33,096 nt of DNA from a virus. The stretch spans positions 1 through 33,096 of IMG/VR virus record IMGVR_UViG_3300021373_001348. One strand, written 5' to 3'. The translations under genes were made by a program, and so were the position numbers. Of this stretch, positions 1 to 33,096 are shown one piece after another (within the stretch, counting starts at the first letter, position 1; each line of letters begins with the position of its first letter). The notes beneath the pieces are model-generated. The model was not told the origin of the DNA, searched no databases, and saw nothing but the letters and a program-made list of their open reading frames with translations.

Positions 1-702
1 GCCACCATCCGCAATGATATGGCCACCAAGACCGTGAGCAGCATCAGCGCACTCAATAACAGCGGAAAGCTGAGGGTAACCAACACCAGTTTGGATCCGT
101 GTTGTGCAAACACTTCCAGGGCCAATGCCTACTTTAACAATATCTGCTCCATTTAAGATTAACTCCTCTGTCATTTCGCCTGTTACTACATTTCCGGCGA
201 TGATTACAATATTTGGATATAATTCCCTAAATTCTTTAACAAATTTTACAAATCTTTGACTGTAACCATTTGCAACATCAATACAAACATATTTTAAATT
301 ACCATCTGCTTGTTCATAAACTTGTCTAAATTTGTTGTGGTCACTTTCTGTTATACCTATACTCATAGCCACGTAATTAGTTCGTTCATACATATCTGTA
401 TCAAAATAACTTACTAATTCTTGTACACTATATGTTTTAACTAAACAAGTGAATAGACCACCTTCTGCTAGTTTGTCAGCGAGTTGGAAAGTTCCAACCC
501 CATCCATATTTGCAGCCATAATAGGAACACCAGTCCAGTGAGGAATGTCACGAATCTGTTCCATTGACATATCTTCTGGCTTCCAGTTACGCCAGGTATA
601 TTCTCTATTAAGCTCTACTTCTTTACGACTACCTAGCGTACTACGTTTAGGACGAATAAGAACATCCTTGTAGTCTAATTTTACGTCTGCGTCTATTCTC
701 AT
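1..702 (-). CDS. guaC: GMP reductase, 3'-truncated by window edge
   Basis: Translating the minus strand from the ATG at 700-702 gives 234 residues open to the window edge. The sequence follows E. coli GuaC closely: start [20 protein letters not shown], the AANMD motif near residue 63, and the IMPDH/GMPR active-site loop GPGSVCTTR with catalytic Cys199, followed by the [19 protein letters not shown] region that favours GMP reductase over IMP dehydrogenase. No CBS insert is present. The enzyme converts GMP to IMP with NADPH in the cytoplasm, feeding guanine nucleotides from degraded RNA or DNA back to the purine pool. Its start overlaps the stop of the oxygenase gene (ATGA), and GGAGAG lies just upstream. 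About 110 C-terminal residues are missing compared with the usual ~347. Confidence 0.95.
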
Positions 703-1277
703 TGTTTCTCTCCGTAATTAAAACTTACTGATATTCTATCGGTTTTACTAAAGTTACCTTGCACACTGTGTTTTAACCAACTAGGAAAAATATACAATGC
801 ATTTGTTTTTCCTGCATATGTTGCTCGTGTACTTGTATAATAAGTTGTTTGTGCTATATCTTCAGGTATATGATACTCAGCGCCATCATTACGCTCGAAC
901 TGTATATTGCCTTGATTTTCGCCTGCTTCAACATAATAGACTCCACTTAGTACACTACCTACGTGATTGTGTAAATGATTGTAACTACCTGGAGGATTAA
1001 TATTGATCCATAGGTTTTGTATTTCTAAATTTTTCATTCCTACTTGATTTGCACAAGTATTCATTTCGTCATTTAAAAGTTTTACCAGGCGATCAATAGC
1101 GTGACATTCTCCGCTTTTTATATCTTGACTTTGATATCCGCCAAAATTACTAATAGCACGACCTTGATTTTCTTTTTGCTTATTGTAAGCAAAGGACTTA
1201 ACTTCGTCATTGTCAACTACGTGTATGACTGAGCTCCAGATTACACTAGGAAACCATAGTTCCGTGTGCATTGCCAT
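699..1277 (-). CDS. 2OG-Fe(II) oxygenase-like protein
   Basis: A 192-residue protein resembling the putative 2-oxoglutarate/Fe(II) oxygenases common in marine T4-like phages (the 2OG-FeII_Oxy_5 type). The core is visible as a histidine cluster at His101/His103/His105, followed by the beta-strand [17 protein letters not shown], and a C-terminal His170 with Arg181 in the segment [21 protein letters not shown], which would supply the distal iron ligand and the 2OG carboxylate contact. The substrate is unknown. It has no signal peptide, so it is probably cytoplasmic. It lies 3 nt after rpsU and overlaps guaC by 3 nt, so the three are probably co-transcribed. An AAGG sits about 10 nt before the ATG. 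Confidence 0.75.
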
Positions 1278-1280
1278 TGT

Positions 1281-1577
1281 TTAATGCCTTCTATTCTTTT
1301 TAGGAGATGGTGCTGGTCCCCATCCTTCTGCTTCCATAGCTTGTACTTTTTTAAGCCAACGTTTACGTCCGGCAGCTTTTGCCTTAGCTCGTTTTTCACT
1401 AGGTTTAATGTACTGCTGACGGTCTCTAACTTCTTGGACTATTCCAGCTTCTTGGACTTTCTTTTTAAAAATTCTTAGTGCTTTAGTAAAGTCACCATTT
1501 CGAACTTCTACAGTAAGTCCTTTCTTTTGATCGTCGGATCTTTCAACCCTTCGATTATTTTTGTAGTTACGATTCAA
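1281..1577 (-). CDS. rpsU: Phage ribosomal protein bS21
   Basis: A 98-residue basic protein whose middle (about residues 21-77) matches bS21: LTVEVRNGDFTKALRIFKKK, then AGIVQEVRDRQQYIKPSEKR and a Lys/Arg-rich tail. bS21 sits on the 30S platform near the 3' end of 16S rRNA and helps start translation. Phage copies are known in several marine phages including, as I recall, pelagiphages. The protein is longer than the usual ~70 residues, with about 20 extra at the N-terminus and a GWGPAPSPKK-type C-terminal tail. The start is TTG at 1575-1577, chosen because AGGAG lies 6 nt upstream; that Shine-Dalgarno lies within the last codons of the preceding gene, which overlaps by 11 nt. It may compete with host bS21 to bias ribosomes toward phage messages (inference). 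Confidence 0.93.
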   Translation of the reverse strand: MNRNYKNNRRVERSDDQKKGLTVEVRNGDFTKALRIFKKKVQEAGIVQEVRDRQQYIKPSEKRAKAKAAGRKRWLKKVQAMEAEGWGPAPSPKKNRRH

Positions 1578-1977
1578 ACTTATCTCCTGTTATTTGTTCA
1601 TACATCCAGTCTAGGTTGTATATTCTGTTTGTACTTAATGTATTATACACTAGGTGCTCGCCTTTTGTCAACCAGAAAACATTTGAATATCCCAATAGAT
1701 ATGAAACTATATCAATATGTTTTGGTGAAAAATTGTCTATGTCAAGAATAACATAGTTGCTTCGATGTACAATGTCTAACAACCATTTAATTTCCATTTC
1801 ACTATCTGATTGTTCGTACATATATACATTAAGATTTTTATCAAAGTTTTCAATTAAATTTTGAAACTGTGACTTAGTATCGTCAGTTGGATAAATTAAT
1901 GCGAATGTTAAATTATAGTTGTTTAACTTATCAGGGGGCGTAATTAAATTTATTTTAAGTTGTTTATCGTTTTCCAT
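1567..1977 (-). CDS. Unknown 136-residue protein
   Basis: I do not recognise this protein. It is 136 residues long with no signal peptide or membrane segment. The alternating hydrophobic pattern (YNLTFALIYP, then SNYVILDIDNFSP and YLLGYSNVFWLTKGEHLVY) suggests a small alpha/beta Rossmann-like fold, loosely like nucleoside-deoxyribosyltransferase or TIR-like folds, but no catalytic residue can be assigned. The start at 1977 lies 28 nt inside the end of the membrane-protein gene with a poor Shine-Dalgarno, so translational coupling is likely. The 3' end carries the rpsU Shine-Dalgarno. Confidence 0.7.
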   Translation of the reverse strand: MENDKQLKINLITPPDKLNNYNLTFALIYPTDDTKSQFQNLIENFDKNLNVYMYEQSDSEMEIKWLLDIVHRSNYVILDIDNFSPKHIDIVSYLLGYSNVFWLTKGEHLVYNTLSTNRIYNLDWMYEQITGDKFES

Positions 1978-3731
1978 ATAGAGCCATCTTTTTGTTCTTC
2001 ATTCTGTATATAGCCCTCTTGTGTTTCTTTTTTCTTCTGAACTGAACCTTCTTTAGAAATAAAGTTCTTACTTTCTACATACCCTGCCCAAGGTACCTCG
2101 TCAATTTTACCGTCGATATATAATTGCTTAAAGAACTTTAGTGTTTGTCTAGGATTTTCATCTTTCCAACGTTGTTTAGCTTCTTGCCAAGTATCGTCTT
2201 CTTCTTGATCGTCTAGTTCTTTAACTCTTACTTCTTTTGATTCTTCCGAAAATTCTACTCTTTTTTTTTGAGTCTCGTCGTCAAACTCTTTGTCTAAGGT
2301 TTCTTGATCGACGTCTTCATAAGACTGTATTTCGTCTGGTTCCACTGGCTTAGTTGTTGCATCTGAATTGGTAGTATCATCTTCTGGTACCACGTCTCTA
2401 TCATCTCCATCTGGAGCAACATCATCTTCTGTAGCATTTACTTCTTCCTCTTCTTTAGGCGGCGTAGAATTGTCAGGATTATAAGGAACGTTGTCAACTA
2501 TACGCTGTGCTCTTGCTCGTTCGTATTCTTCTCTCTCGAGCCGAAGACGTTCACCGTTATCATCTTCAAGTTGTTTACGTCTAAACTCAAAGGTATATTG
2601 TGATGCGATTAGTAATAGTACTGCTAATGGATCAAACACAAAGATAATAATTATTATTACCCAACGTACAGCTTCTTCAAGCATATTATTATCTGCGGCT
2701 TCACCGTACACAAATTCAGCAATATATTTGATTGGTCCTACTTCTGCTTCTAATTTTCGATATTCTGATTCTAGTTCTATTTTCTCTTCTGTTAGTGTTT
2801 CTATCTCAGAAGATGCTGTTCGAACACGGTCTAGTTGTTCATCTATGGCCTTTTGTATATCATCTTGATTACTAGTATCGCCTAATTGATCGCGTAGTCT
2901 ATTAATTAATATGTTAGACTGTTCAATTTGTCTGTCAGCATTATCACGTAATCTTGCTATTTCTTTACGTGCTGCCTGAACTGTCGGACTGTTGGCAGCG
3001 TCTTGTATTTTAGTTAACCATTCACCACGTTCTGCCTGTTTTGCTTCCTTCCAGTCGCCAATTTTTTCTGCTGTTTTTTTACCAAAGATGCCGTCTGCAC
3101 TAGCACCAATCATTTGTTGTGCTTTTTTAACTTCACCGTTGTCTACATAACCTTGTAGTGTTTCTAGGTCTGCATCTATTTTATCTAATTCGTTTTGAAA
3201 TAACTGTGTAACACTTGCAATTATTTTATTTTGTTCTGCAATAGCAGGTTTAATTCTTTCGTATGCTGTGTCAATACGATCTTGTTCTTTATCAATTTGA
3301 CCTTGTATATTTTCGTCGGTGGCTGTTTCGCTTGACTCGAGTTGACGCACTCTATTTTCTGCACGACCAACAATACCTAGCTGCCTATCAATTTCATTTT
3401 GAATTGTTTCAACTCTTGCAATACTTTCTTCGCCTGCACTAGTTTGTTCAATATGTGCTTTTGACAAGAAACCAAAGATACCCATTGAAGTAATAAGCAT
3501 TAGTACAAAAACTGCTACACCTAAATAAGTCCTAAGCCACCAGGCGGCTTGTTTCCAATACTTGTGTAACCACACTGCGGTTACAAGTTTTCCAATTTCT
3601 AGTACCCCACCCATAATCATAATGGGAACGGCCGCTGCCGCAAAGATTGCAACCAATCCTGCAACAGAGTAGTATATTGCCACTGCACTAATTGCTAAGG
3701 CAGTGATGAGAGTTAGTATAGCTAAGAACAT
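1950..3731 (-). CDS. Membrane protein with long coiled coil and PG-binding-like motif
   Basis: A 593-residue protein of unknown function; similar architectures occur in other T4-like marine phages. The visible order is: two or three hydrophobic helices at about 3-50, another at 67-89, a long charged coiled coil at about 100-335, a further membrane segment at 356-378 (IIIIFVFDPLAVLLLIA), then a very acidic, Glu/Asp-rich cytosolic tail. Within the coiled coil, residues about 200-228 read like a degenerate PG_binding_1 repeat (AQQMIGASADGIFGKKTAEK), which in other proteins contacts peptidoglycan. This could anchor an inner-membrane protein to the wall. A weak late-promoter-like GTTAAATA is at 3736-3743, just before the ATG. 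It heads the bS21/guaC gene string. Confidence 0.8.
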   Translation of the reverse strand: MFLAILTLITALAISAVAIYYSVAGLVAIFAAAAVPIMIMGGVLEIGKLVTAVWLHKYWKQAAWWLRTYLGVAVFVLMLITSMGIFGFLSKAHIEQTSAGEESIARVETIQNEIDRQLGIVGRAENRVRQLESSETATDENIQGQIDKEQDRIDTAYERIKPAIAEQNKIIASVTQLFQNELDKIDADLETLQGYVDNGEVKKAQQMIGASADGIFGKKTAEKIGDWKEAKQAERGEWLTKIQDAANSPTVQAARKEIARLRDNADRQIEQSNILINRLRDQLGDTSNQDDIQKAIDEQLDRVRTASSEIETLTEEKIELESEYRKLEAEVGPIKYIAEFVYGEAADNNMLEEAVRWVIIIIIFVFDPLAVLLLIASQYTFEFRRKQLEDDNGERLRLEREEYERARAQRIVDNVPYNPDNSTPPKEEEEVNATEDDVAPDGDDRDVVPEDDTTNSDATTKPVEPDEIQSYEDVDQETLDKEFDDETQKKRVEFSEESKEVRVKELDDQEEDDTWQEAKQRWKDENPRQTLKFFKQLYIDGKIDEVPWAGYVESKNFISKEGSVQKKKETQEGYIQNEEQKDGSIWKTINNLK

Positions 3732-3770
3732 ATACTATTTAACCTGTTTAATGTAGTTCATTATATAGCC

Positions 3771-4208
3771 TTATATTCCTACCCAGCGCCATTCGTTCTG
3801 TGTACCACTACTTTGACAAGCAGTTTCTTCAAAATGCCGTGATTTACCTTTAACTGTAATCATACTATAAATTACACGGCAGTAACCACTGCTAATAGGA
3901 TACCCGTGTACTGCTTTTACACTGCCTTTAGCAGTGTCTTCGTACCAATTGTATACTATCCCATAGTCGCTTTCTAAAGCGGCGTGTACTGCACTATTTT
4001 GCTTACGCTTTTGCTCGTCTGTTAATGTATGCCTTGACCAATCTAACACGTCAATTACAAAAGTAAGCGAACTTGCTCCAGGCGAATAGTTTGCTTTTGC
4101 ACTTCTGTTAATGCTTTCACTTTGTTGTGGTAAAGTTCCACAAGCAGTGATGCTAATTAACAGTGCCGTTAATATTAAGAACTTCCCAACTACCATCGAG
4201 TTTCTCAC
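3771..4208 (-). CDS. Lipoprotein with 17-kDa-surface-antigen-like C-terminus
   Basis: A 145-residue secreted lipoprotein. The start is GTG at 4206-4208, chosen because AGGAG lies 6 nt upstream; an internal ATG is four codons later. The signal peptide (MVVGKFLILTALLISITAC) ends in a lipobox with the lipidated Cys about residue 23. The C-terminal part, with YCRVIYSMITVKGK and ETACQSSG before EWRWVG, resembles the end of the RT0821/Lpp0805 or 17-kDa surface-antigen family (YCREY...ACR...DGxW). It is the last of three overlapping lipoprotein genes, overlapping its upstream neighbour by 56 nt. The likely location is the outer membrane. Its role is unknown; receptor masking or superinfection exclusion is inference. 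Confidence 0.82.
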   Translation of the reverse strand: MRNSMVVGKFLILTALLISITACGTLPQQSESINRSAKANYSPGASSLTFVIDVLDWSRHTLTDEQKRKQNSAVHAALESDYGIVYNWYEDTAKGSVKAVHGYPISSGYCRVIYSMITVKGKSRHFEETACQSSGTQNEWRWVGI

Positions 4209-4491
4209 AACGTACTCCTCTTACTTCTACTGTTGTATTCCATCGACGTTCAGGGTAAAAGAATTCTTCACACTTTGAGTCGATACCTGCTCTTGCAATT
4301 TGCATTTGTTGTCCAGGACGATCTGTACATTGTACAACTGTTGTACTACTTACGTTAGTACCGTCCTGTTTAACTATTGCTTGGTCTGTATAACAATATT
4401 GTGGAGTATAATCGTATTGATGATTACTAGCACATCCTGTTAGACCTAAAATTCCAATGCTAGTTATTAGAAGCAATTCTCGCACTTGCAT
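4153..4491 (-). CDS. Lipoprotein, unknown family
   Basis: A 112-residue lipoprotein with signal peptide LLLITSIGILGLTGCAS; the lipobox is LTGC. The mature part is small, with four Cys after the lipidation site (YCYTDQ, VQCTDRP, SKCEEF, VRCEKL), consistent with periplasmic disulfides, and ends DGSWEVLNING. Start: the ATG at 4489-4491 is only 1-2 nt after GGAG, whereas a GTG at 4483-4485 lies at proper spacing, so GTG may be the true start. It overlaps the first lipoprotein gene by 32 nt. I do not recognise a named family. Confidence 0.78.
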   Translation of the reverse strand: MQVRELLLITSIGILGLTGCASNHQYDYTPQYCYTDQAIVKQDGTNVSSTTVVQCTDRPGQQMQIARAGIDSKCEEFFYPERRWNTTVEVRGVRCEKLDGSWEVLNINGTVN

Positions 4492-4957
4492 TCTCCGCTA
4501 CTAATGAATCAAAAACTGCTTTGGGCATTTTAAGTTTTACAAACGTATAGTGTTTGCCTGCGTAGATATAAGTTCCACGTTCTTCTTCAAGATGCTGTGT
4601 AATTGCTGTATCTGATACTCTGTACGAGATAGTAGTACGGGTAGTTTTTACATCGTTTACAAAATCTAATTTTGTTTCGCTGTTAACTAATCCGTTAATT
4701 CTTTTTGCAAAGTTATTCATTGAGATTGCATACATTTGTTCTTCTGCCGCTTGTTGATGAATACTTTCACCTGCGCCACACGCATATGCAAATTCTTCTT
4801 TCCACCAAAAGAATCCTTCAGCGCCTGATTGAGCGCACGAAGCATACCATTTTGGTTGTGCGTAACTATCACGTTCTGCAATAGTTGTTGTAGTTGAACA
4901 AGCGCCTAGTGTTAGTACAATTGCGCCTGCTGTTAAAGCCTTAGTAAAGCCTTTCAT
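4460..4957 (-). CDS. LPP20-like lipoprotein
   Basis: A 165-residue lipoprotein. The signal peptide MKGFTKALTAGAIVLTLGAC ends in a clear lipobox, Cys20. The mature part starts near PKWYASC and has the LPP20-type pattern (W-Y..C, then ACGAGESIHQQAAEEQMYAI and FAKRINGLVNSET) followed by a strand-rich half. LPP20-type lipoproteins of proteobacteria are outer-membrane proteins of uncertain function. GGAGG lies at good spacing before the ATG. This is the first gene of the lipoprotein triad and lies 42 nt from the -10 element of a sigma70-type promoter, suggesting early or independent expression by host RNA polymerase. Confidence 0.82.
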   Translation of the reverse strand: MKGFTKALTAGAIVLTLGACSTTTTIAERDSYAQPKWYASCAQSGAEGFFWWKEEFAYACGAGESIHQQAAEEQMYAISMNNFAKRINGLVNSETKLDFVNDVKTTRTTISYRVSDTAITQHLEEERGTYIYAGKHYTFVKLKMPKAVFDSLVAENASARIASNN

Positions 4958-4998
4958 TTATGCCTCCATAAAGTGAGTTGTTTATTCATTATGTTTAT

Positions 4999-5027
4999 AG
5001 TGTATGATCATTTTATTAAAATGTCAA
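4999..5027 (-). promoter_or_regulatory. Sigma70-type promoter for lipoprotein triad
   Basis: On the minus strand TTGACA (5022-5027), a 17-nt spacer and TACACT (4999-5004) precede the first lipoprotein gene. The -35 is perfect and the -10 matches at four of six positions. This would let host RNA polymerase start the triad independently of late transcription. Confidence 0.6.
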
Positions 5028-5041
5028 TAGTTTTTGGTAAA

Positions 5042-5545
5042 TTAATCTTGTCGATAAAAGATGTGTTCGCCAATTCTACCAATTAGAGTAAAATGTCTTG
5101 ACCAGTCAGGAGATACATATTTTGCGTGGTAGTGTGTTGCGCCTTCAGTTATACCTACAAAATCTCCATATGTCATCATATTATATGCTACGTGTTGTGA
5201 TTCTACCCAAGCATCCATATTAGTAGGCCAATCACTCTTACCGTCACAATACCAACTGAACTGACAACGATTACGTATCATACGTCCGTCGGCATACTGT
5301 TTGCCTTGTTTTACTACAGTACAAATTGTGTTTGGATATCGATTATCTTTTACACGATTTAATACAACGTCAGCAACAGCCATTCGATCAGCACGATTAC
5401 TGGAACGTGCTTCGTAATAAACGTTTTGTGCTAAACACCACATCTCCGGCTGGTCGTCTGCTGTAAACAATCCTTTGGCTTGACCTGCTTGTGCAAAACT
5501 TAAACTTGCTAAACAAAATCCAACTACTGTGATTAAATTTTTCAT
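5042..5545 (-). CDS. Secreted SleB/CwlJ-like cell-wall hydrolase
   Basis: A 167-residue protein of the Hydrolase_2 (SleB/CwlJ) type. After a cleavable signal peptide (MKNLITVVGFCLASLSFAQA) comes the family core: LAQNVYYEARSSNRADRMAV with the likely catalytic Glu, ADVVLNRVKDNRYPNTICTV, QFSWYCDG and a GATHYHA...PDW segment. Members cleave peptidoglycan glycan strands. The Sec signal means it can reach the periplasm without a holin, acting as an exported endolysin or a wall-remodelling enzyme. AGGAG lies 6 nt before the ATG. It sits between the lipoprotein triad and an unknown gene, 2 nt from the latter, so both probably use the strong promoter at 6030-6058. Confidence 0.9.
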   Translation of the reverse strand: MKNLITVVGFCLASLSFAQAGQAKGLFTADDQPEMWCLAQNVYYEARSSNRADRMAVADVVLNRVKDNRYPNTICTVVKQGKQYADGRMIRNRCQFSWYCDGKSDWPTNMDAWVESQHVAYNMMTYGDFVGITEGATHYHAKYVSPDWSRHFTLIGRIGEHIFYRQD

Positions 5546-5547
5546 AA

Positions 5548-6000
5548 TTATCTCCTCATCTTTGCAATTTCTTCTGCCTGTTTAGTGCCACGCATCACAG
5601 GAACAGCATTTGACTTATGCATTGTAGCAATACCTACAATAAGATCACCTGTATACTTTGGTGACTCTTTCTTAGTACCACCTGAACAACCTCTATTAAA
5701 TGTACCGTTCTTGATTGCTTCTTCCATTGCAGAAGGAATCTTAGGATCATTTCTACGCCAAGATGTATCTGGTGTATATGTGCCTCTACTTTTTACAGGG
5801 GCTTTGTATTCACCACGAACATACGAAATGTAGTCGTCTACTGTGTTGTACTGTAATGAGTGATTGTTTGCTCGACGCATTGCTTTGTTGTGCTTGCGCC
5901 ATTCGATAGTATACCTTTCGATATCTTTTTGTGTTAGAGGCTTTTTCTTACGCTTCTTAGTATTGATGGTACTAAGGCCTCTTGCTAAATGCATTGTCAT
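5548..6000 (-). CDS. Unknown basic phage protein, 150 residues
   Basis: A soluble, Lys/Arg-rich protein of 150 residues; I recognise it only as the kind of hypothetical found in marine T4-like phages. It has a basic N-terminus (KKRKKKPLTQ near residue 16), a helical stretch around ERYTIEWRKHNKAMRR and a C-terminal GDLIVGIATMHKSN segment. No enzyme motif is visible. GGAG is properly placed before the ATG. It is the first gene after a strong sigma70-type promoter, so it is likely early, and the exported cell-wall hydrolase follows after 2 nt. Confidence 0.72.
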   Translation of the reverse strand: MTMHLARGLSTINTKKRKKKPLTQKDIERYTIEWRKHNKAMRRANNHSLQYNTVDDYISYVRGEYKAPVKSRGTYTPDTSWRRNDPKIPSAMEEAIKNGTFNRGCSGGTKKESPKYTGDLIVGIATMHKSNAVPVMRGTKQAEEIAKMRR

Positions 6001-6009
6001 TGCCTACTC

Positions 6010-6040
6010 CGTGCCTATATTATAGTAATACTATAGCACG
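6010..6040 (-). promoter_or_regulatory. Dyad overlapping the -10: candidate operator
   Basis: An odd palindrome TATAGTAATACTATA (6021-6035) is flanked by matching CGTGC (6010-6014) and GCACG (6036-6040) arms. It covers the -10 and start point of the promoter at 6030-6058, where a repressor dimer could act. No binding protein can be named. Confidence 0.4.
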
Positions 6041-6058
6041 GGTAGGCTACAATGTCAA
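6030..6058 (-). promoter_or_regulatory. Strong sigma70-type promoter
   Basis: On the minus strand TTGACA (6053-6058), exactly 17 nt, then TATAGT (6030-6035) drives the 5548-6000 gene and probably the cell-wall hydrolase. The match (11 of 12 consensus bases) implies use by unmodified host RNA polymerase. Confidence 0.75.
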
Positions 6059-6077
6059 ACTTTATTTTGCCAAAAAG

Positions 6078-6551
6078 TTACTTTTTGCCTTCCATTAGTT
6101 TTACGGCAGCATCATAATCTTCTTGTGCAATTACACCTTCACGAAGCAGTTTCATTCTGTTGGCCAGGTGCTTTGTTTGGATTTCTTCTTTTGATCCGCC
6201 AAAATATGCTACAGCGTGTCCTTCTTCAACTAGGATGTCTGTTACTAACTTGCCGTCAATTTTAAAATCTCCTAATACACGACCAAACTTGCCTTTCATA
6301 TCTTCGCCTTTGCGATCTTCTGTAGTAATAAGTTTTGCACCATTTTTCATAAGTTCTTTTAGTCTTGCTTTGGCTGCTTCACCAAATAAGTCTTCTACTT
6401 TATCTCTTGTTCTTGATTCAGGAGTATCAATGCCCATTATACGAACACGCTCGTCTGTTAGTGTTACTCCAAATCCTAGATCAATATCTACATCTACTGT
6501 ATCGCCGTCTACTACTTTAATGACTTTTACATCATATTCATTCTTTTGCAT
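6078..6551 (-). CDS. Thermonuclease (SNase-like)
   Basis: A 157-residue staphylococcal-nuclease fold protein. The hallmark VVDGDTVDVDIDLGFG is at residues 13-28, and VRIMGIDTPE at 36-45 holds the equivalents of catalytic Arg35 (Arg37) and Glu43 (Glu45); Arg91 in GKFGRVLGDF is the third catalytic residue. Calcium-dependent cleavage of DNA or RNA is the known family activity. There is no signal peptide, so it likely acts in the cytoplasm, for example in host nucleic-acid breakdown. GAGGG lies 7 nt before the ATG, and the gene follows the 6569-6940 membrane protein by 17 nt. Confidence 0.93.
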   Translation of the reverse strand: MQKNEYDVKVIKVVDGDTVDVDIDLGFGVTLTDERVRIMGIDTPESRTRDKVEDLFGEAAKARLKELMKNGAKLITTEDRKGEDMKGKFGRVLGDFKIDGKLVTDILVEEGHAVAYFGGSKEEIQTKHLANRMKLLREGVIAQEDYDAAVKLMEGKK

Positions 6552-6568
6552 TTTATTTCCCTCGTTGT

Positions 6569-6940
6569 TTATTCATCTAAGTTTAATGCTTGATCGCCCC
6601 ATTCTTCCATTATAAACTCTCCAAATGCTGTTCCGAAGAGCCACATAAATGTTAGAATTATTACTCCTACACATATTATAAGAAGCCATACTAAAATTTT
6701 TATTATAATATGTTTGCCTTCCGTCCAATGTGCTACTTTCTTTATTTTGTTTTTTACGCCGCCGAGCAGATACTCTCCAATAACCCAACGTGCTAATCTC
6801 ATTACAATTAGTATTGGTGAACTTAGCACATCAAACAATATTAAGAATAAGTCTACACTAGCATCTATAATATTGTCAACATTAAACCAATTGCGAATAC
6901 GTTCAACACGTTCTTTGCGTTTTTGCTCGCGCTTGTCCAT
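6569..6940 (-). CDS. Small membrane protein, two hydrophobic segments
   Basis: A 123-residue protein I do not recognise. It begins with a highly charged helix (KREQKRKERVERIRNWF), followed by an amphipathic or hydrophobic stretch at about 28-60 and a clear membrane helix at about 80-105 (IIKILVWLLIICVGVIILTF), with an acidic end. Charge and length would fit a holin-like or inner-membrane accessory protein, but nothing proves this. A late-promoter octamer ACTAAATA lies at 6967-6974, 27 nt upstream, directly after the terminator of the preceding gene. Confidence 0.75.
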   Translation of the reverse strand: MDKREQKRKERVERIRNWFNVDNIIDASVDLFLILFDVLSSPILIVMRLARWVIGEYLLGGVKNKIKKVAHWTEGKHIIIKILVWLLIICVGVIILTFMWLFGTAFGEFIMEEWGDQALNLDE

Positions 6941-6966
6941 TTGCCCTGCCCTTTATATGCTAACAT

Positions 6967-6974
6967 TATTTAGT
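6967..6974 (-). promoter_or_regulatory. T4-type late promoter octamer
   Basis: ACTAAATA on the minus strand, between the terminator at 6978-6998 and the gene starting at 6940. It shares the TAAATA core with eleven other upstream sites in this window. Confidence 0.5.
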
Positions 6975-6977
6975 CAT

Positions 6978-6998
6978 AAAAAAAGGCCCGAAGGCCTT
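6978..6998 (-). terminator. Rho-independent terminator
   Basis: On the minus strand a 6-bp stem AAGGCC/GGCCTT closed by a TTCG tetraloop is followed by an uninterrupted T tract. It ends the beta-barrel gene that stops at 7020. Confidence 0.9.
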
Positions 6999-7019
6999 AA
7001 TTTATTCTATTGCAACTAA

Positions 7020-7622
7020 TTAAAATGCAATATTAAATTTGACTTCAATTTGCTGTTCAGCCTCATTTAAGTCTTGATCCATTTCGTGTCTTATTGCGAC
7101 AACAAAATTAGATTTTTCAGATACTGGAAGTTCTACACCCAGTTTAGCGTAAGAGTTTAATCCCGATACATCTAGGAAGTCGCCTTCATATGAAACCCAG
7201 TCATAACCAGCTTCCACAAATGGAACAATTTTGCCAACTGGTATTTTCACACCAACGAAAGGACTAATACGTACTTCGTCTTTGTCATAGCTGTCACCTA
7301 ATGTGTAGTGAGTTTCGAAAGTTGCATATGGAGTCGCGCCAGGCAATGAATAGAAAACGCCTTTACTTGCTGTAAAACGGTAATCTTCTAATCCATCTTT
7401 TTCAATGTACTGGAGACCAAGGTCAACTAGATTTCCATTCGTGTTTATTCCAAACACAATTGAATCGTCTGCAAAATCAAAATTTGATCCTGTAAAAAGA
7501 CTTACTCCAAACTTCTCACCTTGTGCATTAATTGCATAAGAGTGATTATCAAAATCTTTTGCTGAAGCACTGCTTACAGAAAAAGAAAAGGCCAAAACGG
7601 CCAACATCAATAAATTTTTCAT
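7020..7622 (-). CDS. Outer-membrane beta-barrel-like protein
   Basis: A 200-residue secreted protein. The signal peptide MKNLLMLAVLAFSFSVSSASA is followed by alternating hydrophobic/polar strands typical of a small outer-membrane barrel (for example FGVSLFTGSNFDF, ISPFVGVKIPVG, IVPFVEAGYDWVSY). The C-terminal strand ends in Phe (IEVKFNIAF), the BAM-recognition signature. The length suits an 8-stranded porin-like or OmpA-like barrel. It has its own late promoter (TATAAATA, 7673-7680) and terminator, so it is monocistronic and probably abundant late. Phage outer-membrane proteins can replace or mask receptors or porins; its exact role here is not known. Confidence 0.85.
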   Translation of the reverse strand: MKNLLMLAVLAFSFSVSSASAKDFDNHSYAINAQGEKFGVSLFTGSNFDFADDSIVFGINTNGNLVDLGLQYIEKDGLEDYRFTASKGVFYSLPGATPYATFETHYTLGDSYDKDEVRISPFVGVKIPVGKIVPFVEAGYDWVSYEGDFLDVSGLNSYAKLGVELPVSEKSNFVVAIRHEMDQDLNEAEQQIEVKFNIAF

Positions 7623-7672
7623 AATAATTTTTCCTTATTTTTGTGTTGTTGTGCATTGCACGATCAACATAT

Positions 7673-7680
7673 TATTTATA
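7673..7680 (-). promoter_or_regulatory. T4-type late promoter TATAAATA
   Basis: An exact T4 late -10 octamer on the minus strand, 51 nt before the start of the barrel gene at 7622. Confidence 0.7.
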
Positions 7681-7724
7681 ATTAGTGAGTAATAATGTAA
7701 CAAAAAGTGAACTAAAATTAAAAT

Positions 7725-7751
7725 AAAAAAAGGGCGACACAAAGCCGCCCT
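7725..7751 (-). terminator. Rho-independent terminator
   Basis: On the minus strand the arms AGGGCG and CGCCCT (7746-7751 with 7731-7736) enclose a 9-nt loop and are followed by seven T. It ends the gene at 7774-8175. Confidence 0.88.
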
Positions 7752-7773
7752 AGTTAAAAAGTATATCTTATAT

Positions 7774-8175
7774 TTAGAAGTTAAATGATACACCTATTTC
7801 AATTTCACCACGTGCTTCTGTATTAAAGTCATATGATGTTTCTCCGTATAATGTCATTGCACTTGATACTGAATAATCTACGCCCATTTCGAGTAATGGT
7901 GTTTGTCCATCTTCTAAAATGTTGCTTAATGCAAAATCACTACCTGAAGTATGATTTGTTTCGTAAACTGTAATTGGTGCTTCTGCCCAAAGTGCCAGTG
8001 GGCCAGCTGCTGGTGTCCAACGAAGTTCTGGTTCAATAGTTACGTGATTAGTTTCAGCATCTATTTTGTGGAATGCTTTTGCTTCTGTGTTAATTTCTAG
8101 ACCATTGCCTAGGTCTGCTGCCATTACAGGCGCTGTAGCCATTGCGGCTACTATTGCTAGTACGATTGTACGCAT
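7774..8175 (-). CDS. Small outer-membrane barrel-like protein
   Basis: A 133-residue secreted protein with signal peptide MRTIVLAIVAAMATAPVMAA and repeated amphipathic strands (ALWAEAPITVYET, LLEMGVDYSVSSAMTLYGET, ARGEIEIGVSFNF) ending in Phe, as outer-membrane barrels do. It looks like a shortened relative of proteobacterial porins; only about 113 mature residues remain, too few for a classic 16-strand porin. AAGGA lies 8 nt before the ATG. A late-like but imperfect TATAAAAA is at 8195-8202. It has its own terminator downstream and the tmRNA terminator upstream, so it stands as a single unit next to another barrel gene. Confidence 0.82.
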   Translation of the reverse strand: MRTIVLAIVAAMATAPVMAADLGNGLEINTEAKAFHKIDAETNHVTIEPELRWTPAAGPLALWAEAPITVYETNHTSGSDFALSNILEDGQTPLLEMGVDYSVSSAMTLYGETSYDFNTEARGEIEIGVSFNF

Positions 8176-8302
8176 TGATTGTTTCCTTTTATTATTTTTA
8201 TACGTGTAAGCGGGGTGGGATTTTGTTGCTCACTAAGTAATTATCGTAAATTACAAGATATTTGTGTAGTTAAGAGTGTATTTTAGCTGATTTGCAGAAT
8301 AA

Positions 8303-8335
8303 TAAAAAAGAGTGTTACATCTCTGCAACACTCTT
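8303..8335 (-). terminator. Rho-independent terminator of the tmRNA gene
   Basis: On the minus strand a 9-bp perfect stem AAGAGTGTT/AACACTCTT (8327-8335 with 8308-8316), a 10-nt loop and a T-rich tail. It closes the tmRNA transcript and insulates the next barrel gene. Confidence 0.88.
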
Positions 8336-8624
8336 AATGCTATGTTTGGTAACAAGGTCTAACTACCTCGTAGTAGCCCTTAGGCTGCTAATGCGAAGTT
8401 TTCGTTTGCTTCTATTTGTTTTCTTGCGATAACCGTGCTTGCGCCGGGCAACTCCACTCTTCTACTAATCCGCCTGTCGATCCTAGTTCAGCCCCATCAA
8501 AAATACATTCTCAGTTTATCAGTCTGTTGCTTAGTGCTATACACCTAGCAGAATGTATTTTTGGTGGAGCTGTCGGGTACCGCCCCCGAGTCCAGCTCGT
8601 CGTTTGAATTGCTTCAACGTTACA
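8308..8624 (-). ncRNA. ssrA: Circularly permuted (two-piece) tmRNA
   Basis: Transcribed right to left, the acceptor piece comes first. T arm 8589-8573: stem UCGGG/CCCGA with loop GGCGGUA. The acceptor 3' strand CAGCUCC (8572-8566), discriminator A and an encoded CCA (8564-8562) follow. A 66-nt intervening segment (8496-8561) starts a 13-bp hairpin (8499-8511 with 8550-8562; its last pairing base is the terminal A of CCA). The coding piece begins GGGGCUG (8495-8489), pairing with CAGCUCC as a 7-bp acceptor stem, then AACUAGGAUCGAC. An H-type pseudoknot (CCG/CGG crossing GCG/CGC, 8447-8426) precedes the resume codon GCA (8409-8407). The tag reads ANENFALAA and stops UAA (8382-8380); it would follow the Ala carried by tmRNA. 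A small hairpin ACUAC/GUAGU follows. Permuted genes are known from alphaproteobacteria and some cyanobacteria; this tag is of proteobacterial type. The exact mature ends are unknown. Confidence 0.95.
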
Positions 8625-8630
8625 AGTATA

Positions 8631-8659
8631 TTTATAACACAGAAATTATTATATGTCAA
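8631..8659 (-). promoter_or_regulatory. Sigma70 promoter of the tmRNA gene
   Basis: On the minus strand TTGACA (8654-8659), 17 nt, then TATAAA (8631-8636) places the start near 8624, just before the acceptor piece. It overlaps the stop codon of the 8656-8982 gene. Confidence 0.8.
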
Positions 8660-8982
8660 CCTAAAATCAAATCCATAGCAAACTTTTTGTCTTCTATATC
8701 TTCGGCAGTTAAGCCCTTGTCTTCTTTTTTAGGCTTAATAGGTTCTAACCAACTGTCTGCAATGTATGCACGTGGTGATGGTCCAAGCATAATACTTAAA
8801 TCTTCTGCTTCAATCCACCAAAAGTTATCTGTAACAGCAGCCTGGCACATCATTCCGTTAAAATGAAAATGTGTACCTCTTTCAAAATGTCCAATAAGTT
8901 CAGCAACTTTTACAATGCGCCCAATGTTCTCAGGACGTACACTATATTTTATAACTGCTAAATCACCTTGTTTACATTTCAT
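8656..8982 (-). CDS. Unknown small soluble protein
   Basis: A 108-residue protein beginning MKCKQGDLAVIKYSVRPENI, a strand-rich start like small SH3/KOW-type barrel proteins that occur as hypotheticals in bacteria and phages. It contains a hydrophobic WWIEAEDLSI segment and an acidic-basic C-terminal tail. No catalytic motif is seen. It overlaps the preceding gene by 11 nt. The tmRNA promoter lies across its stop codon, so the two transcription units touch. Confidence 0.65.
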   Translation of the reverse strand: MKCKQGDLAVIKYSVRPENIGRIVKVAELIGHFERGTHFHFNGMMCQAAVTDNFWWIEAEDLSIMLGPSPRAYIADSWLEPIKPKKEDKGLTAEDIEDKKFAMDLILG

Positions 8983-9208
8983 CTTTTTTAACTTTTTCGT
9001 ATTTTAATAATAATGCGTTAACTTCGTCGGTTTTGCGTAGTATGCCATTGTTGTCTACAATAAAAACATCGCCTGGTTTGTACAAAGGATTTTGTTTCTG
9101 CCCCCAGCTACCGTCTTTTGCTCGACCCATTACTTCGCCTGGCCAATCACCTTTAACTGTAAAACTTCCGTCTGGAAAACTTTCTACGTTATAATCAATC
9201 CACAGCAT
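8972..9208 (-). CDS. Unknown small protein
   Basis: A 78-residue protein, not recognised. It is strand-rich with a Trp-rich middle (VKGDWPGEVMGRAKDGSWGQ) and an acidic-basic C-terminus. It overlaps genes on both sides (11 and 14 nt), a mark of translational coupling in a small cluster of unknown genes (8656-9404). It probably shares the promoter at 9433-9440. Confidence 0.6.
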   Translation of the reverse strand: MLWIDYNVESFPDGSFTVKGDWPGEVMGRAKDGSWGQKQNPLYKPGDVFIVDNNGILRKTDEVNALLLKYEKVKKDEM

Positions 9209-9404
9209 CAGCTTTGACTCGAGATTCTAACTCGGCAACTGGATTGCCTTTATATTCAAAGTAACCATTAGGCCCAACTTGATAAGTTGCTCCAATTTCT
9301 AAATTTACTTCGTCGATGACAAAAAATTTATCGTCTAAGTCTTTTTCGGATAAAATTCTAAATCCGTTTTCAAATTTGTGTAGTACTAGATCTTTATGTA
9401 ACAT
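9195..9404 (-). CDS. Unknown small protein
   Basis: A 69-residue protein, not recognised, with short beta-like stretches (FFVIDEVNLEIGATYQVG). GGGAG lies 6 nt before the ATG and a late-type ACTAAATA at 9433-9440 precedes it, so it heads the three-gene string down to 8656. Confidence 0.6.
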   Translation of the reverse strand: MLHKDLVLHKFENGFRILSEKDLDDKFFVIDEVNLEIGATYQVGPNGYFEYKGNPVAELESRVKADAVD

Positions 9405-9432
9405 TTCAGTCTCCCATATATGATTATGACAG

Positions 9433-9440
9433 TATTTAGT
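9433..9440 (-). promoter_or_regulatory. T4-type late promoter octamer
   Basis: ACTAAATA on the minus strand, 29 nt before the start at 9404. Confidence 0.5.
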
Positions 9441-9452
9441 TATATACGTAGA

Positions 9453-9662
9453 TTACCATATACCTAAGTTTCTGCCATTACCTGCAATAATACTAAAACA
9501 AGTTATTATATGCAATACGATCCAAAAAGTTCGAAAAGCCAAAGCCTTCTTTACACTTGATTGTGTAATTGGAAGAAACTCCGGCTTGTCGTCGTCTGTT
9601 AATCCAATGGGCATTCCAACTGTTCTAGCCCAAGTTTGTAGCCAGCGTCGTTGCCCACTCAT
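9453..9662 (-). CDS. Small membrane protein of T4-like marine phages
   Basis: A 69-residue protein with a basic, Trp-rich N-terminus (GQRRWLQTWARTVGMPIGLT) and one C-terminal membrane helix (FWIVLHIITCFSIIAGN). I recall similar short proteins in T4-like cyanophages, without known function. Its start overlaps the upstream stop by one base (TAATG). Confidence 0.65.
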   Translation of the reverse strand: MSGQRRWLQTWARTVGMPIGLTDDDKPEFLPITQSSVKKALAFRTFWIVLHIITCFSIIAGNGRNLGIW

Positions 9663-9838
9663 TACATACTATTCTTTTTTTCTTGGATTTCTTTTCTACG
9701 CTCTTTTGTAAGTTTGCCTAGATCACCTAGTGCTTTTCTTGCTCTTGCGGCTGCGGCTTTTACGCCTTTGCCTTCAAATGTTTCGTGTTCTACTAGATAG
9801 TTATTAAATGCTTGTACGATTTCGTCGTGATTTGCCAT
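9662..9838 (-). CDS. Small basic histone-H1-like protein, 58 residues
   Basis: Translating from the ATG at 9836-9838 gives 58 residues to the TAA at 9662-9664. The middle (GKGVKAAAARARKALGDLGK) and Lys/Arg-rich end (LTKERRKEIQEKKNSM) resemble short Ala/Lys-rich histone-H1-like proteins, suggesting DNA or RNA binding. AGGAG lies at good spacing and the stop overlaps the next start (TAATG). A late-like ATTAAATA is at 9871-9878. DNA binding is inference from composition only. Confidence 0.75.
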   Translation of the reverse strand: MANHDEIVQAFNNYLVEHETFEGKGVKAAAARARKALGDLGKLTKERRKEIQEKKNSM

Positions 9839-9911
9839 TATATTTCTCCTATTGTAATTAATGTCAATATTATTTAATAAATGTGCGTTTAAGGTGTTTT
9901 AGATGTGGTTT

Positions 9912-10208
9912 TTAGGAATTAGCAAAAACATTGTTAGAACCAGTAGCTGCCGCATTTGGAACCCACGAACCGTGACCGCCGGTTGCGTCACCTTTACGAT
10001 GTACAGCTATATTATTTGCAAATACATTTGCACTGCCTACTTGTGCTGGATCACCACAAACTGTAGTGTCACCTATCCTTACAGTTGCTTCGTTATTAGT
10101 GAACACATCAGGAGATCCTTCGTTATAACTAGTTTGATGATATGGTCCCGGGCTAGGTGAAGCGTGTCCTTGGTGTACATCTACGTTTGTTCTTACTACT
10201 TCTGGCAT
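9912..10208 (-). CDS. PAAR-like spike-tip protein
   Basis: A 98-residue Gly/Asn/His-rich protein with PAAR-like repeats: SPDVFTNNEATVRIGDTTVC, SANVFANNIAVHRKGD and SNNVFANS, with scattered His/Cys (HQGH, YHQ, VCGDP, GGHG) that could bind the metal at the needle tip. PAAR proteins cap the central spike of contractile tails (T4 gp5.4 in the T4 case) and help pierce the outer membrane. It follows the giant fibre gene with a TAATG overlap, so it is made with late tail proteins. Confidence 0.85.
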   Translation of the reverse strand: MPEVVRTNVDVHQGHASPSPGPYHQTSYNEGSPDVFTNNEATVRIGDTTVCGDPAQVGSANVFANNIAVHRKGDATGGHGSWVPNAAATGSNNVFANS

Positions 10209-13200
10209 TACATAACTCCTACAAAAATTTCAATAATTTTTACATCTAAAGAATCGTTAGTTTCAATTGCTTTACCTATCATTGCTCCGCCTATAAACTT
10301 GTCAGTTGCTACTGCTACACCTGGAACATCACTTGCTACTAATAAGTCTCCTTTACTTACAGGGCCAATTACCTTACACGGAATACGACCTTTAAGTGCA
10401 AGAGGTTGTCCTTGTGCTTCGGCATTTAGTAAGTAACCCGGCATAGTACTTATAACTCCTGCAACTTGAATACTAGCATAAGAAGTTGTTTGAGTAAGTT
10501 CTTCGGCACCGCCAAATTCTACAACAGTTCCTGGTTCGTATATTCTATCAGTAGAATAAATTTCAGCTAAGTCAGCATAATTAGCTGTAGTTGCATTACC
10601 ACTAAAGGTGCTTGCTTTAAGTGTTGAACTACTAGGAACATAACTTAAACCGTCAACTGAAGTATCGTCCATCTTTAGATCTTTAGATCCGGTAGTACCA
10701 CTAGCAAATACTGGATAGAATGTACCACTGTTGGTACGTTCTTCAGTTACTGTTATTTGTGTTGATGCGGCACTTCCTGTTAGTGTAATTGTATTGCCGT
10801 TTTGTGTTGCTGTAACAGTGCCTCCACCTGCAATAGTAACTGTACCAGTAGTTTCGCTGCCACTTATGCCTACACTAGTTACAGTATTAGTGTCTGTAAA
10901 CAATGCACCTGCTGGCACTGCTGTTTTAACATTATCAAAAGCCCAGTCTGAGCTTATGCTTGTTGTAGTTGCTCCATTAGTAGGTGTAGAAGATATAGGT
11001 CTAAATGTATTAGTATCAGTAAATAATGCATTCGCTGGTACTGCTGTTTTAACATTGTCAAATGCCCAGTCTGAGCTAATTGCTGTAGTTGTTGCTCCAT
11101 CAGTTGGGGTACTAGATATTGCAAGTTGAGTGTTTTCCCAAGGTACATTAACATACATCTTACCGCTTGATAATTCAACTGGATAATTCTTACCATTTTC
11201 AGTATATCCAACTTTAACTAGTCCTAGTGTAGATCCTGTAGCAGTTGAATACGTTGTATTTGTAAATGTAAGTTCAGTACCGTCATTTTGAAAAAGTGAA
11301 AGTGTGTTACCAATTATTTCAGCTTCTACTATATTTTCATTTGGTAGTACATACGTATTAGCATCATTGGTACCTGTATAACCTAAATCTGCCAATGTAC
11401 CTAAATCTTCAATACTAAGTGTTTTAGATGTTACACTTGAAACGTGTCCAAAATTGTCAAACTCTATACTTTGAAGAACAGTATCATCAGCAGTGTTAGT
11501 TTCGTCCGATATAGTGCTTGTAGAATGTGATATTGTTATTGTACCACCTGAAACATTTCCGTTTACATCTATCTTGTCACTTCCTGCAAAAATTACATCT
11601 TGACTACTAGTGCCGTCGTCTAATCTGATTCTAGTTTGATCAGCAGCGGCATCACCTGTATCATTGAAGACATTTAATGCGTATTGAGTATCAGTACCAC
11701 TTATAGTAATTGTATTTGCGTTTTGTGTAATAGCAACGCTGCCGCTGTCTGCTAGTGTTACTGTTCCAGCAGTTTCACTACCACTTAGGCCTACACTAGT
11801 TCTAGCAATACTAAATGTACCATTAATACTATTATAACTAATATCGCCTGCGCCAGTAAACAATGCTCGTATATCAGCGTCTGTTCGTTGTGCATCAGCA
11901 CTAAATGAAAATACTCCAGTAGTATTGTCGTATGACAAATCTCCAGAAGCACTAAGATCTGTAAGTGCAATAAAATTTGAATCATTAGATAGATCACTAA
12001 CTGCTGTTGGTATATCGCCACCGACAAATTGTCCAGTTGCACTGTTGTATGATACACTGCCGCCACCACTAAATTGACTTCTAATATCAGTTGGTGTTAC
12101 TCCAGTGTGTGTAAACACTCCTGTTGAACTATCATACGCTAATGATCCGTAACGAATACCAGCAGTATTTGCAGCACTAATAAATCCTCGTACATCGCCG
12201 GCTCCTACTTCTCCAGCAGTAAAACTCATTACGCCAGTTGTGTTGTCGTAACTTAAATCACCACTTGCACTAATCATTTGTCTAATATCAGAAGTTGGCG
12301 TTCGAGTATAAGAAAATACTCCAGTGTCAGCATTGTAACTTAAATCACCACTTGCACCAACTGCACTTCGAACTTCAGTAAAACTAGGACCAGTATATAA
12401 AGCAATACCAGATGCACTACTATAAGTTAACGATCCAAGGTATGTTTCGTCTGCATCACTTGCTGTTTGAGAAACTGCTATTGAACTTCTTGCGTTAGAA
12501 GTAGTAAATTTTGTTATGTTAAATTGTCCAGTATTAGAGTTGTATGATAAGTCTCCTCCAGCACTAAACAGATTACGAATATCTTGATCTGTCTTTTCAC
12601 TAAATTCTATTTGACCAGTTGCAGCATTATAAGTTATACTACCTGTTACACTAAATGCACCGCGTATTTCGTCTATAGTAATACCTGTATATGTAAATGC
12701 CCCATTATTATTATCGTAACTTAAATCACCATATCGAGTATTACCGTCACTAGTAGTAACTGCGCTGAGATGTGCCCTTACTTCCGTTGCACTAGGTCCA
12801 GTGTAAGTAATTACACCTGTACTATTGTCGTATGCTAATGAACCGTCGCCACCGCTATCTGTAACACTTATTGATCCCCTAGCTCTACTTTGTGTGAACC
12901 ACAAATTAGTCGGAGTGACATCTTCTGCAATATCATCTGTTACTAGTGTAATGCTGTTATCTACATTTGCACTCCTGCTGTTTACTTCAAATGTTTTACT
13001 ATTGGCATAAGATTCAACATAATCTTTGTTGGCTGCATCTGTTCCACTTACTGGTGTTCCAACTCTATTAATTAAATTAGTTGACATATCAAGATTACCA
13101 GTCAACGGTTGTGTTGCTGTTAAGTCTAAATATCCCGGACCAATTTTAGCAGGAACAACTTGCCCGGCGTGTGTAAGTCCTAGCCTTCTGTTTACATAAC

Positions 13201-16200
13201 TGCGTACTGCACTTTCAGTTGGTACAGTATCACTAGCATTATCAGTCATTGCATCGTCAGTTGAGAATTCACTAATTGCAACACCACGTTTAAATCCAAT
13301 GCCGTCTAAGTTCGAAAGAGCAATACTTGCTGAGAATGTAACTGTACCTGTTCCTTGATCAACTTTAAAATAATCTCCAACTCTAAAGTTACCATCTTGG
13401 TCGGTGGTTACATAGAACACTCGACCTTTGCCTTCCTCGACTACTTCTTTTGATTGTTGAGCAGCAAATTCTGGTGCACCGTATATTTCGTTTGGATAGC
13501 TCGATGTTTGATAGCTACCAGTGCCAATACTAAGCAAGTCGTGTCCTGTAACTCTTAGTGTACTAATACCTACAGTAATCCTAGCAACAGTATCTGCAGG
13601 AACGCCAGCTCGCATTGTAGGAGCGTCAGGGTATACACCAAATGATCTTGTTAGTGCCGGTGTTACATCTACTTCTGCATAAAGTTGTCCTGTAGTTGCT
13701 TTGTCTCTGTATGCAGTTATTTCGTGTATTGTTCCATCGAAACCAAATTTATATGGTTTACTATTGGCAATTGCTCCTTGTATTCTCGCTGCTTCATTAG
13801 CGTCAAAGTCTACGTCTAAACGTAAAGTAGTATCACCAACTTGCCCAGATCCTGCAACACTGCCTGCTGTATCGTCTAGTACTAATTTAACATAATCATA
13901 ACTTTCACGAAGTGTAATACGTGCTTCGCCTTCAGGCAATCCTACAACATCATATGCTAGTACACGGTATACTTTATCTGGATCATCGTCATAAACTAAT
14001 GCTGTACTAGGACGAGTTGGATTAACATCAATAATGCCATTATACTTAACAACTTGGTTTGCCCGAATAACAGCAGATGTGCCGTCGGCAATATCTACTT
14101 GTATACCAGGATTGTCTGGAGCACCTTGTGCAATGTTTAAAGAGTAAACTTGAGGACTTGTTCCATCAATTGGAGTTATATTTGTTACTTCATATCTGTT
14201 TAGGTAAACCGGATCACCATTTATATCATTAGCGCCATTGTGATCAATTTCTATTTCACTTACGTTAAATGGTGCATAATCTGGATTGATAATATATATT
14301 ACCGTATCACCTCTTTGATTAGGATAATCTCCGGTTGTTTTTACCGTAGCAATTTGTACTACATCTTCTGCTACAAATACTTGGTCGCTTACTTCTAACG
14401 GATCACTACCTTTAGCAACAAGAGCAAAGTCACCGTATGCTGTTGAACCGTTTAGTGAACGTATGTCTGAACCATTTTCTGCTAGATAACTTACGTGATT
14501 ATAATAACAGAATACACTAACTAGTTCACACCGTGCATTGTTGGTTGTGTATACACCATAGCCTAAATCATTTACTTGCGTAAAGTCATTACCAAGCATA
14601 CTGATGTTACCAGCAGTAAGTAATTCTATGTTATAGGGCACCGTAGGCAACGCTACAGCAGTCTCGTTTACAATTTGATAGTAAGAAAGCTGCCAAGGTG
14701 TTGCAGGGTTTAATAATAGTCTATACTCGCCTGCACCTACACCAACTGTGTCTGCTTTGTCTACTTGAAAACGTGAGCCGTTGATAAAGAAACTAGTTGG
14801 AGTTTGTGGCTGTCTAAACACATTATCAATAACAATTTCAGTTGGACTGTTTATTTGTTTAATACGTGCATCTAAATTACCAGCAAAGCCGTCAATAAAC
14901 ATACCCCCACCGAATAATACGTCTGGTGCTATAGACTTTGAAAAACTTGATGCTGTTTGTGTGTAAGGAGATTTAGTAAGTATCTGTCCTTCTGGATCTA
15001 ACACTTCCATAAAGCCGCCGTGCCCTTGTACACTGATGTTTCGTATAATGGTTGCATCATTCATTAGGAACACATCCATATTGTCATTGTCTTTAGGTGC
15101 GTTAAAGTTTCCGTTTATTATTTCTACTACAGAGCCAATTAAATCCTCAGCAACACTTTGTTCTGAACTTTCTAATAATGCACTTACTTGTACTTTTAAA
15201 TGATTAATTGCTGCGGCAGTTTCTGTAACTTGATCTGCTGGCAGCTGACCTTGATATGTAAGAGCTGCAAATAGTGTTTCTTGATATCCACCGTATAGCA
15301 TATCTAACGCTGTTGCATCAACAATGTAACCTACATCACGTCTACACTTTGCTTCATCGTACACTAAACTAGGATAAGTTGTAGTAATAAAGTTTATAAC
15401 ACTATCTTGTAGTGATTGTTTTATTGCCATTGTAGACAATGTTTTGTATGCTTCGTCATAGTCACCAGGATTAACAGCATATGTATAAACATTATTTGTA
15501 CGATCAGCTAGATAATGTGCGCCGAATGGATTATCACCAACTACTAACGGATCTAATCCAAGATGCTCTGCTCCACGCTTAAATCTTATATTTGACCACG
15601 GACTAGCACTTGCGCCAGGACGAGGTCGTATAATACTACGTCTAAACTCATCGCCTTTAATTGAAGTATTGTTTGGAACTTTTATTGGAAAATGTTCAAA
15701 GTAAACACCACTTTCAACTCTAATTGTTATTTCAGGATACTCTGTCCCAGCTGCTTTATATTCACTATATGGAACACCCGGAATTGGATTACCAAATTTC
15801 AATTGTTCATTAGTTACGAATGTGCCTTCTTCAACCTTTATAATTAACTGATCTGCTGTTTGGCCAGCATTTACATTATATTCTTCAATAATACCAACTG
15901 CACCACTAGTTTGGCCAATTACTCTAAATCCGCTGCGAAGTTCAGTTCGAGCATCTAATTCACTGGCTCCTTTGAATATTGCAATATCTTTAAAATCATC
16001 AACATCACCAATTGATACAATGTACGAACGCTTCTGTGCTACTTGACTGTCGTATGTGATCCATTTTTGATATGGTCCTAATCCTTTTGAAGCTCTGTTA
16101 ATTACTCGTTCGGCTTCTCTACAAGCAGCGTTTATACTCGCAAATGCTGTTCCTGGTGTACGACCTCTTTTAACTCCAAATATATTATCATCACGTCCGT

Positions 16201-16558
16201 TAGGTGAAACAAATAATACATTAGTACTTGTTTGGAAAGGGGTGCTTGCTACTAGATAATAATCTGAACCGTCCGAGTATTCTAAACTTTGTGTCGCTGT
16301 ATTATATCTAAAAAGACCGCTCGATGCCAGAGGTCTTTCTGCGGTGCCTTGTAAAGTTAATTCAGTTAAATTACCTGCATCATCAACCTTTATTTTGTCG
16401 CCAAAAGCAGGCTTGCCACCTGCTGTTTCGCTATCACCTATATATAATTGATCGTTTTCGGTATCATAGATAACTTCGCCGTTAAGTGGCGTAAAAGTTT
16501 TTCTATCAGCTGTTGGGCCTCGCCTAACAAGTATACTACCGTGTTCTGGATCTGACAT
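10208..16558 (-). CDS. Giant repetitive tail-fibre/structural protein, 2116 residues
   Basis: The largest gene here. Residues 1-55 (SILVRRGPTADRK, then NGEVIYDTENDQLYIGD) match the small N-terminal domain shared with the major tropism determinant and many marine phage fibres. About 95-1000 looks like a beta-helix/lyase-like shaft (LFVSPNGRDDNIFG; SGVYFEHFPIKVPNNTSIKG). About 1235-1585 carries eleven copies of a G-x-L-x-Y-[DN]-x-x-[TS]-G-x-F motif, most followed by a helix such as TDIRSQFS. A 41-residue tandem duplication lies near 1813-1895. The last ~125 residues (YADLAEIYSTDRIYEPGTVV...) are a C-terminal domain common in cyanophage and pelagiphage fibres. GAGGA lies 7 nt before the ATG. It probably forms a long host-binding fibre; no catalytic residues are assigned. 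Confidence 0.88.
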   Translation of the reverse strand: MSDPEHGSILVRRGPTADRKTFTPLNGEVIYDTENDQLYIGDSETAGGKPAFGDKIKVDDAGNLTELTLQGTAERPLASSGLFRYNTATQSLEYSDGSDYYLVASTPFQTSTNVLFVSPNGRDDNIFGVKRGRTPGTAFASINAACREAERVINRASKGLGPYQKWITYDSQVAQKRSYIVSIGDVDDFKDIAIFKGASELDARTELRSGFRVIGQTSGAVGIIEEYNVNAGQTADQLIIKVEEGTFVTNEQLKFGNPIPGVPYSEYKAAGTEYPEITIRVESGVYFEHFPIKVPNNTSIKGDEFRRSIIRPRPGASASPWSNIRFKRGAEHLGLDPLVVGDNPFGAHYLADRTNNVYTYAVNPGDYDEAYKTLSTMAIKQSLQDSVINFITTTYPSLVYDEAKCRRDVGYIVDATALDMLYGGYQETLFAALTYQGQLPADQVTETAAAINHLKVQVSALLESSEQSVAEDLIGSVVEIINGNFNAPKDNDNMDVFLMNDATIIRNISVQGHGGFMEVLDPEGQILTKSPYTQTASSFSKSIAPDVLFGGGMFIDGFAGNLDARIKQINSPTEIVIDNVFRQPQTPTSFFINGSRFQVDKADTVGVGAGEYRLLLNPATPWQLSYYQIVNETAVALPTVPYNIELLTAGNISMLGNDFTQVNDLGYGVYTTNNARCELVSVFCYYNHVSYLAENGSDIRSLNGSTAYGDFALVAKGSDPLEVSDQVFVAEDVVQIATVKTTGDYPNQRGDTVIYIINPDYAPFNVSEIEIDHNGANDINGDPVYLNRYEVTNITPIDGTSPQVYSLNIAQGAPDNPGIQVDIADGTSAVIRANQVVKYNGIIDVNPTRPSTALVYDDDPDKVYRVLAYDVVGLPEGEARITLRESYDYVKLVLDDTAGSVAGSGQVGDTTLRLDVDFDANEAARIQGAIANSKPYKFGFDGTIHEITAYRDKATTGQLYAEVDVTPALTRSFGVYPDAPTMRAGVPADTVARITVGISTLRVTGHDLLSIGTGSYQTSSYPNEIYGAPEFAAQQSKEVVEEGKGRVFYVTTDQDGNFRVGDYFKVDQGTGTVTFSASIALSNLDGIGFKRGVAISEFSTDDAMTDNASDTVPTESAVRSYVNRRLGLTHAGQVVPAKIGPGYLDLTATQPLTGNLDMSTNLINRVGTPVSGTDAANKDYVESYANSKTFEVNSRSANVDNSITLVTDDIAEDVTPTNLWFTQSRARGSISVTDSGGDGSLAYDNSTGVITYTGPSATEVRAHLSAVTTSDGNTRYGDLSYDNNNGAFTYTGITIDEIRGAFSVTGSITYNAATGQIEFSEKTDQDIRNLFSAGGDLSYNSNTGQFNITKFTTSNARSSIAVSQTASDADETYLGSLTYSSASGIALYTGPSFTEVRSAVGASGDLSYNADTGVFSYTRTPTSDIRQMISASGDLSYDNTTGVMSFTAGEVGAGDVRGFISAANTAGIRYGSLAYDSSTGVFTHTGVTPTDIRSQFSGGGSVSYNSATGQFVGGDIPTAVSDLSNDSNFIALTDLSASGDLSYDNTTGVFSFSADAQRTDADIRALFTGAGDISYNSINGTFSIARTSVGLSGSETAGTVTLADSGSVAITQNANTITISGTDTQYALNVFNDTGDAAADQTRIRLDDGTSSQDVIFAGSDKIDVNGNVSGGTITISHSTSTISDETNTADDTVLQSIEFDNFGHVSSVTSKTLSIEDLGTLADLGYTGTNDANTYVLPNENIVEAEIIGNTLSLFQNDGTELTFTNTTYSTATGSTLGLVKVGYTENGKNYPVELSSGKMYVNVPWENTQLAISSTPTDGATTTAISSDWAFDNVKTAVPANALFTDTNTFRPISSTPTNGATTTSISSDWAFDNVKTAVPAGALFTDTNTVTSVGISGSETTGTVTIAGGGTVTATQNGNTITLTGSAASTQITVTEERTNSGTFYPVFASGTTGSKDLKMDDTSVDGLSYVPSSSTLKASTFSGNATTANYADLAEIYSTDRIYEPGTVVEFGGAEELTQTTSYASIQVAGVISTMPGYLLNAEAQGQPLALKGRIPCKVIGPVSKGDLLVASDVPGVAVATDKFIGGAMIGKAIETNDSLDVKIIEIFVGVM
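10874..11119 (-). repeat. 41-residue tandem duplication inside the fibre gene
   Basis: Two adjacent 123-nt units (10997-11119 and 10874-10996) encode near-identical 41-residue segments starting ISSTPT[DN]GATTT and ending TDTNT. Only a few residues differ, so the copy is recent or kept alike by recombination. Confidence 0.85.
11803..12853 (-). repeat. Eleven-copy degenerate protein repeat in the fibre gene
   Basis: Eleven copies of a 16-residue beta motif (e.g. GDLSYDNTTGVFSFSA, GSLAYDNSTGVITYTG), spaced about 25-50 residues apart and usually followed by an [DE][IV]R-x-x-[FI] helix. The DNA is diverged, as expected for a long fibre shaft. Confidence 0.85.
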
Positions 16559-16561
16559 CTA

Positions 16562-16792
16562 TTAATCCTCTATTAGCGGACTGTTTGGTCCGTATATAAT
16601 ATTTGGATCGTATGATGCAGTACCCTGTAATGGTATAGATCCGCCGTCAAAGTAATTTGCTGGTGTATGGTTCAAAGCCTGCCCGTCAATTCTTGAAACT
16701 TTTGATACATAACCGGGATTAAGTTCTCCGGCATCTAGTGGCGGAATATTAAAGAAGTTATTTGTGTCAAATGGAGCACCACGTCTAATCAT
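16562..16792 (-). CDS. Unknown small protein before the giant fibre gene
   Basis: A 76-residue protein rich in Pro, Gly and Asn (MIRRGAPFDTNNFFNIPPLD start; SIPLQGTASYDPNIIYGPNS near the end), not recognised. The low-complexity, turn-rich character fits a virion or fibre-associated peptide. It lies 3 nt from the giant fibre gene and 18 nt from a late octamer (16810-16817), so it leads the fibre/PAAR operon. Confidence 0.65.
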   Translation of the reverse strand: MIRRGAPFDTNNFFNIPPLDAGELNPGYVSKVSRIDGQALNHTPANYFDGGSIPLQGTASYDPNIIYGPNSPLIED

Positions 16793-16809
16793 ACTACAAT
16801 CCTTTGTAG

Positions 16810-16817
16810 TATTTATC
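16810..16817 (-). promoter_or_regulatory. T4-type late promoter GATAAATA
   Basis: The minus-strand octamer sits 18 nt before the start at 16792 and would drive the 16562 gene, the giant fibre and the PAAR gene. Confidence 0.6.
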
Positions 16818-16836
16818 GGACTAGACGAGCGAGTTG

Positions 16837-17127
16837 TTAACTTAGTGCTATACCAGTAGTTGTTGACGTATACTGTTTTGCAATTTCTTCTTCAGTTTTT
16901 GCAACACAACTTACTGAGTGTGCTTGAAGAGAAAATTTAGCATCAGGTGATACACCAAACATAAATGGTGCTAAGCCTAGACCTTGTTGCTGTGCAATAA
17001 GAACCATTGGCTTATGCAGTTTGAATGTTTTATCGTTTTCTTCTTCCAGGCGAGCTACTAATTCTTCTCCTGAAGTTAACTTAAAAGAGACAGTGTCTCC
17101 AATTTTGTATGGGGTTTCTAGTAACAT
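16837..17127 (-). CDS. Sm-like (LSM-fold) phage protein
   Basis: A 96-residue protein from the ATG at 17125-17127, the start that avoids overlap with the glutaredoxin gene (a longer reading from 17196 is possible). The first half (YKIGDTVSFKLTSGEELVAR, then TFKLHKPMVLI) follows the Sm1/Sm2 pattern of Hfq-like barrels, with a long C-terminal extension. I recall a structurally characterised Sm-like protein of putative cyanophage origin of similar size. Sm-fold rings usually bind RNA, so this could be a phage RNA chaperone, though ring formation and RNA binding are not shown. It ends the nrdA-nrdB-grx string. Confidence 0.65.
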   Translation of the reverse strand: MLLETPYKIGDTVSFKLTSGEELVARLEEENDKTFKLHKPMVLIAQQQGLGLAPFMFGVSPDAKFSLQAHSVSCVAKTEEEIAKQYTSTTTGIALS

Positions 17128-17128
17128 A

Positions 17129-17380
17129 TTATAATGTAAATCCTGTACCGTTGTATCCGGTGTTATCAATGTATTCAACCATTTGTTCGTAACCACCTAC
17201 TTTTTCTGATCCAACAATAATTTGTGGGAAAGTTCTAGCAGTTGGAAACTTTTCAAATAGTTCCTCTTTAGTAAAATCAACATCAAGTTGTTTGTACTCA
17301 AATTTGTATTGTCTTGTTTCGCACAATGCTTTTGCTTTTGTGCAACTAGGACAAGCTGGCTTGCCGTAAATTGTTATCAT
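17129..17380 (-). CDS. grx: Glutaredoxin
   Basis: An 83-residue glutaredoxin: MITIYGKPACPSCTKAKALC with active-site CPSC (Cys10-Cys13), the cis-proline segment ARTFPQIIVG and the glutathione-site GGY motif (VGGYEQMVEYI). It passes electrons to ribonucleotide reductase, as T4 nrdC does. The start overlaps the nrdB stop by 4 nt (ATGA type), tying it to the reductase genes. Confidence 0.95.
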   Translation of the reverse strand: MITIYGKPACPSCTKAKALCETRQYKFEYKQLDVDFTKEELFEKFPTARTFPQIIVGSEKVGGYEQMVEYIDNTGYNGTGFTL

Positions 17381-18480
17381 AATGAAAATCCTTTGAGGCT
17401 GTCTTTATTAACATCCTGTTTAATACCACCGATGATATAACTTTCAACTTCTGTCTCTTGAGGTGCAACTTGCAATCCTGAGCTAGACAACCAATGCTGT
17501 GTCCACGGTAGCGGGTTAGTATTTACTGGGGCATCAAATATAGCATCCATTCCCAGCGCCTTGAGTCGTCTGTTAGCAATATACTCTACGTACTGATGTA
17601 ACAATGTGTCATTAAGTCCAATCATTGAACCATCTTTAAACAAGTAGTCAGCCCAATCCTTTTCTTCTGCAACACACTCACGCCATAAGTCGTATACATC
17701 TTGTTCACACTCTTTTGCAACTTTTGCCATTTCTGGATCGTCTTTGCCGCTTGCCCACAACTTCAATATGTGTGTGCTTAGTGCTAGATGTTGTGCTTCG
17801 TCACGAGCAATCAATGAAATAATCTTAGCAGATCCTTCCATAAGTTTTAGTTCGCCAAATGCAAACGTACAAGCAAAACTTACGTAGAAACGCAAGCCTT
17901 CTAGAATGTTAACAGTCTGCATTGCAAGATAAAGTTTTTTCTTAACATCACGCATATTGCCTTTACCACGATGTATATACGCATCGGCGGCTTCTGTAAA
18001 TGCATCATAATGCTTAGTAACACTTTGCGCCCTAGCAATAATTTTTTCATCATCTAAAATAGTATCAAATACTTCACTTGGGTCAGCATATACATTCTTC
18101 ATAATATGTGTATAGCTACGTGAATGGATTGTTTCAAAGAAGTCCCAAGTAACAATACATCCTTCTAGTTCAGGAATAGATACGTGTGGCAAAAATGCTA
18201 AACACGGACCACGTCCTTGGACACTGTCGAGTAGTGTTTGATATTTTAAATTGCTTGTAAAAATATGCTTCTGCTCTGGTCGAAAGTTAGCAAAGTCAGC
18301 TCTATCTTTTTGTAGACTTACTTCTTCAGGTCTCCAAAAATAACCAAGCATAGTTTGGTTAAGTTTATCAAACACAGGAAACTTAAACACATCATATCTT
18401 TGTGTATTTTGGTCTTCACCAAAAAACATATTCTGTTTTGTAAAGTCTACTTTTTCTTTATTAAATACGGTCTTTGCCAT
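17377..18480 (-). CDS. nrdB: Ribonucleotide reductase class Ia, small subunit
   Basis: A 367-residue R2 protein close to the E. coli type. The di-iron ligands are Asp85 (YQTLLDSVQGR), Glu116 and His119 (FETIHS), Glu194 (NILEGLRFY), Glu228 and His231 (ARDEAQH). The radical Tyr123 is in HSRSYTH. The C-terminal tail (GFSL) would dock in the large subunit. It makes the tyrosyl radical for deoxynucleotide synthesis. It has its own sigma70-type promoter (18507-18535) in the 58-nt gap after nrdA, so it can be made apart from nrdA. AGGAAG precedes the ATG. Confidence 0.97.
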   Translation of the reverse strand: MAKTVFNKEKVDFTKQNMFFGEDQNTQRYDVFKFPVFDKLNQTMLGYFWRPEEVSLQKDRADFANFRPEQKHIFTSNLKYQTLLDSVQGRGPCLAFLPHVSIPELEGCIVTWDFFETIHSRSYTHIMKNVYADPSEVFDTILDDEKIIARAQSVTKHYDAFTEAADAYIHRGKGNMRDVKKKLYLAMQTVNILEGLRFYVSFACTFAFGELKLMEGSAKIISLIARDEAQHLALSTHILKLWASGKDDPEMAKVAKECEQDVYDLWRECVAEEKDWADYLFKDGSMIGLNDTLLHQYVEYIANRRLKALGMDAIFDAPVNTNPLPWTQHWLSSSGLQVAPQETEVESYIIGGIKQDVNKDSLKGFSL

Positions 18481-18506
18481 CTTACTTCCTCTATTTCTCT
18501 ATATAC

Positions 18507-18535
18507 AGTATGCACTATAATTGCCCTTTTGTCAA
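18507..18535 (-). promoter_or_regulatory. Sigma70-type promoter for nrdB-grx
   Basis: On the minus strand TTGACA (18530-18535), 17 nt, then CATACT (18507-18512). A TATAGT...ACT(G)TATA near-dyad overlaps the -10, similar in wording to the dyad at 6021-6035. Confidence 0.6.
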
Positions 18536-18538
18536 TGA

Positions 18539-20836
18539 TTAAATTGCACACGCCTCGCACTCTTCTCCATCTTCTAATTCACTTGTTTCAAGTTCTACTT
18601 GTGGAGCTTCTTCTAATTCACTTGGATCTTGTTTGTAATCGTAAGTGTTTTGATAATAACTTGTTTTCCAACCATATTTGTACGTGTTTAGTAAGTCTCC
18701 AATCATTACACTCATCGGCACTTCGTTGTTCTCAAAGTGTGTAGGGTTATAACTCCAGTTACCACTAATTGCCTGATCAAAGAACTTTTGCATCACCGCA
18801 ACAATATTAATATATCCTTCGTTACTAGGCATATCCCATAGTAAACTATAGTGATTCTTTAAAGTTTGATACTGCGGAACAATCTGCTTAAGAGGCCCTT
18901 TCTTTGACTTCTTAACGGACAAGTAGCCTCTAGGAGGTTCGATTCCGTTAGTGGCGTTTGACACAACGCTGCTACTCTCCGATGGCATCTGTGCGGACAA
19001 TGTGCTGTGCCTAAGACCGTGTTCCTTAATCTGTACTCGTAAAGTCTCCCAATCATACTTTAACTTGTTCTCCACAATACTATCAACATCTTTCTTGTAT
19101 GTGTCAATAGGAAGGATGCCGTCGCTGTATTTAGTACGGTTAAAGTATTCACAAGCACCACGTTCTTGTGCAAGTTTATTAGATGCTTTTAACAAATAAT
19201 ATTGGAATGCTTCTGACAACTCGTGTACCGCCTTCCAGCTTTTAGAGTCTTCGTATTTTGTTTTATTTTTCGCAAGGTAATGTGCTAAGCCAATATACCC
19301 TACTCCTAATGAACGTCTTGCTTTAGTACTAATCTCAGCCGCTTTAATTGGATAACGCTGGTAGTCAATAATTTCTTCTAGTGCTCTAACTGCTAATTCA
19401 CATAATTCTTCTAAGTCGTCTAACTGTCTAATCAATCCTACATTAACAGCACTAAGGATACACAATGCAATTTCTCCATCTGGATCATCAATATGATTAA
19501 GCGGCTTAGTTGGAAGTGTAATCTCTTGACACAAGTTACTCATATAAACTTTGTCTTTAAACGAACTGTGTGTATTACAGTGATCAACATTCATAATATA
19601 GATACGTCCTGTTTCAGCACGTTCTTTAACCAGCGCACTAAACAGTTCCATTGCTGGTACTACTTTCTTTTTAATACTGTAGGCACGTTCGTATTTCTCA
19701 TACATCTCTTTAAACTTGTCTGCGTCACCAAAGTATGCTTCATACAATCCTGGCACATCGTGCGGCGAGAAAAGAGTTATATCACCACCAGATAACAACC
19801 TTTCATACATAGTTTTGTTTAACTGTATGCTGTAGTCTAGTTTACGTACTCTGTTGTCCTCTGTACCTTTGTTGTTCTTTAGTACAAGGATGTCTTCGAT
19901 CTCTTGATGCCAAAACGGGAAGTGTGTAGTAGCACTACCGCCACGTACTCCATTCTGTGTACAACAACGTACTGTTGATTCAAACTTCTTTAGGAAAGGA
20001 ACGATACCAGTGTGCGCCACTTCTCCACCGCGTATCTTCGCATTGACTCCACGTATACGCCCAGCATTAATGCCAATCCCCGCACGTTGAGCAGTATACC
20101 TGCCGATAGCCATATCACTAGCAAAAATACTGTCAAGAGTGTCATCACTATCAACAAGTACGCAACTTGCAAACTGACGTACAGGGGTCCTGACGCCTGC
20201 CATAACTGGTGTTGGTATGTTGACTTTAAAAAGTGAGGTCGCATCGTAGTATCTCCTTACGTAATGCATACGTGTTTCTTGCGGATAATTGGCAAATAAT
20301 GTTGCGGCAATCATCATATACATATATTGTGGTGTTTCAAAAATTTCACCCGACGAACGATCTTGTACAAGATATTTGTCAACTACTTGTCGCATACCAG
20401 CGTAGGTAAAGTTTTCATCACGTTTGTGACGAATATAGCTGTCTAAAGTTTCAATTTCTTCTTCAGTGTAAGATTCAAATATTGCTGGATCATAAAGGCC
20501 ACGTTCAATATTTAAATTAATTATATCTTTAAATGGTAATGCTAAAAACTCTCCAAATACTTGCTTGTATAGTCCGTAAGTTAATAGTCTTGCTGCCGCA
20601 TATTGATAGTTTGGATTATCTAACGAAATAAGATCATTAGCTGAACGCACTAATACTTCTTGAATTTCATTAGTACTCATACCATCATAAAACTGTAAAT
20701 TAGCATTCATTTCAATTTGACTACTACTAACCCCGGCTAAACCTTCACAAGCGTGTTCTACTACTTTATGTATTTTGTTGATGTTAAGTGGCTCTGCGCC
20801 GCCGGATCGTTTTACGATGTGAATACCGTTAGACAT
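18539..20836 (-). CDS. nrdA: Ribonucleotide reductase class Ia, large subunit
   Basis: A 765-residue R1 protein closely following E. coli NrdA. The start is the ATG at 20834-20836: AGGAG lies 8 nt upstream and this numbering puts the active-site Cys at 225 exactly as in E. coli; an upstream in-frame ATG at 20878 lacks a good Shine-Dalgarno. The ATP-cone (IHIVKRSGGAEPLNINKIHK) is at the N-terminus, NLCQEI holds the Asn-Cys-Glu catalytic trio, SYYQNTYD the radical-path tyrosines, and ECEACAI is the C-terminal redox Cys pair. With NrdB and glutaredoxin it makes deoxynucleotides for phage replication. A late-type octamer lies at 20887-20894. Confidence 0.97.
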   Translation of the reverse strand: MSNGIHIVKRSGGAEPLNINKIHKVVEHACEGLAGVSSSQIEMNANLQFYDGMSTNEIQEVLVRSANDLISLDNPNYQYAAARLLTYGLYKQVFGEFLALPFKDIINLNIERGLYDPAIFESYTEEEIETLDSYIRHKRDENFTYAGMRQVVDKYLVQDRSSGEIFETPQYMYMMIAATLFANYPQETRMHYVRRYYDATSLFKVNIPTPVMAGVRTPVRQFASCVLVDSDDTLDSIFASDMAIGRYTAQRAGIGINAGRIRGVNAKIRGGEVAHTGIVPFLKKFESTVRCCTQNGVRGGSATTHFPFWHQEIEDILVLKNNKGTEDNRVRKLDYSIQLNKTMYERLLSGGDITLFSPHDVPGLYEAYFGDADKFKEMYEKYERAYSIKKKVVPAMELFSALVKERAETGRIYIMNVDHCNTHSSFKDKVYMSNLCQEITLPTKPLNHIDDPDGEIALCILSAVNVGLIRQLDDLEELCELAVRALEEIIDYQRYPIKAAEISTKARRSLGVGYIGLAHYLAKNKTKYEDSKSWKAVHELSEAFQYYLLKASNKLAQERGACEYFNRTKYSDGILPIDTYKKDVDSIVENKLKYDWETLRVQIKEHGLRHSTLSAQMPSESSSVVSNATNGIEPPRGYLSVKKSKKGPLKQIVPQYQTLKNHYSLLWDMPSNEGYINIVAVMQKFFDQAISGNWSYNPTHFENNEVPMSVMIGDLLNTYKYGWKTSYYQNTYDYKQDPSELEEAPQVELETSELEDGEECEACAI

Positions 20837-20886
20837 ATGTTGACTCCTCGTCTCTAAATTAATTGTTTCTGTTTTCATTTATAGAG

Positions 20887-20894
20887 TATTTATT
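20887..20894 (-). promoter_or_regulatory. Late-type octamer AATAAATA before nrdA
   Basis: The minus-strand octamer is 51 nt before the chosen nrdA start and overlaps the 3' end of the 20890-21312 gene. A late signal before a gene expected to be early/middle is odd and may be chance. Confidence 0.4.
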
Positions 20895-21312
20895 GAAGCA
20901 CTGGCATCGAATAAATCGATTGCGAATATAATGCTTCAGGCAAGTCCTCCTTTGAAATAACACCATCTTTGTAGTTAACACATATGTCATCTACAAATAA
21001 TAGATAGTGTATTTCTGCCGTTTTATTGTTCGTACTGATATGTATCTCAAAATTACTACCACTAAACTTGTCTGTTAACTGTAGTGAAAAACACATTCCT
21101 AATACGACAGAGAACTCACAGTAGAGATTCTCTTCTAATAACTGCCAAGGATCGGGCCAAGTACTTTGACCCCAAGGATCAACAGTGTATCTAGTTTTAG
21201 GTGCAGAAGCATAAAACTCTACTACATCTAAAAACGGAGAATTAGAATCCTCAAGAGAAGACCTAAAATTGCTCCAGATGGCTAATCTTTCTTCATACTT
21301 TTTGTTATACAT
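20890..21312 (-). CDS. Unknown protein paired with the beta-helix fibre
   Basis: A 140-residue soluble protein, not recognised. It has Trp-rich stretches (VDPWGQSTWPDPWQLLEENL) and a strand-rich second half (FEIHISTNNKTAEIHYLLFV). Its start overlaps the fibre stop (TAATG), so it is translated with the fibre gene and may be a fibre chaperone, an attachment protein or an unrelated passenger. Confidence 0.7.
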   Translation of the reverse strand: MYNKKYEERLAIWSNFRSSLEDSNSPFLDVVEFYASAPKTRYTVDPWGQSTWPDPWQLLEENLYCEFSVVLGMCFSLQLTDKFSGSNFEIHISTNNKTAEIHYLLFVDDICVNYKDGVISKEDLPEALYSQSIYSMPVLQ

Positions 21313-23051
21313 TAAGACCTTGACGTTATAGTGTATGTTAAACTTGGAGGTGTTAATGAGCTTTCAGTAGTTGCATTTTTAAATTCAATGTATGCAGTAT
21401 CTACTGTTGTATCGTTTACATCTCCACTAGTTATATTAACAAGTTTTCCTCTAAATGTCAAGTTAATTGCGTTGCCATTGATGCCATTATCTAAACCTAT
21501 GAACTCAAAATCATCAGTTACAGATATTTCATCATTCTCTTTATCAATTAATATGTAAAGAGTGCCACGTCTTGTACCGTTTACCTGTGTTGAATTGTAC
21601 TGGTATGGTATATCAAATGATCTCGATTGATTTGCTGGAAGCCTAAATCCTGTTACCCAGTTTCCGTTTGTACTAATTGGTACAATACTGTGAACAAAAC
21701 TTTGGTTATAATTAAATAAACCTTCTACTTCTGGAATATATTTTGGACCATCTAAATCTAAGTTTGAGTTATTACTATTAGCGTTAGTAACATTAACGTA
21801 ATCTTGATTGTAACCTAAGTCATATGTTCTTTCGAACCAATCTTCAATCGTTTCGTTACCTATGGTATCAAACTTTATAATACTTGATGTTGTAGTTGCA
21901 CTTGTGCCGCCTGCATTACCAACATCAAAATACTTATTTCGCTTAGAAGTATTTGCCGTACCTTTATTAACAATAAAGCCTTGCTCAAATATTTCTCTAA
22001 ATGTACAATTTTCAAACAGTGTGTTGTTAGGACCGTATGCAACACCGTCACCTAGTTTATCAGCAAGGTCAGCGGCATCAGTATAGTCTACTACTGGCAT
22101 ACTGTTACCTAAACGCACACCGTTAAGTAAAGTTGAAAATGTAATATCTCTAAAAGTGTTATCTTCAATATCATAAGAACTGTTTACACCATATGCAAAT
22201 CCTTCGATATCAATGTTTTCAAACAAATTTCTTTTTGATCTAACTGCGCCACTAAAGCTCTTAATATTGATGCCTATTGAGTTTGCTTGTATTCCGTCGC
22301 CGTCCCAATAGCCTTTTAGTTTTAAGTCAAAAAAGTGTCCGTCTTCAACACTTTGAAGATCGATAGCAGTATTGTAAATATTTGAAACTGCATTTTCGTA
22401 TCTTAATGTCATTCCTGATATAGAAATATACTTTGCTTGGTTTGATGCACTTAACCCGCTAGTTTCATCATAGTTACCAACAGTACTTGAACCGTTTACT
22501 GTAACAAAGATCGGCGAGTTTGCTGTTTGTTCAATAATTGTTTTGTCTTTTCCAGAACCAACTAGTGTCGTGTAAGGTGGTAATTTAAGGCTTGAATCAA
22601 TTTTGTACAAGCCAGGCGCTAATTTAATAATGCGTCTGTTTTCAGGAGTTGTTTTAGTGTTTAAAAATAAATTATCAATTGCACGTTGTAGTGCAGCCGT
22701 TTGTATAACACTAGTATCATTTACTGCGCCAAAGTTTGAAACATAAACTTCGTCATCTAATCTTTGTTGTAGTGTTTTTCTAACTGGCGATCTTGCAGTA
22801 GCACCAGTTTGAATAATAGATTCGTTCTTTCTATATTCATACTGATCTGAGATATCAAAAATATTATCAGCTGAAGTAAGAATTTTTGTATTGCCAACTT
22901 GTGGTGCGCCTTCGCTTACTGATCCGTTACCAATATAAAGTTCCTGTGAGTCTATTGCCCACCCTAGTTCACCTGAAGCTAATTGAGGTAGATTTGTTTC
23001 ACCTTTTTTACCTCGTCTAACTTGTATTCTTGATATTTGTACTACAGCCAC
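21312..23051 (-). CDS. Tail fibre/spike with beta-helix domain
   Basis: A 579-residue protein. Start GTG (23049-23051) with AGGAG upstream. Residues 1-45 (IQVRRGKKGETNLP; ASGELGWAIDSQELYIGNG) are the same N-terminal fibre domain as in the giant protein. About 100-430 resembles a pectate-lyase-like beta-helix (VYVSNFGAVNDTSVIQTAAL start; LAPGLYKIDSSLKLPPYTTL), typical of spike proteins that bind or cut surface sugars. Catalytic residues cannot be assigned. Its late promoter CATAAATA (23079-23086) lies inside the last codons of the HNH gene. Confidence 0.82.
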   Translation of the reverse strand: MAVVQISRIQVRRGKKGETNLPQLASGELGWAIDSQELYIGNGSVSEGAPQVGNTKILTSADNIFDISDQYEYRKNESIIQTGATARSPVRKTLQQRLDDEVYVSNFGAVNDTSVIQTAALQRAIDNLFLNTKTTPENRRIIKLAPGLYKIDSSLKLPPYTTLVGSGKDKTIIEQTANSPIFVTVNGSSTVGNYDETSGLSASNQAKYISISGMTLRYENAVSNIYNTAIDLQSVEDGHFFDLKLKGYWDGDGIQANSIGINIKSFSGAVRSKRNLFENIDIEGFAYGVNSSYDIEDNTFRDITFSTLLNGVRLGNSMPVVDYTDAADLADKLGDGVAYGPNNTLFENCTFREIFEQGFIVNKGTANTSKRNKYFDVGNAGGTSATTTSSIIKFDTIGNETIEDWFERTYDLGYNQDYVNVTNANSNNSNLDLDGPKYIPEVEGLFNYNQSFVHSIVPISTNGNWVTGFRLPANQSRSFDIPYQYNSTQVNGTRRGTLYILIDKENDEISVTDDFEFIGLDNGINGNAINLTFRGKLVNITSGDVNDTTVDTAYIEFKNATTESSLTPPSLTYTITSRS

Positions 23052-23073
23052 TTGTTTATCTCCTGCACCTTTA

Positions 23074-23640
23074 TTATGTATTTATGCTCTGTTTGGCTTT
23101 CCAAGAGTTCCAAGTTTCAAACTTGCGTATATAATTACCTTTGTTACTTGCAGGCATAGTGCGTTTGTAGTCTTGCCACTTGTCAAAATGTTCCTTGGCT
23201 TTAGATAAGTCTCTTTGTAGATAATATCTTGCTAACATACGATGTCTATTGCCTACTTTATGCTCTGAATGTCGTTCTGCATTGCGTATCTTATCTACAC
23301 GTTTTCGAATACTAGGATCACTGTACTGTCCTACTAGTGAGCCGTCTTTGTAATTAGGATTGTTTTTACCAGAAAGATCATAATCAGCTTGATGCTGTTC
23401 AGTAATTAGCGAAGCGGCTCCTGCATCTCTTGTATCGCCTAGTTCAATATTATCAAGTATCCACTGAGGAGGAGAACACCATTCTAATAACGGTGCTAAG
23501 TCGTGTTTAAAGTACCCCCAATGAACAGTAGCGTGTACTTCTCTAGGAATCACTACTTGGTTATCAGGATGATTAGGATCAATTCCTAGTTGCTTACATT
23601 TATATCTTTGAATAATATGATGGTTATGCAAATTTTTCAT
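23074..23640 (-). CDS. HNH endonuclease with NUMOD3-like motif
   Basis: A 188-residue protein from the ATG at 23638-23640, chosen because a longer reading would run far into the upstream nuclease gene. The HNH core is visible: HNHHIIQRY, then HPDNQVVIPREVHATVHWG, followed by a NUMOD3-like SGKNNPNYKDGS and a basic C-terminal half. Such proteins are usually free-standing homing endonucleases in phage genomes. It overlaps the PD-(D/E)XK gene by 17 nt and has no clear Shine-Dalgarno, so coupled translation is likely. Confidence 0.85.
   Translation of the reverse strand: MKNLHNHHIIQRYKCKQLGIDPNHPDNQVVIPREVHATVHWGYFKHDLAPLLEWCSPPQWILDNIELGDTRDAGAASLITEQHQADYDLSGKNNPNYKDGSLVGQYSDPSIRKRVDKIRNAERHSEHKVGNRHRMLARYYLQRDLSKAKEHFDKWQDYKRTMPASNKGNYIRKFETWNSWKAKQSINT
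23079..23086 (-). promoter_or_regulatory. T4-type late promoter CATAAATA
   Basis: Minus-strand octamer 28 nt before the fibre GTG start; it encodes part of the final Ser-Ile-Asn-Thr of the HNH protein. Confidence 0.6.
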
Positions 23641-24328
23641 AATATGTGTACACCCTATTATACCACTCATTACGCCATTCATCGTATTCGTGCGGCCACA
23701 CATCAAATTGTTGATAAGTTTCGCCGCCTAACAGCATACCGTCATCGCCACGACTACACATAAAGATATGTCCTTCACGTATGTTAGTGCCGTAGATTTC
23801 GTTGTGTGCTTCTGCGTATGCTACTAGCTGTAAGAAGTAATTTTGTACATATTCTAATTTCTTAGGTTTGTTGGTCTGTTTAAAGTCCATAATACAAGGA
23901 TTGCCTTTGTACTGACCCACTAAGTCAGTTGTACCTGCATACATCTGTGGAACGTAAAGTGCAACTTCACTACCCCATATTTGATCTACATCTACAAGAG
24001 CATTATCACGTACTTGTGTTGCCATTGCGTGTGCTTTCTTAGCAAATGGATTACTACCTGGAGTTGGCCATTCACCAAATTCAATATAGTCTTCGAGATA
24101 CTTGTGCATACGTGTTCCAACGCCTGCAGCCTCTGTCGTAATTTCTTGTGCTTTTGTTTCGCCTACACGTTTACGCCAAGCAATAAGTCCTGACTTGTCG
24201 CTAGTGGCGTCTAAGATTGTAGTAACGCTTGCTACAGCGTTGCCATCAGGAGTTAGGTACTTACGTTTCCCATCTATGTTTTTACGTGATATGGGCTTAT
24301 AATCAAACGTTTTTGTAATTAAGGACAT
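23624..24328 (-). CDS. PD-(D/E)XK exonuclease (RecB/MGME1-like)
   Basis: A 234-residue nuclease from the ATG at 24326-24328 (GGGGA about 8 nt upstream). The fold signature is seen in order: RKYLTPDGNAVASVTTILD start, an AGVGTRMHKYLEDYI helix, then AGTTDLVGQYKG and CIMDFKQTNK, giving the Asp and Asp-x-Lys of motifs II-III, and a Gln-Tyr-type helix (LEYVQNYFLQLVAYAEAHNE). Similar proteins in T4-like marine phages are annotated as PD-(D/E)XK exonucleases and likely trim DNA ends in recombination or degrade host DNA. It has only two Cys, so it lacks the four-Cys iron-sulfur site of Cas4/AddB. It overlaps the nifU-like gene by 26 nt. Confidence 0.85.
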   Translation of the reverse strand: MSLITKTFDYKPISRKNIDGKRKYLTPDGNAVASVTTILDATSDKSGLIAWRKRVGETKAQEITTEAAGVGTRMHKYLEDYIEFGEWPTPGSNPFAKKAHAMATQVRDNALVDVDQIWGSEVALYVPQMYAGTTDLVGQYKGNPCIMDFKQTNKPKKLEYVQNYFLQLVAYAEAHNEIYGTNIREGHIFMCSRGDDGMLLGGETYQQFDVWPHEYDEWRNEWYNRVYTYYEKFA

Positions 24329-24617
24329 CAACAGTTCCCCTATCGTAATACGGATCTACTCCGCTGTCCTCATCATCTACTGCCTCAACAATTTCAACTT
24401 CTGGCACATTTGCCTTAATAATTCTCTCAACGCCCATTTTAAGAGTCATCTTACTACCAGCACAACCTGCGCAGGCTCCACTAAGTTCTAGTATTAGTTC
24501 GCCGTCATCGTATTCTTTGAAGTTAATAATCCCGCCGTGTCTAGCAACAGCTGGTTTAATTTGTGTAGCAATTATACCTTCAATCTGTTCTATAATTTCT
24601 TTATTTGGTCTCGCCAT
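24303..24617 (-). CDS. NifU-like iron-sulfur scaffold domain protein
   Basis: A 104-residue protein matching the NifU C-terminal (Nfu) domain: an N-terminal helix with IKPAVARHGGIINFKEYDDG, then LELSGACAGCAGSKMTLKMG with the cluster-binding Cys49 and Cys52, and a final helix. An acidic tail of ~20 residues is added. Nfu proteins carry or transfer 4Fe-4S clusters. It is transcribed from a perfect consensus sigma70 promoter and precedes the nuclease gene. It may keep host iron-sulfur enzymes supplied during infection (inference). Confidence 0.92.
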   Translation of the reverse strand: MARPNKEIIEQIEGIIATQIKPAVARHGGIINFKEYDDGELILELSGACAGCAGSKMTLKMGVERIIKANVPEVEIVEAVDDEDSGVDPYYDRGTVDVLNYKNV

Positions 24618-24641
24618 TATAAATCCTTTATTATCTAGTTT

Positions 24642-24670
24642 ATTATATGATAATAATTAGCGGTTGTCAA
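24642..24670 (-). promoter_or_regulatory. Perfect consensus sigma70 promoter
   Basis: On the minus strand TTGACA (24665-24670), 17 nt, then TATAAT (24642-24647), all 12 bases matching. A TTATTAT/ATAATAA dyad (24640-24656) overlaps the -10. It drives the NifU-like, PD-(D/E)XK and HNH genes. Confidence 0.9.
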
Positions 24671-24673
24671 GTG

Positions 24674-24967
24674 TTATTTGCGTTTGTTTGTAGCACGTTT
24701 AGCCATTTGACTAACAGCTTTGTTACCTAAATCTTGTTGTGGTGCTGTTGCATCAGCATCTGTGTCAGTTTTGAGTGTGATACTATCCTGGTTAAAATTC
24801 TTAACCATTTTTTTGATACGTGCATCACTATCATATGCTGCTTTGAAAGATCTGTAATCGAACTGTTCACGTCCTGTGTTTTTCATTAAAACGTTAAGTT
24901 CATCAAAAGAAAACTCGCTAGGCTCCTTTTTCAAGTTTGCATCAGCGAGTCGATTTCTCAGGACCAA
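24674..24967 (-). CDS. Unknown protein; start unclear, possible -1 frameshift partner
   Basis: At least 97 residues from a TTG at 24965-24967, which has no Shine-Dalgarno at useful distance. The frame is open upstream through the A9 run at 24995-25003, reading KKKVNEGSTQLALVLRNRLA, so the true N-terminus may come from a -1 shift from the upstream gene. The protein is helical and charged (NRLADANLKKEPSEFSFDEL) with a basic tail (MAKRATNKRK). Function unknown; it ends just before the nifU promoter. Confidence 0.6.
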   Translation of the reverse strand: MVLRNRLADANLKKEPSEFSFDELNVLMKNTGREQFDYRSFKAAYDSDARIKKMVKNFNQDSITLKTDTDADATAPQQDLGNKAVSQMAKRATNKRK

Positions 24968-24990
24968 CGCTAGTTGCGTTGAGCCTTCAT

Positions 24991-25003
24991 TTACTTTTTT
25001 TTT
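24991..25003 (-). other. Candidate -1 frameshift site (A9 followed by stop)
   Basis: On the minus strand A AAA AAA AAG TAA ends the 278-residue frame. Slipping back one base continues AAA GTA AAT GAA into the 24674 frame without a stop, giving a product of about 384 residues. A one-base error in the homopolymer would look the same. Confidence 0.45.
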
Positions 25004-25827
25004 GAAAGGATAGAACCTAATTTGCGGCTTCTTTCTACGCTTTCGCGTTTTGCACGGCCTGCTTCTTCTTCGCCGCCTACTGCTGGTTCTGCTGCTGCCA
25101 TTCCGTCGTCTTCTGCTGGGACTTCTGCATCAACTTCTGCATCCACTGTTGGTTCCATTTCTGGCTCTTCTGCCGGTACTTCGTCACCCATTGGAGTTTC
25201 AGGAGCTGCTTCGCCTGTTAATATTCCAACACCTGCTGTAGTTGCTTCACGTGTTGCTTCCAGTGCTGTATATAGTGCTTCTAGTGCTGGTTTCACAGAG
25301 TTTGTAAATGCTTCTGATTGCTCCGATCCCATTTCATCACGAATTGAGTCTGCTAGTTCTAACATACTTTCAGTTTGCATTTCTGCTGTGTCTTCCATCC
25401 AACTGGTAATGCGGTCTACCATATCTTTAGCCGCCATTACTAATTCAGCTGCTTCTTCTGCACCTTCTTTTACTGGTTTCTTTTTCTTTTTATCTTTAAT
25501 GGCTTTTTTCATTGGCTCTTTTTTATCGCCATCTTTATCCATATCTAAGAAGTCTGGCTTAGCTGTTTCCTCAACGTCCCCACGCTCTGTAATTTCTGCA
25601 TTTAGTACATCAAGGAAGAGTTTTGATTTTTGATACGTATCATTTTTTACAGAGTTAAAACTTTCATTAGTTTCTATTTGACTAAGTGTTGTGCGCACCT
25701 TATTACGTGCATCAGCTAATTGCTCAAGTGTAAAGTTTTCTAAAGCAATGCGTTGCCCAAATCGTTTTGCTAGGCTCTCGTTCAGCGATTTTGCTGTAAC
25801 TGGTTTTGAAATTTCTCTTATATTCAT
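24991..25827 (-). CDS. Putative head-region protein, acidic, EF-hand-like motif
   Basis: A 278-residue, mostly helical protein of the late block. The N-terminus MNIREISKPVTAKSLNE resembles a capsid-targeting start. Residues about 93-102 (DMDKDGDKKE) look like an EF-hand/dockerin calcium loop, followed by a Lys-rich stretch, a helical middle (LVMAAKDMVDRITSWMEDTA) and a very acidic, Ala/Pro/Glu-rich segment before a basic end (SKKK). Composition resembles T4 prohead core/scaffold proteins, but this is inference. The late promoter GATAAATA is 37 nt upstream. It ends on a slippery A9 run. Confidence 0.72.
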   Translation of the reverse strand: MNIREISKPVTAKSLNESLAKRFGQRIALENFTLEQLADARNKVRTTLSQIETNESFNSVKNDTYQKSKLFLDVLNAEITERGDVEETAKPDFLDMDKDGDKKEPMKKAIKDKKKKKPVKEGAEEAAELVMAAKDMVDRITSWMEDTAEMQTESMLELADSIRDEMGSEQSEAFTNSVKPALEALYTALEATREATTAGVGILTGEAAPETPMGDEVPAEEPEMEPTVDAEVDAEVPAEDDGMAAAEPAVGGEEEAGRAKRESVERSRKLGSILSKKK

Positions 25828-25863
25828 TGGTCTACTCTTCCTGTGACTAAAAGTTGTTATAGT

Positions 25864-25871
25864 TATTTATC
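25864..25871 (-). promoter_or_regulatory. T4-type late promoter GATAAATA
   Basis: Minus-strand octamer 37 nt before the start at 25827, in the gap after the 25873 gene. Confidence 0.6.
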
Positions 25872-25872
25872 A

Positions 25873-26310
25873 TCAAACATATATATACTTATCTAATTCT
25901 TCTTTAGCATATTTTGTCTTTGATGCTGCAATATCATATCTTGTTTGTGCAACAAAGAATTTTGTATCATCTTTTGTTACACGCATTGTGTGTTTATAGA
26001 AAACAGCATCATTATAATTTTTTTCAATTTCTTTATCTAATTTTTTAATATATTCTATTGGATTTGACAAGTTACCCGATGCTTCTAGTTTTGCAAGTGC
26101 TACTGCACTAGTTTTACAAAACATTTTGTCAACTTCCTTGTTAGTTCTAGTGTTAAACACTAAAAATCCAAAACGTGTTTCTCGAACTATTATGTGTCCA
26201 ATACGTATGCTCTTGCCTTTTACATAAGGAAAATAACTTGTATCAAGATTTCTATTTATTAAAGCTTCTAGCTCTTTAGCTAGTTGAGGAGTTAGATTTT
26301 TAGATTTCAT
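25873..26310 (-). CDS. Unknown protein of the late block, 145 residues
   Basis: A soluble basic protein, not recognised by name. The first half is strand-rich (GKSIRIGHIIVRETRFGFLV), the second helical (NPIEYIKKLDKEIEKNYNDA...). No catalytic motif is seen. It overlaps the upstream gene by 11 nt and is the last gene before the late promoter at 25864. The lack of a [LIV]-x-E N-terminal tag sets it apart from its neighbours. Confidence 0.65.
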   Translation of the reverse strand: MKSKNLTPQLAKELEALINRNLDTSYFPYVKGKSIRIGHIIVRETRFGFLVFNTRTNKEVDKMFCKTSAVALAKLEASGNLSNPIEYIKKLDKEIEKNYNDAVFYKHTMRVTKDDTKFFVAQTRYDIAASKTKYAKEELDKYIYV

Positions 26311-26503
26311 TTGCCAGCACCAAAGTCGAACCTTTATTATGTACTTTACTTACTAGACTTTTTCGAATTAAGTTCTCAATTATGGCTTGTTGTCTCTCAG
26401 TAAAACTGTCAAGATGAGTTATACTATCTAGCTGCGATAGTATTTCTTTTTCCTCATTTGTAGTGTAGATAGTAAATTCTTCTATCAACTCATTCAGTTT
26501 CAT
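26300..26503 (-). CDS. Small protein with CTS-like N-terminus
   Basis: A 67-residue helical protein starting MKLNELIEE, which reads like a T4 capsid-targeting sequence ending at an I-x-E site. The remainder (TERQQAIIENLIRKSLVSKV) looks like a small winged-helix or helical domain. The start overlaps the preceding stop (ATGA). Function unknown. Confidence 0.65.
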   Translation of the reverse strand: MKLNELIEEFTIYTTNEEKEILSQLDSITHLDSFTERQQAIIENLIRKSLVSKVHNKGSTLVLANEI

Positions 26504-26952
26504 TGTTGTCCTTGCACCATTTGCTGTATAATTGGATCTAATTCTTTAGTCTTGTGTACAGTTTTGATTGGTTCGCCTGGTTTTGGCTTTGGGTTTGTTA
26601 GTGTAACTTCATCACCCTTTAAATCATCTATTTTAAAGTCAGCAGTTTTGCCACTGTCGGTTGGCATTGGTAGTGACTGACCTTTTTTAAGCACTGCTTT
26701 AGCTAGTGCTTGTGCATTTTTTGCAGCAACTTTTTTAGCAAGGCCTCTGCCTACTCCTTGAGCACCTTTAACTGCGGCAGCTCCTACTTTTTTTGCTGCC
26801 GAGGCTCCTGCTTTTGCACCTGCTTTTGCAATGCCGCCTGCTGCTTTTGCACCTAGTGTTGCTGCACCTCGAGCTATTCCGGCAATTGCTGGAATGATTT
26901 CATCTAACTGTTCTTCGTCTACTCTTTTATCTTTAAACTCGTTAAATCTCAT
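26500..26952 (-). CDS. Ala/Gly/Lys-rich histone-like protein with CTS-like start
   Basis: A 150-residue protein. It starts MRFNEFKDKRVDEEQLDE, the same six-residue opening as the ligase-like protein at 30644, and the candidate cleavage site is L-D-E18. Residues about 25-90 are an Ala/Gly/Lys repeat region (GAKAAGGIAKAGAKAGASAA) similar to H1-like DNA-compacting proteins, followed by a Pro/Lys-rich tail. A DNA-binding internal head protein is a reasonable guess. It overlaps the neighbours by 4 nt on both sides. Confidence 0.7.
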   Translation of the reverse strand: MRFNEFKDKRVDEEQLDEIIPAIAGIARGAATLGAKAAGGIAKAGAKAGASAAKKVGAAAVKGAQGVGRGLAKKVAAKNAQALAKAVLKKGQSLPMPTDSGKTADFKIDDLKGDEVTLTNPKPKPGEPIKTVHKTKELDPIIQQMVQGQQ

Positions 26953-27287
26953 CTTCTTCTCGCTGTCTTTTTTCTAGGTTTTAATTTAGAACGCGAATGT
27001 ACATTAAGAGTACCTAAGCGTTTACTTGTTTTTCTAGCCCTTTTAGTTCTTAATGATTTAACTTTCATTAATGAACCTTTAGTGCGTTTTGCCTTTTTAA
27101 TATTCTGTTTACTAGTAACATTTACAGGAGCACTACACGTACTAGGTTTACTTACTATTCTTCCTCTTCGCTTCCCTGTAGTACATCTGTATTTACGAAC
27201 AATTTTGTTTCCACTACGGCCAGCAATTTGAACATAACCTTCTTCAAGAAAATCTAATTCAATATCTTCTAAATCAACAAATCTCAT
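26949..27287 (-). CDS. Highly basic protein, paralogue 2
   Basis: A 112-residue protein: an acidic N-terminus MRFVDLEDIELDFLEE, then an extremely basic body. The segment SGNKIVRKYRCTTGKRRGRI with a following Ser-Thr-Cys is clearly the same as in the adjacent 27287-27568 protein (SGKKVVRKYRCSGGRRHGRI, ...QCFAAP). The two Cys may bind a metal. After removal of the acidic head at L-E-E16 the rest would be a strong DNA binder, like T4 internal proteins. The start overlaps the upstream stop (TAATG). Confidence 0.75.
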   Translation of the reverse strand: MRFVDLEDIELDFLEEGYVQIAGRSGNKIVRKYRCTTGKRRGRIVSKPSTCSAPVNVTSKQNIKKAKRTKGSLMKVKSLRTKRARKTSKRLGTLNVHSRSKLKPRKKTARRR

Positions 27288-27568
27288 TATCTTGATCTCT
27301 TGTTCAGTGCTGCTACTCGTTTACTTGCTGGACTTACTCTTTTAGTACGTCTTGCTTTGCGTGACATTTTACTACCAATACGTGCTTTTAACCGCTTCAT
27401 AGCAAAACGTTTCTTCATATCAGGGGCTGCGAAACACTGTTGTATTTTAGACACAATACGTCCGTGTCTACGGCCGCCCGAACAACGATATTTGCGGACA
27501 ACTTTCTTTCCGCTCTTTGCCCATACACGTTTTTCGTCAAGGCTTATAGTAAGTTCTCTTAGTAACAT
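27287..27568 (-). CDS. Highly basic protein, paralogue 1
   Basis: A 93-residue protein starting MLLRELTISLDE, then the shared SGKKVVRKYRCSGGRRHGRI segment, a second Cys, and a Lys/Arg-rich tail (KARIGSKMSRKARRTKRVSP). No enzyme motif. A late octamer (27574-27581) ends only five bases before the ATG and no Shine-Dalgarno is visible, so the message may be nearly leaderless or coupled to an upstream gene. It is the tandem paralogue of the next gene. Confidence 0.73.
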   Translation of the reverse strand: MLLRELTISLDEKRVWAKSGKKVVRKYRCSGGRRHGRIVSKIQQCFAAPDMKKRFAMKRLKARIGSKMSRKARRTKRVSPASKRVAALNKRSR

Positions 27569-27573
27569 ATATG

Positions 27574-27581
27574 TATTTAGT
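27574..27581 (-). promoter_or_regulatory. Late-type octamer ACTAAATA
   Basis: Minus strand, five bases before the ATG at 27568. The flank ACTAAATACATAT also occurs at the promoter near 28705-28712. Confidence 0.45.
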
Positions 27582-27596
27582 TTTTTATGGAAGGGT

Positions 27597-27845
27597 TTAT
27601 TGTGGTAAAGACATTAGTAGTACAACGATGGTTGATAATAACCCTGCTACTATTGTTCCTGCTGATCCTATTAGGACCTTGGTCATTGATTTTTGACCTT
27701 CTGTGATGTCTTCGTGAATTAGCTCTACTTTCTTTTCGATCTTTGTCATACGATCGTCAAGATTTTTATATCTAATAGCGCACAGATCAACGTGTGCTTC
27801 TAGGCTTGTTTTTTCTAGATCTGTTGTTGTAATTTCTGACACCAT
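27597..27845 (-). CDS. Small coiled-coil membrane protein
   Basis: An 82-residue protein with an acidic helical part (DDRMTKIEKKVELIHEDITE) and one C-terminal membrane helix (VLIGSAGTIVAGLLSTIVVL). This layout is shared by phage spanin-, holin- and haemolysin-XhlA-like proteins, and by unknown small proteins of T4-like marine phages. GGAG precedes the ATG. Function cannot be fixed. Confidence 0.68.
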   Translation of the reverse strand: MVSEITTTDLEKTSLEAHVDLCAIRYKNLDDRMTKIEKKVELIHEDITEGQKSMTKVLIGSAGTIVAGLLSTIVVLLMSLPQ

Positions 27846-27886
27846 TATTCTCCGTTAAGTGTATTAAGTAAACTCTTGCGTTAGCC

Positions 27887-28288
27887 TTAATTGCCTTGGT
27901 CGTTAACAGAAAATAAGATGTTCTTGTCTTTTCCTGTAGTTCGGAATAATGCCTTGTCTGTGTCTATAGTTTCGTTTAAGCCTGTAATGATCGGTATAAG
28001 ATCAAAATCTTCTGTAAGCATATCTAAACTAAGTCCGCCTTCATATTCTATATAAAAATCGAACGTCCAAACGTTTTGCTTACCTATGTATTTATCACTA
28101 AAGTCAAATTTACTAGTCGATAACTTGTCAAAACTTGGACTATTATCATAAAAAACTTGAGTACGTAGTCCTAAAGTTTGTAATAATGTTTGGAAATTTG
28201 CCTGTTGTTTATAAGCAAACTTATCATTGTCTTGACGTCTAGCTTTTGTTTCAGTAATGTCTATTAGTGTATTGATACGGAAGTTCAT
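27887..28288 (-). CDS. Unknown conserved-type phage protein
   Basis: A 133-residue protein from the ATG at 28286-28288 (MNFRINTLIDITETKARRQD), the start I prefer from recalled T4-like cyanophage relatives that begin near the same motif. Alternatives are 28306, directly after the T tract of a terminator, and 28360, inside the hairpin. The fold looks beta-rich (VWTFDFYIEYEGGLSLDMLT). No Shine-Dalgarno stands out for any start. Expression likely depends on read-through of the terminator. Confidence 0.68.
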   Translation of the reverse strand: MNFRINTLIDITETKARRQDNDKFAYKQQANFQTLLQTLGLRTQVFYDNSPSFDKLSTSKFDFSDKYIGKQNVWTFDFYIEYEGGLSLDMLTEDFDLIPIITGLNETIDTDKALFRTTGKDKNILFSVNDQGN

Positions 28289-28306
28289 ACTATTACTTAT
28301 AGCCAT

Positions 28307-28337
28307 AAAAAAAGGCCCACTTAAAAAGTGAGCCTTT
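28307..28337 (-). terminator. Rho-independent terminator
   Basis: On the minus strand a 12-position stem (28326-28337 with 28311-28322, one C/A mismatch), a 3-nt loop and seven T. It ends the 28382-28639 gene. Confidence 0.88.
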
Positions 28338-28381
28338 AGTGTGACGCCTTGCAACATCACGATACCTAAGGTAGTTAGGAA

Positions 28382-28639
28382 TTATTGTGCAAAGGTAATT
28401 ACAGCTGAACAACCTGTGATGTCTGCTGTTGGTCCACCTTGTAGCGCAAAGTGCATTACGCCAGCGTTGTTTGCTGTTCCTGCTACGCCTGCGATTGTGT
28501 GACCTTCAAAGCCAATTTCGTCAACGATTACTTTCAATGCTGCATCGTCTGCGACTGCTGCGTCTGTTACGATGATTTGTGTATCTGCACCTAAGCCGTT
28601 TCCTGCTTTTGCCACTGCGTTACTTGTTACTGATGCCAT
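28382..28639 (-). CDS. Small monocistronic late protein, possibly virion component
   Basis: An 85-residue, Ala/Gly/Val-rich neutral protein (MASVTSNAVAKAGNGLGADT start; GFEGHTIAGVAGTANNAGVM middle) likely to form a small beta domain. It has no signal peptide. It alone lies between a late promoter (28705-28712) and a strong terminator, with AGGAG 7 nt before the ATG. Such isolated, strongly signalled units usually encode abundant products, so a capsid decoration or tail-tube-like protein is possible. No family recognised. Confidence 0.7.
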   Translation of the reverse strand: MASVTSNAVAKAGNGLGADTQIIVTDAAVADDAALKVIVDEIGFEGHTIAGVAGTANNAGVMHFALQGGPTADITGCSAVITFAQ

Positions 28640-28704
28640 TTTTATTCTCCTATAATTTATCTAAATGGTTAAACTCGTTCATTTCTCTCTGAACTTGTTA
28701 TATG

Positions 28705-28712
28705 TATTTAGT
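28705..28712 (-). promoter_or_regulatory. Late-type octamer ACTAAATA
   Basis: Minus strand, 66 nt before the start at 28639, in a non-coding gap of about 100 nt. Confidence 0.55.
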
Positions 28713-28740
28713 CTTTTTATAAAAAAATAGGAGTTATATG

Positions 28741-29058
28741 CTATTTTTGATGTCTCTTGTGCAAGTTACGCAACTGTGCTATTGCACCTGGACCTGCATC
28801 TACTATATCGTCTATCATAGCAATAATAGGAAAATAACCTTTAATTAAACTAGCAGGTGTGCCGTGACCTTTTTCAGCTTCTTCTATGAAACGTTTGGCT
28901 CGCATAGCATTTTCAGGACCTACTAAGTATCCATATAGTGCAACGTTTCTTTCGTCACGTAATCTTTCCACTCTACGTTTGCGAATATCGGCCCAGGCTC
29001 CTTCTTCTAGATGCTTTTCGACCAGACCTTCATTATATAGATCCTTTATAAAATTCAT
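28741..29058 (-). CDS. Unknown protein of the late block, 105 residues
   Basis: A helical, charged protein starting MNFIKDLYNEGLVEKHLEEG, with CTS-like character (YNE or LEE as possible cut sites). The middle (VALYGYLVGPENAMRAKRFI) and basic C-terminus (QLRNLHKRHQK) show no enzyme motif. Its start overlaps the preceding stop (TAATG). Confidence 0.65.
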   Translation of the reverse strand: MNFIKDLYNEGLVEKHLEEGAWADIRKRRVERLRDERNVALYGYLVGPENAMRAKRFIEEAEKGHGTPASLIKGYFPIIAMIDDIVDAGPGAIAQLRNLHKRHQK

Positions 29059-29465
29059 TACTTGCCTCTAGCCATTGCTCTTGCTTGTGCATCAATTTCG
29101 TCGTCGCTTGGACCATCATCGAAATCATCTTCGGGCTCGTCTTGTGGTTCAGGATCAGCAACTTTAATTTGTGCTGGTTTTGCTTTTTTAGCAAGTTCAA
29201 TAAACTCCATTGCTTCTTCTGGAGTAACACGAGCTGACTTAATAACATCTTTTAAATTCTTTGGTCCAAAGTCTGTATTAAAACGTGTTAGCGCATCACC
29301 AAAAGAACTCATTCTATTTGATTTTGCAATGTCATCGTCGCTTACGCCTTTGCCCATTGGCATTTTTGCACTCATATCCATAAGCCTGCGACCAAGATCA
29401 GCAACCATTTTTGTTTGTGGGTCGTCACCATAATTAGTTTCGTTTACAATATCATTCATTTTCAT
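29058..29465 (-). CDS. Acidic protein with CTS-like start
   Basis: A 135-residue helical protein. It starts MKMNDIVNE, ending in a V-N-E site, and has a strongly acidic C-terminal region (PQDEPEDDFDDGPSDDEIDA). The gene has AAGGA 8 nt before the ATG and sits between the ligase-like gene and the 28741 gene. Composition suits a head-core or regulatory protein; function unknown. Confidence 0.65.
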   Translation of the reverse strand: MKMNDIVNETNYGDDPQTKMVADLGRRLMDMSAKMPMGKGVSDDDIAKSNRMSSFGDALTRFNTDFGPKNLKDVIKSARVTPEEAMEFIELAKKAKPAQIKVADPEPQDEPEDDFDDGPSDDEIDAQARAMARGK

Positions 29466-29477
29466 AATAGTTTTCCT

Positions 29478-30644
29478 TTATCGTTCAACTGCTCTGTTGT
29501 ATTTACTAAAAGTTTTACGTGGAACAAGTTTTATATCACCTTTTGGGTGTGCTAGTACATACCCTTCGCCACCTTCAGCTGAGTCATCCTTGCTTGACAT
29601 ACTTGATCTAACAGGTGCCCCTGGTTGATTATCAAGTTGATTAATTACATCATCCTTGACTTGTTGTATCTTTGCAACTATTTCCCATAGTGCATTAAAG
29701 CCTTGTTGGTTATTTGCAATGTATTCTGCAATTTTCTTTTTAGCGGGTTCACTTAGTTGTGGTCTTGCCTGTACCCAATCTAAAAAGTCTCCGCCTAAAT
29801 TATCTAACCCTGTATCCACTTTACTGTTCATATACGAATAAAATACGTCAGATAGCTTTTTAAGTTTCATTTGTGTTAGTGTGTTTATATCTAGCATACT
29901 GTCCATTGCCGCAGCATCTTTTGAAATAATTGCTTTAAGTTCTTTAACACTTGTGTCATCAATAGTTGGAGCATCGGATACTGTAACTGGTGGAACAACT
30001 AATACGTCATTGCCTTCAAAAATATCTCCATTTTGTAGAGGACCTTCTGTGCCATCTGCACTTACTTCTCTGTGTATAACAATACCTGCTGTGCTTGCAC
30101 CAATTTTTTTACCTAAGTCTGAATCTTGTTTTACTCTATATTCAACAATGTTTGGTTTAAACACATAGTCGCCACCTTCTGCCATTGGCTTGTTGAAATA
30201 AAGCATATCGCCTTTAAAGAAACCTCTATAGTCTTTAGGTGTTGCTTTTTCAAATGCTGTGTATGCACCTTTCATTTTGTCAATTAGTACGCCGTAACCT
30301 TCTGGGTCCTTTGCATATCCTGGACGGTTTTTAAGCATTGTTTCTACATCTTTTTCTGACTTTGCTTTGCCGTCATATCCTTTTGCTGTAAATCCGCTCT
30401 TGTCGGTGAATATAAAGTTACCATCATCGTCGCGCCCAAAAATGACTGCGGGACTGCCATCCCACTTAACTGTAACATCTGTGTGTCCACCTTTTTCCAT
30501 ATTGATAAGACTTTGTAAAGCACGATTAGCTCCTTTGCTAGGTGGATTTTCTCTAAACACTAAATCTTCTAAGTGTTCAATGCGAGCACCTTCAGTAAGT
30601 TTAACTGACTCTGTCAATGGTGTTTTAAATTCGTTAAATCTCAT
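29478..30644 (-). CDS. Ligase-like covalent nucleotidyltransferase with CTS-like start
   Basis: A 388-residue protein. VTVKWDGSPAVIFGRD at about 57-72 fits motif I (K-x-D-G, nucleophile Lys60) of ATP-dependent DNA/RNA ligases and capping enzymes. Near the C-terminus EGYVLAHPKGDIKLVPRKTF fits motif IV (E-G-x-V) and motif V (K-L-V). Motifs I and IV are about 300 residues apart, far more than in T4 Rnl1, with a helical insert around 230-340. It recalls DUF6267-type cyanophage proteins. The start MRFNEFKTPLTE is CTS-like. It overlaps the nucleotidyltransferase gene by 11 nt, suggesting a shared nucleic-acid repair job. Activity is not proven; a degenerate ligase fold is possible. Confidence 0.72.
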   Translation of the reverse strand: MRFNEFKTPLTESVKLTEGARIEHLEDLVFRENPPSKGANRALQSLINMEKGGHTDVTVKWDGSPAVIFGRDDDGNFIFTDKSGFTAKGYDGKAKSEKDVETMLKNRPGYAKDPEGYGVLIDKMKGAYTAFEKATPKDYRGFFKGDMLYFNKPMAEGGDYVFKPNIVEYRVKQDSDLGKKIGASTAGIVIHREVSADGTEGPLQNGDIFEGNDVLVVPPVTVSDAPTIDDTSVKELKAIISKDAAAMDSMLDINTLTQMKLKKLSDVFYSYMNSKVDTGLDNLGGDFLDWVQARPQLSEPAKKKIAEYIANNQQGFNALWEIVAKIQQVKDDVINQLDNQPGAPVRSSMSSKDDSAEGGEGYVLAHPKGDIKLVPRKTFSKYNRAVER

Positions 30645-31515
30645 AACGATTATATCCTGACAGTTGTAGTATCCTATTCATCTGTTTATCTGCTAAACTT
30701 TCTGTTTGCGTGAGCTCACTTGGAACGCCGATATCTTTTACTGTTCCGTTTTTAGCAAAACTAGTTTTAATTTTTTCTACTTCATCTGCAGGTAAATTCT
30801 TTTCTACGGCTGCTAGTAAACTTTCAAAACTGTTTAAATCTTTAGCACTATCTAGTCCTAGTGCTTTAGCAATTTGATCTGGATTTTTAATTGGCTTTTG
30901 TATTGGTGTGTCAATGTTCTTTTTAGTATACCCTTTACCGTCTTTGCGTTGTGCTGGTACACGTTTAATTCTTACAAGTCCTTCTGTAGGGCTCCATATC
31001 CAACGTTCTATTTCTGCTGGACGTCCGTCGTCGATTGTTTCGCCTGATGCTCTGCTGTCACGTATGGCTGCAATGGTAGCAATCATTAAATTGCGGAATA
31101 CACCTTTATACTTTGACTCTTTGTCACTAGGTGAATGATAATATGTTTTCATCCATTCAGGGTCGCCTGGCATAAAGTCTACTTGTACATATCCTGTACG
31201 CGGCTTAGTTGTTTGTTTGCTTTCGTCGTAGCCTTCAATTTTAACTTTTGTCATTATGACTGAACTTTTAGCAATATCCATAATTAAAGGACACGCTTCA
31301 ATTTTTTTAACTAGCTCTGGAATTTTGTCTGCATCAACTTGTATTGCAACATCAATATCTCCACTAAATTCTTTTTTACCAACACTGCCAAGAACATTAT
31401 TTTTTAAGTCTATGCCTAAATGCTTTTCTAATGCATCTAATGTAGGATTGATTTCGTCTATGTGAATTGGTCCTACACCAGGCATTGATCCGCCTTCAAA
31501 AAGTTTATTGGTCAT
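30634..31515 (-). CDS. Pol-beta-type nucleotidyltransferase-like protein
   Basis: A 293-residue protein from the ATG at 31513-31515 (a longer TTG reading is possible). GSVGKKEFSGDIDVAIQVD at about 44-62 fits the nucleotidyltransferase signature G-S...D-x-D, and a third acidic residue may be in VQVDFMPGDPEW. The C-terminal half is helical and basic. Members add or transfer nucleotides to nucleic acids or proteins. Its overlap with the ligase-like gene suggests a pair that processes and seals ends. It overlaps the upstream gene by 11 nt. Confidence 0.75.
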   Translation of the reverse strand: MTNKLFEGGSMPGVGPIHIDEINPTLDALEKHLGIDLKNNVLGSVGKKEFSGDIDVAIQVDADKIPELVKKIEACPLIMDIAKSSVIMTKVKIEGYDESKQTTKPRTGYVQVDFMPGDPEWMKTYYHSPSDKESKYKGVFRNLMIATIAAIRDSRASGETIDDGRPAEIERWIWSPTEGLVRIKRVPAQRKDGKGYTKKNIDTPIQKPIKNPDQIAKALGLDSAKDLNSFESLLAAVEKNLPADEVEKIKTSFAKNGTVKDIGVPSELTQTESLADKQMNRILQLSGYNRYEI

Positions 31516-31765
31516 TCTTTTTACTCTCAATTACTTTAGTAATACCACGTTTAAACTTACGTGGGTCTCCGCTTTTAATACTGTTTAAGAAACGTCTTTC
31601 TAATTCGCCAGCAGTGTTTTCATCGTAGGTATTACCAATTCTATTAAGCAAGTTAATAGCACTTTCAATAATATTGTTTGCTGTAGTTTCAATTAAAAGA
31701 TCATTGTCCTGGGAACGACCCAAGTTATTCAATTCATCTAATATACTTCTAGTACGTTTCTTCAT
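31505..31765 (-). CDS. Small helical protein heading the late block
   Basis: An 86-residue helical protein (MKKRTRSILDELNNLGRSQD start; TANNIIESAINLLNRIGNTY middle), not recognised. Its opening ends in an L-D-E site, so it may belong to the CTS-like set. It is the first gene after the late octamer at 31786-31793. Confidence 0.65.
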   Translation of the reverse strand: MKKRTRSILDELNNLGRSQDNDLLIETTANNIIESAINLLNRIGNTYDENTAGELERRFLNSIKSGDPRKFKRGITKVIESKKNDQ

Positions 31766-31785
31766 CGTTTAATGCTCCGTTATTG

Positions 31786-31793
31786 TATTTAGC
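31786..31793 (-). promoter_or_regulatory. Late-type octamer GCTAAATA
   Basis: Minus strand, 21 nt before the start at 31765; back-to-back with a plus-strand late promoter 10 bp away. Confidence 0.6.
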
Positions 31794-31803
31794 GTAGATA
31801 AAC

Positions 31804-31811
31804 TATAAATA
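31804..31811 (+). promoter_or_regulatory. T4-type late promoter TATAAATA, plus strand
   Basis: An exact T4 late octamer, the only one found on the plus strand, 37 nt before the lipase ATG. Confidence 0.7.
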
Positions 31812-31847
31812 TATATATTAAGACACATTACACTAATAGGGGCTAAT

Positions 31848-32618
31848 ATGGGTATTTCAAAAATGACTTTCACTGAGCGTTCTCTGCTGTTTGCAAAACT
31901 TAGTAGTATTGCTTACAATGATAACATCAAAGAAGTAAAAAGTCAAGCAAAGCAATTAGGATTTACAACAGTAGAATTTTATAATAAAGAAGGGGCACAA
32001 GCCTATCGCTTTATGAACAAGAACGATCTTGTCATTGCGTGTCGCGGAACACAACCAAGCGAATTCAACGATATTAGTGCAGACTTAAAAGCATTACCGG
32101 TTGTTGCAGAAACTATATCACGAGTTCATCAAGGGTTTAAGGATGAAGTAGACGAGCTATGGCCTATGGTGTGTGAAGATATATCACGTACTGTTAACAT
32201 AGGTAAAAAGTTATGGATGTGCGGTCATAGTTTAGGAGCCGCAATGGCAACTATTATGGCTAACCGTTGCGAATGTGATACAACATTAAATAATCCGGAA
32301 GAGCTTTATACATATGGTAGCCCACGAGTAGGTTGGCCAACATATGTCAAGAGCTTTGGTACTGTTCATCATAGATGGAAAAACAATAATGACATAGTCA
32401 CAACAGTTCCACTTGTATTAATGGGCTTTAGACATTGTGGTACTGAACATTACTTAAATGCATATGGCAAATATCGTAAACCTACTGGCTGGCAAAGAGT
32501 TAAAGACAAATGTCGCGGCATATGGATGGGTCTAAAACAAGGTAAAATAGATAGCTTTAGTGACCATTCAATGGACGAGTACATTAAGCATTTAACAGAT
32601 CTACAAGAACAAGTTTGA
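31848..32618 (+). CDS. Class 3 lipase
   Basis: A 256-residue alpha/beta hydrolase and the only plus-strand gene. The nucleophile elbow GHSLGAA holds Ser128, the ND-I-V segment after HHRWKNN gives Asp182, and FSDHSMDEYI gives His240, the complete triad of the Lipase_3 family. The early RGTQPSEFNDISADL loop is typical, as is RHCGTEHYLN. It has no signal peptide, so it would meet lipids from the cytoplasm. AGGGG precedes the ATG. It is driven by its own late octamer and converges on prs, overlapping by 18 nt. A role in membrane lipid breakdown at lysis or in lipid remodelling is inference. Confidence 0.9.
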   Translation: MGISKMTFTERSLLFAKLSSIAYNDNIKEVKSQAKQLGFTTVEFYNKEGAQAYRFMNKNDLVIACRGTQPSEFNDISADLKALPVVAETISRVHQGFKDEVDELWPMVCEDISRTVNIGKKLWMCGHSLGAAMATIMANRCECDTTLNNPEELYTYGSPRVGWPTYVKSFGTVHHRWKNNNDIVTTVPLVLMGFRHCGTEHYLNAYGKYRKPTGWQRVKDKCRGIWMGLKQGKIDSFSDHSMDEYIKHLTDLQEQV

Positions 32619-33096
32619 TACTGATTCCTCGTTAGACACACGCCTAATTGCTTCACCAAGTAATTGAGACACGCTTACTTGGCGTGTCTTTTTACAATTC
32701 TTAGGGCAACGATTCTTAATTGTATCTGTTACTACAAGTTCGTCTAGTACACTCTTCTCAACCTTTTGACACGCTTCTCCACTTAGTACACCGTGGGTAA
32801 TATATGCACGAACTGATAGTGCGCCTGCTTTCATAATTGCTTCGGCTGCTTTACATAGTGTTCCGCCTGAGTCAACAATATCATCTACTAGAATAGCGTG
32901 TTTTCCTTCTACATCACCAATCAATGCCATTACTTCACTCTTGCCTGCTTCAGGTCTACGTTTGTCAACAATAGCAATGTCGCCATTAAACATATCAGCA
33001 AACTTACGAGCTCTCACAGCACCGCCCGCATCTGGTGATACAAATACTGTGCCTGCTTGTTCAACATCTGGGTCATCAATAATACCAATAGTGCGT
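32601..33096 (-). CDS. prs: Ribose-phosphate pyrophosphokinase, 5'-truncated by window edge
   Basis: The frame is open to the right edge (165 residues seen). It matches the C-terminal half of bacterial PRPP synthetase: VFVSPDAGGAVRARKFADMF, VDKRRPEAGKSEVMALIGDV, the PRPP-binding loop VDDIVDSGGT, a THGVLSG segment and the end LGEAIRRVSNEESVSNLFL. The enzyme makes PRPP from ribose 5-phosphate and ATP for purine and pyrimidine synthesis. With guaC and nrdA/B it forms a nucleotide-supply set. The stop TAG at 32601-32603 lies within the convergent lipase gene. Confidence 0.96.
   Translation of the reverse strand, partial: RTIGIIDDPDVEQAGTVFVSPDAGGAVRARKFADMFNGDIAIVDKRRPEAGKSEVMALIGDVEGKHAILVDDIVDSGGTLCKAAEAIMKAGALSVRAYITHGVLSGEACQKVEKSVLDELVVTDTIKNRCPKNCKKTRQVSVSQLLGEAIRRVSNEESVSNLFL

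Follow-up and report, generated by a model that had tools for sequence, protein, structure and literature searches.

In phage T5, the lipoprotein Llp works on the periplasmic side of the outer membrane, where it closes a receptor and excludes superinfection (PMC9586334). Since Llp works from this face, a lipoprotein need not reach the cell surface to exclude phages. FlgP, which has an SHS2-like fold common to dodecin and Lpp20, an inserted hairpin, and a helix at the C terminus, builds concentric rings beneath the outer membrane (PMC12222027). In Helicobacter, a ring-forming lipoprotein encoded beside flgP protects the barrier function of the outer membrane, and the authors suggest that the FlgP disk itself is protective too (PMC11756786). 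Overlapping genes are common among the two-component spanins (PMC6139136).

Here, we analyze a window consisting of a whole 33,096-base viral record (IMG/VR IMGVR_UViG_3300021373_001348, positions 1 to 33,096), in which three overlapping genes, LP1, LP2, and LP3 (the triad), encode candidate lipoproteins. SAR11 bacteria are very abundant, and a large part of bacterial killing in the ocean is due to phages of SAR11-type hosts; alteration of the host envelope by such phages has been little tested. Searches for pelagiphage lipoproteins, phage LPP20, and 17 kDa surface antigen in bacteriophage listed no publication describing such a module by its title, and the word "lipoprotein" does not appear in the main texts of PMC7029224, PMC9004378, and PMC9599517.

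The triad and its conservation in marine viral contigs

All three genes lie on the minus strand. LP1 (4460-4957), the LPP20/FlgP-like candidate, is an open reading frame (ORF) of 165 aa with a lipobox and a predicted lipid anchor at Cys20, and a GGAGG ribosome-binding site can be read ahead of it at 4963-4967 (minus). LP2 (4153-4491) is a Cys-rich ORF of 112 aa with a Cys20 anchor and four further invariant cysteines. LP3, which resembles 17kDa_Anti_2, starts either at the ATG at 4196 (3771-4196; 141 aa) or at the GTG at 4208 (3771-4208; 145 aa). LP1 and LP2 overlap by 32 bp and LP2 and LP3 by 44-56 bp. The lipoboxes LGAC (LP1), LTGC (LP2), and ITAC (LP3), called by motif search and alignments, each follow a basic N terminus and a hydrophobic stretch, so the claim of an earlier sequence-only reading that three overlapping genes each carry a lipobox is borne out. 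From these signals, the products are predicted to be lipidated and located at the outer membrane.

Relatives of LP1 occur in 68 marine viral contigs, with best segments 57-91% identical in the viral-contig scan, and most of these contigs keep the same gene order, in which a hydrolase stands ahead of LP1, LP2, and LP3 and a membrane protein with four helices follows them. According to tblastn at 1e-3, 63 of the 68 contigs contain LP2, 52 contain LP3, 58 contain the membrane protein, and 54 contain the hydrolase, counts that exclude the window's own locus (L001) and include many cut contigs. The overlap between LP2 and LP3 recurs in all 40 pairs (26-80 bp). Given this mostly constant order in 68 contigs, the triad is no chance array.

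The lipid anchor is conserved to different degrees in the three families. The anchor cysteine of LP1 is present in 64/64 extracted relatives (60 with the strict motif and the remaining four with LQAC or LNAC), and that of LP2 is present in 54/54 (51 by motif, with 3 others also carrying the cysteine); C20 is likewise invariant in the alignments of LP1 (39 rows) and LP2 (36 rows). The LP3 lipobox motif is found in 38 of the 51 extracted relatives, and the other 13 have a plain signal peptide only. These sets leave out relatives with no in-frame start codon (4/68 for LP1, 9/63 for LP2, and 1/52 for LP3). The third protein is thus not always a lipoprotein: "three lipoproteins" describes the window but not a constant trait of the locus.

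No relative of LP1 turned up when 84,980 genomes of bacteria and archaea were scanned with two peptide patterns. Together with synteny across dozens of viral contigs, this result excludes the outcome that the same reading named as refuting, a triad missing from close relatives and embedded in host-like sequence. Direct tblastn searches of 50,697 phage records with LP1, LP2, and LP3 of the window, or with LP1 of a 354-kb contig, gave no matches, and relatives among these records were reached through profiles only.

The 354-kb contig, which bears T4-type capsid and portal genes, contains an LP1 relative; LP2, LP3, and the flanking genes were not found in it by tblastn. By eye, this relative lies amid other lipobox-bearing ORFs (L063:4644-8567). 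For T4 genes and CsgG, we searched 26 of the 68 contigs, hand-picked from the longer ones. With the window added, this made 27 records, mostly fragments, among which Gp23 and the T4 portal were each found only in the 354-kb contig, the T4 clamp profile matched none, controls included, and a structural query (a 76-aa gene) matched 1 of the 26 relatives. The phage record also holds structural genes, which would suit a reading of the three proteins as parts of the virion or of its injection machinery and not of the cell envelope; yet the triad has conserved export signals and lipoboxes, belongs to no structural family, and stands behind an early-type promoter (see below), making a role in the particle very improbable.

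Protein families and relatives in cultured phages

The family assignments of LP1 and LP3 proposed earlier fared differently at the levels of family and window member. LPP20 (PF02169) matches 7 of 39 LP1 relatives weakly, with a best E value of 0.0029, below the curated cutoff, and LP1 of the window matches no Pfam family by itself. The AlphaFold2 (AF2) model of LP1 (mean pLDDT, 64; pTM, 0.57; hairpin 90-117 below 50) runs in the order strand, long helix, hairpin, two strands, and C-terminal helix. Its structural matches are weak: Helicobacter pylori Tip-alpha (Z, 4.9; rmsd, 4.9 over 95), dodecins at a Z of about 4, and chain A of the Campylobacter jejuni flagellar periplasmic scaffold 9hmf (Foldseek E, 0.01; prob, 0.82), a chain that is probably FlgP, judging from its length. 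Profiles of LP1 and LP3 gave only chance-level matches to sequences of solved structures. The LPP20-like assignment of LP1 is therefore weakly upheld, through the family matches, the fold matches, and the link to phage Mosig described below. Agreement among individually weak matches tentatively suggests that LP1 is LPP20/FlgP-like.

For LP3, 17kDa_Anti_2 (PF16998) matches 14/36 relatives, with a best E value of 1.7e-9, so that the likeness to the 17-kDa antigen stands at the family level; the window member alone has no match. LP2 has five invariant cysteines in 36 rows (C20, C33, C55, C74, and C95), no family was found for it, and its AF2 model (pTM, 0.31) gave no useful fold match. LP2 and LP3 align by hhalign (87.6% over 34 columns) across the C-terminal Cys/Trp hairpin only; the two may thus be distantly related. 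A relationship between LP2 and T4 Spackle was considered and dropped, as 1/36 members matched at signal-peptide level (E, 0.031), the PDB profile aligned at its positions 7-42, a stretch made up mostly of signal peptide, with an E value of 0.73, and Spackle was missing among the fold matches of LP2.

Distant relatives of the triad are found in cultured phages. In Pelagibacter phage Mosig, the LP1 profile matches a lipoprotein of LPP20-like type with a probability of 97.4 over 160 columns, and the LP2 profile matches a 130-aa protein with an hhalign probability of 96.9 over 78 columns; E values from such single-profile comparisons differ from database E values. Control comparisons with the 130-aa family scored 0.7 for LP1 and 1.8 for LP3, while two further pairings, of LP2 with the LPP20-like family (67) and of LP1 with LP3 (71), aligned over 16-19 signal-peptide columns only. 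In the LPP20-like family of Mosig, the LPP20 profile matches 15/19 members, with a best E value of 0.00015. Of 340 matching contigs, the 80 with the best matches were examined for the Mosig-type pair of LPP20-like and LP2-like genes; the two genes occur together in 78 of these, and the other two contigs are cut at that point. Relatives of the Mosig lipoprotein are present in 7 of the 50,697 phage records, namely, Mosig, two HTVC008M records, and four Melnitz strains.

In HTVC008M, a cultured SAR11 phage, a 17kDa-type lipoprotein, an LP2-like protein, and an LPP20-like lipoprotein are encoded within 1.7 kb (L217 2854-4555), which adds counterparts in a cultured phage to the synteny among viral contigs. 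The corresponding proteins AGE60507, AGE60510, and AGE60512 are annotated only as hypothetical or surface-antigen proteins. The 17kDa-type lipoprotein matches PF16998 below the cutoff (E, 2.3e-4), and the LP2-like protein was identified by the profile of the 130-aa Mosig protein (E, 6e-15 for 10 proteins). The LP2 profile itself scores the 17kDa-type protein (5e-7) above the LP2-like one (0.01; E values for 10 proteins), which speaks against a simple one-to-one reading. Weaker matches to single HTVC008M sequences were obtained by hhalign with the LP3 profile (75.3 over 67 columns) and the LP1 profile (60.9 over 92).

Flanking genes, promoters, and late-type motifs

Upstream of LP1 lies an exported cell wall hydrolase (5042-5545, minus; Hydrolase_2, PF07486; Pfam E, 2.4e-22), and downstream of the triad lies a 593-aa membrane protein (1950-3731, minus) with four hydrophobic segments, a long putative periplasmic coiled coil, and a PG_binding-like DGxFG motif; the peptidoglycan-binding-like motif occurs in 39 of 56 copies. 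The membrane-protein family is also seen in Mosig, in the jumbo phages XacN1, SCTP-2, and RAS14, in Flavobacterium phage immuto, and in Microcystis phage Mel-JY01. In Mosig, the homologue directly follows an exported glucosaminidase.

The sequence-only reading placed a sigma70-type promoter ahead of the triad, and this proposal has held. The site (4999-5027, minus) consists of TTGACA (5027-5022), a 17-nt spacer, and TACACT (5004-4999), a 10/12 match. By raw number, sigma70-type sites in the region are as frequent as expected by chance (33 versus 32.9). Ahead of LP1, a site of at least 10/12 is kept in 34 of 45 distinct upstreams, against a shuffled mean of 1.1; such sites also precede g150 (5548-6000) in 42/47 and g98 (1281-1577) in 24/39. 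We compared these sites with a T4-late-like motif, N[ACT]TAAATA within 70 nt of the gene. Two initial patterns, CTT(T)AAATA and TATAAATA, proved too narrow, and the pattern was widened after inspection of the upstreams; it was thus chosen with the data in view, and the shuffles are its only control. Only distinct full-length upstreams were counted, with hits for g278 and g388 starting at most 30 residues from the query start, and the counts are not independent, as the upstream sets are made of related sequences.

The late motif is absent ahead of LP1 (0/45), LP2 (0/38), and LP3 (0/38). It precedes the membrane protein in 38 of 43 upstreams (shuffled, 4.0) and the hydrolase in 24 of 45 (shuffled, 3.6), and it stands ahead of g278 (24991-25827), a head/packaging gene, in all 17 upstreams (shuffled, 1.5). 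A second late-region gene, g388 (29478-30644), shows no excess (2/16); the motif is therefore validated as late on one gene only, g278. In the window, a late-type motif, GTTAAATA (3736-3743, minus), stands 12 nt ahead of the membrane-protein start codon, and none was seen ahead of the hydrolase. Since the motif often lies only 12-15 nt from the start of the membrane protein, which would give a very short leader, its promoter role there is not certain. In the Mosig lineage, for which the late motif was written slightly wider, as NNTAAATA, a sigma70-type site precedes the LPP20-like gene in 45/45 distinct upstreams and a late motif does so in 2/45; for the 130-aa gene, the corresponding counts are 36/46 and 1/46. 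No sigma70-type site of at least 9/12 was found directly before the HTVC008M or Melnitz counterparts.

A sigma70-type promoter and no late motif at LP1, versus late motifs at the neighbors, suggest that the triad is probably made early by the host polymerase; we infer early or middle expression for the triad and late expression for the genes on both sides. The conserved promoter combined with the absence of the late motif appears to be a new observation, and it would fit an early role such as superinfection exclusion.

This promoter split bears on whether the locus is a lysis cassette, in which the hydrolase would cut peptidoglycan, the membrane protein would act as an inner-membrane spanin, and at least one lipoprotein would be the outer-membrane spanin partner that opens the outer membrane. 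The two neighbors flank the triad in most relatives, the membrane protein combines its long coiled coil with the peptidoglycan-binding-like motif, and its Mosig homologue stands directly after the glucosaminidase; moreover, the triad genes overlap, as is common in two-component spanins (PMC6139136). Yet the early-type promoter of the triad differs from the late-type motifs of the hydrolase and the membrane protein, which weakens this explanation. The inner-membrane partner of a two-component spanin has one N-terminal transmembrane segment and a periplasmic coiled coil, in contrast to the four hydrophobic segments found here. In Mosig, furthermore, about 3 kb separate the LPP20-like pair from the glucosaminidase and the membrane protein, so the lipoproteins are separable from the lysis genes. 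Overall, we regard a lysis function of the triad as unlikely.

Candidate roles at the outer membrane and comparison with known systems

The reading that we prefer, although we place it slightly below an even chance, is an early remodeling of the outer membrane on its inner side, the most likely benefit being the exclusion of superinfecting phages. The three genes would form an envelope module read early or mid-infection from a host sigma70-type promoter, and their products would be exported, would receive a lipid at the cysteine (in LP3, only in some of the relatives), and would end up on the periplasmic side of the host's outer membrane. There, LP1, as an LPP20/FlgP-type SHS2 protein, would self-associate; LP2 and LP3, putative small beta domains whose conserved cysteine pairs may form disulfides, would lie beside it; and the three would remodel or line the membrane. 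The infected cell may thereby become refractory to a second phage. The timing, assembly, and exclusion proposed here draw on the conserved order and the invariant LP1 and LP2 cysteines, the promoter split, the sigma70-type sites of the Mosig lineage, the clustering in HTVC008M, and the strand-helix-hairpin-strand-strand-helix order that the LP1 model (pLDDT, 64) shares with FlgP. Against them stand the weak fold matches of LP1 (best Z, 4.9; Foldseek E, 0.01) and its lack of a Pfam match alone, the anchor missing from 13/51 LP3 proteins, the HTVC008M and Melnitz genes with no sigma70-type site in front, and the 2/16 count for g388. In a bolder version, a lytic marine phage would assemble, at an early stage, a polymeric, FlgP/basal-disk-like sheet of lipoprotein beneath the host's outer membrane, joined by two Cys-rich lipoprotein partners, and so seal the cell to other phages; such a three-part superinfection-exclusion coat, working from inside and common to SAR11 myophages, seems to us rather doubtful.

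The same anatomy would suit envelope reinforcement, in which an LPP20/FlgP-like layer steadies the outer membrane of a long-infected cell during insertion of the hydrolase, a curli pore, and outer-membrane proteins, with no exclusion of phages. The Helicobacter ring-forming lipoprotein and FlgP disk, which guard the outer-membrane barrier (PMC11756786), and the phage curli and outer-membrane barrel genes nearby argue for it; its anatomy equals that of early remodeling, and we hold it to be a minor possibility. Two exported proteins of the window (7020-7622 and 7774-8175, minus) weakly match Phage_OMP, a family of cyanophage outer-membrane barrels (E, 0.00036 and 0.074); changes to outer-membrane proteins may thus be a further effect of the phage. 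An esterase/lipase-like gene (31848-32618, plus) lies on the opposite strand (phrog_21992; E, 8.6e-26; GHSLG motif by eye), and a 2,116-aa tail-fiber-like protein (10208-16558, minus) resembles Mosig and cyanophage fibers in its central part.

A phage curli locus encoding CsgF, CsgG, and curlin-repeat proteins lies about 10 kb downstream of the triad in relatives of the window (L083:9571-14052, L085:13006-18123, and L086:2874-7165). In L083, a close relative, it encodes CsgF, CsgG, two curlin-repeat proteins, and a FecR-domain protein, and the window ends before the corresponding position. Between the triad and the curli genes (L083:5324-7101 and L085:7610-10936) are ORFs that we take, by eye, to be look-alikes of GroES, a small heat shock protein, and ClpS, with DnaK in L085. 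Curli loci have been published for pelagiphages and Melnitz (PMC7029224, PMC9004378), and so have curlin repeats and FecR in pelagiphages; we therefore dropped the idea that phage curlin repeats (CsgA/B) are new (PMC9599517). The triad could be an accessory of this type VIII secretion locus, for instance, as assembly or gating factors of CsgG. CsgG is present in 15/26 related records, always on the strand of LP1 and downstream of it, at a distance of 8.9-11.8 kb in 14 records and of 19 kb in the remaining one (two of the 26 are too short to tell), and csgGF also occurs in cultured pelagimyophages and Melnitz (PMC7029224, PMC9004378). Yet the csg genes form their own cluster, and of the 24 records that extend 12 kb or more downstream, 9 keep LP1 but lack CsgG, including contigs of 155 and 354 kb; such records weaken the proposal, and we find it improbable.

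As to the host, the window carries a permuted tmRNA of the alphaproteobacterial type (8336-8674, minus; Rfam RF01849, E, 6.3e-23; RF04321), found by Rfam, while ARAGORN reported neither tRNA nor tmRNA in the window. Its type hints at an alphaproteobacterial host or ancestry. Mosig and Melnitz also have tmRNAs, and the hint falls short of proof since Melnitz infects OM43 (PMC9004378).

Early remodeling and the other readings can be set against described systems. Like Rz/Rz1 spanins, the triad and its neighbors comprise lipoproteins with lipoboxes, a putative inner-membrane coiled-coil protein, an adjoining peptidoglycan hydrolase, and overlapping genes. They differ from spanins in that the promoter of the triad is of another class than those of its two neighbors, the membrane protein has four hydrophobic segments, and the lipoproteins number three. 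LP1 shares with the LPP20 family (Helicobacter Lpp20 and Campylobacter FlgP) its lipoprotein nature, an SHS2-type order in the model, a Pro-x-Trp-Tyr motif, and an Ala-rich helix; it differs in scoring below the curated cutoff, in being a phage gene with extra conserved Cys residues, and in having no flagellar gene seen close by. LP3 relatives share Trp, YCR, and AC-x(n)-W motifs with the 17 kDa outer-membrane surface antigen domain; unlike PF16998 antigens, the window member has no match by itself and some relatives lack the lipid anchor.

The pelagimyophage sets are like the triad in that genes for 17kDa-type, LP2-like, and LPP20-like proteins stand side by side in HTVC008M (AGE60507, AGE60510, and AGE60512), as do those for LP2-like and LPP20-like proteins in Mosig (Mosig_00167 to Mosig_00169). 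They differ in their opposite order, in a small membrane gene between, and in an LP2-like protein without a lipobox, and the HTVC008M genes have no sigma70-type site directly before them. A conserved, separately promoted set thus points to named genes in the cultured pair HTVC008M/HTCC1062, and the contrast between early and late promoters offers a way to tell envelope remodeling from lysis genes in uncultured phages. Compared with T5 Llp and Cor, the triad consists of three larger proteins and its tail-fiber-like gene (10208-16558) is about 5 kb away, whereas Llp is one small protein encoded beside the receptor-binding gene. Yet all are phage-encoded lipoproteins, and the periplasmic face of the outer membrane, from which Llp acts, is by analogy the site where the triad would work.

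Follow-up and report, generated by a model that had tools for sequence, protein, structure and literature searches.

Lambda Lom and Bor are examples of morons, single genes that carry their own promoter and terminator, here for an outer-membrane barrel or a lipoprotein; among phage lipoproteins and barrels, T5 Llp, phage Cor and lambda Lom have receptor-masking or exclusion roles. In T4-like marine phages, the cyanophage proteins named Phage_OMP, DUF680 or PhCOG173 are small barrels with a signal peptide, and S-SM2 carries two tandem genes of this family (PF24653) directly before pstS and phoA. A role of DUF680/PhCOG173 in phosphate limitation has been suggested (PMC6224464, PMC9146016). Pelagimyophages and phage Melnitz carry a curli-pore (CsgG/CsgF) cluster that supplies a phage-encoded outer-membrane pore (PMC7029224, PMC9004378).

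We analyzed a stretch of 33,096 nucleotides of viral DNA (IMG/VR record IMGVR_UViG_3300021373_001348), hereafter the window. Its two barrel genes, OMP200 and OMP133, resemble the cyanophage family in encoding small signal-peptide barrels in tandem. In contrast, both proteins score below the Pfam cut-off for that family, OMP200 is longer (200 aa), and the genes lie beside a tmRNA instead of pstS-phoA; the host is probably not a cyanobacterium. Unlike lambda Lom and Bor, which are read in lysogens, these units belong to a T4-like phage, and their reading apparently falls late in infection. The CsgG/CsgF cluster offers a parallel as a set of outer-membrane pore genes in related marine T4-like phages, but its proteins differ from those of the window.

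Proteins with export signals in two modules

All the genes of the block at 3771..8175 lie on the minus strand. Using a simple signal scan, we found export signals in 6 of the 9 genes of this block, compared to 1 of 37 elsewhere in the window (hypergeometric 5.9e-5, for a block picked post hoc). The exported set comprises three lipoproteins, a SleB-type wall hydrolase and the two barrels, which bears out the claim of the initial annotation that six secreted or surface proteins lie within 4.4 kb. The three non-exported genes interspersed among them encode the protein g150, a staphylococcal-nuclease homologue and a membrane protein. The only match of the scan outside the block, at 27887-28360, may be false.

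The same annotation had treated the block as a single island, a view that did not hold, as the lipoprotein block is conserved and the barrels occupy a variable slot. Judged from the comparison with relatives, the block is two separate modules, a conserved hydrolase-lipoprotein-membrane-protein core and the barrels. Overall, we lean towards reading the region as a pair of adjacent envelope modules in a marine T4-like phage, namely a core under sigma-70-type promoters and a late, moron-like barrel slot that would alter the host surface.

The hydrolase and lipoprotein core

The core would begin with g150 (5548..6000, minus strand), a conserved basic cytoplasmic protein encoded directly before the SleB-type hydrolase (5042..5545, minus), which bears a Sec-type signal peptide. 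The overlapping lipoprotein genes LP165 (4460..4957, minus; lipobox LGAC), LP112 (4153..4491, minus; lipobox LTGC), which overlaps LP165, and LP145 (3771..4208, minus; lipobox ITAC), whose GTG start lies within LP112, come next. They are followed by TM593 (1950..3731, minus), a protein of inner-membrane type that has hydrophobic segments and, in its middle, a coiled region. LP165 is the most conserved protein of the lipoprotein block, at 57-91% identity in 68 viral loci, and most of these loci keep the order SleB-LP165-LP112-LP145-TM593; in relatives, TM593 adjoins the hydrolase or the lipoproteins. The lipobox cysteine is invariant in all 29 aligned LP165 and all 19 aligned LP112 sequences. 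Melnitz, in addition to its curli-pore cluster, has a two-piece tmRNA as well as a SleB gene with an LP165-like gene next to it.

Database searches gave little for the lipoproteins. Single-sequence Pfam and PHROG searches returned nothing useful, profile searches of LP165 and LP145 found no relative in the PDB, and tblastn of LP165 had no match in 50,697 phage records. The LPP20 profile (PF02169) did not match LP165 of the window and matched 3 of its 29 relatives only (best 0.0029). Similarly, the 17 kDa surface antigen profile (PF16998) matched 3 of 19 LP145 relatives weakly (best 4.3e-4) and not the window protein. We found no description of the lipoprotein operon in the literature.

Since a plain promoter scan of the window was at chance (54 sites against 53.6 in shuffles), we based promoter support on conservation in relatives, with near-identical sequences excluded from all upstream-region counts. 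The lipoprotein operon is preceded by a sigma-70-type site, TTGACA-17-TACACT (5027-4999), with an upstream box TTTACCAAAA (4999..5040 overall, minus), and g150-SleB by TTGACA-17-TATAGT with an upstream TTTGGCAAAA box (6030..6074, minus). Strict sigma-70 sites were present before LP165 in 33 of 52 relatives (0.40 expected) and before g150-SleB in 47 of 65 (0.48 expected), and the same strict class precedes nrdB (29/42) and g98 (27/50). The late-type motif NATAAATA was absent at LP165 and g150 in relatives. Conservation thus supports the early-type promoter that the initial annotation had placed before the lipoproteins. With promoters of this class, the host polymerase would read the core from the start of infection, and would therefore deliver the exported wall hydrolase and the three lipoproteins early.

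A tentative alternative, which we rate as possible, is that this block is a lysis cassette in which SleB is a Sec-exported endolysin, the lipoproteins are spanin-like outer-membrane parts and TM593 is a membrane trigger. SleB matches Hydrolase_2 (PF07486) at 2.4e-22 (79.9 bits, cut-off 27), a family found in 1228 phage records, and PHROG endolysins at 1e-21; it may be the endolysin. Among the families tested, it is the sole wall hydrolase in 7 of 8 long records, where GH108, phage lysozyme and M15 are absent, although these records are probably fragments. Moreover, SleB adjoins TM593 without lipoproteins in five relatives, and in phage Mosig a glucosaminidase adjoins a TM593-like gene. By contrast, the block promoters share the strict class of the nrdB promoters, and NATAAATA is not enriched before SleB (2/107 against 4.4 expected). 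An apparent enrichment before TM593 (15/52) was rejected as ribosome-site proximity, the motif lying 8-29 bases from the start in 13 of 52, too near for a promoter. The window hydrolase shares sequence family and signal peptide with SleB-type phage endolysins, but differs in its conserved upstream sigma-70-type promoter and in its coupling to lipoprotein genes.

Barrels in a slot beside a tmRNA

The second module would be a slot just downstream of the tmRNA, occupied by either a single barrel gene or two, every one of them a moron-like unit that ends in a terminator of its own. Its marker is a permuted, two-piece tmRNA of alphaproteobacterial type (8336..8674, minus), over the Rfam cut-offs for RF04321 (103.3 bits, cut-off 47) and RF01849 (88.5 bits), which ARAGORN did not find. 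A terminator-like hairpin follows it (8308..8335, minus). Its promoter, TTGACA-17-TATAAATA (8629..8659, minus), has a late-like -10 and was classed as sigma-70-type because the -35 is perfect; TATAAATA at this position was accordingly rejected as a late promoter. The same perfect -35 was present at 17 of 17 motif-bearing tmRNA sites.

In the window, the barrels lie just downstream of the tmRNA, and the slots of relatives hold barrels of other sizes and families. A barrel-family gene is present in 26 of 50 distinct nrdB-g150 intervals. We scanned 26 loci for the tmRNA, 18 of them picked for carrying a barrel-family gene and 8 others that had no barrel in the interval count or were absent from that listing. 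The tmRNA was present in 15 and 7 of these, respectively, and in all 15 barrel-selected tmRNA loci the barrel was the first or second ORF after it. Of the seven non-selected tmRNA loci, four have a signal-peptide barrel-like ORF right behind the tmRNA (in one of them, the ORF was read from an internal start and assessed visually) and three carry no barrel-like ORF right after it. The slot proteins of two further relatives are porin-like, with no match among 50,697 phage records. In Melnitz and Mosig, other genes follow the tmRNA. We found no description of a tmRNA-barrel linkage in the literature.

OMP200 (7020..7622, minus) and OMP133 (133 aa; 7774..8175, minus) each combine a signal peptide with a predicted beta-barrel, and we obtained structure predictions for both, as the initial annotation had proposed. 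The OMP200 model is a porin-like, closed antiparallel barrel (pLDDT 85, pTM 0.75) whose best PDB matches are KdgM-type porins, a 12-strand class (Z 14.3, rmsd 2.4 over 144-145, 6% identity), nearly tied with autotransporter barrels (Z 14.0). The prediction for OMP133, a small barrel, was weaker (pLDDT 77, pTM 0.63, best Z 8.8), and its top viral fold matches were cyanophage DUF680 proteins. By signal peptide and modelled fold, OMP200 is therefore a predicted outer-membrane beta-barrel, and OMP133 a weaker candidate.

At the sequence level, PF24653 stayed below the Pfam cut-off of 27 bits for OMP200 (21.2 bits, 3.6e-4) and OMP133 (13.7 bits), and matched 12 of 21 OMP200 relatives (E up to 0.1, best 5.4e-10). 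A profile of the OMP200 relatives (A1) found the DUF680 gene SSM2_218 of S-SM2 at 1.2e-7, whereas the OMP133 profile (A2) found no cyanophage member, so that the OMP133 link consists of fold matches only. Melnitz and Mosig had no match to PF24653, A1 or A2, and neither barrel had a tblastn match in the 50,697 phage records. A first iterated search joined the two barrel families, possibly driven by the signal peptide, and was redone on mature parts; some 195-aa members still entered the profile of OMP133, the majority with values of 1e-14 to 1e-5. We do not claim homology between OMP133 and OMP200, because the hhalign profile comparison aligned the signal peptide alone.

Predicted late-type control and possible roles of the barrels

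Intrinsic terminators follow both OMP200 (6983..6998, minus) and OMP133 (7731..7751, minus), and an exact late-type motif TATAAATA lies 51-58 bases upstream of OMP200 (7673..7680, minus). Both features agree with the initial annotation, which had reported a terminator for each barrel and an exact late promoter for at least one. In relatives, NATAAATA occurred 30-125 bases upstream of 17 of 46 barrel genes, compared to 2.67 expected and a maximum of 10 in 200 shuffles. These sites lack a -35 (mean 2.76 of 6 positions against a background of 2.53), with 4 of 6 at the -35 in a near-identical relative of the OMP200 site. In the window, the motif also lies upstream of the large operon of tail genes (16817) and of the gene for the 579-aa fibre (23086). 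It is not exclusive to barrel genes, since nrdA carries it in 4 of 14 cases. As we recognized no capsid gene in a 155-kb phage contig, the late motif was calibrated on tail and fibre genes only. A leader hairpin after the barrel promoters, considered as a barrel-specific feature, proved general to leaders that bear the motif (mean z of -2.1 over 16 barrels and of -1.3 over 84 controls).

With a TATAAATA-type -10 and no sigma-70 -35, the OMP200 site is a predicted T4-type late promoter. Taken together, the conserved sigma-70 sites and the enrichment of NATAAATA at barrel genes support two promoter classes, sigma-70-type for the core and late-type for the barrels. The proposal that the barrels are made separately and late is thus upheld in part: OMP133 of the window has neither an exact TATAAATA nor a NATAAATA match upstream, and 29 of the 46 barrel genes lack NATAAATA. 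We favour the barrels as late, moron-like proteins: after export, they would fold into the outer membrane of the host at a late stage of infection, and there change the traffic across the cell surface or the binding to it. Receptor masking and porin replacement, which the initial annotation had offered as examples, would be candidate roles.

A virion protein or assembly leftover is the least probable identity of the barrels. The late-type motif would suit it, and a DUF680 protein was detected by mass spectrometry in S-SZBM1 virions (two peptides; PMC9146016), whereas the DUF680 protein of S-TIM4 was classified as not particle-associated (PMC6224464). Moreover, an outer-membrane location is what the Sec signals and the barrel folds suggest. 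As host outer-membrane proteins, the barrels would most likely be small channels, or else surface proteins, with an effect on permeability or on the exposure of receptors; we have no preference for nutrient uptake over defence against other phages, or the reverse. A possible but less probable reading has them as nutrient channels that boost uptake during replication, mainly of phosphate or of other small solutes: the pstS-phoA neighbourhood in S-SM2, the suggested phosphate role of DUF680 and the KdgM-type matches argue for them, but no phosphate gene was recognized beside the window barrels, late expression comes late for feeding replication, and a shared fold shows no function, and autotransporter barrels score almost equally. 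With a similar probability, they may change or mask surface receptors, and so exclude other phages or prevent progeny from binding to debris. The variation of slot barrels in family and size is what surface diversification predicts, and Llp, Cor and Lom are precedents; however, late expression is poorly suited to exclusion.

The suggestion of an undescribed takeover system was only partly right, because the barrels resemble the known Phage_OMP/DUF680 (PhCOG173) type (PMC9146016, PMC6224464). Each part belongs to a known family or resembles one; what looks undescribed is their joint arrangement beside a ribosome-rescue RNA. Phage-made outer-membrane proteins are recurrent in marine T4-like phages, with no proven function found. 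It is conceivable, though we hold it tentatively, that a widespread marine T4-like lineage runs a two-stage envelope programme, in which an early hydrolase and lipoprotein operon is followed by an exchangeable, tmRNA-anchored cassette of unrelated barrels that would refit the surface late. The group carrying operon and slot consists of widespread marine phages, and the lipoprotein operon with its early-type promoter and the barrel-swapping slot provide defined genes for tests of nutrient uptake, exclusion or lysis control.

Proteins with export signals in the region and their phage

Nearly all genes of this 33-kb virus record lie on the minus strand. We compared the window with 50,697 phage records and the best 20 of 44 DNA matches all fell on the ribonucleotide reductase of marine cyanophages; its source is therefore, on sequence evidence, a T4-like marine phage. 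Positions 3771-8175 (minus strand) carry nine genes: LP145 (3771-4208), LP112 (4153-4491) and LP165 (4460-4957), lipoprotein genes named here by protein length, a SleB-type hydrolase (5042-5545), g150 (5548-6000), a staphylococcal-nuclease homologue, a 123-aa membrane protein, and the predicted barrels OMP200 (7020-7622) and OMP133 (7774-8175). As the initial annotation had proposed, predicted secreted or surface proteins are clustered here: using a simple signal scan, we found export signals in 6/9 of these genes compared with 1/37 of the other called genes (P 5.9e-5, for a region picked because of those very signals). Elsewhere, inspection by eye revealed two truncated minus-strand frames, one resembling GMP reductase or IMP dehydrogenase at the window start (1-700) and one resembling PRPP synthetase at its end (32601-33095). 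The sole plus-strand gene among those called (31848-32618) looks lipase-like by eye and has an exact TATAAATA 44 bases upstream.

The lipoprotein block in related phages

Searches of IMG/VR recovered 68 loci for LP165, at least 80 for SleB, four for OMP200 and three for OMP133. The window and its relatives share the gene order nrdA, nrdB, glutaredoxin, g119, small genes, nuclease, g150 and SleB, continuing downstream with LP165, LP112, LP145, TM593 (an inner-membrane-type protein, 1950-3731), g136 and g98. Judged from these sequences, the lipoprotein block belongs to the conserved core. The lipobox cysteine is kept in all aligned sequences of LP165 (29/29) and LP112 (19/19); LP145, as read from the alignment, is a lipoprotein in part of the relatives and merely exported by a signal peptide in others. 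Five loci (L081, L082, L085, L087 and L101) pass from SleB directly to TM593, without lipoproteins. An LP165-like gene adjoins the cell wall hydrolase in phage Melnitz (1.8e-37) and is present in Mosig (5.4e-13), and no match to it was observed in S-PM2, S-SM2 or phage C48C1. The entire block is also carried by a phage piece, a contig within a Rickettsiales metagenome-assembled genome, whose SleB has an N-terminal membrane-anchor-like segment and a coil. Another relative, a 155-kb phage contig (loci L172-L179), encodes GroEL, an ATP-dependent protease, radical SAM proteins and a cytidyltransferase; no capsid gene was recognised among its scanned proteins, and the contig may belong to a larger genome.

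SleB may serve simply as endolysin, since GH108 was found in only one of eight long records and neither phage lysozyme nor M15 peptidase in any; however, these records are probably fragments and the search covered those three families. In the working that we propose, an early-class operon would deliver the exported hydrolase together with the three lipoproteins, whose overlapping reading frames suggest translational coupling.

Barrel genes and the tmRNA slot

Structure prediction, as suggested initially, returned a barrel for OMP200 (pLDDT 85), with KdgM-type porins as nearest solved folds (Z 14.3, rmsd 2.4, 6% identity); autotransporter barrels scored almost as high (Z 14.0). The OMP133 model was weaker (pLDDT 77, best Z 8.8), and its viral fold matches at ranks 1, 3, 6, 7 and 8 were DUF680 and "cyanophage outer membrane protein-like" proteins. 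Among 21 OMP200 relatives, 12 matched Pfam Phage_OMP and 6 OMP_b-brl, and their profile matched cyanophage S-SM2 gene SSM2_218 (1.2e-7). S-SM2 carries a tandem pair of Phage_OMP genes, annotated DUF680, immediately 5' of pstS and phoA. A role for DUF680/PhCOG173 in phosphate limitation has been proposed (PMC6224464, PMC9146016). In S-TIM4 populations evolved on Synechococcus WH8102, mutations in this gene are reported to have summed to about 100%, with a fitness cost of expressing it on this host offered as speculation by those authors (PMC6224464); a DUF680 protein is also reported from S-SZBM1 virions (PMC9146016). In view of this likeness to cyanophage proteins, the barrel type is already known in phages. 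The envelope system is thus not undescribed in all its parts, as the initial annotation had considered possible. We found no account of the lipoprotein operon or of the tmRNA-barrel slot, weak evidence since most subscription journals lay outside the search.

The slot, between nrdB and g150, lies downstream of a permuted alphaproteobacterial-type tmRNA (8336-8674, minus strand) that ARAGORN missed. Among 50 distinct nrdB-g150 intervals, 26 included a member of the present barrel families; other occupants were signal-peptide proteins with barrel-like ends, including Gcw_chp proteins in L056 (2.1e-49) and L123 (1.7e-9) and proteins of 348-357 aa in L019, L035 and L049. Those of L019 and L049 had no Pfam match, and the barrel nature of this size class was inferred by eye. 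The permuted tmRNA was found in 22/26 relatives scanned, matching a betaproteobacterial model in L056, L067 and L070. It was present in 15 of the 18 loci scanned for having a barrel, and in 15/15 of these the barrel followed as first or second ORF; of the eight other loci, seven had the tmRNA, and in four a barrel-like ORF with a signal peptide came immediately next. Its promoter, TTGACA-17-TATAAATA, is of the sigma-70 class, which agrees with the Melnitz tmRNA, reported just 3' of an early promoter (PMC9004378). Further OMP200-like barrels occur in L012 (15331-15924), L017 (15390-15974), L018 (11364-11957) and L009 (17680-18276), downstream of a 2OG gene and without the late motif; the window ends before the matching place.

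Promoter classes and proposed working

Motifs were counted in the 130 bases 5' of each gene family, after removal of near-duplicates, and compared with shuffled sequence. The strict sigma-70 pattern preceded LP165 in 33/52 cases (0.40 expected), g150 in 47/65 (0.48), nrdB in 29/42 (0.30) and g98 in 27/50 (0.62), and LP145 in 0/39. Directly 5' of the -35, a TTTACCAAA-related box was found for LP165 (20/52) and g150 (20/65), with <0.1 expected for each, and not for nrdB. In the window this box, TTTACCAAA or TTTGGCAAA, lies at 5033-5040 and 6066-6074 (minus strand) and is kept in relatives; it is a possible regulator site. By contrast, NATAAATA occurred 30-125 bases 5' of 17/46 barrel genes (2.67 expected; maximum of 10 in 200 shuffles) and in none of the LP165 (0/52) or g150 (0/65) upstream regions. 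These barrel sites lack a -35 (mean 2.76/6 matches compared with a background of 2.53; the OMP200 site was dropped from this count as near-identical to that of L002, which has 4/6). As expected of a late promoter, NATAAATA in the window also precedes the operon of a 2116-aa gene and a 579-aa gene, labelled here tail-type and fibre-type, respectively. Against a clean rule, it was found in 4/14 nrdA upstream regions, and it is absent from 29/46 barrel genes, including OMP133 of the window.

Two promoter classes are therefore well supported by the counts in relatives. In T4, early promoters are reported as sigma-70-like and late ones as TATAAAT (PMC3037559), and from the classes we infer early and late timing. 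Of the staging first proposed, the distinction between LP165 and the barrels is supported at the level of promoter class, although OMP133 of the window lacks the late motif. The barrel genes look like morons: each stands alone, has its own control signals and occupies a position open to exchange. Late in infection, their products would likely reach the outer membrane of the host, where candidate roles are feeding the cell, guarding it against other phages or weakening it for lysis; ending in the virion is a further candidate.

Follow-up and report, generated by a model that had tools for sequence, protein, structure and literature searches.

Phage-borne tmRNA genes are known in some number: the tmRNA database holds 79 bacteriophage sequences (PMC11915505), and 402 of 18,146 phage genomes were found to carry a tmRNA, with 53 of 133 distinct forms being of the two-piece kind and 50 of these 53 coming from marine or aquatic samples (PMC9004378). 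A two-piece tmRNA was described in the T4-like phage Melnitz, which was reported to have T4-like transcription genes and a glutamine riboswitch, and the role proposed for phage tmRNA was ribosome upkeep or the tagging of host proteins (PMC9004378). The Methylophilales phage Melnitz and the Pelagibacter phage Mosig (Kyanoviridae) are both T4-like marine phages with a permuted tmRNA, and that of Mosig is annotated as SsrA in its record. The published two-piece forms, Melnitz and the Mosig annotation refute one part of the original prediction, namely that a permuted tmRNA in a T4-like phage is barely described. Here we analysed a window of 33,096 nucleotides, which is positions 1 to 33,096 of the IMG/VR virus record IMGVR_UViG_3300021373_001348. 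Its minus strand contains, from about 8660 to 8300, a tmRNA gene that is complete and circularly permuted and conforms to the alphaproteobacterial type. This gene is real, well conserved, very probably functional and largely known in kind.

Identification and anatomy of the tmRNA gene

When the whole window was searched with Rfam, the locus matched the permuted tmRNA family RF04321 (tmRNA_permuted) at 8623-8380 on the minus strand with 103.3 bits (E 2.5e-19, gathering cut-off 47) and the family RF01849 (alpha_tmRNA) at 8674-8336 on the minus strand with 88.5 bits (E 6.3e-23, gathering cut-off 50), and no other RNA family matched anywhere in the window at E 0.5 or better. The original prediction of a permuted tmRNA, for which RF01849 had been named as the check, is thus upheld by two models far above their cut-offs, and the parts that it named were located on the minus strand, the pseudoknot as a pseudoknot-like element. 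A permissive grammar, consisting of a 5-bp T stem, NCCA, a 7-bp acceptor match and GAYCGAC, gave one match in the real window and none in 40 shuffles. ARAGORN missed the gene at default settings and returned a permuted tmRNA with the tag ANENFALAA when its threshold was set to 70% (-ps70). Since its defaults can miss permuted tmRNA genes, published counts may be low.

The acceptor (tRNA-3') piece, delimited by the RF04321 and RF01849 alignments, occupies 8562..8623 (minus strand, as for all parts of the gene given below). It starts with GTAACGTTGAAGC at 8623 and comprises the 5' strand of a helix with the coding piece, the T arm, the acceptor 3' strand and the encoded CCA; the stretch from the T arm to the CCA, GGACTCGGGGGCGGTACCCGACAGCTCCACCA, lies at 8593-8562, and its T loop GGCGGUA matches the consensus of the RF01849 model. 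The CCA is connected to the 5' end of the coding piece by an intervening transcribed segment of 66 bases (8496..8561), whose computed fold is a long hairpin of -16.8 kcal/mol and which is presumably cut out in maturation. The coding (mRNA-like) piece (8336..8495, the lower boundary being the end of the RF01849 match) opens with GGGGCTGAACTAGGATCGAC from 8495 and contains the acceptor 5' strand GGGGCUG and the D-loop GAUCGAC. The acceptor stem GGGGCUG/CAGCUCC forms seven pairs including G3.U70, the alanine identity pair. The tag frame GCAAACGAAAACTTCGCATTAGCAGCCTAA, found by ARAGORN with -ps70, lies at 8380..8409 and consists of the resume codon GCA, the codons for ANENFALAA and the stop UAA. 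It is followed by a 3' hairpin or pseudoknot-like element with an ACGAGGU/ACCUUGU stem (8348..8379) and by an intrinsic terminator with a 12-pair stem and a U run (8300..8335), which was found by a terminator scan. Inspection by eye suggests that the loop of the 3' element can pair upstream as in a pseudoknot. In its gene order, acceptor stem with G3.U70, GGCGGUA loop, CCA, GAUCGAC and tag ending in ALAA, the gene resembles the RF04321 and RF01849 families. It differs from them in being phage-borne and in having a short tag of nine residues that is absent from the alphaproteobacterial genomes searched.

Conservation of the locus as RNA

A pattern of T arm plus CCA was found in at least 120 stretches of IMG/VR, and parsing of the loci from all searches yielded 128 distinct viral tmRNAs, in which conservation was assessed. 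In the acceptor stem, all 896 of 896 cells are standard pairs, compared with a mean of 793 and a maximum of 810 when partners were shuffled. Pair 5 occurs as CG, GC, UA, AU or UG and pair 6 as CG, UA or AU, whereas pair 3 is G.U in 128 of 128. The five pairs of the T stem are likewise kept in 640 of 640 cells, a figure to be read with the fact that part of this stem was fixed by the search pattern. The intervening hairpin retains 951 of 1040 pair cells in 104 relatives, with many compensatory types (shuffle maximum 764). The 3' hairpin element with its pairing-competent loop is conserved in 30 sequences (12 distinct); the pseudoknot pairing of the original prediction, judged by eye, is a candidate. 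The predicted terminator of the gene's own is borne out, as all 30 sequences that belong to its 3' class have a terminator at the corresponding place even though the hairpin sequences differ. Together, these substitution patterns indicate that the tmRNA locus is selected as RNA. Apart from this, the viral tmRNAs at L139, L151, L200 and similar loci combine an unchanged promoter layout and 5' leader with varying T stems and T loops, the T loop of L151 being TTCAATT, of the canonical type.

A conserved promoter that meets two consensus sequences

The promoter, TTGACA-N17-TATAAATA, was read in the sequence at 8629..8659 on the minus strand, with the -35 element TTGACA at 8659-8654 and the -10 box TATAAATA at 8636-8629. 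The promoter thereby fits the sigma-70 consensus, and its -10 box is also the T4 late box. A sigma-70 scan did not list this promoter because its rule requires T at the last -10 position; the prediction that the gene has a promoter of its own is nevertheless strongly backed by conservation among the relatives. The pattern TTGACN-N15..19-TATAAAT precedes the gene in 76 of 128 distinct relatives, compared with 0.035 expected from shuffles. The spacer measures exactly 17 in 71 of those relatives, and TATAAAT is followed by A in 71 of 71; since TATAAAT was imposed by the pattern, the independent signal consists only of this last A and the 17-nt spacing.

Ordinary T4 late promoters have no -35 element. 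The tmRNA promoter shares with them the exact 8-base box and differs in carrying TTGACA 17 nt upstream. Three TATAAATA boxes are present in the window, one of them just before the presumed start of the tmRNA. The other two, at 7680 (minus strand) and 31804 (plus strand), each lie 40-60 bases 5' of an open reading frame, have no good -35 element and resemble ordinary T4 late promoters. Where TATAAATA boxes stand 5' of other genes, the -35 element is mostly lacking, a perfect one being found in 1 of 10. The hybrid form with both elements occurs in one or two copies each in Melnitz, the window, G007 and the related contig G002, one copy in each being the tmRNA promoter; the related contig G008 is an exception, its single copy standing at a different gene. 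The Melnitz tmRNA promoter was called early, early promoters there being sigma-70 predictions (PMC9004378). Its sequence contains the T4 late box as well, in a TTGACA-N17-TATAAATA layout identical to that of the window. Because the promoter fits the consensus of host sigma-70 and also that of T4 late promoters, the tmRNA gene could be read, and its RNA supplied, both early and late in infection. TATAAA also matches five of six positions of the sigma-70 -10 element, so that a pure host promoter is possible. As far as the literature was surveyed, no account was found of a phage tmRNA gene read both early and late. New here is the dual-consensus promoter common to most relatives, Melnitz included.

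Tag peptides and permuted tmRNAs in isolated phages

The exact 30-base frame encoding ANENFALAA and UAA was found in 35 viral contigs. A search of 84,980 species genomes of bacteria and archaea gave the same frame in 11 stretches, which belong to Clostridia (Fusibacter among them), spirochaetes and Victivallis, and in no alphaproteobacterium; it required UAA plus all nine residues, and near variants in hosts could escape it. That this exact tag is viral and absent from the alphaproteobacterial genomes searched is also new. Among the relatives the tag sequence is variable, and its end is nearly always LAA or a close variant. The suggestion that the tag is a degron chosen by the phage gains limited support from its absence from the alphaproteobacterial genomes searched, but its end is the ordinary ALAA degron. 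Viral permuted tmRNAs with very long tag frames, of about 29-31 residues (for example AKATINNGEFTFVNFGALNDFAVNEDFALAA), were observed at L031, L033, L037, L049 and L119. Tags ending in NCK, which appeared among the relatives, were rejected as a wrong-frame artefact of the pattern.

RF04321 also matched in the isolated phages Mosig, HTVC008M, V10, DSS3P8, RcXuper and Bajun. In HTVC008M (KC465899.1, 145161-145370; locus L262), V10 (L258), RcXuper (L259) and DSS3P8 (L260), the matches score 90-112 bits, over the Rfam cut-off, at sites where no tmRNA is annotated. The tags and promoters of these four differ from those of the window, the tags being ANFNEYALAA in HTVC008M, ANINNAPMEMAIAA in V10 and DSS3P8, and ANENFAPMEMRLAA in RcXuper. 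Melnitz and Mosig likewise have tags other than the ANENFALAA of the window, that of Melnitz being ANDNYVPVDYALAA.

Genomic context and phage affiliation

Directly upstream of the tmRNA lies a gene for a protein of 108 aa (8656..8982, minus strand), whose stop codon is overlapped by the -35 element of the tmRNA promoter. Its 80 viral homologues mostly stand directly 5' of a tmRNA: with the first pattern, the acceptor-arm motif was found downstream on the same strand in 53 of the 80, and about a dozen further homologues have the motif with other T-stem pairs. No match to the 108-aa protein was found in isolated phages or in Pfam. This neighbour sets the window apart from Melnitz and Mosig, where the tmRNA adjoins the gene for a late-transcription coactivator. 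Gene order is shared with the window, mostly on both sides of the tmRNA, at L055, L111, L125, L131-L134 and L144-L147. Because these flanking genes are common to several independent viral contigs from different metagenomes, the locus is not chimeric, contrary to the possibility of a chimeric assembly that the original prediction had itself raised.

The ribonucleotide reductase subunits encoded in the window are nearest to those of marine T4-like phages (Kyanoviridae, cyanomyophages), at 65-73% identity, and the window also encodes a tail-fibre protein of 2116 aa and an endolysin. The related contigs G002 and G008 have curli-pore and cyclase genes in common with Melnitz, at up to 65% identity. 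At L283, on G002, the genes in common with Melnitz are those for the curli pore, FecR and the cyclase, and they tie the lineage to T4-like phages of OM43 and SAR11. Searches for the capsid protein (gp23) and for the Melnitz terminase gave no match in the 33-kb fragment or in related fragments, a result that carries little weight for genome fragments, the capsid search having had no positive control. That the phage is T4-like is thus well indicated, though not proven: the ribonucleotide reductase and accessory genes favour the label used in the original prediction, but neither a capsid nor a terminase gene turned up in the fragment. The glutamine riboswitch reported for Melnitz (PMC9004378) had no match in the window. 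A separate protein of 579 aa (21312-23051, minus strand), in which a Major tropism determinant N-terminal domain is combined with a pectate-lyase-like domain, is a possible receptor-binding protein.

Alternative explanations and proposed function

IMG/VR may include some host fragments and the tmRNA has the form known from alphaproteobacteria, so that a bacterial ssrA on a host contig or chimeric assembly might have been misread as viral. This is exceedingly unlikely given that the gene order around the tmRNA recurs in independent viral contigs and that the window has phage ribonucleotide reductase, tail-fibre and endolysin genes. Nor does the locus look like a host ssrA captured recently, or an integration scar, carried as functionless passenger DNA. 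Integration is common at tmRNA genes, and fragments can be taken along when excision is imprecise (PMC9004378), but the gene here is complete with promoter and terminator, compensatory changes have kept its acceptor stem fully paired in 128 viral sequences, its context is stable among relatives, and its exact tag is in no alphaproteobacterial genome searched; we consider such a capture very unlikely.

The RNA might also act as a decoy that inhibits host trans-translation, occupying SmpB, EF-Tu or ribosomes without tagging, as was suggested for the phage DS6A, whose tag-less form, on expression, had an inhibitory effect on the E. coli tmRNA (PMC11915505). Here, by contrast, the gene has an intact tag frame, stop codon and resume site, and nearly all relatives encode a tag with LAA or a close variant at its end, so that this role appears improbable.

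In all likelihood, the locus is a functional phage ssrA gene that serves trans-translation together with host factors. Gene anatomy, structural conservation, shared context and promoter conservation are demonstrated; processing, charging, timing and benefit are proposed here from the parts identified. A single precursor would be transcribed from the TTGACA-N17-TATAAATA promoter and end at the terminator. After excision of the intervening hairpin by host tRNA-processing enzymes, the acceptor and coding pieces would stay together through the acceptor stem and one further helix, and the host alanyl-tRNA synthetase would charge the molecule via G3.U70. A search of 11 related records gave no SmpB gene, and host SmpB is therefore probably used; with EF-Tu of the host, it would deliver the tmRNA to ribosomes that have stalled on broken mRNAs. 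Translation would resume on the tag frame, adding A-ANENFALAA and stopping at UAA, with the ribosome freed and the product marked for proteases of the ClpXP type. By this scheme the phage would have the RNA available in both the early and the late phase, as host DNA degrades and cleaved messages accumulate. A bolder proposal, which we put forward only tentatively and regard as rather doubtful, is that a marine T4-like lineage runs its own trans-translation through all of infection, with the dual promoter and an un-hostlike short tag replacing host tagging after the loss of host DNA.

Our data show that a broad group of marine phages has the permuted tmRNA as a stable gene under selection rather than as a stray capture. 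With the conserved dual-consensus promoter, the question of when and why these phages need a ribosome rescue of their own becomes directly testable in phage-host pairs that can be cultured, for example Melnitz with OM43.
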